Positions 1 through 64,000 of a stretch of DNA of 64,000 nt are shown in pieces. The DNA comes from Xylaria sp. FL1777. Taxonomy: Eukaryota > Ascomycota > Sordariomycetes > Xylariales > Xylariaceae. Location of the stretch: positions 186,001-250,000 of the forward strand of contig MU400524.1 of the NCBI GenBank assembly GCA_022578965.1, given 5' to 3'. The position numbers were made by a program, and so were the translations under genes. A model generated the notes under the pieces. It saw nothing but the letters and a program-made list of their open reading frames with translations, was not told the origin of the DNA and did no database searches. How positions within the stretch are numbered: position 1 is the stretch's first letter; every line of letters starts with the position of its first letter.

Positions 1-1461
1 GTGGTGTAATTATCAAGGGAGGCTGCTTCTCAAGGGCCGAGGTGAAAGCGTGAAAGCTATAAACATGTTAAGAGGCGGAGGATGTATGTAACTTACCTCT
101 CTGGTTACGGTACCTACGTGTATTCTGCTCGCGCGCCTCACTCAAAAGCCGTTCAATGATCTGCCACTACACGTCAGGTCCCTACACGTAGCAGCTCCTC
201 TCCCAAAGGAGACGGATGCTGCGTCTTATGGACTCGCTGTATTTGACCATTTGACCAGCCTTGGTAGCGTAAGCGGTGGACAAATGATTCGAAGGCGGGG
301 GAGCCTGCCTACCTACAGTAGGTACACAATCTATCGCAGAACGAATGCGTCTGCCCGTTGCGTATGCTTATGCATTTTCCTGTTGGTAGGCAAAATGCAT
401 CGGGGGGAGCGCTTTGACAAGTGATCAGGAGATAAGTAGGTACCGGTAGTTAAATGAAGCCTCTCGAATATAATAACGCCATGGGATGCGCGGTAGTGGA
501 GCCAACATCTATGTAGAACCTACCTAGGACATCGTACCTACTTTCACCAGTCGCAAACTTGACCTCTTACGGCTGTGTTGACTAATACCTGTACTTACCT
601 GGGTGTATCTATCCAATCGGTCCACTGTACCTACGGAGAAATTCCAACGACGGCCCGCTGGTTATCCGTCATGCAGCTACCTTCCTTCATGGTTGACTGC
701 ACATGCATAAGCATTGCCGGTGTACTGCGTAGGTATTCCTTCGTATTGTGAGGGTTGTATATCTACTAGGTACCTAGGTAGGTGGGATGAAGGCTAGCAC
801 TGTAATGTAAGCTACATGTACCGTGTGTCCAGATGACATTCACCCACCGACCAGCCTTACAACAGTACCACCTACCTAATTAGATCTAGTTGATCTACCT
901 ACATGTACCTACGGAGTACTTAGGTGCTTTCCTATATCAGTAAGGTCACTTTTAGATCTTTAGCCGCATTTAACATTGATCTACCTGCATGTAGGTGTTT
1001 AATGGATGTTACCCGATAGGTTTATTCCGCCATAAAAGTGCTGCAATAGAACAACTTGTTGTGTATTCAGTCCTTACTTAGGAAGTGCTATACGGACATC
1101 GCATCGAAGCTTCCCGCCTGATAATTACAATACTCATAAGTCACATCGACGGTAGGTAACTGGTACAAGTTGTCGTACAAGTCTCTCTACACAGACACAA
1201 TAGGAAGATTTGGCCGTAATAGTCTCCGATTCGGTAAGTCGTCAGAGGCATAAGTATTGAGTGAATGGATGTATAACTTTAGTTCCATGGCAAGCGAGAG
1301 TACTGTAATTGGCACGGTCCGTAGGGTACCTAACCAACACCAAGATGACAGGTCTGATCCTACCTCCCCTCTAAAACCGCCCTGATACGTGAATCTTCCG
1401 ACTTTGAAGGACCTTGTCTACTTCTCCAAACATGCTTTGGTCCCGGCATCTAAGTAGAAGG
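1..1461. other. Intergenic, no gene seen
   Basis: No coding frame, splice pattern or RNA gene is convincing here. The stretch contains many short palindromic runs of the TAGGTACCTA type (for example about 520-545, 765-785 and 885-912), which recur in other intergenic parts of the window. The end nearest 1461 is the 3' flank of the precursor-peptide gene. Confidence 0.6.
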
Positions 1462-1702
1462 TCACTCGTCCTCAGCGTACCAGGCATAGGCTATAGCATC
1501 ATCGTCATCGTTACCAGACGCGCCCTGGGTTTCGACCTTAGGTTCTCGTTTCACTACTGTAGATAGTCTTAATAAATATACTCCTAGAATACGGTATAGA
1601 TATATATATATATGACTTGCCTTCCTGAGAAGGAGTACTTGGCAGCGCGGCACCAAGCGCTAATGATGCAAAAACGGCGATGAGGAATTTTGCGAATTGC
1701 AT
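1462..1702 (-). CDS. Candidate RiPP precursor peptide (secreted, Kex2-type), single core
   Basis: Two exons, complement(1462..1556, 1621..1702), give 58 residues. Exon 1 encodes a textbook signal peptide (MQFAKFLIAVFASLALGAA, cleavage probably near residue 19). Exon 2 supplies a dibasic Kex2 site (VVKR, K30-R31), a spacer, four aspartates (44-47) and the C-terminal segment AIAYAWYAEDE with Y51, W53 and Y54. The frames join only if the donor is GC (AAG|GCAAGT at 1621/1620) and the acceptor is CTACAG at 1557; no GT donor of normal length preserves the frame. A TATAAA lies about 143 bp upstream (1845-1850). Signal peptide, KR and an acid-flanked Tyr core next to UstY genes is the layout of dikaritin-type precursors. 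Known relatives carry many core repeats; this has one. It could instead be an unrelated small secreted protein. Product unknown. Confidence 0.6.
1557..1620 (-). other. Probable GC-AG intron in the precursor gene
   Basis: This 64-nt interval begins with GCAAGT after AAG, the consensus for the rare GC donor class, and ends in CTACAG. It contains a (TA)n tract. Splicing here joins the signal-peptide exon to the KR/core exon in phase 1. Read without splicing, the frame from the same ATG stops after about 46 residues and loses the core. Confidence 0.55.
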
Positions 1703-1844
1703 GTCGATAGTGACTTAAGAACAACGAAGAAGTGATGTTGAAATTTATACCAATATGTCGTGAGAGTAGTTGATAGAATTCGAAGGTTTTGAGCAATGTG
1801 ATATCCCAGTTAAGTCTCTCTCATCAGCAGGGAAGATAATCCCC

Positions 1845-1850
1845 TTTATA
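1845..1850 (-). promoter_or_regulatory. TATA box, precursor gene
   Basis: TATAAA on the minus strand about 143 bp upstream of the precursor ATG. It sits in the 828-bp region (1703-2530) shared with the divergent UstY gene, so the two may be co-regulated. No other regulator site was identified in that region. Confidence 0.35.
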
Positions 1851-2530
1851 AGTAGCTGCATAGGACATAGGATCAACCCTAAGCACTTATGCTAGATGAT
1901 TTGGTCTTTAATCACGAGAGAAGGTCTCGTATACCTAGTATTCCACTATGTGTTGTCGCTGTGTCAAATCTCTAAGAAATTGTAATATATATTATAGGGT
2001 ATTAACACAATACACATAAGTAAACTAGGGGGGTGTGCTGACAATGCAGTGTATATCCGCCCGACGTGGCATTTTGAGTTTGTGTGGCGCCCTGTAAGCA
2101 GCTCAAAAGAGATAAAAAGATGATAGCTGTGCATACTTAGTTTGTGTTGGTTTTGCAGTTGATGGCTTGCTTACGCGTAAGCGTACCCGGCGTAAAATAC
2201 CTAGGCCTGGTCGGCCGTCTGAGGAGACTCACATGCGAGATCGTATGATAATAATAGAACTATGGTGAGTCCGTGAGATGGTGTACGTAGTCTACCGGTC
2301 ACTGCTGGATTTTCATGCTACCTAGCCATATTCTTAGTCCTCGGGCCTTTTGGTGAAGCCCCTACAATAAAGCTGACTAGCTTGTGGACATCCAACACTC
2401 ACTTACTGGCGACAGATCAATTCTCTACACAATTCGTCCTAGCTCCATGTGAGGCTTGTACCCCGGAAAAACAAAGAACTCATCACCATTGTATCCTTAC
2501 CACTATATTTGTGCTTCTTCAACGTCTATC

Positions 2531-3563
2531 ATGGAGCCTCCTATCAGGCATGGTATGTCCATGGACCTTGAGCAGGAACTTCTTCTTGATCCCGACGATA
2601 AATTGGAAGAAAACTCCCATTCATGGCTGCCTTTTGGCCTGTCTGAAGCGAAATCCTTTCCTAATCGCTGGAAGAAGGCGTTATTTCAGATTAGCACTAC
2701 CGTGCACGTAATTTTCTTGCTTGTCAATATTTACTTGTTTATTGAGCTACTGAGGAGATCGCACAATTCGTCTGCTTATGCTTCCACCTTGTATTGTTAG
2801 TGTAGTTCAAACCAATCTATGAAAAATTCTAATTCTGCAGTACAGCACCAGCTCAGGGAGCCGTGGTATTTGAGAATCGTCCTGTGGATGGACTTGCCGA
2901 AGGAAGCATCTACGCCGGTTATCCTACTTCCGAGTCTGATGCGGCTTGGAATGCACTCATAGAAGGTTGTATCGTACATTATCTACTGACTTTCAGCTCT
3001 CTAACTACCCAATTAGGCATTAATCTCAAGATCCTCCCCGAGGAAATGTCCAGGTTAGACCAAGTCTCATTAGAACTCAATGACGGCACAGGCTATTTAG
3101 CGACTTTGGGGGTCTATCACGAGTTGCATTGCATTGTAAGTGTTTGATGTTCTCCATCTCAAGCATGTCTGCTCAACTAGACCTAATCCACCTTAGAAAC
3201 GGCTTCGGAGATGGTTTTATCGAGAGTATTACTATCCGAATGCGAGTGACATTGAGTTCAACGAGCGCATGACGCACGCTGGTAAGTTAGTATCTGGATC
3301 GTTGTCTAAGTTCGGAAATTGACGGATTGAAAGAACACTGTCTTGAGTTTATTCGTCAGGCAGCCATGTGTCACGGCGATATTACCGTCACCTCATTCAA
3401 ATGGCTCCACGATGCAGATGGGCAGGTGATTGAGCCTACAACGAAGGAAGGTGCTTTGCATAAATGTGTCCGGTGGGATACGTTGTCTGACTGGGCAAAG
3501 TCACGGCGAGTTGACTTGTTTGATCCTAATCTGCTTGTTCCGGAGCACGTTAAAGACCATTAG
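2531..3563 (+). CDS. UstY-family (DUF3328) oxidase 1
   Basis: Five exons, join(2531..2790, 2841..2965, 3017..3135, 3197..3281, 3334..3563), encode 272 residues. There is a cytosolic N-terminus, one transmembrane helix (about residues 58-76, HVIFLLVNIYLFIELL), a DAAWNALIEG segment typical of the family, and the two diagnostic HxxHC motifs, HELHC (163-167) and HAEHC (195-199, continuing LEFIRQAAMCHGD). UstYa/UstYb-type proteins perform oxidative cyclisation of ribosomal peptides such as ustiloxin and phomopsin; some relatives act on nonribosomal peptides. The second HxxHC spans an intron. The gene is divergent from the precursor peptide and tail-to-tail with a second family member, which supports a peptide macrocyclisation role. 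Enzyme activity on this precursor is inference. Confidence 0.88.
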
Positions 3564-3765
3564 ACACGACGAAGAAATAAGCCGCGAATTCTATTGTCCT
3601 CGTAATGGGTTTACCTCAAATGAATACAAATTTCTTTAGTTGAGAAGTATCTAGCTCTATGCCTTGTCATCCCGTTCGATGTGTGACACCTTATCCCATG
3701 ACGTTGATGGAAAAGCTCAGTTGGTTTGTGAGAGAATGAGTGAAAAATCTTGAGCTAACAGAAAC

Positions 3766-4601
3766 TTATGTGTGATCTGTTTGATTATGAGTCCTCCATT
3801 TATCTGCCCAGCCCATCAGTTGAACGATATCCCGGCATTTCCTTGGGAAGCCAAAACCAGTCACTCCACCCAAGTCTTCGTTAATAGGTTCAAGGTTTGT
3901 GTCGGCATGGCACATTATAGACTGCCGCAGATAGTCAATGCAATGGCGAATGTGGCCTGGTTCCGCTTTCGGTTCCGGATCCTTACCATCCCGGGCTGCC
4001 CAGTAACCATGACGGATGGCGTCCTGATTGTGATCAGTAAGTATATTCCACGGGAATGAGCTCGAGGGCCTCACCAGACAGTGTAGTTGATGGTATACGG
4101 CAAGGCCATGTGGTGTAGGAGAGATGATTGGATGCTGAATGAAGCCACGGCCACCTGGTGAGGGTAGTGTTACTAAAGCAATAGAAGGCCGCATGCTAAC
4201 GGTCCTACTCACGCGGAAACACCATATCCCAGTATTTCTGGGAGACGTTGCCAGGTCTCATTCCAAACTGACGGCGATAGTGGAAAGTGTGATCGATACG
4301 CCCAGGTGGTGCTATCAATGTAAGGTTAGCTGATTGTATTATGGCATGCAGTGATTGTCGTACAGAACCAGTCGGATTCGATGGACTGTCTTTCTATATG
4401 CTTCCCTAAAAAAAAGAACGATACGCTCAAACAGATTGCTAGAACAGCGGCTATAAATGAGAGACTGGCCAACGACCGGATTGAGAGATATCGTTTCTGT
4501 TGAGTTTGTGGTGGCGGAATGATAGAGTCACAGGTCTGGCTATCAGTCGCCACATCTTCACGGCAGCTGTATAATGGTTGGTATGCAATATTGGGGCTCA
4601 T
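3766..4601 (-). CDS. UstY-family (DUF3328) oxidase 2
   Basis: Four exons, complement(3766..4023, 4075..4154, 4213..4311, 4364..4601), encode 224 residues. The protein has a soluble N-terminus of about 40 residues, one transmembrane helix (LASLSFIAAVLAICLSVSFF), the region YWDMVFPRGRGFI that normally precedes the catalytic part, and the paired motifs HQLHC (134-138) and HIRHC (163-167, followed by IDYLRQSIMCHAD). The 51-nt intron at 4024-4074 is in frame and would read through if unspliced. It is convergent with UstY gene 1, 202 bp between stops, and divergent from the membrane-protein gene. Two different UstY proteins per cluster is usual in dikaritin pathways, where they act together or in sequence. 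Confidence 0.88.
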
Positions 4602-5356
4602 TGTCTTTGGAAAGAGGCCGCGTTGATCTTGGCGTTATTCTGAGAACATGGGGAGGTAGGAAGATACTGAGACTGGAAAACCAAAGCTAATTCAGAGTCA
4701 AATGGTAATATTCTGTTGTTCATGGGAGATATTTTATTCGCGTAATAACAAATACTTCCAGGCCGCTTGTCAACTAGGAAGCATGTAAGGCTCCGTATCT
4801 CACTGACCTAGCCGAGTCTAACGAATCTCATGGTTGCCCGCCATAGTGAGAAAAAATTGCGACGTAGAACATCAACTACCAAACATGTAACGTTAGATCA
4901 TCAACATGGAAAAGGTACCCTTGCGTCCTGCGAGCGCCATCTTGGGTCGCAGCTTTAAGACTACTGATAGTGTCGTCTTATTTTCATTGACAGCGTATAT
5001 TAAAGAGGCCCTGGATCTCTTACCAATTCCGCCAAAGGATTTTTTTCCTCGCCTGTATGATACTACTACAGTACCGGCCCCTAACCAGTAAGGTGATATT
5101 GATTATGCCGCATATTTGGGCGTGAGCCTACATCCTGGTACGCCTGCTGACCACCAAGAATCAGATTTCGCGGATTGCATATTAGCCAGACATTTTTAAG
5201 CACCGAGAAAATCCACAATCTCGTCTCCAATCGATTTTATGTTAACGTCGCCATGCTCATTATCTCTGTGTTTCGGTCACAACAACTTGTCTCCGCCACC
5301 CCTATTCTACGTCTCTTTAATCAGCACCCTGAGTACGCGTATGAGCATCAGTCAAG
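4602..5356. other. Divergent promoter region between UstY-2 and the membrane protein
   Basis: A 755-bp gap shared by two outward-facing genes. A 61-codon open frame at 4906-5091 has no signal peptide, motif or repeat and is not called. No clear TATA or regulator site was identified. Confidence 0.4.
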
Positions 5357-6716
5357 ATGGCTCCCTCTCTAGGCACAAATATTATCATAATATCGGTAGT
5401 ATTTGCCGTGCTACCCACTGTTGCCGTCTTCTTCAGATTCTGGGCACGATCTATCAAGCCTTCAGGGTTGTCTTTGGATGACTATTTCATCATTCCAGGA
5501 CTGCTATTCAGCGTCGGGATATGTGTCAACACTATTATCGGTGAGTTCAACAAGACCTCGACGGCCATCTCATTTGCTTACTGATGAAATCTAGCGGTGA
5601 CCCGAGGGGGTCTTGGTAGCCACATACGCTTAGATGGGGAGGGCAATATTGTTTTTGACAAACGCCTCATCACCTTTTTACAGGTAAAGAACTCGGGGCT
5701 AGAGTCGTCGCTTCATAAGAGTCTGACACAGTGCGTAGACTGAATTCGCCACTCAGTTACTGTCGGTCCTGTCACTCGTTTTCACTAAGCTTTCCATCGT
5801 CCTTTTTTACCGCCGGATATTCAGAGGGAATGTATTCACTATCGTTAGTTCCGTCCTTCTCGCCATCATAACAGGTTGGGGTATTGCATTCTTTTTCGCG
5901 ACCCTTCTAGAATGCATCCCTACTTCAGAAACCTGGATGTCGCTGTACGGCACACCGCAACATGATGCACACTGCTACCAATATCTTCCTATGTTCATTG
6001 CCACCGCCATATCAAATATGATCGTAGATATTGCCATCTTATCTGTCCCACTACCCATAGTGTGGAAGTTGAAGATCACCACTAGACAGAAGATAGCTAT
6101 CAGTGGCATCTTCTTACTGGGCGCCTTGTAAGTCAATATTGATTTGGCTTTAAGAGAATGGAAACCACGGGGATTATATTCACGAAATCGAACCTAGAGA
6201 CTCGGCTAACCAAGAGATAGTGTGGTGGGCATCAGTATCGCCAGAATTTATTTCTTCTATCAATCCTCTGACAGCTATGCGAACGCCCTAGACATCACTG
6301 GTTCGTCTCCTTTCGGATGCACCAGACGTCAACACCAGCTGACTTCTTTAGTAAACATTGCACCTACACTTTATTGGACAGAGTTAGAGGCTAGCATTGC
6401 TGTGGTCAGCGCTTGCTTGCCAACACTGCGACCGCTTTTTTCTCACTTTTCCCCTGAAGCGATATTACGTGATTTTGCAAGCAAGTTTTCCCTGCGCAGC
6501 GGAACCAAGTCATCATTTGATCGGCTACCTCACAGCACAACCGACCTAGATCAAGCATCCCTCAAGGGAAGTAGGTCATCAGCCGTGGGACTTGTGAATC
6601 GATGCGAGGCAGTTCGGTTACAAAACATGGATGAACCCACAGCTGCACTCCAAAAGCAAGCCGGCATTCTTGTGCAAAAATCCATTCATCAATCTGAAGA
6701 TGACCAGAGAGTTTAA
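5357..6716 (+). CDS. Fungal rhodopsin-like/PTH11-type seven-helix membrane protein
   Basis: Five exons, join(5357..5540, 5595..5683, 5739..6127, 6221..6300, 6352..6716), give 368 residues. Seven hydrophobic helices are visible, beginning NIIIISVVFAVLPTVAVFFRFWAR and followed by the family's LSLDDYFIIPGLL. Later come TKLSIVLFYRRIF, a Cys pair (LLECIP and DAHCYQY) and IVDIAILSVPLPIVWKL, then ACLPTLRPLF before a soluble Ser/Thr-rich tail. This matches the large fungal rhodopsin-domain family, whose members include PTH11-like receptors but are mostly uncharacterised. It is separated from UstY-2 by a shared promoter region, so it could be co-expressed with the cluster. A sensing or transport function is not shown. 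Confidence 0.85.
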
Positions 6717-8560
6717 AACACGGACAGCCTGAACTTGGGGTGTGGATTATAAGCGACAACATTTAGGATGGGGGATTCAATGTGTACTTAGTAAAATAGC
6801 CTGCAGTTGTGTGGCTTTTAGTGGAATATGTCAACCCTTGCTCGCAACATAGGCTCTTTCTGCGATGCCTTGTCTCTATAACTCCAAATGCGATTGAAAT
6901 GTTTACAGTGTCACAGAGTAGTCCCTGGATATCTAAATTTACTGGTCCGTCTTGTTGGTAGAACTGCCGAATAGGTATGTCCTATCTACCCGTACACGTG
7001 TATTTCATAGCATGATGGCCGGCTTGAGGCAATTTCCATTAGTCGGATTCAGCTCACACAGTATCTTTGGTACCGAGCTAAGTAATACATACCTACAATA
7101 GCCACATACACATGCGTACAATGTACATATTCACTTGGACAGTGTCAGTTCTCTATCCCATTTGCTATGTACACAAAACAGTAATTGCACTTATATGTAA
7201 ACCGGTAGCACAGCATAACGCCACAAATTATGTGTGAGAAATATATGGGTACTTGGAGGTACCTAGTAAGGTGGCTGAGCCTCTACCTGGGGGCGTATGT
7301 ATATAATTGGTTGCCGGGACCTCAGACATGCATATGGCTGGCTCCCTACCTATATGTGCCAACATTGAAGACCAATCGTATACTGTACGCAGTAGGTATT
7401 TTCTGACGAAGACCCGTACAGGTCAATAGTAGGTAGGTACTTTAACTACGGCAACCTCTTACTCTCGTCACCCGGTCATAACGATCCATCCCCGCACCCC
7501 TTCATCGACCGAGAGATCTGGGAGGCTGCAACACAACCCTCCATGTAGAAATGTAGCATGCACCTATTTAGATACCTATGACGCGACGCTAATTTGTACG
7601 TTGCCTGCCCAATGCCTGTGTAACAAGGTCGGTCTTTTCCAGAGCGCCGAAATCGGACTCCCGTTATCCTTGGATCAAGTCAGCTTACACTAACACCGCC
7701 TATACATAAGAAGGCAACCTTTAGCTACCTAGAGGAGAAAATAGGATGGTAGTTGACCTGGAAAAGGACCCTGCAGGCCTCTGATATGTTTGACAGGGGC
7801 TTTGAGGCGCCAGGGTCGCCGAGGGTTTGGCGACAGCCTGCAGCAGCCCTTCATGCAACTGACATCAGACTTCGGCAATTTTGGTTCTCATACCAAGCCT
7901 ACTTGTCGTGTTCGGACAGAATTGCAAAAGATTTGAAATACAGCACGAATTATTACACGTCGTTCTTACACGGTGACGGTGGGCCATTACCACATAACAC
8001 CAACAATCCAAAAAAGGCGGGGTAGAAACCAAACGCAGAAAAAAAACACATTTTATTACAATTACACCACAACTAGTGTATAATGAAATAAAAGGTTAAT
8101 TACAGCAATGATATTTGTAATACTGCCTTTTGTGGATTGTTGGTGTTATGTGGTAGCGGCCTTCCATAAATGGTCTTCCAACGAAATACGCTAAATCAGC
8201 GGGATAGGCGCCAATCCAAAATTTACCACACGTAATGAACGCAGGTAAACCCAACAAAGAAGTTGGGGGGTGTACAGTCTCTAATGTGGCCGTTAGATTT
8301 GGGTACGGCCGTGCTTCGAGACAACTTATGTAACTGGTCGCTTTGATCCTGTAGGTGCCACGCAAGCACTCTTTTGTCTACGAATGCTCCTTAACGGATT
8401 AATCAAACCCGAGGATACAACTATGCTCAAGCACATTTCCAACTTTAATTCTTTAAAACCCTGCGATTAAGTCGAACTATTCTTTTACACCTCTCTAAGA
8501 TACAGTTTCACAGCAAGTAAGGCTTGACCTACAGGGTGTACCCCCCCTTTTTTTACCATC
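6717..8560. other. Intergenic, AT-rich, contains an inverted repeat
   Basis: About 1.8 kb without a supported gene. Several TAGGTACCTA-like runs occur near 7085, 7260 and 7430. The inverted repeat at 7982-8162 is listed separately. Open frames at 7753-8025 and 8096-8365 lie on the two strands of that repeat and show no domain. Confidence 0.5.
7982..8162. repeat. Inverted repeat, arms about 36-40 bp
   Basis: The left arm (about 7982-8020) contains TACCACATAACACCAACAAT. The right arm (about 8123-8162) is its reverse complement with only a few mismatches. The arms are separated by about 100 bp of AT-rich sequence. It could form a hairpin or be the remnant of a foldback or MITE-like element. No target-site duplication was found. 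Confidence 0.6.
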
Positions 8561-10123
8561 ATGGCCACCTCTCGTATTGTCGAACTGGCGAACAGGATTG
8601 CGAACAACACGGCCAAGATTGATGAATATCTACGAAGCCGCAACCTACCTACGCCTTCTTTTGACGTCGACGGTCCTCGTGATACTTTAATTCCAAAGGA
8701 TGAAGTGTCTATAGAATCAGCAAGGGTCGCAATTGTCGACGACACGTTAGAGCTGCGACGGTTGGCTCTTGGGCCACGAGAGTATCTCATGAGCTACACG
8801 GTCAGTTCAAGTGATTGAAACTAGAGTGATTCGCCTGATTAATTCGTTATCTAGCATGACGAACTTATTAGTCAACAAGCTATCACACGTTACCGTATCG
8901 CTCACTCGTTTCCTGTTGGCCAAGAAGCTTCCTTCGCCGACGTAGCTGCCGCTACAGGCCTAGATCAGGGTCTCGTCCGTCGATTCGTTAGGCATGCTAT
9001 TGTAAAAGATATCTTCACAGAACCTCGCCCTGGAATTATCGCTCACAATGCAGTTTCGCGGTTGTTGGCTGAGGATCAGGTCATTCATGATTGGGTTAGT
9101 GCAAGTACGGATGATTTGTGGCAAGCTGCCGCTCAAACCTGCAACGCCTTGGACAAATGGCCTGGGTCTCAGGAACCAAACGAAACGGTATGCCAACGCC
9201 AATCTTACTTTTGATGACTGGCTAGAAGTCCGTCAGGCTTACTTTTATTAGGGATTCTCCATGGCGAATGAAACAGACCAATCAATCTACGTCGAGTTCT
9301 CCAAATTTCCAGAACGTGCTCGTAGATTCGGAAACGCGATGAGATCATTTACTGAAGGCACAGGTTTTGAGTTAGACCATATTGTAAACAACTTCCCATG
9401 GGGTGACTTAAAAGAGGGTACAGTCGTGGATGTAAGCTCTTCAACCCCTGGTACCTTTGAAAGTCCAGCTAGTGGCGGGTTTTGAAACCAGGAAGATATT
9501 CCGAGATATCGCTAACGTTGCAATTAGGTTGGTGGATCTCAAGGCTTCGCTTCTTTCGCAATTGCCCGAAAATTCCCGTCAGTAACATGCGTGGTACAAG
9601 ATCTTGAGCCCGTGATCTCCGCTGCCGAAGAAGAAATACCGGCTGAGCTAGCCGATCGTGTGAAGTTCATGACGCACGACTTCTTCAAGGAGCAACCAGT
9701 ATCTGGAGCGGATGTTTACTTCTTTCGCTGGATATTTCACAACTGGTCTGATAAATACAGTATCGAGATCTTGAAGAAGCATATCCCAGCACTTAAACCT
9801 GGTGCTAAGATTGTCATCAATGATAATGTCTCACCACAGCCTGGATCGTTGTCTAAATGGCAAGAGGATCGTCTTCGGTAAGCCATGAACTATTTCGTAT
9901 ACGTATCTATTTCTTGTATCCTGCCTTTTCCAACTAACAGTGGATATCGTATAGATCTATGGATCTTACCATGACTGAAATACAAAACTCCTACGAGCGG
10001 GAGGTGGACGATTGGGCCAAGCTTTTTAGAGAAGCTGATAGCCGATTTGAATTTCAGGGGGCTAAACAGCCACCTGGTTCTAACTTATGGCTTGTGGTAG
10101 CTGAATGGAAAGGGGATATGTAG
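8561..10123 (+). CDS. SAM-dependent O-methyltransferase (plant-type family 2)
   Basis: Five exons, join(8561..8800, 8855..9187, 9252..9431, 9528..9877, 9955..10123), encode 423 residues. The N-terminal dimerisation helices begin MATSRIVELANRIANNTAKI. A winged-helix part follows, then the SAM-binding loop DVGGSQG (251-257), an acidic residue after VTCVVQDLEP, and FFRWIFHNWSD with the likely catalytic base His322. The loop codons join only when the 9432-9527 intron is removed. An apparent stop near 9213 lies within the 9188-9251 intron, so the gene is intact. Such enzymes methylate hydroxyls of small molecules and are common in secondary-metabolite clusters. Its position makes it a candidate tailoring enzyme for the RiPP-like cluster, but the 1.8-kb gap makes membership uncertain. 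Confidence 0.87.
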
Positions 10124-10695
10124 ATGAGAAAAAAACCTCTACAATATCGTCGGTTTAGGCTGTTGTAGGCAAGTTTGCTTTTCTGGGATTGAGTGTCAGG
10201 AATGGGAACCGACAGTCAACGGACCGCACTGACCGAAGTTTATCGAGCCGTCACTACTATCCTTACGCCTTTATAATCAACGACGAAAGATAAGAATAAG
10301 CAAGCCTAAGCCCCGGCACCAAAATACATATCACAAAGCAGTGATGAAGAATCCTTAGTAAATCTTCGAGTACCGTGTATAAAGTGTAGTAACTCGAAGA
10401 CCCCCTCGGCACTGCAACTTAAAATTAGATATTTTTATACAGTACTACCACTTCTATTAAGGATTCGAGATTTCCTTACATATGGCACAAGTAGGTACCT
10501 GTCATTGTTTACCATCGCATCTATCCACCGTGCGACTAGCCTCATGACCTATTCCTAACCAGCCATTCATCATGAATACTACAGTACCGTCGGATACACT
10601 TCTCAGCTGACCATACCAAGTACTAGGAGCGTTTAAATAAAACACTAACAGCGTAAATGAAGCGGAAATATCGTCGTAGGCCCCATTATGGAAAA
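10124..10695. other. Intergenic, nothing recognised
   Basis: Between the 3' ends of the methyltransferase and the flavin-reductase-like gene. No coding, RNA or repeat signal is evident. Confidence 0.5.
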
Positions 10696-11421
10696 TCACA
10701 CGCTACTCTCGGCCACCATAATCTTATCATCATCATCCCCAGGCAACTTGACAACATTGCTCTTAGTGAGCGCGCGGTACTTCTCCTCGTCAATTTGACC
10801 TAGCGTGCTCGCAGTCACCTTGCCGTCTCTCAATCCGTAGAGCTCCTGAAACGACATGATGAGCGGCCGCCACTTGTCGGGGTCGATGCGATTCGGATAC
10901 CCTTCCATTTGCAAGCTCCGCCAGACGTGGACACGGAGCACCCGGACCTCAATCGCCAGGATGAGGCCTGCACGATCGGGCAAGTCTTTCCGGAGCCCGT
11001 TGACCTGGACCACCTGGCACTCCATCTGGGCCGGGCACTCGGCAATGCGCTGCGGGGCGACGAAACTTGAGGGTTGCGGTTGGAGGCCAGCCCTCGTCCA
11101 CTTGTCCTTGACGAACTCGTAGTCTCGCGAGGCCTTGGACTCGGAGACAGGGTTGGAGCCAGTTGTGCGGGCTAGTTTGTTGACGTATCCGGCCATGGAG
11201 TCGCTGGCTAGATTAAGGACGCATTCGTTTGTACGGAGGATGTTTTCGGTCGTTTTGGATGAAGCATCGAGCCCGAGCACGCACGAGTGACCGAGCCACC
11301 ACGCAGAAGACATGGGCGCGATGTTGCTTGTTCCATCTTCGTTCTCGGATGTAATTAAAACCACTGGCGTGCCCCAGTAGAGGATGGCAGGAGAGATGAT
11401 GGTGTGTTCGGTTGACGACAT
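10696..11421 (-). CDS. Flavin reductase-like domain protein (FMN-binding split barrel)
   Basis: Single exon, 241 residues, starting at an ATG in a clear context. The N-terminal stretch ILYWGTPVVLITSENEDGTSNIAPMSSAWWLG is characteristic of the flavin-reductase-like split-barrel fold. There TSNIAPMSS contacts the flavin phosphate and CVLGLDASSKTTENI forms the next strand and helix. The family binds FMN and includes NAD(P)H:flavin oxidoreductases, but many fungal members have no known substrate. No signal peptide or membrane segment, so probably cytosolic. The C-terminus is acidic (GDDDDK). It is convergent with the methyltransferase and has higher GC than the intergenic DNA around it. A link to the upstream cluster is possible but unsupported. 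Confidence 0.85.
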   Translation of the reverse strand: MSSTEHTIISPAILYWGTPVVLITSENEDGTSNIAPMSSAWWLGHSCVLGLDASSKTTENILRTNECVLNLASDSMAGYVNKLARTTGSNPVSESKASRDYEFVKDKWTRAGLQPQPSSFVAPQRIAECPAQMECQVVQVNGLRKDLPDRAGLILAIEVRVLRVHVWRSLQMEGYPNRIDPDKWRPLIMSFQELYGLRDGKVTASTLGQIDEEKYRALTKSNVVKLPGDDDDKIMVAESSV

Positions 11422-12392
11422 TGTGCTAAGGTTGAGCGGTCTCTATAGTCTATAAAAGTCTGAAATCTAAACTTGTAAACAGAAGATGAAATGCTAGTGT
11501 ATGTGTGAAACTGTGAAGTGTACTATTGTCGAGAAAGGTTTACAGAGGTCAGATTCGAAGGTTAAATACTAGAAGATCCGACCCCTTAAATCAAATTACG
11601 AGCTGGATGTTTTTTGTTGAGGAGTTCATTTTCTCATTCCGGCGTCTATTGATTCAATTTGATTGGAAAGAATAACTGTATCTGAAGTATCTCCGCGGGT
11701 CCTTATGATCTGCTATTGTATTATTGCTATGGAAGTCAGTCAAATTGGATGCTTGGTTGGCTGTTTTGAGAGCAATGGTGAGTATGACTTCACTGCAAGG
11801 TCAAGTTGGATGTCTGATGGGCCAGTTTGAGAGCAATGCCGATGTAGACTCCACTGAAAGGCCTACCTTATTTCAAATCCTCCTTCTGGTCTTGACTCGA
11901 ACCGTTTTCTAATCACTCTCAATCCTGTCGGCTAACTGTTGCATCTCCGAAAAATCAATCGAAAAGTCCGGATATTCCTTTTTCTATCACAAGACTTAAT
12001 AGTAGCTATTATTAGCTCCCATACGTAGTACCATCGACGGGTTTTTTGCAATTGTGAGGATTTTTGTTAGTATGTTCGATTCACCAACTGGGCTAGCGCC
12101 GCCTTGGCGGTCCTGAACTGGGATCGACCAACCGTGCTATTTAAAACGGATGATTTCTTTTATTCAACTTAACCTTTTCAATGTCCTCATTTTGATACAT
12201 TACATGTAATCACATTAGCAAAGGACCATCCTGTTCTCTTGAGTGCTCCAGGTTCCTAGCTAGATAAAATAGCGCGAAAATCTTTTTGTCAGGACTACAG
12301 TGGTAATACGAAGGTAAGAAGAAAGCAAGCGGGCGTCGAATTTTCTTTCAAGTCTCTTGTATTTCTGTCATTCAGACGGCATCATCTTCCAC
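11422..12392. other. Intergenic with a tandem duplication
   Basis: No gene supported. It contains the 61-bp imperfect duplication at 11739-11860 described separately. The rest shows no motif. Confidence 0.5.
11739..11860. repeat. Two-copy 61-bp imperfect tandem repeat
   Basis: Two adjacent 61-bp units start with GTCAAATTGGATG (11739) and GTCAAGTTGGATG (11800). Both contain TTTGAGAGCAATG near the middle and CACTG(C/A)AAG at the end, about 75% identical by eye. It is probably an old local duplication. Confidence 0.65.
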
Positions 12393-13592
12393 TCACTGCA
12401 TTAGATGCCGGGTATCGTCGTTCGTGGAATTCGTACCGGGAGGGGCCCCGCCGGCCTCGAGATCCGCAGCGCCGGCGCCCACGCCCACGCTGCCGCGGAC
12501 ATCCTCAACGTGCTCGTGCTTGGGCTTCTCGTCATTCATGCCGACAGTTGGCGTGGCATCATCAGCGCCCGGGTTGACCGTCTCGTACTCGAGCGCCTTG
12601 ATGGTTACGTAGAACCCGGATGCGAGAAGCGCGCCGATGATAGGGCCGACGTGGTAGATCCAGTGGTAATGGACGAACGATGCTGTGATGACACTGGGGC
12701 CCAGTGAGCGCGCGGGGTTCAGGCTGCCGCCTGTGTAGTAGACACCCCTATAGTGGGGGAGGCTTCGTCAGAGTGAATGACTCATGGGAAGGGTCATAGG
12801 TAGGTAGGTAGACAGACTTACATCAGTTCCGCGATAAACAGAGAGAGGCCGATGCCGACGGGCGCGATGAACGTAGCCCGGTGCTTCTCGGCTGCTAACA
12901 TGAAGATAGTCAAGACGAGCTGGGTAGTGAGGAATATCTCGATAAACAGACCCTGTCATATGTATGTCAGAACGTATACCCCGAATTGTCGAACCCCGCG
13001 CTGGGTGTCGCGCATGACTGACCTGGACAACAGATGCACCGCCCCCTAACGTTGTCGAGACCTTGAGCTCGCCCGGAAGGATGCCCAGCAAGACGGCGGA
13101 GGCGGCGATTCCCCCAGCGAGCTGGCTCACGATGACGAGCACGCCACGGACGTACGGCACGGCACCAACGACCATCATGCCGATGGTGACAGCCGGGTTG
13201 AACAGCCCGCCGCTGATGCGGAAGAAGACCCAGGCATTGACGGCCAGGCTCATGCCGAAGCACAGGCTGATGAACAACAACTTGGCGGGGTTCGCGGCCA
13301 GGTCCTCGGGCTGACCCTCGTCGGGTGCCGAGTTGACGGCGTTGGTGCCGCCGAACGCGAACAGCAGGAACATGAAGGTGCCCGCGAACTCGCTCAGCAC
13401 GGCCACGATGTGATTCTTGATCTCGAGAGGGAGGCGGTTCAACAACTTTACGCGGTGGTGCTCTATCGAGGCTGCGAAGCTTGGCATCCGGTTGCCCAGC
13501 GTCAAGCGCCGCGGGAAGGTCGGACGCCGCACGGGAGGGTTAGGCCTCTCCCAGGGCAGCCGGACGCTGGCACCTATCTGGGCTTGTTCCAT
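12393..13592 (-). CDS. Aquaporin (MIP family)
   Basis: Three exons, complement(12393..12747, 12822..12952, 13023..13592), encode 351 residues. Both half-helix motifs are present: NPAV in loop B (132-135) and NPARS in loop E (244-248). Six membrane segments are visible, from VLSEFAGTFMFLLFAFGG to IYHVGPIIGALLASGFYVTI. A basic, proline-rich N-terminus and an acidic, Gly/Ala-rich C-terminus are probably cytosolic. After the second NPA the residues are RS and not the RD of aquaglyceroporins, which suggests an orthodox water-channel type; transport of other solutes cannot be excluded. The last intron has TAGGTAGGTAGG repeats. The sense strand is GC-rich compared with neighbouring DNA. Neighbours give no pathway context. 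Confidence 0.9.
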
Positions 13593-16390
13593 CTTGTGTT
13601 GTGAGTGGTCGAAGAACTATTCTGATAACGGCCTTGCGTTGTGATGGGTTGAGCGACAGAGTCGCTTTATAGGAATGAAATCTGTGTGCGATGTGATACG
13701 GTCAGTTCGCCTTCGCCGTCTGATGGTTTCCAGCGATCGCACATCTCGGGCTGACTCTTTATATACTTTCTACTAACACAAATGCGACATAGGCCCTTCA
13801 CACCACCCATCATCCCGGCTCCATTGCGTCGATCCATCGTAGTCGACACACCAGCAATTCTCGCCGTTATCTATTGCCGTCCACAGAAAGATCAATGAAT
13901 GTATCGCATAAAGCCTCTCCGCTCTTGTGCTTCCATTTCCACGTACGATGATGCTTAGTGTGGTACGATACAGCATTCTTGAAGACGCATCTCTGTCGAT
14001 CCCTTAAAGCAGGCTGCCTGATAACACAAGAGAAATCGCTTGTTGTATTATGCTGTAGAACATACAACCACTGTTGCTACCCAATATCACCAGATAGATT
14101 AAAAGGCCTTGAATGATGAACCTACCACTCCTCATTCTCCGTGGAAGGTATCCTCCAGCTGCCGAACCAACGAAGACGACACCGATTCAGAGCACTACGG
14201 CGCATGAAGGGTCGCACCAGGCGCACTAGCTGGCCACAGGCTCTCTGGGAGATGCTTGTCGTCGGGTAAGAGAGAGATAAGACAACGAGGAACCCGTAGA
14301 AGAGACTACACGAGCTCTGCACAAGATAGGATGACATGTCGTGTTGCCTCGAACTAGGGGGGTGTGCTCAGTGGAGGGGCTGGCACTCTAGGTGCCACCA
14401 TGAACCAATTAGAAAGCCTGTGGGATTCGAGGCACATTGTGAGACGACGATGGCGACAGGACTCCAGTTGTAGGACGTTGTCCATCTTTTCTCCTCCGCC
14501 GTTCCCACATGCAGGGATCTAGGGCGAACTGCGATGATCACGGATCCAGAACAAAACTTTCGACGCCTCCCTTTTATATCATCTGCCCTAACACCCTTGA
14601 CCTTGTAGGTCTTCGTCGGCAGTCGCACTGATTGGACGTCTCTTCCTCCCAGACGTAGCAATTTGTAGGTGGTGACACGTTACCGGTGTATCACCAGAGT
14701 TAATCCAAGACCATTATTGTGTACCTGTGGCGGTTCATTATGTGGCGAATCTTCCTCACAAGATTACTTGGTCGTCGATTTCTCCTGGTTGGATTGAATT
14801 AAAATAGCTCAAGGGTCAGGAGTCGAAGAGTCAAGGATCTGATTACATGAAAGGCTTAGTAGGTAGCAGATCTTTTCTCCTTTTTGATTATTTTACGAAC
14901 TGTGGAGGGGTTACAATAACGGTTGGTCAGTCCCACTTGATACGTCTTTTGCAGTACCCCAGATCACGGTGAGATCCGGCCGGTGTGGATCGCGCTTCAC
15001 GGGCCAAGCCGCGCGGAAGACTCTCTCCGACGCGCATAGGTGGAGTTTATCTAGTTTAGAACAGCCTTGACCCTTGATGAGTTAGATGGAAGAGAGATTC
15101 GTGGTTGGTGTACAGTTGGTCAACTTTCGGTCCTTTTTCACTACCTACATATGCCCCGATGCACGTTATATTCAATCACGCCAGTCTATGAATACGCTCA
15201 TTATACTCTTTTATGATGCTATTACTTCTTATTCAAGTTGTTTAGTAGTAGTCATCATAGAGATTTAGAGCTGGCACTAGGTAATAATATCCGGTCGGAA
15301 TTCCGATCTCTGGCTGAGATCAAGGTTTATTTCTCTCTATTTGATGTTGACACGTTGTTTTTTATAAGAGTCTTATTCCCTTCATTCTTATCACTATATC
15401 AAATCTTGCTATTAGACTACCTTGCGCGTTTGGCGACGGTAATTAACTGCTTTTAAAGGTCTCGTAGACATCGTATCCTTGGGTAACGAACAGTAAAAGG
15501 CCACAGCAGATCATCGACATGCATATGCAGCATTCCTAAAAAGGGAACAAGATTGCGTCCCAGGAAGTTTCATTTGTGATGAATGTGCTGGACGCCACCA
15601 TCTTAAATATATCTCGTATACGTTATTTCCGGTTAAGCGCAAGGTAAGCTGAAGTTAAAACAATAAACATAGGACTAGGCAAGTAATATCTTTATTTCTA
15701 TTACGAAGCCCCGTTCAATAGCGAAGATTTTCTCGATAGGTTCGACACAACAAGCTCTATCCTAGACGACCTATACGATGTAAAAGGATATCATGCGAGC
15801 TATTCTTTATGGATGACGTGGTAAACTACAGTTGGTTAGACTTTTGATGTGTGATAATGTGTCGCTTCCGACGTTGCGCTCGTCAGTCAAGTTAGTGACC
15901 ATGGAAAACTTTCTCATAGTTATCTGACCCCTAAGGCTTGCATATTCTCTTTGAGAACGTCTTATATAGAAATACGGACTGATAGCTATAAGGAAGAAAT
16001 AAAACAGTAAAATACACTTTAGGTATAAGATGTCTCTGTTATTTTGAACTCTTTTTGGAAGCCGTAGTTTCTCCCAGGATCATGCAAGCTAACCGCACTC
16101 AGTGTGATTAATGCAGTAGATAGGTCCGGAAAAATTAAGCGGGCTCTGTTTCCTTCCTATGACCATCCAAGAATTACCTGTCCAGTTCTAGCCCCATACT
16201 ATGAACTTTTTTCTATCAGACTTACATCGTATAGGGGTTCAATCTGCAGTCGTCCAGGCTCCCTACCAATACTTCAACATCTGTATGCCAAAAGGACAGT
16301 TCCTTTTTCATGGAGACTTCAGAAAGATATTCTTCTTCTCATCTTCAGTCGTCAAACCCCCATTCCTATCATGTCATACCACAACCCGCG
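13593..16390. other. Long intergenic region, no gene recognised
   Basis: About 2.8 kb, AT-rich especially after 15.2 kb. A 71-codon frame at 14122-14337 (minus) begins with a hydrophobic stretch but has no other support. No transposon ends, LTRs or RNA gene were recognised. Confidence 0.45.
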
Positions 16391-17356
16391 CTAAACCAGC
16401 CTCTCAAAACGTGTTGCTTCGGTCCCGTCTTGTGCACAATATTTAACTGTCCATTCCCACAAGTCTTCAATCTTCTTCTCATCATAGCTGTCTTTGCTTG
16501 ATCGGATTTCTTTCCTACCCTCAAAGTACTTCCCGGAAATGCCGGCCGTTTCCTGGGAAACCGCTAACCGAGCAAGCGAAGCACCTGACTCACTTGGCTT
16601 GTGAATATTGTCCGTATAGACGGCCTTGATAATTGGGATGATCTTGGGAAAAACTTTATTCCACAGGAAGCGTTCCACGCTACTGGCCTCACGAGCCAAT
16701 CCCGTCCCCGGCATGAGACCTGGATCAAATGCGTTCACGACGATGCTGCGATCCGGAATCTTCTCACTGACTCGCTTGTGTAAGGCATATACCCACATGA
16801 CATTGGCGAGCTTCGCGTTGGAGTAGTGTCTACGACCTGGCCCATTTGCAATGGCCGGTGGCGGATGAGCTAGCTCTTCGGCCGTCGTGTAGATGGCGTC
16901 CGGCAAGCCACTGTTCATAGCGGGGTCATGCACTCCGCTCGAAGTGACTACTACACGGGCGTTGGCTGCGAGATGGGAGCAGAGAAGATGAAATAACAGA
17001 GCGTGGCCGACATGAGTGATGGCAAAGGTAGCTTCGATACCCTCGGGCGTGTACACTATCTTGTCCGGGAATTGCAGAGCAGCGTTGAGGCAGAGAGCTT
17101 GGATCGGAGGATAATTCCTAGCAGACCAATCCTTCGCAAAATTCCGAACACTCTTAGAATCGGATAAGTCGAGTGACATGAAGACTGTATTACTCTGGTT
17201 CAGAGCTTCATTGATTGAATCAGCAGCGTGTCCGCGATCGGATCTTGAGCAGACGACAACAAGCCAATCTGGATGTTGACGGGCAATATCTCGCGCAGCA
17301 TGGTAGCCAAGGTTGAGAGTGCCACCAGTGACAATAGCGGAACGTGTATAAGACAT
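16391..17356 (-). CDS. Short-chain dehydrogenase/reductase (SDR)
   Basis: Single exon, 321 residues from the ATG at 17356 (MSYTRSAIVTGG); a longer open frame upstream has only non-ATG starts. The Rossmann loop reads TGGTLNLGYHAA, close to TGxxxGxG. The strand-4 motif is LCLNAALQF, with NAA in place of the usual NAG. The catalytic pair is Y178/K182 (YSNAK) after VVVTSSGVHDP. This is the extended group related to protochlorophyllide-reductase-like and retinol-dehydrogenase-like SDRs. It is NAD(P)-dependent, probably cytosolic or membrane-associated through its C-terminal half; the substrate cannot be told. Flanking genes are separated by more than 1 kb on both sides. Confidence 0.87.
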   Translation of the reverse strand: MSYTRSAIVTGGTLNLGYHAARDIARQHPDWLVVVCSRSDRGHAADSINEALNQSNTVFMSLDLSDSKSVRNFAKDWSARNYPPIQALCLNAALQFPDKIVYTPEGIEATFAITHVGHALLFHLLCSHLAANARVVVTSSGVHDPAMNSGLPDAIYTTAEELAHPPPAIANGPGRRHYSNAKLANVMWVYALHKRVSEKIPDRSIVVNAFDPGLMPGTGLAREASSVERFLWNKVFPKIIPIIKAVYTDNIHKPSESGASLARLAVSQETAGISGKYFEGRKEIRSSKDSYDEKKIEDLWEWTVKYCAQDGTEATRFERLV

Positions 17357-18495
17357 GACGAGCAGCAATGGAAGCGAAATGAACTCAATCCCAAGTCAGG
17401 AATATCGGGACAATAAACGAATAAATGATTATTCGAGAGGAAGATGACGAAAGCTGTGCAGATGATGGTAGATAGAGAGATGCAGTACTTCAAACTTACC
17501 GTCTCCTGCGCAATGATGCCCCTTTATGCTGTGAGGGAACGGATAGTCATTCCCCCGACCGAGTGATACCTTTGCTCATACCTTTGCGTATCATAATCAG
17601 CTTATACAAAACCCCTCGTGTGAATCTACCCTATCTCCTCTGGATTCAGCAAACCCACGACAAGACGACTTGTTTAAAGTTACTTACTTACGCCTTAAAC
17701 CCGACTCTGCTTACATGTACAGGGGGAGACGCCGGACCCGGGTGCTACCGAGGTCCCCGCTATTTCCGCTAAAGCCATGCCCCCAGTACTACCGGGTCCC
17801 GTGGAATTCTATCGCGAACTCACTACTATGGTGGTCTAACCATACTGTTTATCACAAGAAAGAATCGTCTTGAAGAGGATGCTGTCGCGATCATTCACCG
17901 CATTAGTGGCCGTAGTCAAGCGACCTCTACCTGAGTACCTCGGTACATGTATTCAGTAGGACAAGCATACGTACGGGTCACTCCAGGTACCGCTGAAGTA
18001 GACGATCACGGTGATAATCACCAAGTTGGTGACAGTCAAAAAATAATCTTTTTTTCTCAAGACGGTCACAGTAATAATCTTATATGGGAAACTGTCTTTG
18101 GCGTTAAAATAATATTTAGTTAAACATGATTTTGCGAACCAGAGACGATGCCATACAGCCCACCGTACATATAGCCATACAGTCAATTGTAGTCTATATA
18201 GCCATATTCACTATGAAGCCAACCACGAGTTCCTAATCGAACCAGCATAGACAATGCACCTCATACCTCATGCACACCATGCTACACGTACATACCCCAA
18301 TCTCATATCCCTACCACGCAGCATCAAATCAATTAGGAAGTATAGTGCGGCAATCGCCGATGGTAGGTAGTCTTAGTCATGTTGCGACCGGTGTGTCAGC
18401 AAACCTCAGCCGCAGTCTAGTTGTAAGCACGATCCACAAGACTTCGCAACGCCATTCAAGTTCGACTAGGTGATATAGGCATCCCTCCTTTCAAG
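17357..18495. other. Intergenic, no gene recognised
   Basis: Divergent gap between the SDR and the hydrolase. Short repeats of ATATAGCCATA occur around 18160-18215. A 77-codon frame at 17953-18186 (minus) has no recognisable domain. Confidence 0.45.
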
Positions 18496-19463
18496 ATGTC
18501 ACTATTTGAAGCAGTCTCGTTTCCGACCTTGGACGGCTTGACCCTCAGGGGCAACCTCTACCAAGCGAGCCAGCGGGGACCTGGAATCATCCTGCTTCCC
18601 GGCGTAAGCACCCGCTCTGCTACCCGAGCTCCACATCGCAACTCACTCGAAAATAGTTCAGTTTCGTAAAAGAGATCATGCTCCCAAAGGTTGCGGAGAG
18701 TTTCCAGAAGTCAGGCATCACCGCGTTGGCTTATGACCCGCGGACTCTGGGGGAGAGTGACGGCAGCCCACGACGTGACATTGACCCCACGAAGCACGTG
18801 TCAGACCTTCATGATGCCTTGATATTCTTGCAGAAGCACCCAATGGTAAATCCTGACAAGGTCGCTTACTGGGGGTTCTCGTTCAATGGCGTCGTGGCCT
18901 TGAATGCAGCGGCATTAGATAAACGGGCGAAATGCGTGGTTGCAGTGTCGCCCTTGACAGATCTTTCATACCCCCTTGAGCACCTCCCCATCTTACTCCG
19001 CGACGCCATGGCAGACCGTGAGGCGCAATTAGCCGGTGCTGAACCTGCATACGTCCCAGTTGTTCAGAAAGACGGCACGTGTCCTTATGGTTGGGGTCCT
19101 GGCACCGGTATGGGCGAGTATCAGGTTGCTGAAAAATCGGCATCGCTCTTCCCGACTTACAAGAACGAGATGACAGTGCAAAGCCACTATCGTATATCGA
19201 CCTGGCGACCATATGACCTCGTGTCGCAAGTAGCTCCGACGCCAGTGATGATAATCACGCCGTTAGATGACAGAATGTCGCTCCCCGAGGCGCAGAAAGC
19301 GTTGTTCGATAGTCTGGAAATGCCAAAGGAGCACCTGTTGGTACCGAACAAGGGTCATATGGATACCCTCACGGGTAAGGGTTTTGGGACCATTATGAGT
19401 GAACAAGTCAAGTTCCTTAGATACCATTTTGACCAACACTCTAGTACCAAGGCAGTTTTATAA
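18496..19463 (+). CDS. Alpha/beta hydrolase (YcjY/polyketide-transferase-like)
   Basis: Two exons, join(18496..18603, 18657..19463), give 304 residues. The N-terminal strand reads VSFPTLDGLTLRGNLYQ, then GIILLPG at the oxyanion region. The nucleophile elbow is WGFSFNG with Ser111, where the fifth position is Asn and not Gly. The acid is in MIITPLDDRMS and the base in VPNKGHMDTL. This resembles fungal serine hydrolases annotated as polyketide transferases or YcjY-like hydrolases, which often sit in metabolite clusters. There is no signal peptide, so it is probably cytosolic. The intron falls right after LLPG, a position that keeps frame and phase 0. Confidence 0.87.
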
Positions 19464-19847
19464 TACGGACCATATGATACTCTGTGTGAGTGAGTGTGTT
19501 GTCTGGTCTGAAGCTGGACAATCAGCAGGCCCCCATTTCCCATGCTTGGCTATATCTATAATGAAATACGGTTTCGCGTGGGGTATGGTAGAGTAATACT
19601 TCATCAAGATTGTATATATGTTGGGTGAAACATGTATTAATTACTAAGAAATTTCGCTATGCTTTCTACCCGCCTGAAGTTGAAGCTAAATGTTCGCGAG
19701 ATATTGTAGTTTCCCTACGGTGCATACCGGATGTTATGGTAAATTACACATCAAAACCTTTGAATGGTCGCCCGAAAACCAATACCAAGTAATTTCGATG
19801 ACTTAATCCGAAGGAAAAAGATCACCTAGTGTGAGTTGTCGCCTTCT
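19464..19847. other. Convergent 3' gap
   Basis: Lies between the 3' ends of the hydrolase and the GH28 gene. No feature recognised. Confidence 0.5.
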
Positions 19848-21292
19848 TCAGCAGCCGCCTAGACCAGTCACCCCGCCATCCGCGACGTATGTGCAGGTCA
19901 AGGAGGCGGTATCCCCCGATAAGCCCACCTGGTCGATATCCTCGAGAACGATACCTTCGCAGGGAATGACATCGCTACACGATATGGCAATCGTGTTACT
20001 ATCCCCTGACAAGGTGCCCGTGACGTTGCGTAGGGTGATATCAAAGATGCCCATCTTGCTGCTGCCCCCATGTGTGCCATCGTCCCCATTTTCCTGGGTA
20101 ATATAGAAAGGTAGGGATGCGCCATTGACATCCAAGTTTTCGACCGTAACATTGCGCACAAAACCCCAGCCACCACCCCGCGGCTGGTACTCGCTCTCGT
20201 AGGAGTTCTGGTATTGTAAAACCCCCGTCCAACACTTGATGTAAAATCCCCAACGGTGCTTCACCTGGAGGTCCGTCACCGTGACGTTCTCCACGCTGCT
20301 GTCCTCCAGATACTGCCCCAGGCTCCCGATGGCAGGGCCGTTCCCGGCATGACACGTGATATTCTTGACATTCACGTCGTAGGAGCGGGGCTTGATGGCG
20401 ATGCAGTCATCCCCGCCCGTATAGTCGAAATTCCTTAGCGTCACGTTGCGGACGTCCATGGTGTCTGTCCAGGTGTTAGTCTCATCAGCCAAGGAGAAGG
20501 TGGGGGTGAGCTCACCGAAGCCGTCGGTATTCTGGACCCAGTTCGAGCCGCTCGGGGCTTTGGTAGCTGTGGCGTTGACGTAAAGGTTTTCCACTAGGAT
20601 GTTTGTGCCATTCATAATGTTGAACGCCCAGAGTTGGGGTTGCCAGATTGAGAAGTCTCTCACTATAACGTCGGAGACATTCCACAGCACAAACGGCTGT
20701 ATGCACGGCGGCAAGTCAATCGTTCGGTCAATCTAATCTCTCGAGAACGCAACACAACGTACCATTGGCCTGCCCGCCTGAGTCTTGCCGGCCTCTGCAG
20801 TATACCATAAATCTCCGTTGCCGTGTATCCCGCCCGTGTTCCCGCCGTCAATGGTAATATCCCGGCCGGTGAGCACAAAGCCGGCCCAGTGGTTCTGAAA
20901 GGCCACATGGTACGAGTTGTTCCTCCAGTACGTGATATTGTCCGAAAACTACGAGGCGCGATGAGTTCACCCATGTCACTAGCGCATGAGGGAGGAATTG
21001 ACCGGCAACTCACTGTCCACCTCCCGTACCACTGAATCTGGACGTCGTCCACGACGGGGTTGAACTTCTCCGCAATCCAGAAGTTCTGATCCTTCGGGAA
21101 CGTAATGCTGCCGTGCTTTCCGCAGAGAGTGAATGCCTGCTTGAGAATCGGAACATCATTGGTGTTATTCCCGTTGCTAGTCACAGTACAGCGGGGGCGC
21201 TCATGGACGTAGTGGACCGATACGCCGCCCGCCGAGACCCGACCGCTGAGGGTCACGAGGATTGTGATGAGGCATAGACCGGAAAATAGCAT
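19848..21292 (-). CDS. GH28 glycosidase, secreted, atypical active site (pectin/rhamnogalacturonan type)
   Basis: Three exons, complement(19848..20696, 20763..20948, 21014..21292), encode 437 residues. A signal peptide (MLFSGLCLITILVTLSGRVSAGG) precedes a right-handed beta-helix. NTDG (211-214) and GDDC (250-253) carry the catalytic aspartates. The usual GHG site is GNG (273-275, in HAGNGPAIGSLGQY) and the usual RIK is YIK (307-309). True polygalacturonases keep His and Arg there, so another activity such as exo-rhamnogalacturonan or xylogalacturonan cleavage is more likely. Numerous NxS/T sites suggest heavy glycosylation. It is divergent from an alpha-L-rhamnosidase with a shared 709-bp promoter, which supports a rhamnogalacturonan role. 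The exact specificity is inferred. Confidence 0.88.
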
Positions 21293-22001
21293 GTTCACGA
21301 TTAGCTAGCGGGCCTTGGTGATTGCGGCCCTTGTTGTCTCACGCGGCCGGTTCCCCTTCGGCGCCTTTGTAGGCAAGCTCGCGTGTCAGAGAATAGGTTT
21401 TCGGGGAGAATATACGTCATCAGCTCGATACTCTCGGCGCGCATTAGACCGAAGTCCCATCACGCGCGAAGGGGCAGCCTCCAGCTAAACGCTTTTGACA
21501 TTTCTCGTGATGGCGATTGATCTCATGGCATATGCTGCTGCTCGGTGTGCACCAAGTGATAGAACAGACAGCTTAGGGCTAGGCTGACTACGAGGTCAAA
21601 GTGCCGGTTCACCCCTGGGCAATTCGCATAGTGCAACTCGACCTCCCCGCATTCTCGGGTTTGTTGGAGTGGGTTGATATCATTTCATCCGTCCACATGA
21701 ACTCGCCTTACTCCGCAGGTCAACAGTCGGGATTCATCCTTTGTGGAGTACCGAGCCTTGGAAAAGTTGGTCTCTGTTCACTTCCCATGTCTACCGTAGA
21801 TTTGAGGGGTCCGAGCTCGCTGGAGTTTCGGCCGAGACTCGTCGGTCCAGATCAAAGCGCTGCTTGCTAGAGAACAGCATTCGTAAGCTCCAATAACTTG
21901 CAATAAGTATTTCATCGATAGCGGTCCTGCCCTCATTGGCTGCCGTGTGGTGCATTATTGGGAACCTTCCCCGTGCCGTGTATATCCGTTTTCATAGCAT
22001 C
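21293..22001. promoter_or_regulatory. Shared divergent promoter of the GH28 and GH78 genes
   Basis: A 709-bp region between outward-facing ATGs. It has an inverted CCAAT box (CATTGG, about 21934) near the GH78 side and several CGG triplets. Joint control by a Zn2Cys6 regulator of pectin or rhamnose use is plausible, but no defined site was matched. Confidence 0.4.
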
Positions 22002-24204
22002 ATGAGGAGCTTAAGGGTGCTCACTGTACTCTCCTCAGTGTGCGCAGGTCGGGCGGCGTCCTGCTGGAGAGATACCACTTGCACGGGCCCGCTCGAGCCA
22101 GCCTTCCCCGGTGATTGGGATGTATACAATTATGCCCCGGACTCCCGCAGTGTGAAACCGAAGGTGGTGTTGTCGAGTGACGCTTCGTCCTTTACCACTT
22201 ATGACGGCTCGATTGTCCTCTCCTCGGATACGCCGGAAGTGGTCCTTGACTTCGGATTAGAGGTTGGCGGGATCATATCTTTCAACTACACGAGCAACAG
22301 CCCGGCAGTAATCGGCCTCGCCTGGACGGAAGCCAAGAACTGGATCGGCTCCGACTCGGACTATTCTAACGGGGGTTCTACGCCTGATGGTCACCTTACC
22401 CTGACTATACCCGAATCGGGGCCGGGGACCTACGAGGTTCCACTTGAGAAGCTACGCGGCGGGTTTCGATACTTCACCCTCTCTCACTCTGACTCTTCCA
22501 GCGCCACCGTGAATGTGTCGGACATCCTCCTTGAGATCGGTTTCCAGCCAACATGGTCCAACTTACGGGCTTATCAGGGTTATTTCCGGAGCAGCGATGA
22601 GGTTCTGAATAAGATCTGGTACGCCGGCGCATATACTCTCCAGACCAACACCGTACCGGTGAAGACCGGCAGGGCAATCCCAATGGTCAAGAACACCTGG
22701 GCGAATAACGGGACGCTCGGCAACGGGAGCACGATCATTGTTGATGGGGCAAAACGCGATCGTGCCGTCTGGCCAGGGGACATGGGTGTTGCTGTGCCTT
22801 CCGCCTTTTACAGCGTGGGCGGGCTTGATAGCGTCGCGAACGCGCTGCAAGTTATGTACAACTACCAAGTATGGCGCCACTGGCATTTAATAAGTGAAGC
22901 TGCTAACTGCTATCCCACAGAACAAAGACGGGTCTCTGCCCGAGGCTGGTCCGCCATTGCTACAGCAGGGTAGCGATAGTGAGTTTTCATGACCATGGAG
23001 GCTATCCGCTGACAAGCTAACCACTCGCAGCGTACCACATGTGGACATTGATTGGCACATATAACTACATTCTTTATGAGAATGATACCGAATTTCTGGC
23101 TCTTAACTGGGACAGGTACCAGAGGGCGATGGAATATGTCTACGGCAAGGTGGATGACACTTCTGGTCTCCTTAATGTCACCGGCACGAGGGACTGGGCG
23201 CGCTTGGTACAAGGCTTCAACAACAGCGAAGCGAACATCATGTAAGTGAGATGCGGACTGGTCGGTCTAAAGTTACATGCTAATCCAATATCAGCCTCTA
23301 TCGAACTCTGACGACGGGTTCCTACCTCGCGTCCCTTGTCGGGGATAACGCCCTTAGCGAGACATACAAGGACCGCGCAGCCGCGCTCTCGACCGCAATC
23401 AACACCCACCTCTGGGATTCGTCATACGGCGCTTTTCGGGACAACGCCACCGACACAACTCTCCATCCACAGGACGCGAACTCCCTTGCAATCCTCTTCA
23501 ACGTCACAACCGCAAAGCAAGACCAAAGCATCTCATCTCGACTGACCGAGAACTGGAACGACATAGGCGCTGTATCGCCCGAACTGCCGGGACAAATATC
23601 GCCCTTCATTTCTTCCTTTGAGATACAATCCCACTTCCTCGCAGGCAACGCCACACGTGCGCTAGACCTCATCCGCCGCTCGTGGGGCTGGTACCTCGAC
23701 CATCCCAACGGGACTGCGTCCACCGTGATCGAGGGCTATCTAGAGGACGGCTCGTTCGCGTACCGCTTCAACCGCGGCTACAGCGACCCAAGCTATACCA
23801 GCCACGCGCACGGCTGGAGCTCCGGGCCGACCAGTGCGCTCACGAATTATGTATTGGGCCTGGAGGTTACGCGCGCAGCAGGCCAGGAATGGTCCTTTGC
23901 GCCGCAATTTGGCGACCTCCAATTCGCAGAGGGTGGGTTTAGCACATTGCTGGGAAAGTTTCAGGCTAGCTGGAGGATCACGGACGTTGGAAAGTCTTAC
24001 AGCTTCAACATCACCACCCCGGGAGGGACGAAGGGGTCGGTCTTGCTACCCCGCGTTAGTGACGCCCAGACGGCGAATATTACGATCGACGGAAAGGTCG
24101 GCGCGCACAAGGTCGACACAGTGAGCAAGCTCACAGGCTATGCGTTTACAGTAGACGGCGGAGTACATCATGGCGTTATTACGGCGGTTCTTGATGGTAT
24201 ATAA
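22002..24204 (+). CDS. GH78 alpha-L-rhamnosidase, secreted
   Basis: Four exons, join(22002..22868, 22921..22978, 23031..23241, 23295..24204), encode 681 residues. A signal peptide (MRSLRVLTVLSSVCAGRAAS) leads into N-terminal beta domains (FGLEVGGIISFNYTS, LRGGFRYFTL) and then the (alpha/alpha)6 barrel. The family fingerprint is DGAKRDRAVWPGD with D253 and D260. IEGYLEDGSFAYRFNRGY and SHAHGWSSGPTSAL, with the conserved HGWSSGP, line the active site. A C-terminal beta domain follows. The enzyme releases terminal alpha-L-rhamnose from rhamnogalacturonan or glycosides. Paired head-to-head with the atypical GH28 gene. Several N-glycosylation sites fit an extracellular enzyme. Confidence 0.92.
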
Positions 24205-24395
24205 TATACGTACTATTTGGGAACCCTCCCTTGCTGTGTGACTTCTTGAACAACCTCCCTTCCTTCTCCAATTCTGGCCAAGCCGACACCTATAGCTTAC
24301 GCTAGAAAATATTCAAAATAAATGCGCGCCTAGCTGATTCACAATCTCAACTCGTCAACTTGTCAACTTCTCGACCATCTCGACCATCTACCATC

Positions 24396-25624
24396 ATGCA
24401 TCCATCACCTACATCAGGTTCTGGCAGCGAGAGTTGTCACAAGGGACCTCCTGTTCCTGTAGAACCTCCTGATAACGCACCCCCATCCCTGCGCCTCTCC
24501 GATTTAGGCTTTTCTACCAACCAAGACGTTGCCCTCACTGGAATCATCGACCAACTTACCCTCGACCGTATTGTTGAAATCGTGTCAAGCCATTCCAAGA
24601 ACAGGCTTGCGATAACATACAACCCTACGTTCTATCTTCATGAAAAGCAGCGTTCGTTTACCAAATTGCTTCAAATCCTCGAGGAACGTGGGCTTCAAGA
24701 GTATTTCTAATGCTTACAGCTACAGTGGAGTCCGTATTCCGGAATATTAACATTGACACTAATAGTTGATCTTCTTTATAAAAGGTTTTTAGTTTATCTT
24801 AGAAACTATTTGTACAACTAACTTGATGAGTTTGCTAAAGAATCTCGGTTTGCGTTCATTATTGAAGATATCTGGTATGTAGGTAATGCTAATGTTCGAA
24901 ACCCCACCGAGGGGATCATAAGCAGCCCTGATGGACAATATTGGTATGGAGTAAGCATTTACGTTTCTTGAGTTGTTTGCTTGCTTTTTATATTATAAAG
25001 CTATAGCTACCTCTGTTTTTAGGATTGCTTCTAATTTAAATTCTAGTGCGAAGGCCTCCCTTCCTTTGTTTTCGAGATTAGTAATAACGAAAGTGAATTT
25101 GCTCTTCGGGAAAAGGCTGTAGAATACCTACGAAGCTGGCCTGGCGTGTTAGGTGGTATGCCTATGGTTTATTTTTATTACGACCCGGTTAGTCTTAAGG
25201 TTATATCCTGCTCTTAGACTGTACTAACTTTAGCATTTAGGACCTGCCAGTAGACTTTGCGTTTACTGCTTCTGTATTCTTACTGCGCGCTTCAGAAAGC
25301 TCAAAAAAGAATACAGTGACTTGCAAGATATTGCAAGATGAAATATTTCGGGACAATGGTGAAGCCCAGCCTGGATGTCTTGAAATACCTCTTGAGCTAT
25401 TTATTCCAACAACTCTTCGCTCCCAAATTTTAAACGGTCAAGACAGAGCTACATCTATACGTATCGACTTCCAAGAACTCAATGAATGGGCTACAGAAGC
25501 AGAACAATCTCTACGCATTAGAAAGTACCCCTCTCCACCGGCTCGACGGGCGAAGGCGGAATTTATTCGGGATGGCAAGACTATAACTATGTCAGAGCTT
25601 ATAGCCCTTAAAGGCCTGGAGTGA
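24396..25624 (+). CDS. Unknown protein with Uma2/PD-(D/E)XK-like segment; 5' model uncertain
   Basis: Three 3' exons fit in phase 0: 24831..24950, 25047..25187 and 25241..25624. They read FIIEDIWYVGN...SSPDGQYWYG, then LPSFVFEISNNESEFALREK followed by AVEYLRSWPGV and VYFYYDP, then a 127-residue tail ending at 25624. The middle part resembles the PDLVxEV...REKxxxYxxxGV...VDP pattern of Uma2-type PD-(D/E)XK nuclease folds, with Ser where the first Asp is expected. Upstream, a 104-residue open frame starts at ATG 24396 and stops at 24710; I could not find introns joining it cleanly to 24831. It may be the true first exon, a separate gene, or part of a decaying copy. The function is not established. 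Confidence 0.45.
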
Positions 25625-26198
25625 ATGGGTAGTCCTAGCAGTCGCATAGCAGGTAGTAAAGGGGTCAGTAGCCGCTACGTTGGTCAATTGGCCCCTAGGG
25701 CTTCCCAATATAGACCCTAGGGGACTATATGTGACTATATCACCTGACAAACTCGCTAAGCGACAGCGTACTTCTCCCCTATAACTGGTATAAGTCTACG
25801 GACGCGGTTTGCAACTGCTGCTCAACGTCAACACACATGAACGTGTTGTTGTTGTTGTTGTTGTTGCTGTTGCTGTTGTTTTTTGTTATTGTTTTGGTTT
25901 TTGCTTTGATTTGCATCTCAAATAGTTGGAATATAATTTTCGAATGCCTTTTTTCTGTATTCTGCTAGAGAAGTGTGGCAGGTGATAGTAGCTGAGGGCC
26001 ACCCACCTGTATGAGTGAGCCCTAGCGGTAAGATCTTTCCATCTCTATCTTCAATTAAGTTCAATATGTGTGTACCTGTACTCGCCAAGGCCACTAAGCA
26101 GGGGTAATGAAGCCAATCAACTTGATGATTCGAGAGGTACTTCTATTCCCACCCAATTTAGCCGGTGCCAAAGGTCCTATCAATAACTATTAGTACTA
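25625..26198. other. Intergenic with GTT microsatellite
   Basis: No gene recognised. A (GTT)n tract with CTG interruptions occupies about 25844-25880. Confidence 0.55.
25844..25880. repeat. GTT microsatellite
   Basis: About 37 bp of GTT units with two GCT variants, followed by further T-rich sequence. Confidence 0.85.
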
Positions 26199-26436
26199 CA
26201 GGTCGCCAGGATGTCAAATGTTAGCGCTGCGCTAGTAGCTTGTACTAATAGGGAATTTTTAGTGTAAAAACTGTTCGATTTACATGCTGAACAAAAGCTA
26301 TTCAGTAGCAAAACCGCTGCGAAACTAATCAACAAGTTGATTTTCTACTAAATTAACATAACAGCCTTGTAAGTAGCAGTACTTCTACTTTTTTAGTATT
26401 TAGCGTAGCGCTAACATTTGACATCCTGGCGACCTG
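26199..26436. mobile_element. 238-bp MITE with 36-bp terminal inverted repeats and TA duplication
   Basis: The left end starts CAGGTCGCCAGGATGTCAAA and continues TGTTAGCGCT(g)CGCTA. The right end is its reverse complement over 36 bp with one mismatch (position 31). Both ends are flanked by TA (26197-26198 and 26437-26438), the target-site duplication of Tc1/mariner/pogo-class transposons. The interior is AT-rich and non-coding, so this is a non-autonomous element. The near-perfect repeats suggest fairly recent activity. It lies 168 bp upstream of the ATG of the next gene. Confidence 0.9.
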
Positions 26437-26604
26437 TAGAATGATGCCACGGGAGCCAATCAAATCAGCAGGCTGTAAGCCAATCAAAAACCAACCAGGC
26501 CAGGTCGGTGTTTTATAAACACCGAATTGCTCACAATCATCTTCAGTCAACAACTCCAACAACTCATCACCACCAAGTGGCCATCACCAGGTGGCCGTCA
26601 CACC

Positions 26605-27255
26605 ATGGCACTCGCTCCAGCGCCTAATTATGTCATATCCCAGCTCGCCTTCACCGACTGCGACTCTTCCCCTGCCGTGTCCGTCTATCGTGGGATTTCG
26701 TCAGGCGACACCGTCCTGCCATCTCTCTTTGCCTTCCAGGTATACGTCACTTATGAGATTCCACTTGCTTCAAACCGCGACATTGTCGCCCACAGGTTCC
26801 TTGAGCGCGTGCTGGTCGACTTCGGTGACAGTGACCTTGTGAGAGTCGATGTGTACTTCCGCCCGCGTGCCTCGACAGCAGACATCCTCAGCCACTATGC
26901 GATCCAAGGTCGGGCGCTAGACACCTACGCCACCGACTCAAACTACTTCCACGGCCTTGCCGTCGTCGTCGGGAGTGAACAGTGGGAACGCGACGGTGTC
27001 CATCTGCTCTTCCACCATCTACCGGACGGCCTGCTGACTTCGGATCAAAAGAAGGAAATTTATGGGGATGACATCACTGATCTTGGGTCTTTGCTGGTCC
27101 ACGTTCCTGCTCTCGATGGACCCTCTGGACTCAGCCTGAGGCTGAGGCAGGTTGCCGAGAACTCGCCTGACTGGCGCAACTTCCATGAGGAGTATAGAAC
27201 AGCTATCCGGCAAGGAAAGACTCACTGGGGTCTTTCGCTCATTTCTCCTGAGTGA
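26605..27255 (+). CDS. Hypothetical protein, 216 residues
   Basis: Single exon from ATG 26605 (MALAPAPNYVISQLAF); the frame is open further upstream but without an ATG. The leader has CAACAACTCCAAC-type CA-rich sequence typical of fungal 5' UTRs. The protein is mostly soluble and acidic, with alternating strands and helices (VYVTYEIPL, VRVDVYFRPR, YFHGLAVVVGSEQW, DGVHLLFHHLPDGLL). It has no signal peptide, membrane segment or motif I recognise. Codon use is GC-rich at third positions, which supports a real gene despite the lack of a family match. The MITE just upstream may lie in its promoter. Confidence 0.6.
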   Translation: MALAPAPNYVISQLAFTDCDSSPAVSVYRGISSGDTVLPSLFAFQVYVTYEIPLASNRDIVAHRFLERVLVDFGDSDLVRVDVYFRPRASTADILSHYAIQGRALDTYATDSNYFHGLAVVVGSEQWERDGVHLLFHHLPDGLLTSDQKKEIYGDDITDLGSLLVHVPALDGPSGLSLRLRQVAENSPDWRNFHEEYRTAIRQGKTHWGLSLISPE

Positions 27256-28162
27256 TTTGTCTTATGAGCATCTCCCACCTCGCCACAGCTCAGTCATTTC
27301 AGTATGTCTTAAGAGCGTCTGTACGACGAGTTATGAGCAAGCCATCCAAGACTATCATACGTGTCTTCTCATTAATACTGTAGGTGCTCTGCTTAACTAC
27401 AGCTATACGCTTATCTACTAACAAGATGGCGGCAGGTTCTATAATTACGTAGCTTATGAGTATTCGTTACAAGAGGACCCCGGTGCGGTCACTATTCCTG
27501 GTGAGCGTAGAGAGGAGAACCCCACGAAACCTCCACTAGCCAGACACTCATTTTAGTCCAGGCGATGAACCGGATTAAACCTCAAAAGATAATGGCCTCA
27601 ATGCATATTGCGCTGGATTCAACGCTACAGGCTCTCTATACGTACAGGATAAACAAATAACATCTGCTCTTTCATCACGAAGTCTCATAATGTCACGATG
27701 TCGTAGATCATCAGCTATATGAGCTCCTTCTCAGTTCATCACCTCCAAGCTAACTTAGGGTACGTGGTGCCGAGCAACGCGACGACGATGATGTTCGCGT
27801 GATCAGACGTGCCAAAGGCCACGTAGGTTCCGCCGCACTTGAACATCACGGACGACACGCCGCTTACAAACGGGACGTCATCGGATTATTGGTAATTTAC
27901 AGACAGAAACAGTTTATAGCTTCCGATCAATAGTTCGATTTATTCGTCTACTTGTTAGCTTATTACTTTGACTTACGGTATATCATTGGATCTACTGCAG
28001 AACTCGTAAAGTCTTCCATTCCACGGCGATTTCTTTCTGATTACTTCAGATTTCGAACTGGTGCTTACTCTATACTAGGGATCCTTCACTACCTACCAAC
28101 GAAATCGACTGCTCCTTTGATTCGAACTTGCGGTATTGTCTCATGGCATGTAATACAGTAGC
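27256..28162. other. Region without an intact gene
   Basis: Fragments of frame are broken by stops on both strands (for example around 27430-27560 and 27760-27890). The region may hold decayed coding sequence, possibly the 5' part of the LysM pseudogene that follows. Nothing can be named. Confidence 0.4.
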
Positions 28163-28833
28163 CACAGCCTCCTCAGTTCCCACTCCGTCAGCAACTCTTG
28201 ATCAAATAAGGGTAAGCATATACCTCCCTCGATCATAGCGTGTCTTTCGTTGGGACAACATGATTTCATCTTTCAACTTACTACATATCTATGACTCACG
28301 CGAAACTAACTATGCAGCCTAGTTGCACAGCCTACCTAGACGTAAACTTCGATACCTCGTGCCGGGACATCCTGGACAACTATAGTCTCACGATCACCCA
28401 GTTCAGCACCTGGAACCCCGAGGTCGGTACCCAGTGTGAACCTCTGGGAGGATTACTAGTACTGCGTCTCACCGACACAGATGCTCGACGAGGCCGGTGC
28501 CAGCAGCGGCGGCAGCGGCAGTGCTTCGAGCACTCCTACACCTACTACTACATCTCTGTGTTGAGCACTACGACAGAAAGGAGTATTCCGAGTAGCGTGG
28601 CCGCCACCCCCTCACCGACGCAGCCGAATAGTATCACGAGCAACTGTGATAAGTATCAGATCATCACCAGTGGGGACTACTGCTTTATCTTTGCCCAGAA
28701 TAATAGGATCACAGTCAATGACCTTGCTGATTGGAATACGGTACTCGGTGTGGGGGCGCGAATTGTGATACGGAGCTTTGGCTTGGGTATTGTTATTGTG
28801 CTGGGGTTAAGGCTTTAGGAGACAGTGGGGAGG
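28163..28833 (+). pseudogene. LysM-domain protein remnant, frameshifted
   Basis: Two LysM-like units are recognisable. The first is CTAYLDVNFDTSCRDIL...FSTWNPEVGTQC at about 28324-28440. The second is CDKYQIITSGDYCFIFA...DLADWN at about 28641-28735. A Thr/Ser/Pro-rich linker lies between them, and an upstream exon-like piece at about 28163-28210 precedes a possible intron ending ATGCAG at 28317. The frame breaks shortly after the first unit, at about 28447, where the alternative frame carries LysM-like residues but also an in-frame stop. It breaks again after the second unit, near 28745. The intact-looking 175-codon frame is therefore a composite of right and wrong frames. LysM proteins bind chitin; this copy is probably inactive. 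Confidence 0.65.
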
Positions 28834-29818
28834 GGATGTAGGTAGGTGCCTACAGCTATTAAGCCTAGTAGTTAGGATAAGTGTTGGATATAGGAGTACA
28901 GGCCAGATCAACGGCATAACCCTAGTAGTAGGAGTAGCCGTGAAGGACCCGAGAGAGTGGATCTAAAGGCACGTAACTCCTATGTAAAATGCCTAGGTCA
29001 TATTCGAGACCTTCAGTAAGTCAGTCCTCCGATGATCAGAGCAATACACAACATGTGAATGCCCCAATCACTGACGGCTGGATTACTGACCTAGCCCCCG
29101 TAGGTCATCCCAGGGCTACGCGCCGGCTGACAGTCGACTAGCTCTATAGTGTAGTATCAACAGTGACTTATCAGTAACGTCTTTTATATTGACCTTGGTG
29201 TAGATGTCGCCGTGTTTTAGTCGAGACTTATGAAAGCTGTAATAGCAATGTCATATGTCCTGGCACAGAGACGGCTCTTCTCAACACCGCCTTTAGTCAA
29301 CATCGGTGGATTAGCTTCGAAGACGTCAGGCTTCATAGTCTGAAGAAAAGAAGCTTTTAGGTATGTAAAACAGTGAGAGTTGCTTTTGAAATGCTCGTGT
29401 TCTTAACTTGTTCGAAGGTATAACGATATAGCATGCAGTGGCTACAATACTATTACTACGAAAAAAATCCCTTTCCTGGTTCTGTCTGTACTCATCATGC
29501 CCTACTCCTATACCTACCTCTAAGTTAACCGCCAAGTCAACTGTTAGCTCCAATCATGATTCTATTACTAAGTTTGACTGTATGCTAGCGGAATCCGTTT
29601 CTTGGAGTTATGATGGTTACAAGGTATCATTTAGTGGTGCCTGGTAAGCTGAGTGACTAAAGCTGAAAGCTAGAAATCCTGCAGGTATTCAGATAATCGC
29701 TAATCCAGGAGGCTTCTATATCAATGATTCCACTTGTTCAAGTGTTGGCATTTATTCATGCATGTACATCCGAGCCCAAAGTCTTAAGTCATCACAACTC
29801 CGACCTAGGTATCCTTTT
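28834..29818. other. Intergenic, nothing recognised
   Basis: No supported coding, RNA or repeat feature between the LysM remnant and the acetyltransferase. Confidence 0.45.
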
Positions 29819-30535
29819 CTAGTTGATTCTAAAATCCTCCAGCTTCTTCCGTTGCAAGCCGTTTTCATCAAAGTTGGAAGGGTTAAGCCAGCCTTCAAAC
29901 GCGTTCTTGACACTAGGCCACTCCCCATCAACTATAGAAAACCAAGCAGTATCTCTATTCCGCCCTTTTACGATCATATGTTGTCGGAATATACCTTCAA
30001 AAGTAAACCCGAGTCGTAGTGCGGCTCTATAGCTCGACATATTGAGAGAATCGCATTTCCATTCATATCGTCGATAACCCAAGTCTTCGAATGCGTGCTT
30101 AGCCATCAGGTACATGGCTTCCGTTGTGGCGGGGGTTCGTTGTACCTTAGGTGACATTAAGACACCCACTTCGACGGAACGGTTTTTTGGATCTGAATTG
30201 TTATAACTGGCGCACCCTATGATATTATGGGTACCGCTTGGGGTAGTTGGTTGATCGGCCGAGATGATGGCGTAGAAGACTAGGTCTGGGTTATCGAGGG
30301 CGGCTTCCATGAAAGCCTTAAAATCTGATGGCTCATTGAATGGACCGTCAGACATATAGTCCCAAACTTGACCATTCCCGTCACCAGATATATGTGGATA
30401 TAATGGCATGATGTGCTCAGTTGACATGCCGACTATCGTGACATGCCGGCCTGATAGCTTTGTATCCAATGAGGGGTGAAGGGCCGGGGTCCTCTCTACA
30501 ACGGGGCCGAGTACTATATGACGTTCGGAACTCAT
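29819..30535 (-). CDS. GNAT-family N-acetyltransferase (RimJ/RimL type)
   Basis: Single exon, 238 residues. The order is that of Acetyltransf_3 proteins: LSGRHVTIVGMSTEHIMPLYPHI, then NIIGCASYNNSDPKNRSVEVGVLMSP (strands 4-5), TPATTEAMYLMAKHAFEDLGYRRYEWKCDSLN (acetyl-CoA loop and helix), and SSYRAALRLGFTFEGIFRQHMIVKGRNRDTAWFSI. The acetyl-CoA pyrophosphate loop is not the usual R/QxxGxG/A but the RTPATTEA seen in this subgroup. It acetylates an unknown amine or N-terminus. No signal peptide. Confidence 0.88.
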   Translation of the reverse strand: MSSERHIVLGPVVERTPALHPSLDTKLSGRHVTIVGMSTEHIMPLYPHISGDGNGQVWDYMSDGPFNEPSDFKAFMEAALDNPDLVFYAIISADQPTTPSGTHNIIGCASYNNSDPKNRSVEVGVLMSPKVQRTPATTEAMYLMAKHAFEDLGYRRYEWKCDSLNMSSYRAALRLGFTFEGIFRQHMIVKGRNRDTAWFSIVDGEWPSVKNAFEGWLNPSNFDENGLQRKKLEDFRIN

Positions 30536-32061
30536 TTTGGAGATAAGGGATGCCGAGGTTAAGCACGATTAAGTAGAAATAGCGCTTTTAGATATTCTGA
30601 TTAATGTAAGCGTCTGGACTGACTTGGGAGAGTGTAATTATGTCGGTCCATGATAGGTATGCTGCTAAAACATAGCGAAGAGATTTAGCACTGACCTAGG
30701 TGCGGGGAAATAAAGCCAATACGACGTTGAACTGGTCGTGATGCTGACCACCTACTTCTGTTACCTCTATCATCTGGGACCAGCGCCGGGTCTCGAAGAT
30801 CTCCGATGCGCGGCCCCCTTATAAACCGGAGATATTGAATCATATCTCCTACCCCTTTTTCAATCTATAAATAGAATTCATAACGTATAGGAGTGGGTAC
30901 CAAATCTTCCACATCGCGTCTACGTAGACGCCATTGAGGTCGAACTCACTCTAACATCAGCTTCACATTAAATTAGTCATGCCTCGTTAGACTAATATTC
31001 ATCGCATACTTCCGTATGTTCACTTTGGAGATGAACAAGTAGAAGGCATCTACTATGACATAACGCAGTTGGGCCAAGGCGAATAAGAAATGATAAACTG
31101 CCATGCTAATTTTCCCTGTTAACAGGTGTTTTCAATGATAATGTCAAACTTGATTAAGGTCTGATGTATTGTCAGAGACAACATGATCACTTCATCGCCG
31201 TCTAATACCAAACTTGTAGCATTTGACAATTATTTGCGCTAATCACACGTTGGCCCTGGGGGAGAGAAAGAACAACAAAGGGGACCTGTTCCTCTCGTGC
31301 CGCTATTCTCGTTTCAACTAGTGCAGCCCTAGTATACGAGAACTAGCTCATCTTTATAAAAGAGCATATGTTGAAAATTTCGGAGCAAACTTTTCATCTT
31401 ACGAACGTCTGATCTGATCGCGCATAGACTGTTACTATTGCAGCAGTCAAGATGCAGGGTTGAAAGTCTTTATCAGGCAGTCACTATTACGCACATAATA
31501 TCCGAAGCCACTCGCATATAATACTAATATGTATGCTCTCATGTGCTCTGATAATATGAACATGCGGCTCATTAAATGTGGATATTATAACCTCGCCTTA
31601 AAGTCAATTGGTGGAAAATACGATACATTACATCCGAGTTGGGGTTAAGTTATAAGCGGTCTAATGATCGTGAGTTGAAGAGTTGACATCATTATTTCCA
31701 ACCGACTAGGAGTTGTCCCAGCATGGATGAATACATGTGTTGCTCGCCAAGCTTCTACTGGGGTTCCCCTCTCTTATGCACTGTCATAAGCTGGGGGTAA
31801 ATCGGGATAAACGAATGCGTGAGCCTATGTCGACATGACATTCCGCGCCGAGTAAAGGGGAAAATTGTTAATAAGACATTCCGATAAAAGATGCAATCTG
31901 GCTGAGTTTGACCGGTGCTGCTCGACTACGGAAGACTGGTTCCGCACAGATGTCCAAGTGACATGAATATAACTCCCTTCACTCCCCGCTGAGGAGTAAG
32001 AGATATTCATTCGATCAAACCTCTATTTATCAATCAAATCGAATGTGTTTGGCAGCATAAG
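30536..32061. other. Intergenic, nothing recognised
   Basis: About 1.5 kb of AT-rich DNA between the divergent acetyltransferase and GH2 genes. It serves as the promoter region for both. No motif or gene can be supported. Confidence 0.45.
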
Positions 32062-34847
32062 ATGATGAACTTATTTCTAACACGATATAAAGTCGCTGCG
32101 TTCCTCCTTGTTAGTCTTGTACTGTCTGTCCTTCCACAATACGCAGCAGCGCGAGCCGTGAGAGAATCCCGAGAAGATGCAGCCATTCCTCTCGCTGCAA
32201 CAACACGGGAGCGCATCGATCTGAATGCCGGATGGCGGTTCTCACGATTTACCACGAATCCAGATTCCCTTTCGTACAACACTTTGAAGAGCTGGATTCT
32301 CCCATCGGCCAATGACTTCATCAACGGGTCCAAACATCAACGTCCCTCAGGCACACCTCCGGGAAATAATGTTCAATATGTGAAAGCAGAGTTTGATGAT
32401 AGCAAATGGGAAGCTTTAAATCTGCCTCATGATTGGGCAGTCAAAGGTCCATTTAATGCTCCCGGGATAAGTGGTGGCATGGGCCGTTTGCCTTCAAATG
32501 GGGTGGGATGGTATCGTAAGACAGTGACGCTCACGCAGCAAGACTTGGAAAAGACGATTTTCTTGGATATCGACGGTGCCATGTCATACACTGCAGTTTG
32601 GCTGAACGGAAATCTGGTCGGAGGATGGCCATACGGGTATAATTCATTCCGTCTTGACCTTACACCTTATGTAAAAGAAGGCACCAATCAACTGGCCATT
32701 CGACTCGAAAATGCACTCAACTCGTCTCGTTGGTATCCCGGGGCTGGCATTTACCGAAATGTCTGGCTTGTTAAAGTCAATCCGGTACATGTACGTCAAT
32801 ATGGCACCCATGTTACGACCCCAACGGTATCGGCCCAATCTGCGACAGTCAATCTTGCAGTCGAAGTGGACAATACAGGTAGCACGTCACAGCAAATTGA
32901 CGTAACGACTGAAGTCCATCTGGCCGATTCTGCGACAGGAAAACCTACGGGAAATGTGGTAGCCAAGTTTCCTTCCAAATCTATATCGCTTGCGAAAGGC
33001 GCAACGCAGTCTATCGCCTCCTCCATCACAATAAACAATCCGCAACTGTGGGGACCACCACCAACACAAAAGCCGAACCTATATGTTGCCGTGACGACTG
33101 TAAGTGTTGCGAATGCCACAGTTGACACGTATGAGACGCCCTTCGGCCTTCGAACACTTACGTACGACCCGAACAAAGGACTCTTAGTCAACGGGGAATA
33201 CATCTACGTGCAAGGTACATGCAACCACCACGACCTAGGCTCACTAGGCGCAGCTTTCAACACCCGGGCCATGGAGCGTCAATTGCAGATTCTAGCAGAG
33301 ATGGGAACTAATGCTCTCCGAACATCGCACAATCCTCCAGCCCCTGAATTCCTGGAACTCGCCGATCGTCTGGGTTTCCTAGTATACGACGAGATCTTCG
33401 ACTGCTGGCAGACCGCCAAGGTAACAAACGACTTTCACCTGATATTCTCTGACTGGAGTGAGCCCGATCTCCGCTCCTTCATCCGACGGGACCGCAACCA
33501 TCCCTCCGTGATAGCATGGGGCATCGGAAACGAGATTCCTGAGCAGAGCAGCGCGACCGGTGGAACCATCGGCCAATCTCTGCGGGCGATAGTTCAATCG
33601 GAGGACCCTACACGGCCGACGACCGCGGCGTTGAACTCGGCCGGCGCAACCGCCGCTTTGGCGAACGTTTTAGACATTGAAGGCTTGAATTACCAAGGCG
33701 AGGGTCTAGGAACGTCGACGGGCTCATCGTTTCCAGCCTTCCACAGCGCGCAGCCAAACAAGATGATCTGGAGCAGTGAATCTTCGTCGGCCGTCAGCAC
33801 TCGCGGAACATACATCTTCCCCGTGACGAGTGCCAACAGCGCCACCGTAGGGACGGGTTCGGGCGGGAACTCCTCGGCTTTACAGGTCAGCGCGTATGAA
33901 CTTTACGCGACGAGTTGGGGGTCATCCCCGGACAAAGTTTTCGCGCAACAGGATAAATACGGCTACGTGGCGGGGGAATTCGTCTGGACGGGTTTCGATT
34001 ACATCGGGGAGCCGACGCCGTACGATACGTCTCGCAGCTCGTATTTTGGCATCGTTGACATGGCGGGTTTCAAGAAGGACCGTTTCTATTTATACCAAGC
34101 GCGATGGCGTGCCGACTTTCCAATGGCTCACATTCTTCCCCATTGGACCTGGCCAGATCGGGTAGGACAGGTTACTCCGGTTCATGTATTTTCATCCGCT
34201 GATGAAGCTGAACTGTTTGTTAACGGGGTATCGGCTGGTCGGAAGACGAGAGCCCAATCTTCGTGGCGCTTCCGTTGGGATGATGTGAAGTATCAACCTG
34301 GCGAGTTACATGTGGTAACTTACAAGGGTGGTAAGGAATGGGCTACAGACACGAAGAAGACGGTTGGTGCAGCGGCGAAGTTGAACGTATGACATTTCTG
34401 TTTCTCTCCCCTTTTGTAAGAGCCAGCAGCAAGTGCTGAACATGGAAACTTTCTGATTCCCGTCTCTCGACCGCTCGATTAACATATCTTCCGTATCGAA
34501 TCGTATATTAACCCGTGCACATATAGATAACGGCTGACCGCACTAATCTTGCTGGAGATGGGTACGACCTATCCTTCATCACCGTCGCAGTCGTCGATAC
34601 AAACGGTGATATCGTACCACAGGCCAGCAACAACGTCACATTTTCCATCAGTGGCCCCGGAAGGATCGTATCAACAGATAACGGCAATCCATCGGATTTT
34701 ACTGTCTTCCCATCTCCAAGTCGCAAAGCATTCAGTGGCCTTGTCCTCTCTATTGTTCAGGTAGATGCGGGGGCCTCGGGGAATATTGTTGTCTCCGCTA
34801 ATTCACCTGGCCTGCCCAGCACATCAGTGACTTTACATGCTGGCTGA
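32062..34847 (+). CDS. GH2 beta-galactosidase-type enzyme, secreted
   Basis: Two exons, join(32062..34386, 34527..34847), give 881 residues. A signal peptide (KVAAFLLVSLVLSVLPQYAAA) is followed by the GH2 sugar-binding domain (LNLPHDWAVKGPF, GVGWYRKTV), the Ig-like domain and the TIM barrel. The acid/base is E491 in WGIGNEIPE and the nucleophile is E573 in WSSESSSAVSTRG. RTSHNPPAPEFLELADRLG and FVWTGFDYIGEPTPYD are also diagnostic. A DUF4982-type domain (FSSADEAELFVNG) follows. The exon 2 frame then adds a beta-sandwich domain (DLSFITVAVVDTNGDIVPQA...GRIVSTDNGNPSD) standard for the family. Without splicing the 140-nt intron, translation ends five bases past the donor and loses it. Probably acts on galactan or galactoside side chains. 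Confidence 0.9.
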
Positions 34848-35331
34848 CCGACGCAGCTTAAAATATCTTGGATAGATGTATAGGTACACATAATTAATAT
34901 GTCTATGTCGTTATCACTATGCAATGTGTAACCATCTTCTCCTGAGCGAGCATTTATGCTCGATGTTGCAGACACTGCAGCCTAGTCGTGAAGCAGCATT
35001 ATTATAGAGTAAGTTACAATGCTTACAAGGAAGACGTCAAGGCCTAACTCGCGTATTCGTTTTCTGGAAGATGAAATAGGGGCTCACGAGAGAGCGCCAA
35101 GCCTATAGCTAGGTTAACACTCCAAACGCATGAGTAATTTCAACTAAGCTGAAATTAAAGTTATCCTTGACAGTCCAATACCTAATACCAGACGATGTTA
35201 CTCTGTAAATGAGTAACATGCATAGATGAGTTTGGTCATTGCAGTTAAAGGAGTGACGTGGAAGGTAGCAGTAAGCAGGCTCGAAGGTTGTGTGATGTCT
35301 CGTAAAACGTTCTCTTCATCTTGAAGGAATA
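34848..35331. other. Convergent 3' gap
   Basis: Between the 3' ends of the GH2 gene and the first Zn2Cys6 regulator. Nothing recognised. Confidence 0.5.
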
Positions 35332-38179
35332 TTACTTACTAGGCCAGTTAGTACTGATATGCGCATCCATTTCCATGCCCTTAGCAGACTCGACCCAGTT
35401 ATGCCAATCCATTGTCCCATCCAAATCGACATTCAAGTCCATCGGGTCCATGTCTACATCAGCAAAGACATTTGTGTTGGGATCAGCATCAGCCCAGAAC
35501 CAGCTAAGTAACCCACTGCTTTCAGGGTGCCCATTAGACCAATCAAAGGTACTGTGAGAGAAAGAATTAAACCGTGGCTCATTACTTATTGACTGATCAA
35601 GCGCCATGACGTCGGGTGTTGTCGAAGGTATAGACTCATGCATAGAAACAGGATTCGTAGGCGGATAGATCGATTGCGAGTTTGCGACACTTCTTATAAC
35701 ATTATGCGGATCCGGACCAGCAGAGTCGGGGAAGATTTGCGCTGAGTTTTTCAATTCAAAAGAATCAGGTAAGGTCTGCTGCTCTACCCTCGTGTACTCG
35801 CTAAACATTTCAGAGAGGCCTACAAGCTTGCGCCATCTTTCCCTGAATACATCAGCTGCAGCACTAGCAGAGACAGAACCAACAGTCGAGGGTAGAGGGA
35901 GCTTCTGATCATCAATCTCGAGTTGTCGTGCAGCTGATGCATCACTCCGTAATCGTCCAAGTTCATTATCTCGATGCTTTCGAGCTTTCAACATGAGCTT
36001 CTTTAGAGGAACCCAAGTCCGTAAATCCTTATCCAACTTCGATTTAGCCGGGATCAGCCAGGGGCTATGTAATGCGGTCCATGACCGGTCAACAATGGGT
36101 GACCACGGTCTACGGCATATCTCAATTAAGAGATAGACGATTGAATGCCAGTGGGTATATGTTTGATAGACCCAACGCCAATTGTGGCCAGCTTTCTCGG
36201 CATTCAAGGCATGATTGAACTCGGCAACTTCAATTGCCGCTATTAAGAGCTTGTTTCTTATTTCCTGGGAGAATTCTTCGCTAGGTGATGAGAAGAGGAC
36301 AGGTAGGTGAGTAAAAAGAGTCAACTTCGCGATAACAAGGCGGATGCTGACAACAATAACCCAATATGTGATGTTGCCCGGCTCCGTCGAGAACCGTAGG
36401 TAGCGTTCTTCTAAGATGGTGTAAATTGTACCTAAGAGACGGTTCTGTTCTTCGAGACTAATGCCAGGAGATACCAACTGCCTCGAAATATTGCTAATGT
36501 CCATCATGACGATAGGGGCAGTCATATCAGCAATGCCGTCACGCTCTGGTGGTGTCTCTTTCGTATCGATATCAATATCGTCATCGTTGATGTTCAAGGG
36601 CAACTTGGTATCAAAGCTACCAATCTGAATGGTGAAATCGGTGCCTTGATCTTCCGAAGCTCGCACATCAAGCGAACAGAGTGCATACCAAACTCGTCTT
36701 CGTAAATCGACCTCGAAGGGGGTGAGATGTTGGAAGTGGGTACCATCACGCTGTAACCCAAGGGACTGTGCCATGCGAATGACAAGGCCGGTCATCATCC
36801 AGATGAACCTTGGGCTTTCATGCAGACGGACTAGGAGCAAAAATATGGCAAAGGCTTGTACCAGTACTATATCAGGCTTGTTGAGGAAATCCGCTCTAGC
36901 AAGGGCATGCTCTAGTCCAAGTCGATATTTACGGGTGAGGTCGGTCTTTGTAGATCCAAAATTATTCAAGACCTTGGGATCGCGGTTGATGATAAGCGGG
37001 GTCGATATATGAACGGAGAAAACGGAAACTCACATCGTCGTCCTCCATCGATGCGATGGCAGCATAATAAATTGCAAACATCAATGCTTCCTGTGATGGC
37101 GACGTCGGAGTGCCATCGTTACCCCTTGAACGACGTGCCATCTTGTTTATTGTAGGCATATGGACAATTTGAACGATGAGATTGACATTTTCAGAGAAAA
37201 CATCTAAGAGAAATGGAACCTGGGAAGGTAAAGGATGCAACTCGCGGGGATCTGGTCCAGGTGGATTAAGATTATGTCGAAATAAAAACGCATGGCGGTC
37301 CGATGCTATTCGTTCAGTGTTATGTGTTGATGGAGAAGTACCAGACGGGTACTCGCCTTCCGAAGAATCGAGATCGGCTTCCGCGAGATGTTGTGCGTCT
37401 ATCTTAATTCCATCAAGCTGATACACCACAGTCAGTCACAGGAGAAGTCGGACTATATGTCACAGTTAAGACAAGCCTACCTCGTCGTTTACGCGCGACC
37501 AAAAGCCGCTACTCACATAACGACTACGGCCGCCATCTTTGAGCACCAGCCTACCAAACTGTGACTGAATGGTACCTCCCCCGGCAGTGAAGGATGTAGC
37601 CGTCTGATGATCACCATCACGGTCGTTGGTAGAGCTAGCAGGTGAGTTGCCTGTTGATGAGTTGGAAAGAGCATGAGCTTGCTCAAGCTGACTACTGAGT
37701 TCTTTAACTAGGTTCTCAAGATTTCGCAGTCTTTCCATGACTTGAACTGTGGGGGCAGCGGCCTGTGCCGATCTCTCTCCAGCTGCTGCATTATGAGCGA
37801 ATCGTTCCAGACGCCGAGCCCATCGCGGTGGTCGATCGGCAGACGGAACAACACAAGGAATACCAGCTCGTCGACAGTTGGAGCATGGTGACTCTTTATT
37901 GCAGCGGACTTTGCGAGACCGGCACACAACACAGCTACGCAGTCTTGGTGGCGCGGCGGTAGTAGTGGTGGTAGTGGCAGTGGCCGTGACAGGGGAGGTG
38001 GTATCAGATACTGCAGTAGACACGCAGGGCGGAGATGCAGCCTTAGCCGGAGATGGTCGTGCAGAGTTCGCGGTTCTCTCGGCCTCCGAAAATGAAGCTC
38101 CACTGTGACCGTTGTTGCTACTCTTTCCACCTCTTGGCCCAGGAGCCTTCGGCGAGGAGTCGGCAGCTTTATCTGTCAT
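35332..38179 (-). CDS. Zn2Cys6 transcription factor with fungal-specific TF domain
   Basis: Three exons, complement(35332..36972, 37034..37417, 37481..38179), encode 907 residues. A Ser/Thr/Ala-rich N-terminus (about 80 residues) precedes the zinc cluster CVVCRSRKVRCNKESPCSNC with the last Cys in RRAGIPC. A basic linker and a coiled-coil stretch (MERLRNLENLVKELSSQLEQAH) for dimerisation follow. The middle homology region includes FLLLVRLHESPRFIWMMTGLVIRMAQSLGLQRDG and LRRRVWYALCSLDVRASEDQG. The acidic C-terminus (DVDMDPMDLNVDLDG) may activate transcription. A nuclear regulator; its targets are unknown. It is head-to-head with the NAD(P)-binding protein (shared 803-bp region) and tail-to-tail with GH2. 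Confidence 0.93.
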
Positions 38180-38982
38180 GAGATGGCCGTATCTTCACGT
38201 GCAACAACGACGATACTCGGCAAATAACGATCGCTAGCTGTTACGCTTATCCTTTGTCATGCTTCGAATGCGTTTACAATTGAAGCCGATTAGAAGCTGA
38301 CGGGGTCTAAGACGCCTGCCTAACCGTGCTTTCTAATCAATCGCTAGATAAATATCGTATGCACCATCCGGGGATATCGATGTATCTTGTCAATCCTGCG
38401 GCTTACGTACTTAGGTATCTATTGAAGGATCTTACGTTAGCTACTCGCTGTGACCAGGGCGTGACCAAGTTTTTTAATTGGCCAGCTTCCTAGGTATGAG
38501 GCCGTTGCGAACACTTATGCTTGATTCAGTAGAATACGGGGCCAAGTACTAAACTAACGCTGGAGATCCCTGAGTCGGTCTGCCGGGGCAAGCCACCCGC
38601 GTTTTACTACTGCGTAAGCCACACGCCGGCATTCTCTCGCTCACCTCTTCTTGGCGACCGAAAAAAGAGCGAGCTATTCTTAGCTGTGTAGTTGTCAAAG
38701 GGCGAACGGATTAACGTCTTGGGAGAATTCACAGATAGACATCTAGTGACGGAATGGAACTGTTGCAATATATAAATAATCGACTCGCCAGTTTTTTGGC
38801 TGAGGAATTATCACATACTCATCATCGCAACCATCACTACAGCCACCACTTACGCATCACCGCATCGCCACATCTACACTAGGCCAGTCTTACAGACACA
38901 GACATCTCTGCAACATCTTCACGGCTCATCATTACACCACCATTTCAAACTCCTCATCGGTTCAATTTACATCATCAACATA
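38180..38982. promoter_or_regulatory. Divergent promoter region, regulator / NAD(P)-binding protein
   Basis: An 803-bp shared region. A TATATAAA-like box lies at about 38769-38777. A CA/TC-rich leader (CATCACTACAGCCACCACTT type) of roughly 180 bp runs up to the ATG at 38983, as in strongly expressed fungal genes. Confidence 0.5.
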
Positions 38983-39711
38983 ATGGCCAATGCTCATGTG
39001 GAAACCATTGCTTTCTTCGGTGCTAGCGGTGGAGTTGGCTTAGCAGCACTGAAGGAAACCCTTCCATCCGGCCGTCAATGTGTTGCCCTCTGCCGAAACC
39101 CAGCAAAACTCGCTGCCATTCTTCCTCCTGAGTCCAACCCTAATCTGAAGATAATACAAGGAAATGCCCACGATATCACCGCCGTGTCATCCTGCCTTCT
39201 GGCTCGTCCTGGCGTGCTTGTAGACCAGATCATCTCGACTATCGGTGGTGTTTTAATCATGTCCAAGATGACTATTGACGATCCCGAAGTATGCAGAAAG
39301 GGAATGGCCGTTCTGCTTGAAGCTCTCACCAAGCTTCGCGGCGAAGGTGCAATCGGAAGACCACACATAATTGCCTGCAGCACGACCGGTTTATCAAAGT
39401 TCGGCCGTGATATTCCCGTCGCTATGATCCCGCTTTATCACTATGGTCTTAAGGTGCCACATGAAGATAAAGTCATCATGGAAGAACGCTTGGTTTCGAG
39501 TGGAGAGAGCTTCACCATCGTCCGACCCAGCTTCATGGTATCCGAGAAGGAGACGACGAAAAAAGTGAGCGTTGGTATCGAAGATCCTAATACTGGACGT
39601 GAGTCCTCTGCGATTGGATATACCATCAGCAAACCTGATGCCGGCAGATGGGTCGCAGAGAACTTGGTATTGAAGAAAGAGCAGAAATATAACCAGAAGA
39701 TTGCCAGTTAG
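38983..39711 (+). CDS. NAD(P)-binding atypical-SDR/NmrA-like protein
   Basis: Single exon, 242 residues. The nucleotide loop FFGASGGVGLAAL (GxxGxxG) is right at the N-terminus, followed by CRNPAKLAAIL, the residue run IIQGNAHD after strand 3, and IISTIGG in strand 4. There is no clear YxxxK dyad; the matching region is IACSTTGLSKFGRDIP and FTIVRPSFM. This is the NAD(P)H-binding (atypical SDR a5) group, which includes oxidoreductases and redox-sensing proteins. Cytosolic. The neighbouring divergent regulator could control it. Confidence 0.85.
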   Translation: MANAHVETIAFFGASGGVGLAALKETLPSGRQCVALCRNPAKLAAILPPESNPNLKIIQGNAHDITAVSSCLLARPGVLVDQIISTIGGVLIMSKMTIDDPEVCRKGMAVLLEALTKLRGEGAIGRPHIIACSTTGLSKFGRDIPVAMIPLYHYGLKVPHEDKVIMEERLVSSGESFTIVRPSFMVSEKETTKKVSVGIEDPNTGRESSAIGYTISKPDAGRWVAENLVLKKEQKYNQKIAS

Positions 39712-40414
39712 TACTCCCATCTCTTTTCCCTTTTGGAAGCTGTGTACTCTTCGTTTCCCTCGGGATCCTTGAGAGCAAGTCTTTAACCCGACTTTGCACT
39801 ACCTTACGCAGTCTATGCAACTTGATTTTCAGGTTTATAATAGCTGATCTTATCTCATAGTGATCACAACATAATTTGCGACCCTAAAAGCGACATAGAA
39901 TTGGGCTTATTTCCGTCATCTGGTTCTCTGGGGATTCAGGACAACCCAACTTTTTCTTGTTTAGATATTAGACTCTCGGAAGCTTGGGCATTCAGGGGAA
40001 TTACTGTCTCTTTTATTTCATATCTGTATAGGAATCTAATTATTGTACCACAGCCCATTAATACGAATATCAACATATAAATGATGTGACGGAACCACAT
40101 TAGTAATTAAGCATAAGGTGACCTTCTACCATTCGTCCTCCACCTTCGATTTCTGTTCTTCGTTATCCGCCTTCCGCTTTCCGACTTCCGTCTTCCGTCT
40201 TCCGTGTCACATACACCGGACCACACTTAAACAGATCAGTATTTTAGGTAGCTGGTAATATAAAGGCATATGTTTCCCAGGGATTCTTTAATTGAATTAG
40301 CGATCATAAATTGTTGTTGTATTATCCTGCCTAATCTGCCTGATATACCCCGAGACATACTCAGTCACAAATAGCGGACAACTCCATTCTCTCCCCTTCC
40401 TTATTCCCCTCACA
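39712..40414. other. Intergenic; CTTCCG-rich tract
   Basis: No gene. A run of CTTCCG/TTTCCG units is found at about 40170-40205, upstream of the dioxygenase. Confidence 0.5.
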
Positions 40415-41909
40415 ATGCCTGCTCGTATAAACCACTCTCCGGTTTCTGAAAGCGAAGACTTGCTTGATTTAAATTTATTAATTTCCGAAAATGGCTTCCT
40501 ACCAATCAAACAACCTCTCAACCGCTTACCTGACTCTTACTATCAACCATGGGAAGAAATAATGGATGAACTACCAGTATTATTGAAAGGAAAAACTATT
40601 AGGAAAATAGTTGATAATCTGGAAGTCCTCAAAACCGCCAGGCTAGACACGGAAAGCGAATGGCAACGAGCGTATGTGATTCTATGCTTCCTAAGTCATG
40701 CTTACATTTGGGGCGGTAACATCCCTTCAGAAGTGTGTATCTCCACAAATAAGAAATTCTTCAAACTGACCTTTTATAGATTCTACCACCTTCAATCACA
40801 ATACCATTTCTTCAAGTTTCGGATTATCTCGACCTTCCACCAGTGGCAACCTATGCAGCTCTCAATCTGTGGAACTTTAGCAGCCCAGGAGAGGACTTCA
40901 CAGATCTAGACAGTCTGAAAGCCTTACACACCTTCAGCGGAACTGAAGATGAATCATGGTTCTATGTTCTATCAGTGGCCGTCGAGGCACGTGGAGCTCC
41001 TATTCTCCCCTTAATGCTTCAAGCAACAGACGCCATTAAACACAAAGACTACGAAACAGTCACCAATGCTTTGAATAGTATGGTCACCTGCATCAGGCAG
41101 TTAATACAGCTATTAGACCGAATGTCCGAGAAATGTGATCCAATGGTATTCTACTACCAAATTCGACCTTTCTTAGCCGGGACAAAAAATATGGGCGCTG
41201 CCGGCCTTCCTAACGGAGTTTTCTACGATGAAGGCAACGGTATTGGCCACTGGAAGCAACTCAGAGGTGGTAGTAATGGACAAAGTTCTTTGATTCAGTT
41301 CTTCGACTTGATTCTAGGCATCGACCATACTTCTACCAACAAACACCAGACGCCAAAAGGCAGTCATAATCTTGTAAAAGCAGCTCCCAGCGAGTTAAGT
41401 TTTCACGAGGAGGTTAGTATGAAATGTCAGCGAATATACGCATCATGCGTCACTGCTAACTGTCTACTCAGGTTCGTCTTTACATGCCTGGTCCACATCG
41501 GAAATTCCTCTCAAGCGTGTCTCGACTGGACAACATCAAGGATTTCGTACATTCGGCCCCCAAATCTCCTGCACAGCAGCAACTTTGTCAATCCTACCAA
41601 GCCGCTACGGAAGCATTTGGAGACTTCAGACAAGCCCACATGAAAATGGTGACCCGATACATTATTGTGCCATCAAGAAAATCCGGTCTCTCTTCCTCTT
41701 CAGGGATGAACTTGGCCATCGCCTCCTTACAGTCAAGTAAAGGGACAACGACTCAACTTACTGGGACAGGGGGAACAGATCTGATACCGTTTCTAAAAAC
41801 TACCCGTGATGATACATACCGAGCAGGGTTGACAATAGCGTCTCATGACATCTCTATCATCAAACCACGTATATCGGTGGATATGACATATAAAGGGCTT
41901 ATATCTTAG
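40415..41909 (+). CDS. Indoleamine 2,3-dioxygenase family protein
   Basis: Three exons, join(40415..40732, 40780..41412, 41472..41909), give 462 residues. Recognisable blocks are SHAYIWGGNIPSE/ILPPSITIPFLQVSDYLDLPPVATYAALNLWNF, GTEDESWFYVLSVAVEARGAP, IRPFLAGTKN, LPNGVFYDEG, and GDFRQAHMKMVTRYI with His373 as the proximal heme ligand. The C-terminal fingerprint is GTGGTDLIPFLKTTRDDT. The family opens the indole ring of tryptophan to N-formylkynurenine, the first step of kynurenine/NAD synthesis. Ascomycetes often have several paralogues with weak activity, so this may be specialised. Cytosolic. A Zn2Cys6 regulator follows 455 bp downstream on the same strand. Confidence 0.92.
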
Positions 41910-42363
41910 GTAATTTCCATTATCATCTGACTTAGAACGGTTAGGATCGGGACGGAATATACACATAGACTACGGTCAGACTATGGCGTCCATTGGGACG
42001 TCGTCTTTGTCTACCTATCACGCCTAAAAGGACCCAGATTATAGATCTTATACTTAGCGTCGATTGCGATAGTTCCCGAGATCATAGATCCCTTAGGTAA
42101 AAATTATCTGAATTTCAGTCATCCTTAGCGTCATCGTAGCTTAGCCAAGACAGAACATCCGAGTTCCGATATCCGCCCCGTCATCTCATCCGATACACAT
42201 TCGTCCGAGCTATTAATTATCATATTCTTTTGAAGTGTCAAAATCGACAGCTTCAGGAAACGCAACTTATGACTAACTCAGGCTATATTGATTGAATAGG
42301 ATACAAGACTCAATTGCCTTCCACGTGTTACCCTTATAGGAGATTCAGTCAGTGCAATTCGAA
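41910..42363. other. Intergenic, promoter side of the regulator
   Basis: Short gap between co-oriented genes. No specific motif recognised. Confidence 0.5.
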
Positions 42364-44977
42364 ATGAACGGCTTACCATCTCTTCGCGAGAGGGTCTCTC
42401 AAGCCTGTGATACTTGTAAACAAAGAAAAGGTGAATATTTTAAACTAATTCCAGCCTTGAAGGATAGAGGACAAAAATCCATACATCACTGTATTTCATT
42501 ATATTAGTGTCAACCTTCCATATAATCATCAGATCGTCAATTAACTCTTCTCACCAGTAAAATGTGATGGAAAAACTCCCTGCAGTTACTGTAAAAAACG
42601 TCATCGGGAGAAAACATGTCACTTTTCCCCTTCCACCCGACGCCGTCGCCGTCATTCCGAAAACTCGGCACGGAACTCTACTACATCTCCGTCCGTTATT
42701 GCTCCTCCGTCCAGTATCCGATCCACTACTCCAATTACGACATCTACACCGACAGTTCCGATACCATCCAGCACACGCATATCCCCTACTTTGACACGTC
42801 ACAGTGATGTTTCAGCTGAGGAAGAAGCCGAAGTCCCTCGTGACGCGCGTCTCATCTGTGATGCTCAAGGAAGACTGGGTAGGACTTGATGATCAAAATA
42901 GATAGCAAAAGACTTTAAACTAATATACTTCGTGTTTAGTCTTCATAGGCGACTGTGCGCCACTCTCTTTATTCCAGACAGTTCGCCAAATTGTGACGTC
43001 TAGGGTAGATCCTCATGCCTTCGCTCCGGAGACCAGTCGAGTCTCCATGCTCGAAAACGTCAGTTCCGAGGGTCTTGTGCTGCTTGCTCCAACGGGAGAA
43101 CTAGAAATCGATCAATCATCTGTACAACGGTTGGTGACCACCTTCCTCACTGTGGTAAGTCCAAACTTCCCAATATTGAAATCATCAAGCTACCTAAGCC
43201 ATTCGCTTGACATTCACCCTAACTCTAATCGACCCTCTTCTGTGTCTGACGTGCACTAGACAAGTGGTCTAGTCGACTTATTCGACAATGACACACTAAC
43301 CGACGAAATCCGGTCTTGGGCAAATCAATCAGAGCACACAGTAGACGTGACATCAGCAGTACATTATTTAGTCCTAGCCATTGGTTCACAATCCGAAGAT
43401 GAGCAGATAGCAACCACATACTTCCTCCGCGGGAAACATCTAGCACTGTCCACGCTAGCAGGAAATCTCAGTGTTGGGACTGTCCAATCTTTCCTACTGA
43501 CGACATTATACATGCTTCGGTCCTGTCAGATCAACGCAGCGTTCTTATTCTTCGGTTCGACACCCACCCTTCAACCACCCCATGGAAGATGGACAGCACT
43601 AAGGTACTAACAAGATGTACTATATAGGCATTGCGGCACGAGCTGCCTATGCAATCGGACTTCATCGAACAGAGATAAACTCTCGCTTCGGTTCCGAGAT
43701 TCATACCCGAAGGTATACAACGCCCTCCTCCCTTCCTTTCCCCCCTTTCCCTCCCTCCAAAGTTAACCCTGTACAGAGACCGCCTCTGGAAAAGCATCCG
43801 CGTCCTAGACCTCTACCTAAGTATATCAATGGGTCGACCCCCAGCAGCCTCAGACGCAGATTGCACGGTAGCGTATCACAGCGCGTCAGGAGACGGAGGC
43901 GAGCAGTACGACTTGCTGAATGCCTCCGTGCAGATCCTCTCGCTCGTCGAAGGCATCGTGCAGGAAGTGTATTCGCGACGGAAGATCTCACTTCAGCTCA
44001 CCGAGGGGATATCGCGTCAACTCCGCGACTGGTCGAGCAGATGGCTATCGGCGCTTCTTCGTGCCAGCAGGGGCCAGGATAGTCACGAAAGGGCAGGTGC
44101 GTGCCAGGTCTTGTCCTCGTATTACTATGCCGTGATGCTCGTGTCGCGCCCGTTCCTTATGTACGAGCTCTGCAAACGACTTCCGGAGAACGCGGCGGCG
44201 CATCCGCGTCCAGCAACAGAAACCAGCGGCTCGGGGCGCGCGAAACTCGCAAATGCGTGCATCGATGCCGCGACGCTCATGATCGGGGCGATATCGGAAT
44301 TCGTATCGCAGGGACCACAAGATAGACGCATGCCTCTCCTCGTGTGCGTTACTCATTCCATCCGATCCTTATGAACACCCTACTGACACCCTCCCAGCTC
44401 CTGGCTCTTCGCCTCATCTCTGGTTGTCAGCGTAGGGCATCTATCGAATTTCGGGAGAGCGCTGGAAAAGCCCGCCGAGACATCCATAAGCGCGCTGGAG
44501 TACTTCGCGACGCAAGACCTGCACGCCTCGTCGTACGCGCAGATAGCGAAGTCGCTGCACCGCTGCGCACAGTCGTATCTGGCGAGACAGGACGCGGAGG
44601 ACCGTCGGCGGATAACGGAATCGTCGACGCAACTTTTCGGGCTTGTGCCGAAAAACCACGCTTCAGTCGGTGCTCATAGTCACGGCTACAATCATAGCCA
44701 TGACCATCCGAGCACAGCTCAAAATCTAGAAACAAGAGTGCCCAATCATGGTGAGCCGGCCGGGCTAGAATCGAGTCCATGGACATCCGAACCATTCGAC
44801 GATTTCGACCCGTCCATCTTTTCTTTCAGCGAGTCGCATACCCCGATAGCCGATCTTCGCCCTCCACAAGGCCATGGATACCTACACGAAGGTAGTGCGG
44901 ATCAGGTTTTTGGGGCGATGAACCTTTTCCCTCTACTCGATGGGAATGGACATATCGATTTAGCGCATCTGCTATGA
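42364..44977 (+). CDS. Zn2Cys6 transcription factor with fungal-specific TF domain
   Basis: Seven exons, join(42364..42430, 42558..42878, 42940..43154, 43260..43554, 43628..43712, 43777..44343, 44398..44977), give 709 residues. The zinc cluster is split by the 127-nt first intron: ACDTCKQRK on exon 1, then KCDGKTPCSYCKKRHREKTC on exon 2 (spacing C-x2-C-x6-C-x6-C-x2-C-x8-C). A Ser/Thr/Pro-rich linker precedes the regulatory homology domain (SFLLTTLYMLRSCQINAAFL, IAARAAYAIGLHR, DRLWKSIRVLDLYLS, MGRPP). The C-terminus is acidic (DDFDPSIFSFSES). The acceptor at 43627 was chosen because it keeps frame and follows a perfect CTAAC branch. It may regulate the adjacent dioxygenase, but that is inferred from position alone. 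The GC-rich exon at 43.8-44.7 kb throws up several false antisense frames. Confidence 0.92.
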
Positions 44978-45441
44978 CTTAAGCAGCGACGGACGGACGG
45001 AGTCGCTTCAGGGGTGTGGTAGGACATACTAATGAGCAATATCATATTATGCGGACGAGTATGACGAAATTCAATGAAAAATCGGTGGTCTCAGGCAACA
45101 CCGTTGAAAGTCGACAGTCCGAGTCATCATCTCATAACTCAACTATAACAGATTTTATATTCCATATCGGGAGCCTTGAAGCTAGCTATACCCATATCTA
45201 ATTATATAGGTGTATTTCTACCGGAGTTGTGCTCGCTCATCAGAGTTTATCAGCAACGTTTAGCTAAATTACCTCCACAGAGGCTGATGTATCAAGATGT
45301 CGTTCCCCAGAAATGGGAAACCGGTCTAGGTTATTATAGTGATAACCTATAAAGCAAAGGGGCCGTAATAGCCTGACTACTCCAGTGCTCTTGCAATATA
45401 AATATGAAAATAGCATGTCTTTCAATATCGTATCTTCATTT
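44978..45441. other. Convergent 3' gap
   Basis: Between the 3' ends of the regulator and the MFS gene. Nothing recognised. Confidence 0.5.
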
Positions 45442-47328
45442 TCATGGTTGTGGGTCCAAGTGATTTTGCTCCTCGTCTTCTTCGTGTTCTTCAAAGCCGT
45501 CATCAGTGCTTTCAAGACCATTTCCTCGAATAGCATAGGTCGCAAGCCAACCAATGAGGGCAATTCCCGCGAATATTCCCCAGGCCAGACTCTCTCCTTT
45601 GGGACGGACATGTGTGGATGCTGTGAATAATGCCCCTGAAAGGAATGGCCCTACGCTACGGCCAGCTGCTGATAAAGTTTGCGCCATTCCATTGAGAGTG
45701 CCAAGGCTTGCATGTGATGGTGCCGAATTCGTAATCTGTTCCTTATTAGCAATCCTGACGACATCATAATTGATCAAATCACTACTCACCAGTAACATGA
45801 CGGAAGACAAACCCCCTACGGAACAGATGTTCTTAATAACCAGCAGAAAGCCAAGCTCTACGTAGAGCCAGATCCGAGCATTACCCAGTCCGAAGAGTGG
45901 CTTGGAATCCACATATCCCACAAACGGTATCAGAGTCATAGTTACTGCAAATCCGAATAATGCGCCTCGGTAACTGCCCACATTGCCCACTCTACCCTTT
46001 AGATAGGGGAACAAGAATAGCTGGAAGAAGATGGTGAAAATGCCAGCAACAGATAATGAGACACCAATCACATCGGCGTGTAGATTCCGTCCAGTTGGTT
46101 CCTGGCCCGAGGCAAAGACAGGATATAAGCTATTAAAAGAACTGTTCGATAGTTGAAATATGAGGCTCGTGGATAGGAGGACCAAGGTGGTTCGGTTTAG
46201 GAGTTGACGCCAAGTCGCGACCTCAGATGGTGACTTGACATCATCGTCATTGGACTCGTCCGGTTGCGGTTGTAACAGGCCCGTGCTCTCTTCCGTCTCG
46301 GATTCATCCACTTCACTTCGTTCGTCATCGGCCCCATCTATGTCTCTTCCCCCAGGCCAAAACCAGGAACGCTGCGAAGCCTTCGAATTTCCTTTCGAGA
46401 GATAGCGTAACCAGGGAAACCTCTCGGACCAATCGGGATGAGCATCTCGGTCTTCCAAAGTTTCCTCAAACCATATAGCAAGTACCACGACACTAAATGC
46501 CAAAAGCGCAGCGGCTACTATATTGGGAGCAAGAAAAGGATACTGGTCTTTGGCCAACTTGGCAACTAGGAGCCCGCCAAGAGCAGGTCCTGTGATGCTA
46601 CCAATCCCATAAACGACGGGGAGCCAAGTGAAGGCTTTACTTTGGTTGGTCCTATCCGTCAATTCGCCTAGACAAGAGGGAACAACGGCAGCATTTCCAT
46701 TTAGAAACCCCATAGCTATTTGCACAAAGATGACCTGGGAATACCGAGTGCAAAAGCCGAACAAAACAAAGCAGACACATAGTAGCGATGTGCCGGCCAG
46801 CATAGTAGGCTTTCTCCCAACTATATCCGACAGGTATCCCCAGAACAGGTTCGTAGCCAGCTGGGCGAGAGCAAAGGAGGAGGCAAGAAGGCCGACATAT
46901 AAGCCAACCTCGTCATGCTCTATACCGGGAAAGGATTCGATCATCTCAGGCAGGTAAGGCGAGATCGAATTCAGGGCGGATTGCTCGGCAAGGGACAGCA
47001 GGGCCAGTAATGCCAGCTGCTTGACAGGGAGAGGCGTGGAGGCGGTATGAGAGTCGGGTGAGCCATCGTTGATGTAGTCGGACTCGGAGCTCGGTCGACG
47101 GCCGGCGGATTTGGGAGCCGGGGTGGGAAAGGTCTGGTAATGCGTGTGACTAGGATCACGGTGGAGGGTGGAGGACAGTCTCGATCGGCCGGGAGCGATG
47201 GCGGGAAAGGGGGAGCCGGGGCGAAACGAACCAGACCGGGAGGCTCGCGAGACGGGAGGCCGTGAACGCGCAGAAGAAGCGGGGGCTGACGATGATGCCG
47301 CTGCTGCCGCATGGGTTACATGAACCAT
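45442..47328 (-). CDS. MFS transporter (ZIFL1/YCR023C-like)
   Basis: Two exons, complement(45442..45735, 45790..47328), give 610 residues. A long Ser/Pro/Arg-rich cytosolic N-terminus precedes twelve membrane helices. The loop 2-3 signature is GYLSDIVGRKPTML and the helix 5 region is GIGSITGPALGGLL. A large acidic central loop (DDERSEVDESETEESTG) separates the two halves. The 54-nt interval 45736-45789 has GTGAGT...AACAG ends and removes 18 residues that would otherwise interrupt a family-conserved stretch (SSVMLL/ITNSAPSHASLGTLNGMAQTLSAAGRS); it is in frame, so it would be missed by ORF inspection. The group includes plant ZIFL and yeast YCR023C proteins. Substrate unknown; plasma or vacuolar membrane. 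Confidence 0.9.
   Translation of the reverse strand: MVHVTHAAAAASSSAPASSARSRPPVSRASRSGSFRPGSPFPAIAPGRSRLSSTLHRDPSHTHYQTFPTPAPKSAGRRPSSESDYINDGSPDSHTASTPLPVKQLALLALLSLAEQSALNSISPYLPEMIESFPGIEHDEVGLYVGLLASSFALAQLATNLFWGYLSDIVGRKPTMLAGTSLLCVCFVLFGFCTRYSQVIFVQIAMGFLNGNAAVVPSCLGELTDRTNQSKAFTWLPVVYGIGSITGPALGGLLVAKLAKDQYPFLAPNIVAAALLAFSVVVLAIWFEETLEDRDAHPDWSERFPWLRYLSKGNSKASQRSWFWPGGRDIDGADDERSEVDESETEESTGLLQPQPDESNDDDVKSPSEVATWRQLLNRTTLVLLSTSLIFQLSNSSFNSLYPVFASGQEPTGRNLHADVIGVSLSVAGIFTIFFQLFLFPYLKGRVGNVGSYRGALFGFAVTMTLIPFVGYVDSKPLFGLGNARIWLYVELGFLLVIKNICSVGGLSSVMLLVSSDLINYDVVRIANKEQITNSAPSHASLGTLNGMAQTLSAAGRSVGPFLSGALFTASTHVRPKGESLAWGIFAGIALIGWLATYAIRGNGLESTDDGFEEHEEDEEQNHLDPQP
45736..45789 (-). 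other. In-frame 54-nt intron in the MFS gene
   Basis: GTGAGT donor, GCTAAT branch and ACAG acceptor. It has no stop codon and is a multiple of three, so retention would yield a longer protein and a splice variant cannot be excluded. Confidence 0.75.
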
Positions 47329-48272
47329 AGTCGTAGCCAGCCTGAGACAGGCAGTGTAGACGCAACGTTGCTTTGTCCAATGTTATATGCAATGCTATTA
47401 TTTGACAGCGACTGGTCGGGAAGTTCGGTGACTGGAGCGTGAAGACTGGAGAGCAAAAGTGTTCATTCACTTGCAGATGATGATGATGATGATGAACTCA
47501 GCACAGCCATGTTGACATCGAGCAGTAGTAGTGGGGGTTGCCCAGGGAAACAAGAGGATAGTCAACAACTACCAGAGACTACCCAGAAGATGGTGGTTTT
47601 CAACACCGGGAAGGACCAATTATTCCAGTCTACAAAGCATGGGCTGCCAATAGGTGAAGTCGAGGTAGTAGGCAAACTCTGCATAAGCAGATAAGACGAC
47701 CTGGAATGTGAAGCTATTCAGTAGATACTGGTAGATTTTGTGTATGACGACACCCTCCACTAGGTTACCGGTAGTAGGTACCTACCACCTACTGAACCTG
47801 GACAGTGCTGGCTCTGGTTCCGAGCATTGGAACCTAAGTGTCCCTATGTGTATTACCCTTAGTGGGTACCTACCTAAGATATAGGTATGGTACTGATAAG
47901 GAGAGGGGTCGCTCGCCTTAACTACAGGTAGATATGTAGGCAGTGCCAACCAGCTATTTTTACACTGCATCTAGCATTATCCAATCCCTCAAAGCTGCAT
48001 GCTGCATGAACAAAGTCTTGACTCGAGTTGAAATACCTGTCACTCAAAGACCGAATGTAGATGTAGATGTAGATGTATTGATTTTGACTTAATTTCTTCT
48101 CCCGTATACCAGGTCATTGCAGACGTAACCTAATTTATCTTCCGTTCCACAAGACCGTGATCCCTTTCAGTCACGAGAATCCTATCCGAGATACCTAACT
48201 TAAGCAGATACTCCATCTAGATATTCTACAATCTACCTCGCTGGTGTAAACTTTCCGCCGATAACAAGGTCA
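47329..48272. other. Intergenic with short repeats
   Basis: Contains an (ATG)n microsatellite at about 47476-47494, TAGGTACCTA-type runs at about 47755-47890, and four TGTAGA units at about 48056-48077. No gene recognised. Confidence 0.55.
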
Positions 48273-50673
48273 TCATTTTGATTCCCTTTTCCAACTGAAT
48301 ATCTTCGACAATGTAGCCGAATGACGTTTACTCTCGGGCGCCTTTGGAAGCTTCTTGGGATCTACATCTCCAGCAGCTGTGCCTTGTAGATGAGCCACGG
48401 CGTTAACTTGCGTAGAACCAGAATTATCGCTATCAGTACGAAGACTATCGCGAGATGCGTTGCCACTACAACATGGAACGAGGACGCTGGTGTTATTCTT
48501 GCGCGTAGGCATGTCGAGAGCCGGGTTGCTCGTGAAGAAATCCGCCGGGCGTATATGAAACTGATGGATTTCAACAGGCCTGTCAAGGTTAGTTGAATTG
48601 CCCAGGAAGCATTGATCGCTTCTACAACTTAGGTAGAGCACTCACATCACCGGCCAATCCTCGACTCTCGGGTTATGGGTGAGTCCAAACACATTCCAAA
48701 CAACGGGACTGCTACGCTGTCCCGTTTGACTGGTCGCAGACGGCGCGTCGACAAACCAGTCACCCCTTTCCACCATGGCTTTTACGCCACCCTCTTCCTT
48801 CTTGCTCTGGTTAGTAAACTCGCCCGCTGCCCATAGCTCTTCGTCACGGTATCCCGTCACCCAGAGGTGATGTTTGGCGTAGGGTGCTCTCGCTGCTTGG
48901 GTGCTATTGTCGTCAGCGAGCATGAGTTGTGTGGCGTTGGGGATGAATTTGTATCCGACATTCTTCCCACTAATGGGATTCTTATTATTTACATTTTCTA
49001 GCTTCACTGTCCGGTTGACTTTAGGTTCAGCGTCCGCATACATGGCATTTTCAACCCTCTGTCTTCGTATTTCGTAGCCATTGCCGAATGGATTGGTTTC
49101 CGGATTCATGGGGATAGGATGGCTCTCCTCCAACACAACGGCGGTGTCGCTACTACCGTAAGAGTCGATATTGGGGTCAATACGCACTGCGAAAATGTGT
49201 TGATGGTTCTGAGCGAGAGCGCCAGGGAAAACCACATTGCCGTAGCTAGATACCTTGCCCTCGTCTATTGGCACGATGCTCACAATTCCGGTCGCCCGAG
49301 TTTCAATAGAGATACCACCGGCGGTATCAAGCTTGTAGGCGAATACATACTCGTAATTCGCAAGTGTAGCGACGAATTGAATTACAAATTCACGGAGTCG
49401 TGTAACCACAGCACGACCGGTCCGGAAATTGGTGTGCTTCCACCCGATACCTGCGGCATGTCAGCTTTACGTGTTCTATTCATGCGTATATGAACCACGC
49501 ATATTACTCACCATTGTCTTGTTCGTGCAAACACACCACATTCGGCGCCGTCTCCGGCTTGCCTTCTGTATTTGTGACAACGGTGCTTAGATAATGGATA
49601 GCACCGAGACAATCACATCCCAGTTTCAAATTGTTAGCGGCCCGTCCAATCCCACCATCCCCAAAATCAAAGGCTTGCTTGCGCTGGAAGGGTGGTCGTG
49701 GGTCGCCGTACGGGACTGTCATCTCCGAAAACGACAGACGGAATAGAATCGGCCTACCGTCGTAGCACACATCGTGTAGTACAGCACCCTCTCGTGGCGT
49801 AAACCCGATACGGAAACGCCACTTTTGCCATTCGATCAGGTTATCAGAGTGGACTTTGAACGACGCACCCTCGGGTTGTGTGATGTCGATGGGTTTTAAG
49901 TCGGCACGCACCGGCCGATTGAGTAGTTCAGGCACGTATTCACCTGATATGTCGCCGTGTTCGAAGAGTTTCTTGGGTTTGTCTGCCGGTGCCGAGGGGT
50001 ACAGGCTGTCACCGGTTCCTCCAGTGGCTAGTCGATCAACCCGGATCATCTCTTTCGTGGCGAAATCCATGACCGGGATGATGGGAAGCGGGTACGCATA
50101 GTGATTCGAATCAGGATTGTTGTTGGCAGCATTACGAGCGTACACGAGACCTTGCATATACCGGGGAACATCCTCGTCTGGATCAAGCCCACCATACGGC
50201 CAAGGATCTATGGTGACAACGTAGCCTTCAGGTAGGGTGAATTCCTCCAGAGCCTTTTTGAACATTTCCGATGATACACAGATATCGTGGAACACGCCAA
50301 ACTCCGCCGCCGTGTAACTAGTCTGACAGTAAGCAGGGAAGGTTTTGCTGCGGTGGATCTCTCCTGTTCCGACATCGACGATCGCTTCACTGAGCTGAGG
50401 TACGCCATCTTTGACTTGATCAAATAACACAGTTACTTGTCTCGGGGGTTTCGCTGTAGGCGGTTGTCCGCCGTGCTCGGCAATGAGGAACTGGACAAGA
50501 TCGTCCTTTTTGGGTTCATTCAAATAGATGGATCTGAAGAAGAGGACGACGCCGTCACCACCGTGCTTCTCAACAACAACATTTCGAGCATAGAGCAGCT
50601 CGTCGTCTGCGAGAGGCCGCAATGGATGAAGTGATGGCTGGGATTCAGCTGTCTGTTTCTGCTCCGTAGACAT
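48273..50673 (-). CDS. Copper amine oxidase
   Basis: Three exons, complement(48273..48579, 48646..49450, 49512..50673), encode 757 residues from MSTEQKQ at 50673; a longer frame to 50733 begins with TTG. The topaquinone precursor is Tyr420 in ANYEY. Copper ligands are H470 and H472 (NHQHIF) and the His of THNPRVEDWPVM (about 646). The catalytic-base region is VCYDGRPILFRLSFSEMTVPYGDP. The copper/TPQ stretch GCDCLGAIHYL...VCLHEQDNG is fully conserved. It oxidises primary amines to aldehydes with release of ammonia and H2O2. No signal peptide; cytosolic or peroxisomal, although the C-terminus (KRESK) is not a classic SKL. About 50 poorly conserved C-terminal residues extend past the core. Confidence 0.95.
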
Positions 50674-53108
50674 CGTGAGACGACAACTACGTGGTGTTTT
50701 TGTTCCCAGCTTTGATGAGGATGGAACTGACAAACTGTGAAGTCTGTCCGGAGGATTCGTACAAGATAAATACCTCCTAGTCTTTAAATACCTCCCTATA
50801 TCAAGAAGGCCTCCTATATCGCGCCAAGCTTATCATTGAGCTTGCTGCCCAAGTGAAGATGAGGTAGAAATGTAGCTTCGATAAGCTCCTCGGTACATAT
50901 CGAGCTACCTGGCTAGTACTTGACTTAATAAGACGAAGGATGGACTAGTGAAAGACCGATTGATAGCAAAGCAGCCGAAAGCAAAGCACATTACTCGTCC
51001 TGTTTAGACAGTGCATGTGGGGTGATGCATGAGCTACATTTGGCCTGCTGCAGTGCTTCAATCATCATATATCACCGGCGCTGGATCTTGCCTAGATCGG
51101 GCAAGTCCTTGCGAGCCTACATCCGAATCGCGGCCACAGTACGCATGGCCCGGGGTTTGAAAGTCTCCGCTCACCGGACGCACGATGGACTTGCATGCCG
51201 AGATGTCTATCGATCGTCTCGATATGGCCGACGATCCCAGCATAAAACATGAAAAGATTCGGCTACAAAAGTCGGCGACATGCGAACTCCACGCTTCCGT
51301 GCCTAGTTCTATTCCGCGCGCCTTTGGTACCCCACGCCGCATGCCACCCACCGCGGGGTTTATGTGATGGAGGGTAGCAACTGGACACCCAGGTAAAAGT
51401 CGGATCTCGCCGGCCGTGGGTGGTTGGTCAGCCGGCTCCGAGCACTTTTACCAATCATCGTCGTTTTCATGCATGCATAGCTTATTCAAAAATCGTGGCA
51501 AAAATCCCACCAAACGAACACTTGAGCCGCATCCACCACTTTTCTGTGTCTCAGATCTGATAAATCCCGTGCCCCTAGGACCAGGGGATGGCTTTGAAAG
51601 TCATGGCTTTATGGATGTACGGCTCACCGTTTGGAATCAAGTCGCTATAGACAAACATCATGAAAACCATTATGTATCGATCCGGACTCATAAATCATGA
51701 GTTTTTCAGCACCAAATAACTTGATACAATAAACTTAGGCCGCCTCTAGATATACGATGGCTATTGGAGGTTTATAACTGAATACAGTGTATGTATTTGC
51801 TGACAAGCAGGCTAAGAGGAAGCACCCTTACAAACTGTCGGGGCTCAGCTTCATCGAACCTCAAATTTAGATTAACGTTTAGCAAAGCAGGCATGGAATA
51901 TTTTAAGATAACAACCATTCTAATGCGGAGGGACTAGGTACTTATCAACTTGGCCTCGACAACTGCTTTCTTAAAAGCGCAAACGGAGCAGGAGAAGAAT
52001 TGTTTGCTCGATTGATTGCGGAAATGATAATGAGCTTGGCAAATCGAAGTCCCATCGGATTTACAAATTCTCAACACGAAAGAGTCCATCAGATACGCAG
52101 ATCCTTAACGTAAAAGATCTTATTTATATAAACGTAGAGATGATATAGGTTCTAACAAAACTAGCTATCGAATAGCACGTAGTGGCAATCCTAGAATAAT
52201 ACCGTTTCTTTAGAGATGATTACCATATTCAATTATTCATGGTTTTGCGGACGGCGATATGTAGTACACTAGGACAGGCACTAGGCGTAGTGTGAATTAA
52301 TCTATTCGTGGAAACGGACCTTGAGATATGCTTTCTAGTGATATAGGATCACCCAAGGGGGGATGAACGGTCTGCCACATCCTTCTAGTCTACTAATTTA
52401 TCAGGTAAGGAGAGTATAACGTAGCGATGTAGAGCTGTATTGTTTTACCCTTGCAGCCATCACAGATATTCGTGCAGCATCATTCTCGATTTAGGGCGGT
52501 CAGACACTAGTTTCGATGACCGAGTTCGGAGTTAGACATGATGGATTCTCTTGAATGCAATTGGACAGTTACCCTATGATATCAACGAACTTCAATCTTG
52601 TCTCCTTACGGTTCGATATGACTGACTGCTTTGTGAACAGCGATACCTACCTAGGTACTTACCTACTTAGGTACATAGTAGGTACCTAAGTACTTAAGCT
52701 TAGATAACCCCATGCTGTAATGGAGAGTGGGGACGGTACCTGAGCCGAGTTAGCGGGAAGCGGGATAGCGGACCAATTACCCTAGCGTAGGTACCTAACT
52801 CTAATAGCTCCCTGATAATGCGCTACCTACCCAAGTATGTAGGTACTCTTCCGTCAGCAGCAGCAGCAGCAGTCCGTCATGTTTCGTTGCTGAGAGCTGA
52901 CAATTGTTCAATTGATTGTTTTTTGGGGGGTTCTTTTTTTCCTTCGTCAATTTCCTTTCCTGCTGTTATTCTTATTCTCTGTTCTAGCTAGTCGAATGCT
53001 TCCTCCATCGATATTGTTCCTATTACAACGCCCATTTATCCATCAGGCCATAGAGATAGGTTTTTTTTCAGCTGGTGAAGGACGCCTAGAGCAACAGTCG
53101 TCTTGTCC
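50674..53108. other. Long intergenic region with palindromic repeats
   Basis: About 2.4 kb with no supported gene. TAGGTACCTA/AAGTACTTAAG-type palindromes are dense at 52646-52700 and 52785-52845. A CAG microsatellite lies at about 52855-52872, 240 bp upstream of the beta-glucosidase. The latter part is its promoter. Confidence 0.55.
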
Positions 53109-56100
53109 ATGGCTCATGATAAGGCGAAGAGGGAGGCGGGAAACCGGGAGATCGAAGGCTTCCAAGATGTACGCTACTCCTCCGACCTCGATTCCGACCT
53201 CGACGCGACCGAATACCTCCAAACCGACCCTCTCACGAGTTCCAAACCTTACGAAGCCTTCCAAACACGCCCACAGAGTCGTAGATTATGGAAGCCTTGC
53301 AGCTCCTACTTCACCGCCCGATCGACACGATGCATCATCAACTCCCTGTTAGTTTTTGTGCTTATCTGGCTGGTCCTTGGCACGGGGGGGTTCTTCGCCT
53401 TCAAGAAATATAAACAAGCTCCTGTCGATGGGCTCTCACCGCCATGGTATCCGACGCCGAAGGGAGGAACTACGAAGGGTTGGGCTGAAAGCTACCGTAA
53501 GGCAAGCGAGATGGTGGCCAGAATGACGTTGCCTGAAAAGGTGAATTGCACGACGGGGACGGGCTGGATGATGGGTCCCGCGGTCGGCAACACAGGCCCT
53601 GCGGTCCACGTTGGATTTCCCTCCCTTGCTTTACAAGATGGCCCCTTGGGTATACGTTTCACAGATAATGCGACCGCATGGCCAGCCGGCGTGACCGTTG
53701 GAGCGACATGGAACAGAGACTTGATGTACCAGTGGGGAAATGCACATGCCATCGAAGCTCGAAAAAAAGGCATAAATGCGATTCTCGGGCCATGTATTGG
53801 TCCTCTTGGCCGGATGCCAGCCGGTGGCAGGAACTGGGAAGGGTTTGGAGCAGATCCGTATCTACAAGGAATTGCTGCGGAGCGCTCTATCAGAGGCATC
53901 CAAGATGAAGGAGTTATGGCTACGAGTAGGTTTCTTCTTCTTATCATTCATAAACCTCTCCTTCTTATCCTACTCGTGTCCCTGTTGTCAGTCGTGCCAA
54001 AGAAGAGCGTGACTTTTACTCTCCCGTCCCTCCGAACCTGAAGTAGAAGCCTTGGAGTAAATGCTGATACTGTATGTTAAAGTTAAGCACTTGGTCGCTA
54101 ACGAACAGGAACACTTTCGACAGTCTTTCGAATGGGGATTAGCTAATGCCCTATCCGCAAATATCGACGACAGAACTATGCATGAGCTATATCTCTGGCC
54201 CTTCGGTAATGCTGTTAAAGCTGGAGTTGTGAGCATAATGTGCAGTTACAATATGATTAACTCTTCCTATGCATGCGGCAACTCCAAGTTGCTGAATGGC
54301 CTACTCAGAGATGAGATGGGCTTCCAAGGTTTCGTGATGAGTGACTGGCTTGCCCAGGTTCGTCTCCTAAATCATCATTATAACTTGGTTCGAAGTTGCT
54401 AATTTGTTACACGACAGAGAGGTGGCGTTTCCAGCGCCCTAGCTGGATTAGATGTACGTGAAGCCAGATTTTTTTTCTCTTTTTCTTCTTTCCAATCTTT
54501 GAGCACGACTATAATGTTTGCCAACTTGTTCTGCACACCTTCAATCGTCTGTGAATCTCATACCAATGTCCCACCCTTACTAACATTTGATTTATGAAGA
54601 TGACCATGCCCGGTGACGGGTTATTCTGGGCAAATGGAAAGTCGCTGTGGGGTCCAGAGCTTACCAAGTCTGTTCTGAACGGTTCCGTGCCTCTTGATAG
54701 GCTGAACGACATGGTTACCAGGATTGTTGCTTCATGGTTTCAAATGGGACAGGACGATGAGACAAAGTTTGATCGTGATGGCCCAAACTTCTCTTCCTGG
54801 ACTGATTCGGAATCTGGTGTCTTCGCCCCCGGGAGCCCGACGAAGCAGGAAGAACGTAAAGTCAATGAGTTTGTGAATGTGATGGGAAACCATTCCACTT
54901 TAGCGCGACAAATTGCTGCGGAGGGGACTGTTCTGCTGAAGAACGAAGGACTGCTACCTATCGCTCATGATGGAAGTACTCCGAGCAATGTGGCCAAGAG
55001 GCAGGACTCACCGTTGCGGATAGCTATCATTGGTGAGGATGCAGGCCCCGGTGAGGGCCCTAATTATTGCAAAGACCGTGCCTGTAATCAAGGTACATTG
55101 GCCTCTGGGTGGGGATCTGGCGCTGTGGAGTTTCCGTATCTCATTTCACCTGATGACGCTTTAAAGAAGGCATGGGATAGCAAACGAGTGAAAGTAACGA
55201 CACATTTGACGAATAGTCCCTCCTTCGACAAACAACCCAGCATACTTGAAGAAGCAGATATCTGTATTGTGTTCGCCAACTCTGATTCTGGGGAAGGTTA
55301 TGCTTCTTGGAGCTCAGTAAAAGGCGATCGACCGGATTTATTTCTACAAAAAGGTGGCGATGATTTGATTGTCAAGATCGCCTCAGGTTGCCGTGAAGTC
55401 CTCGTTGTCATCCATACTGTTGGCCCTGTTGTGATGGAACAATGGATCGACCTACCCAACGTGAAAGCTGTAAGTAATTCTTGGAGTCACAATGTTCCTA
55501 TTTTCCCTACTTCCAAAGAAATGCTTGTTTTCAGGTATATGGAAGCTTTCAAATATTCGAAATCATTCATATTATGCTCAAAATGACGATTACTGACCCT
55601 GATTGTTAGGTAATATTGGCCAATTTACCTGGCCAGGAAAGTGGTAACGCCCTGGCAGACGTCATACTAGGCACTGTCAACCCTAGTGGAAAGTTGCCTT
55701 GGACGATTGGTCGAACATTGGACGGCTATGGCGAGGGTGGGAAGATCATGTACAAACCCAATGCACTTATCCCCCAGCAAGACTTTGCAGAAGGCTTGTA
55801 CATAGATTATCGCTATTTTGATAAGTTCAACGTTGAGCCGCGATTCGAGTTTGGGTTTGGATTGAGCTATACTACATTTCAATTCGCCGATGTTGTCGTC
55901 CAGCCAGTCAAGGCGAAAAGCCCATTGCCGGCTCCAAGGCCAAAGGATTTCGCTTCGCCTCCTGAGTACGACACTACAATACCAGATGCGGGAGAGGCAC
56001 TCTTTCCTTCGGACATACGAAAACTAGAGAAGTACATCTACCCGTATCTGGACAGTATTGATGACATCGTATCTAATCCGTATCCCTATCCTGATGGATA

Positions 56101-56467
56101 TGGCGTTGAGCAACCGCTGTCCGGTGCTGGTGGGGATGAAGGAGGAAATCCAGACCTCTGGGAGACTTATGTTAAGGTATCCGTCGATGTAACCAATACT
56201 GGATCAAAACAGGGTCAGGTTGTCGTACAGCTTTATTTAAGCTATCCAAATTCATCTACGGTCGACTTCCCTGTCAAAGTTCTGAGGGGATTTGACAAAT
56301 TACCTCTCGAAAAAGGAGAAACGCGTACCGTGACTTTTAATTTGACGAGGAGGGATCTAAGTTATTGGGACGTTGTGGCGCAGAATTGGGTTATGGTGGT
56401 CGATGGTGAGTATAGATTTTTGGTCGGACAGAGTTCGAGAGATTTGCCTGTCTCTGGGCCATGGTAA
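53109..56467 (+). CDS. GH3 beta-glucosidase, type II membrane-anchored
   Basis: Five exons, join(53109..53925, 54083..54357, 54418..54453, 54600..55469, 55610..56467), encode 951 residues. A cytosolic N-terminus of about 75 residues is followed by a transmembrane helix ([24 protein letters not shown]) and not a cleavable signal. The catalytic domain reads [48 protein letters not shown], and [10 protein letters not shown] with nucleophile D360, then LDMTMPGDG. The 36-nt third exon ([12 protein letters not shown]) is supported because it restores the LD/MTMPG joint. The second domain has [15 protein letters not shown], then [14 protein letters not shown], and the fibronectin-III domain ends the protein. 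Resembles fungal beta-glucosidases anchored in the plasma membrane; hydrolyses terminal beta-glucosides at the cell surface. Convergent with the DUR3-type gene. Confidence 0.92.
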
Positions 56468-56736
56468 CTTCGAGATGAAATAACCCTGATACTCACTGCG
56501 TCTCACAAAAGCCTAGCCTAAACGCATTGGCTACAGCTTGTGAAGGGTTGAAAGAGAGGGAATTTTCTGGCGAAAGGAGTTGGCATATCACTGAATATTT
56601 TCTACTCGTGTTCTCACGATAACGGCGTAATTGTTTGAAGTCATTTATATATAATTTGGTCATCACAATCGGTATCTCCAAAACGACCTATTTCCATCTC
56701 ATCTGATCCATCTTATGAGCCTACAAGTCCTTTATC

Positions 56737-59117
56737 TCACAGATTCTTCTCGTCAACTGTGGCTGAATCATTCTTCGAAGGAGCATCTGAACTAGGAGGG
56801 CGCTTATCATCATGCGCGACCATCTCGGCATGAATGGTCTTCGGATGTTTCCTACCCGAGAGATCCAAGAAGATAGATTTGACTGTGTGAACGAGAGTAT
56901 GTCGCCCTTCGAATACAGGAAACAATCCCACAGCGCCCAAGGATATGAATATCCAAATAATACCAACCGTCACCCATCCCGTGAAGAAAGGTTTAGAGAA
57001 GACGTACGACGAGCCGTATAAGGGGAATGGCCATAGAATCAGGAAAGCTACCGTCATTCCGACAGTCGTCCACTTGGATATTTTGCTCGCACGCAAAAGC
57101 TTTGTCTGCTCTATTTCGAATTCGTCGTTCGTCTCGACACGTCTACTTGTTGTAGTTTGTTCGAGGTCGACACTATCTTCCACCAATTCACGGTCATCTG
57201 CTCTGCGAATCTGCATCATAGACTTCCAGTCATATTTATCCTAACAGAGTTTTAATCAGTATCGATCATCAGCATAGGCGCGAGCGAGCAGAGACGACTT
57301 ACCAAGCCAAATATCAAGGTGAAGATGGGGATTAGTAGTACCGGAGACAGCAGTGCAGTTACTAGATGTGTCAGCTCATTTTGGCAATAAGGGGCGAATC
57401 GGTATATCTTACCATTGCCAGCAAGCATGGGGTAATTTGAACCAGTACAAGCAACATCAAGAGAACCACATGTCTTCGAAGAAGTGACAAGCCACGCGAT
57501 CAAAGCGAATGCGAGACCAAGCGGGGGAGATAGGGCGGCGGCCCATTTATTCTGTCCTGACCACACAAGTGTCAAAGTGGCGGGCACAACTGCAGATGAG
57601 ATGATACATCCCATCAACAAGTAGAGATAGCCCATAGAGATACCGGCGTACCACAATCCCACGGAAAAAGTCGATATGAACACCGCATACACACAAACGA
57701 TGACGTGAGACATGTAAATGAGACGCTTGCCGCTGGCCTCAGGCTTGAAGTAAGTCCGGTATAAGTCGTACGTGAAGATCGAGGACACTGCGATAAGTTC
57801 AGACGAAGTAGCAGAGGTGACAGCGAGGAAAACAATCAATAGAGTCCCTATCGCGCCTCCACGACCAAGCAGTGCCACAGCAGCGTAAGGGAGAACCAAC
57901 CCCGATGAGATTTCTTCTTCCGACATCCTATTAGGGTACGTTGGGAATGCAGGCGTGTTCTCCAACGCGAGGGCAGATAATCCCATCGTAGTAGCAGTCA
58001 ACCAAGGAATCGCAAACCAGGAGAGGCCACCCAAGATATAACCTGGAAGAGCATGAACCGGCGATGCAGCAATTGCTTTGTTATAGTAGCCGTTGTCAAG
58101 AAACACCGTTCCGAAATTGCCCACTATGTTGATAACGAAGAAGATGACTCCTTCCGTCGAGCCTAAAGACTAGAAGTTAGAAACATTCAGTAGTCAGGAG
58201 AGAAAAGGAGTTATCGATGAACTACTTACGCATGGTCAGATAGCTTCCTTGGGCATTTCCATCAATAGGATGTACGGCAGCCGCTTCAACCAGGCGGTCA
58301 TACACAGCAGAAGGCGATCCAAGAACATCAGAGGTAGCATATGCCGTGAGGGAGAAGACGATGATGATTATCAGCAAGATAAACGTGTGAATCCAGTCTG
58401 TTAGAATAGTAGCCTTTAATCCGCCCACCATTGTATACGCGACAACGCCAACAGGCAAAAGATATATAGCAGCAATGGTATGCATCCCGGTGAGAGCGTT
58501 TACAGTGGCTGAACCGCCTACAATAAGCATCAAGGTAACCAGGATATTCGTGACGAGTCCGAAGACCATGAACACGAGATGGGCAATAGTGCCATATCTG
58601 GCCTTGATGCTATATCAGTCGATATCTATCAGTCTCCAAGAGCCATCCCATGTATTATACAAGAAAGGCACTTACACTTCAAGGAAAGTATGCGCATTAG
58701 GTGCTCGTCTCTTCAACTCGATAGCCAGAGTAGCGAAAAGGAGAATCTGAACCGTAGCTCCGGACGCATACCAGAACGGCCCGGATACTCCGTATCTGTA
58801 ACATACCCCTGAAGATTGAAGGAGAGTGGCTGCCCAAGTCCAAGAAGATACGACTGCAGAGCCCACGAGACCACTTTTCACGGTTCGCCCAGCTGTGTTG
58901 AACATCTCTGAAGTTTGGAGTTCCGAATTATATCGCTTAAGGACGACAGTGACGAGAATCTAAGCCCGGTGATTAGGCGGCCGTCCTCCTAAGCTCGGAT
59001 AAGCGAGCAGCCATTACTTACCATGCCTAAGGCAAAGAGGGTTCCTAACCCGAGAACGATTCCATACCCAACTCCGGCCCCAAGAGGTGTAGTCGCCTTG
59101 GTCCCCTCCATGGTCAT
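56737..59117 (-). CDS. Urea/sodium solute symporter (DUR3-like)
   Basis: Six exons, complement(56737..57240, 57303..57361, 57413..58162, 58230..58609, 58676..58959, 59022..59117), encode 690 residues from MTMEGTK; an alternative start two codons later (59111) is possible. About 15 membrane helices. Family blocks include [22 protein letters not shown] and [16 protein letters not shown], then [45 protein letters not shown], and [27 protein letters not shown]. These match yeast DUR3-type high-affinity urea transporters (SSS family), which may also carry polyamines. The 59-nt fifth exon encodes part of a helix. Several GATA-type sites lie upstream of the start. Plasma membrane. Confidence 0.93.
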
Positions 59118-61388
59118 TATGAGATCCCCCTTCCGTACGTGCGAAAGGAGGGTCAAATGTTGAAGTACGGCAAGATACTAGCTATGAGCAATAGAGTGCA
59201 CAGTGTACGAAGGGACAGATTCAATCGGTATCTTGTGGCGAACCTTGTATTTATGAATAACAGATCTAGAGATAGCCGTGCAAGGGAAGAACTTCAGACG
59301 AACAACTCAAATCATCCCCCACTAAGACCAAGACATGGGCATTCCACCACAATATGCACAAAACGCCCACTTCCCTTAGTCTTGATAGGCATTGGCTGTC
59401 CTTGTAGGTATCGACAGACGCCATTGTAGACTGGGCTGAAACCTACATGCTCGTGGGGCAGAATCTTAACCTGTGCTGCTGAGATCGAAGCCCGAGCATC
59501 TGGATTGGTCGATAAGACATGGTTTGGGGTTGCATGGGTGATGCAGCGCAACCTTGATAAGGCACGATGTCAATCAAGACCTCATGTCGGTCGAGGGGTT
59601 GAATACCATACCACAACGATGTCATCCACAGCACATGTTCGTTCATACGTGAGTAAGTCACGAGTCCGTTACGTTACCAGCAATCCGACATCAATATTAT
59701 CTTGCATGTCTAGGACAATGTTGTTAATGGCCGGTTTCACAATATGTTTTTAACAGTCAGAAGAATGTAACACACCGTATCCTCAAAAATAATAACCGGC
59801 ACCTATCTTTTGAAAGGCAGTTGATTAAGCGGTGGTTAGATCGATCAATTCCATGACCGGTAGACAACATGTAAGCAGAAACCAGCCAATCACGGGCTCC
59901 CTGTTGTTGGAAAAGCATAGATAAGGAATTGGATTCGCGCAAGACTAGGTTTCTGGGATTGAACTAAGTAGGACATGCGGGGATGTTGTTATCAGCCATT
60001 TATCAGGATGATTACTTAATTGATCTCGTCAGTTCGACAGTCGTCGTGGGGTCGGAATCTATGTAACTCTCGACCGCTCCGGTGAAGTCCTATATCGGTT
60101 GTGATCTCGGCTGCTTCCGCCCGTCGATTAAATATCCTAGGCTAGGTACCATTCTCACCTGAGGGTACATAGTAAATGGTGATGTTATCAGACTTCGACT
60201 AACAAAACAGGCGCCCGCTATCAGCAGCCTAACCACTCCCTGGGGCCAAAGGCAGAATAGAGGGAAGAGGTTCGTTCGTATTAACATTCGTTTGGTCTTC
60301 AAGGGTGTTTTCGGCGGCTATAGTCAGCGTCACCGATGTCTTCGTTCCTATAGTATTGTACGGAAGGTCGTCGTACGACTGAAAGGTATGGGTTGCAGGT
60401 CTCATTGTTCAATAGGGAATATCTCAAAGAAGCTATTCAGCACTCTCTATCTAAGACGTATTGATCTGCTTCAAAGGGGATCAAAATGTCCTTCGTTAGA
60501 TTGAGTCTACGATGTTGAACTTGCTAAGCTACTCAGATCATCCTTCATGGTGGGGGTCGGCGGCAGCCGCGGATTTCTTCTCTGCTCTTTCACATAGGTC
60601 CTAGCTTGGTCATTGAATTCAAAGTCATAACTTGAACATCTACAGGCAAATTAGTAAAGAGCCGAGATTTAGTCGGTGGTGTAAACGATTCAAAAGAGGA
60701 GTGTTACTGAATTCTCATACGCACCCTGTCGCAGATAAGCTATCGATGGGCGTGGAGCTGAGAGAATGCCAACCTTCGCAGACTTGGCGGCCGCTTTGAT
60801 AAGGATTGAATAATTTTGATCAATAATGAATTCATGATTAAATGAGTGAGATTGAAGACGTAGAGAAGATGGAAGATGTAGAAGAGGTAGAAGATGGAGC
60901 AGAGATAGAGAGATGGAAGAACTGTGAGGTAGAAATATGAAGAGCATCCAAGTAGTCAACATAGGAACCACGGTGATGGCTCACTGCCTTGGTCTTCCTG
61001 GTACCTATCTACCTTCTCACAAGAATTTCTGACGAAGAGAGTGACGTAGCTTGACCTAAACTCAAAAGAAGCGGCAAGAGCAGTAGACTAGGAAATCGTC
61101 GAGTATGAGATGACCCTCGCGCAAGAGGGCGTCAGGCTTAAGCTATTATGACGGTACCTCGATCTATTCTCATATTTCCCTCATGTCATTGATCGATCCA
61201 TCTCCGCCGCATTTTCTTCTTCGAAGCCCTCTAATCTAAGGGTTGAGTGTCAGGATAGACTAGTTCATCGGGCTCTTACTTGCTAAGCTCTATACGGCGA
61301 CTGATAGTCACGGATTGTCCCAGCAGGCAACTCCTCAGTAGTTCAGCTTGTGAATACGAAGCGCGAACGCCAGCAGTCCACCGTCATA
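59118..61388. other. Intergenic, promoter of the symporter and 3' flank of GH105
   Basis: No gene recognised in 2.3 kb. Near the symporter start, HGATAR-type GATA sites occur at 59270-59275, 59383-59388, 59510-59515 and 59555-59560. The apparent 93-codon frame at 60690-60971 is a low-complexity reading of a GAGA/CTTC-rich tract. Confidence 0.5.
59270..59560. promoter_or_regulatory. Cluster of GATA-factor sites upstream of the urea symporter
   Basis: AGATAG, TGATAG, CGATAA and TGATAA on the plus strand within 450 bp of the ATG, more than expected by chance. AreA/NIT2-type GATA factors activate nitrogen-source transporters under nitrogen limitation. Binding is inferred. Confidence 0.45.
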
Positions 61389-62507
61389 TCATATGAAGAC
61401 CCGTAAGAACTCAACCAAAGCCATTATAGCCATGGCCTGCCCATATGGCATGCTAGTGATTGGAATATCCTTATAATGCTGCAAATCACGCCCCATCCCA
61501 GTTCCAAACGACGTATTCAGCAATTCACCATCAGCATCGATATTATCCAAGACCCCTCTTATAGCCTTGAGCGCAATCCCCTCATATTCTTTCCCAATGT
61601 ACTTCTTCCGCTGCGCCTTCAAAATCCCAAAGGCGAAGCCTGCCGTGGCGCTTGCCTCTATATAAGAGCCTTCGTCCTCGGGGTGATCCAGAAGCGTACG
61701 CCACAGACCTGACGGCGTTTGCAGATTCTTCAGCGCCTCGCACTGCGCGTTCAGCGTGTCGATGAGATGTATCTGGATAGGGTCGTTTGATGGGAAGTCC
61801 AGCAATTCGAGGAAGTCCGGGATGACGATCGTGAGCCATGCATTGCCTCGCGCCCATCTCGCGTTCGCAAAGTTGTGGCCGCTCTCGTGGAATGTCCAGC
61901 CGTGGAAGAACAGGCCCGTCTTCGTGTCAAACAGGTACTTGATGTGAATCAGGAACTGCCGCTTCGCCTCCTCGACGTAATGCGGCCTGTTGAGAAGCTT
62001 GCCGATCTTGGCGAGCGGCATGACGGTCATCATGAGCGTGTCGTCCCACAGCTGCTGGTCGTTCTCTTCGAGATACGTGATGTGTTGCATGCCGCCGTAC
62101 TTGGTTCGTTCTAGGTCGTGATACGCCCATTCTGCCCAGCTATCTAACCAGGGCAGGTAGGTGATGTTCCCTGTCTTCTCGAAGACGGCAGCACCTGTTA
62201 GAAAGACGGCCATAGTGTTTATATTTTTGGTCGTGCCACCAGCGGCGAACCGGTTTGTGAACCAATCCTCAATGATCTTCAAGTACTTCTCATCCCCTGT
62301 CAGAGAGTAGTAAGCCCAGATACCGTTCAGACCGATCCCGTGCGTCCATTCCCAATCGTTCCACCCCTTTGTATCAATGACACGGCCATCTGCCAGCGTC
62401 ATCAAGAATTCTCCCGACTTGTCCTTGATATTAACCAACCCATCGATCAAGAGCTTGATCTTGTCATGGATATCACTTGATTTAAAACCGTGAGCTTGTG
62501 CAGGCAT
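61389..62507 (-). CDS. GH105 unsaturated rhamnogalacturonyl hydrolase
   Basis: Single exon, 372 residues. An (alpha/alpha)6-barrel sequence with WNDWEWTHGIGLNGIWAYY (49-67), the acidic pair D155-D156 (QQLWDDTLMM), YEVEEAKRQFL-like helices, HESGHNFANARWARGNAWLTI (conserved RGNAW), and SYIEASATAGFAFGI. These are the hallmarks of YteR/RhiN-type GH105 enzymes, which use an acid to hydrate the double bond of unsaturated galacturonyl-rhamnose made by rhamnogalacturonan lyases. There is no signal peptide, so it works inside the cell on imported oligomers. The neighbouring MFS transporter on the other strand could import such products. Confidence 0.93.
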   Translation of the reverse strand: MPAQAHGFKSSDIHDKIKLLIDGLVNIKDKSGEFLMTLADGRVIDTKGWNDWEWTHGIGLNGIWAYYSLTGDEKYLKIIEDWFTNRFAAGGTTKNINTMAVFLTGAAVFEKTGNITYLPWLDSWAEWAYHDLERTKYGGMQHITYLEENDQQLWDDTLMMTVMPLAKIGKLLNRPHYVEEAKRQFLIHIKYLFDTKTGLFFHGWTFHESGHNFANARWARGNAWLTIVIPDFLELLDFPSNDPIQIHLIDTLNAQCEALKNLQTPSGLWRTLLDHPEDEGSYIEASATAGFAFGILKAQRKKYIGKEYEGIALKAIRGVLDNIDADGELLNTSFGTGMGRDLQHYKDIPITSMPYGQAMAIMALVEFLRVFI

Positions 62508-63573
62508 TCTGTAAAGATGTGATCAAATTGTTCGTATTGTCAAAGCGACGGTATATCATAGTTCGTCCTTCAATCCAAGCTTTAGTAAACGGCTTTCGAA
62601 AATAGCCGAGTTAATGTTTTATCCTAGCATACGACATACTGTACTACACTTATCGTCGATCTCCATCGCTATCATCGTAATAGGCCTATGATGCTGAGCA
62701 TTGCCAAGATACTGCGCTCGTGGAGGACAGACTGGGGCGAACATCTACTACGTAAGTCTCCATCAACCCCGCGTTTTGTACACGACGGAAACCCACTATG
62801 AGGGTTGGGAGTATTGAATTCCCGATGATCTTTGGTGGATAATCCTGATTGAGGTTAGGAATATTAGGTTGTTCGGACAGTAATATACCGAGCACCCTGT
62901 TCGAAGGCTGGGGTATTGAGGAGCGAACCCGAAGATGGACCTTACCAAGGTGAGGTTCGCTAACCCTCAAGGTCCGTAGATTGATTCAATATCTAGTTGG
63001 GTTCGAGATGTTTGTGGAGAAAGCTGAGCTGTCGCCCCTTCGGTGTATCGGCTCAACATCCCATCGGTACTGATCCCATGTAGACATTACCTTTGTGGCA
63101 AGCTGACGTGCCCCAGAACCCCAGGTCAGACCCAGGTTACTGTCCAAGTCAACACATACAGCAGTATAGATTTCCCCGCTCCCCAGGCTCTGAACGAGGT
63201 GGAGATCTAGGCGAATATACCACTGACATGAGGCTAGCCAAACGGTTACATTGCGCCTGCAGGTGTTCATCGAGTTGGGATAGCATGGCACTATGTGCTG
63301 ATCTTTTCATAGTATGACCTATCTGGTCTTTCACAAGGTAAGACGTATTTAAACCCTGTCACTACCAAACTGCTACCCTGGGATAATTCAGGTGAGGTAT
63401 CCGGAGACCATGATTAGGGATTGATAAGATTCTATTACATAAAGAACTTTGGCAGCCGGTCTCGTCTGGTTTTTGTATCAGTTTCTTTCTATCATCGGTC
63501 AACCTTAAAAGCTTGTCATCTTCAGGTCCGTAAGTAGCTCTATCGCAAATACAGTTCCTAAAGAGTCGTCACG
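62508..63573. promoter_or_regulatory. Divergent promoter region GH105 / MFS transporter
   Basis: A 1066-bp gap between outward-facing starts. No recognised coding or RNA feature. Co-regulation of the pair is possible, but no site was matched. Confidence 0.4.
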
Positions 63574-64000
63574 ATGTCGACGACGGCGACGCAGAAAAAT
63601 GAAGAAGCAGCTATCGAATCGATGATCGAAACTCGTCGGACTTTATCCGCCACAGATGATGTTGAGCTGAAGGGAGACCACACACAAGTCGACAGAGTAG
63701 ACAAGGAGATTGCCAAATATGCCTCGCAAGGCCGAATTGATATCACCCCCGAGGAAAATGTGAGACTTCGAAGGTTAATTGATCGTCGGGTCTTGGTGGT
63801 CATGATTTGCACTTACTTCCTCCAAGCTATCGATAAAGGCACACTCTCATTCGCATCAATCATGGGTCTCCCTAAAGACACTGGCTTATTGACACCCGAA
63901 GGACACATAAGCCAACTCTACAGCTGGTTAACAACCACCATATACATCGCCATATTGGTGGTAGAATATCCCCAGGTGTGTACAAAGTTTCGGTGATACT
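63574..64000 (+). CDS. MFS transporter, allantoate-permease (Dal5)-like, 5' part only
   Basis: Exon 1 is 63574..63975 (134 codons); a GTGTGT donor follows at 63976 and the gene runs off the window. A cytosolic N-terminus with VDKEIAKYASQG and TPEENVRLRRLIDRRVLVVMI leads into the first helix: TYFLQAIDKGTLSFASIMGLPKDTGL. The second helix begins LYSWLTTTIYIAILVVEYPQ. This is the anion:cation symporter (Dal5) pattern; the family moves allantoate, vitamins, rhamnogalacturonan products and other organic anions. It is divergent from GH105, which makes a sugar-acid oligomer substrate a reasonable guess. The rest of the gene is not visible. Confidence 0.85.

Follow-up and report, generated by a model that had tools for sequence, protein, structure and literature searches.

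A probable UstY-dependent RiPP cluster with an almost fixed AIAYAW core in Xylaria sp. FL1777

Five neighbouring genes of Xylaria sp. FL1777 (a small precursor peptide gene, two UstYa-family oxidase genes, a Fung_rhodopsin gene and an O-methyltransferase gene) probably form a UstY-dependent RiPP pathway of the asperipin kind, with UstY as a dicopper oxidase. Judged from sequence, the probability of this reading is roughly 85%. The genes lie in one window, meaning the whole stretch of 64,000 nt that was analysed (Table 1). A sequence-only reading had proposed a UstY-type RiPP cluster whose precursor is this peptide, with a core not described before, and had suggested looking for the precursor beside UstY genes in related fungi. 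The proposal is well supported and withstood the refuting condition set for it: the peptide is conserved, and a UstYB relative lies on contigs of equal length in several other genomes. The membrane protein and the O-methyltransferase that it counted to the set were confirmed by PF20684 and PF00891 matches. The locus is more than a chance arrangement because there are relatives in other fungi, linkage, a second copy and a synonymous-only change over DDDDAIAY.

Table 1. Features of the cluster, in positions of the window
Feature	Position	Strand	Details
Precursor peptide gene	1462..1702	-	exons 1702-1621 + 1556-1462, 58 aa; deposited as F5Y12DRAFT_738611
Intron of precursor gene	1557..1620	-	64 nt, GC-AG, GCAAGT...CTACAG; junction yields deposited protein
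Signal-peptide-like N terminus	1646..1702	-	~residues 1-19; hydrophobic from residue 6; C40 copy begins similarly
Acidic run and core DDDDAIAYAWY	1477..1509	-	residues 44-54 of precursor
UstYA, UstYa-family (PF11807) oxidase	2531..3563	+	5 exons, 272 aa, HELHC/HAEHC
UstYB, UstYa-family oxidase	3766..4601	-	4 exons, 224 aa, HQLHC/HIRHC; deposited as P0029, F5Y12DRAFT_792817
Fung_rhodopsin (PF20684) membrane protein	5357..6716	+	several exons; final exons only partly modelled
O-methyltransferase (PF00891 Methyltransf_2)	8561..10123	+	5 exons, 423 aa

The precursor gene starts with an ATG at 1702 (minus strand). No single reading frame spans it, as an intron interrupts the coding sequence; this had been predicted correctly. 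The accompanying expectation that the precursor was unlisted and missed by annotation was wrong: the exact 58-aa model is already deposited, as an identical hypothetical protein on a contig of 523,445 bp, the size of the window's own contig. The 58-aa junction is consistent with five deposited models of 58–62 aa (P0001, P0011, P0012, P0014 and P0017). A second, weaker GT donor (CCAA/GTAC, read from sequence) would lead to 52 aa. The GT donor suits the deposited protein of a second cluster copy on contig C40 (P0009, 71 aa), and the GC donor suits the relatives of the window gene. The signal peptide was assessed from hydrophobicity only, with the cleavage site placed without a prediction tool. 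Pfam and NCBIfam profiles had no match on P0001 and P0003.

Both oxidases matched PF11807 in a profile search (E=4.3e-46 for UstYA and 1.9e-24 for UstYB), and the HxxHC(x)nHxxHC copper motif is complete in both, with both HxxHC motifs kept. This motif is the binuclear copper site in the DUF3328 enzyme CctR (PMC12435403, in excerpt). UstYB had no match to PDB sequences up to E=1, and its AlphaFold model (mean pLDDT 82.0, pTM 0.65) gave nothing usable against the PDB (best E=2.1). The four fully modelled genes of the window (precursor, UstYA, UstYB and O-methyltransferase) are all open and spliceable. No PKS or NRPS core enzyme was read among the listed ORFs (at least 80 aa at 1–16000, at least 150 aa at 10500–64000), as judged by reading the ORFs and not by profiles, and with an upstream coverage of 20 kb only. 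An MFS gene sits just beyond the window edge.

At E≤10, a profile search with the precursor listed 28 proteins, of which 26 also passed E≤1e-3; two of these 28 belong to Xylaria sp. FL1777. The relatives span two fungal classes, Sordariomycetes and Leotiomycetes, with the orders Xylariales, Amphisphaeriales, Sordariales and Helotiales. The 28 listed proteins comprise 42 units. AIAYAW was found in 38 of the 42 units, which overstates its invariance because the word-based search prefers relatives with an identical core, and DDDD is immediately N-terminal to the core in 40. One or two units are present in 25 of the 28 proteins (some of them fragments) and three units in the other three; the window precursor has one unit with one core. 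As far as these sequences indicate, the core DDDD-AIAYAW-Y/F is almost fixed and not hypervariable. The repeats of UstY-type precursors, according to PMC7329392 (in excerpt), vary greatly in sequence. A literature search with the core strings, which did not extend to supplementary tables, found no paper naming this core.

The peptide and a UstYB relative were found on contigs of identical length in six genomes. This concerned seven loci, two of them in Xylaria sp. FL1777. Seven of the 53 listed UstYB relatives, which represent the longest contig per cluster and were drawn from 673 word-sharing candidates, have the exact contig size and organism name in common with a precursor relative. Six of these were among the 12 listed first and only one among the other 41, namely the C40 copy of Xylaria sp. 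FL1777. For 11 of the 18 precursor proteins with a named organism, the listing held no UstYB contig of the same size, which does not mean absence. The linkage is loose at two of the seven matching contigs, as these are 1.7 and 4.9 Mb long. For UstYA, the O-methyltransferase and the rhodopsin-like gene, linkage was examined within the Xylaria sp. FL1777 genome only.

In this genome, a second, diverged set of the five genes lies on contig C40; the rhodopsin-like gene is present in both copies. In a two-locus search, the matches had E-values of 3e-105 (O-methyltransferase), 6e-50 (UstYA), 2e-34 (UstYB), 1e-26 (rhodopsin-like) and 0.002 (precursor); alone, the precursor match was not significant (E=2.4). 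The eight codons of DDDDAIAY differ between the window and the C40 copy by four synonymous and no nonsynonymous changes, and the eight codons preceding them by five nonsynonymous changes. The first core of the C40 precursor is diverged (P-I-V-Y-L-Y), the second ends early at AIAYP, and there is no dibasic site ahead of either.

Two further claims of the sequence-only reading, a Kex2-type precursor and a dikaritin core, stood only in part. The window peptide does have a dibasic site upstream of its core (KR, K30-R31), but the site is not fixed: within 16 residues upstream of the core, 24 of the 42 units are dibasic, 14 have R only and four have neither. The site is AR in X. cubensis and GR in Ustulina deusta, and it is missing in the C40 copy. 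The dikaritin assignment holds in the broad sense of UstY/DUF3328 genes plus precursor: PF11807 genes, an intact copper motif and an encoded precursor with a predicted signal peptide, linked to the UstY genes, were seen. In the strict sense of the phomopsin/ustiloxin gene set it was rejected, as neither a tyrosinase nor an S41 peptidase was found near the cluster. Exon-by-exon searches, which yield lower bounds, gave 18 matches for tyrosinase (PF00264) in the genome and three for the S41 peptidase (PF03572). None of the former was on contig C19, and none of the latter on C19 or C40; the PF00264 matches on C40 were ~210 kb from the cluster copy. The window precursor, with its one unit, is also not a KEP by the repeat criterion of at least three repeats between dibasic sites.

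Asperipin-2a (precursor AprA, UstY-family cyclase AprY) is similar in that a precursor and a UstY gene form a small cluster, without a tyrosinase among the four genes listed in PMC6514808 (in excerpt). Different here are the second UstY gene, the O-methyltransferase, the Fung_rhodopsin gene, the core itself and the single-core window precursor. UstY homologues, a methyltransferase, a core that includes Ile and Tyr, and a precursor destined (here by prediction) for secretion are shared with ustiloxin and phomopsin (PMC6514808, in excerpt), but here Ile precedes Tyr instead of following it, the core is single, and the exon-by-exon searches gave no PF00264 match on C19 and no PF03572 match on C19 or C40. 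An N-terminal Ile and an internal Tyr are also reported for epichloecyclins (PMC9233826, in excerpt), a likeness by description and not by sequence, whereas their precursor GigA has four repeats (PMC6514808, in excerpt). KEP genes are frequently close to DUF3328 genes (1758/7878). KEP type G-6 (Umemura 2020) is Y- and D-rich like the peptide described here, again compared by description and not by core sequence; it occurs in 19 genera including Chaetomium, Monosporascus and Hypoxylon, with a DUF3328 gene within 15 genes for 46 of 49 (all PMC7329392, in excerpt). The KEP pipeline, however, demands at least three repeats, a number that 25 of the 28 proteins do not reach.

An almost invariant core in four orders is also what a ligand would show if its receptor were fixed, and aromatics spaced by one recall mating-factor repeats (PMC7329392, in excerpt). 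The peptide might be a Kex2-processed signal of the pheromone or hormone type that is secreted unmodified, with the UstY genes acting on another substrate. We consider this unlikely, because the peptide and a UstYB relative share equal-length contigs in six genomes and Xylaria sp. FL1777 carries the linked set twice. Moreover, mating-factor and pheromone KEPs almost all lack accompanying DUF3328 genes, with three exceptions (PMC7329392, in excerpt).

As DUF3328 proteins are found outside RiPP pathways too, in polyketide and NRPS clusters (PMC12048977, in excerpt), the UstY, O-methyltransferase and rhodopsin-like genes could belong to such a pathway, with the peptide as an unrelated neighbour. 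This is very improbable given that the ORFs, as read, contained no PKS or NRPS core enzyme and that other genomes, too, have the peptide and a UstYB relative on equal-size contigs. Least probable of all, the RiPP cluster could be silent or degenerating in Xylaria sp. FL1777: the second C40 unit is shortened at AIAYP, but the four fully modelled window genes are open and spliceable, and the core change between the two copies is synonymous only.

For the UstY-dependent RiPP pathway, we infer from the genes that a product is made by the following route. A signal peptide would bring the 58-aa precursor into the secretory pathway, and a cut after Arg31 of the Kex2-type site (a single Arg in some relatives) would release a 27-residue peptide. 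In this peptide, a recognition arm that closes with DDDD would be followed by the core AIAYAW(Y/F) and then by an acidic tail. The core would next be cross-linked by the two UstY proteins, as membrane-anchored dicopper oxidases, in the simplest case between Ile49, Tyr51 and Trp53 inside I-A-Y-A-W; the I-x-Y-x-aromatic pattern of these residues recurs in the diverged first C40 core. The O-methyltransferase may then methylate the product. Its completion and export would fall to peptidases and a transporter with genes at other loci, the MFS gene outside the window being a possible candidate for the transporter.

New are the near-fixed core across the 28 listed proteins, the UstYB linkage and the five-gene copy on C40; the precursor protein itself was already deposited. 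The near-identity of the core across fungi is unusual; it hints at a shared, important job. A tentative and rather doubtful extension sees in the AIAYAW peptides a single, almost unvarying molecule: a bicyclic Ile-Tyr-Trp cross-linked peptide whose I-x-Y and Y-x-W rings overlap and are formed by the two dicopper UstY enzymes. It would be kept across Sordariomycetes and Leotiomycetes by a conserved target or receptor. If they do act on such a target or receptor, they would be a conserved signal and not a fast-evolving toxin. The rhodopsin-like protein could be a sensor for the peptide or serve self-protection. The known product groups of UstY-type pathways are few (PMC9233826, in excerpt). UstY enzymes have only lately been recognised as dicopper enzymes, and the precursor, which contains Trp, is a candidate substrate for them. 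Its nearly fixed core together with the UstYB partner allows a specific product to be predicted from sequence and tested. As the core is mostly present in one or two copies, it falls under the three-repeat threshold used to find UstY-type precursors; surveys of fungal RiPPs may therefore count too few precursors with a low number of repeats.

The 58-aa window peptide is identical to the deposited hypothetical protein F5Y12DRAFT_738611 (Xylaria sp. FL1777, 523,445-bp contig C19). It has a hydrophobic, signal-peptide-like start, followed by K30-R31 and then EPKVETQGASGN-DDDD-AIAYAWY-AEDE. Its gene stands head to head with UstYA, which starts 828 bp away. The UstYB gene model is identical to the deposited F5Y12DRAFT_792817, and UstYA and UstYB each have a hydrophobic stretch at the N terminus and carry two HxxHC motifs. 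A MITE-like element lies between the rhodopsin-like and O-methyltransferase (OMT) genes at 7982-8161; its inverted ends are 37 nt long and 92% complementary, and searching the genome with it returned 25 match rows, self counted twice. Read from their translations, the window ORFs 19848-24204, 31993-34392, 53079-56467 and 61389-62522 resemble plant-polysaccharide hydrolases.

Features of the window, of the second copy on contig C40 and of the second C19 precursor
Feature	Position	Strand	Remarks
The window	G000:C19:186001-250000		assembly 58.7 Mb, 588 contigs
MFS transporter	C19:184214-185978		just beyond the window edge
Precursor peptide gene	1702-1462	minus	two exons (1702-1621, 1556-1462), 58 aa
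Precursor gene intron	between the two exons	minus	64 nt, GC-AG
UstYA	2531-3563	plus	Pfam UstYa match
UstYB	4601-3766	minus	next gene after UstYA; Pfam UstYa match
Fung_rhodopsin protein	5357-6716		after UstYB; profile match
O-methyltransferase	8561-10123		after the Fung_rhodopsin gene; profile match
Flavin-reductase-like gene	10696-11442		past the OMT; taken as flanking
Aquaporin-like gene	about 12393-13616		past the OMT; reading of ORF translation; taken as flanking
C40 OMT	29.86-31.47 kb		
C40 UstYA	about 31.9-33.0 kb		
C40 rhodopsin-like gene	34.2-35.2 kb		
C40 precursor	37176-36893		
C40 UstYB	37855-38751		
Second C19 precursor	L013:3177-3503 = G000:C19:420177-420503	minus	signal-peptide-like

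A search of the organism's own genome with the window precursor returned its own two exons and one weak match (C40:36896-36952, E=2.4), which sits between two independently detected UstY loci. C40 carries the same five genes as the window cluster in a different order. When the window proteins were searched against a two-locus database (tblastn), the C40 matches had E-values of 3e-105 (OMT), 6e-50 (UstYA), 2e-34 (UstYB), 1e-26 (rhodopsin-like) and 0.002 (precursor). The C40 precursor is the deposited F5Y12DRAFT_415976 (71 aa; 81 aa if modelled with another donor). It has two units, each a core with its DDDD: the first core has diverged (DDDD-GPIVYLYD), and the second unit ends at DDDD-AIAYP. 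Between the two copies, all four changes in the eight DDDDAIAY codons are synonymous; in the eight codons preceding them, two changes are synonymous and five nonsynonymous. A genome search with one unit from a relative matched only the C19 and C40 places.

A single-sequence search with the window precursor found itself and one Xylaria cubensis protein. The three-sequence profile (window, X. cubensis, C40) matched 28 proteins at E<=10, of which 26 passed E<=1e-3; the three profile members match by construction, and some proteins are fragments. The sources include Xylaria, Ustulina, Annulohypoxylon, Hypomontagnella, Monosporascus, Microdochium, Apiospora, Parachaetomium, Chaetomium and Sclerotinia; four precursor-bearing fungi whose lineages were checked belong to two classes and four orders. 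AIAYAW was found in 38 of 42 units and DDDD immediately N-terminal to the core in 40, in a set preselected by common five-residue words and thus under-sampled for altered-core members. The residue following was F (26), Y (11), T (2), S (1), D (1) or the protein end (1). Seventeen proteins had one unit, eight had two and three had three.

For linkage, which across genomes covers UstYB only, 53 UstYB relatives were compared with the 28 precursor proteins, and contigs of equal length were taken as the same contig. There were seven exact matches, with organism names agreeing too: FL1777 C19 and C40, Xylaria nigripes, X. cf. heliscus, Annulohypoxylon moriforme, Hypomontagnella monticulosa and Chaetomium fimeti. 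Two of these contigs are long, 1.7 Mb in X. nigripes and 4.9 Mb in C. fimeti, and equal length gives no gene distances. Linked relatives made up 6 of the 12 listed first vs 1 of the 41 others (Fisher p=2.5e-4, a guide only, as the cut at 12 was set post hoc and the species compared are related). Among the relatives listed (longest contig per cluster, non-exhaustive), 11 of 18 named-organism precursors had no UstYB relative on a contig of equal length.

The whole assembly gave 31 exon-level UstYa matches across 14 contigs, so FL1777 may have at least a dozen UstY loci. A second UstY-rich stretch of C19 has UstYa matches at about 412-422 kb. Its precursor comprises three near-identical units with a 126-nt period, containing DDDEVELLWGSGTWSYGSSKR; C19 therefore appears to hold two distinct UstY RiPP-like clusters.

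In the 16 residues preceding DDDD, 24 of 42 units had a dibasic site, 14 had Arg without a dibasic site and 4 had neither. The window's KR is replaced by AR in X. cubensis and GR in Ustulina deusta. By these sequences, Arg before DDDD is common and a strict Kex2 site is not. Judging from the protein alone, the deposited X. cubensis model (P0002, F4860DRAFT_494923, 76 aa) seems to translate the GC-AG intron instead of splicing it out; spliced as in FL1777, it would be about 58 aa.

The DUF3328/UstY enzyme CctR is described as membrane-associated, dimeric, binuclear-copper and oxygen-dependent (PMC12435403; see also PMC12186524), and AprY and ApnU are named as CctR-like (PMC12435403). Ustiloxin and asperipin depend on UstY proteins for their ether-linked rings; the phomopsin ring joins Tyr to Ile, and in the ustiloxin core Tyr lies two positions from Ile (PMC6514808). 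In epichloecyclins, Ile precedes Tyr (PMC9233826). AIAYAW has the same two-position spacing in Ile49-Tyr51 and Tyr51-Trp53. Because of this spacing, and because the first C40 core retains I-x-Y-x-aromatic, one or more cross-links would be placed within I-A-Y-A-W, with UstYA and UstYB perhaps making one each. DDDD may be a recognition element, as both C40 units retain it too, and the OMT would methylate the product.

The broad features of UstY RiPPs are present wherever they were testable. The strict phomopsin/ustiloxin set was rejected: in exon-by-exon searches (lower bounds), tyrosinase had no match on C19, its C40 matches lay about 210 kb from the second copy, and S41 peptidase matched neither contig. 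Kex2-processed repeat proteins (KEPs) are defined by three or more repeats (PMC7329392, section 13), which leaves out 25 of the 28 precursor-family proteins; KEP type G-6 of Umemura 2020 may include multi-repeat relatives. A full-text search of CC-licensed PMC main text found no paper with the core strings. Kuhnert 2021 reports a ustiloxin-like RiPP cluster in Hypomontagnella species, Hypoxylon rubiginosum and H. pulicicidum; the passage on this cluster does not name X. hypoxylon (PMC8403587), despite its relative of the window precursor (P0007). The AIAYAW precursor cluster is unusual in the conservation of its core.
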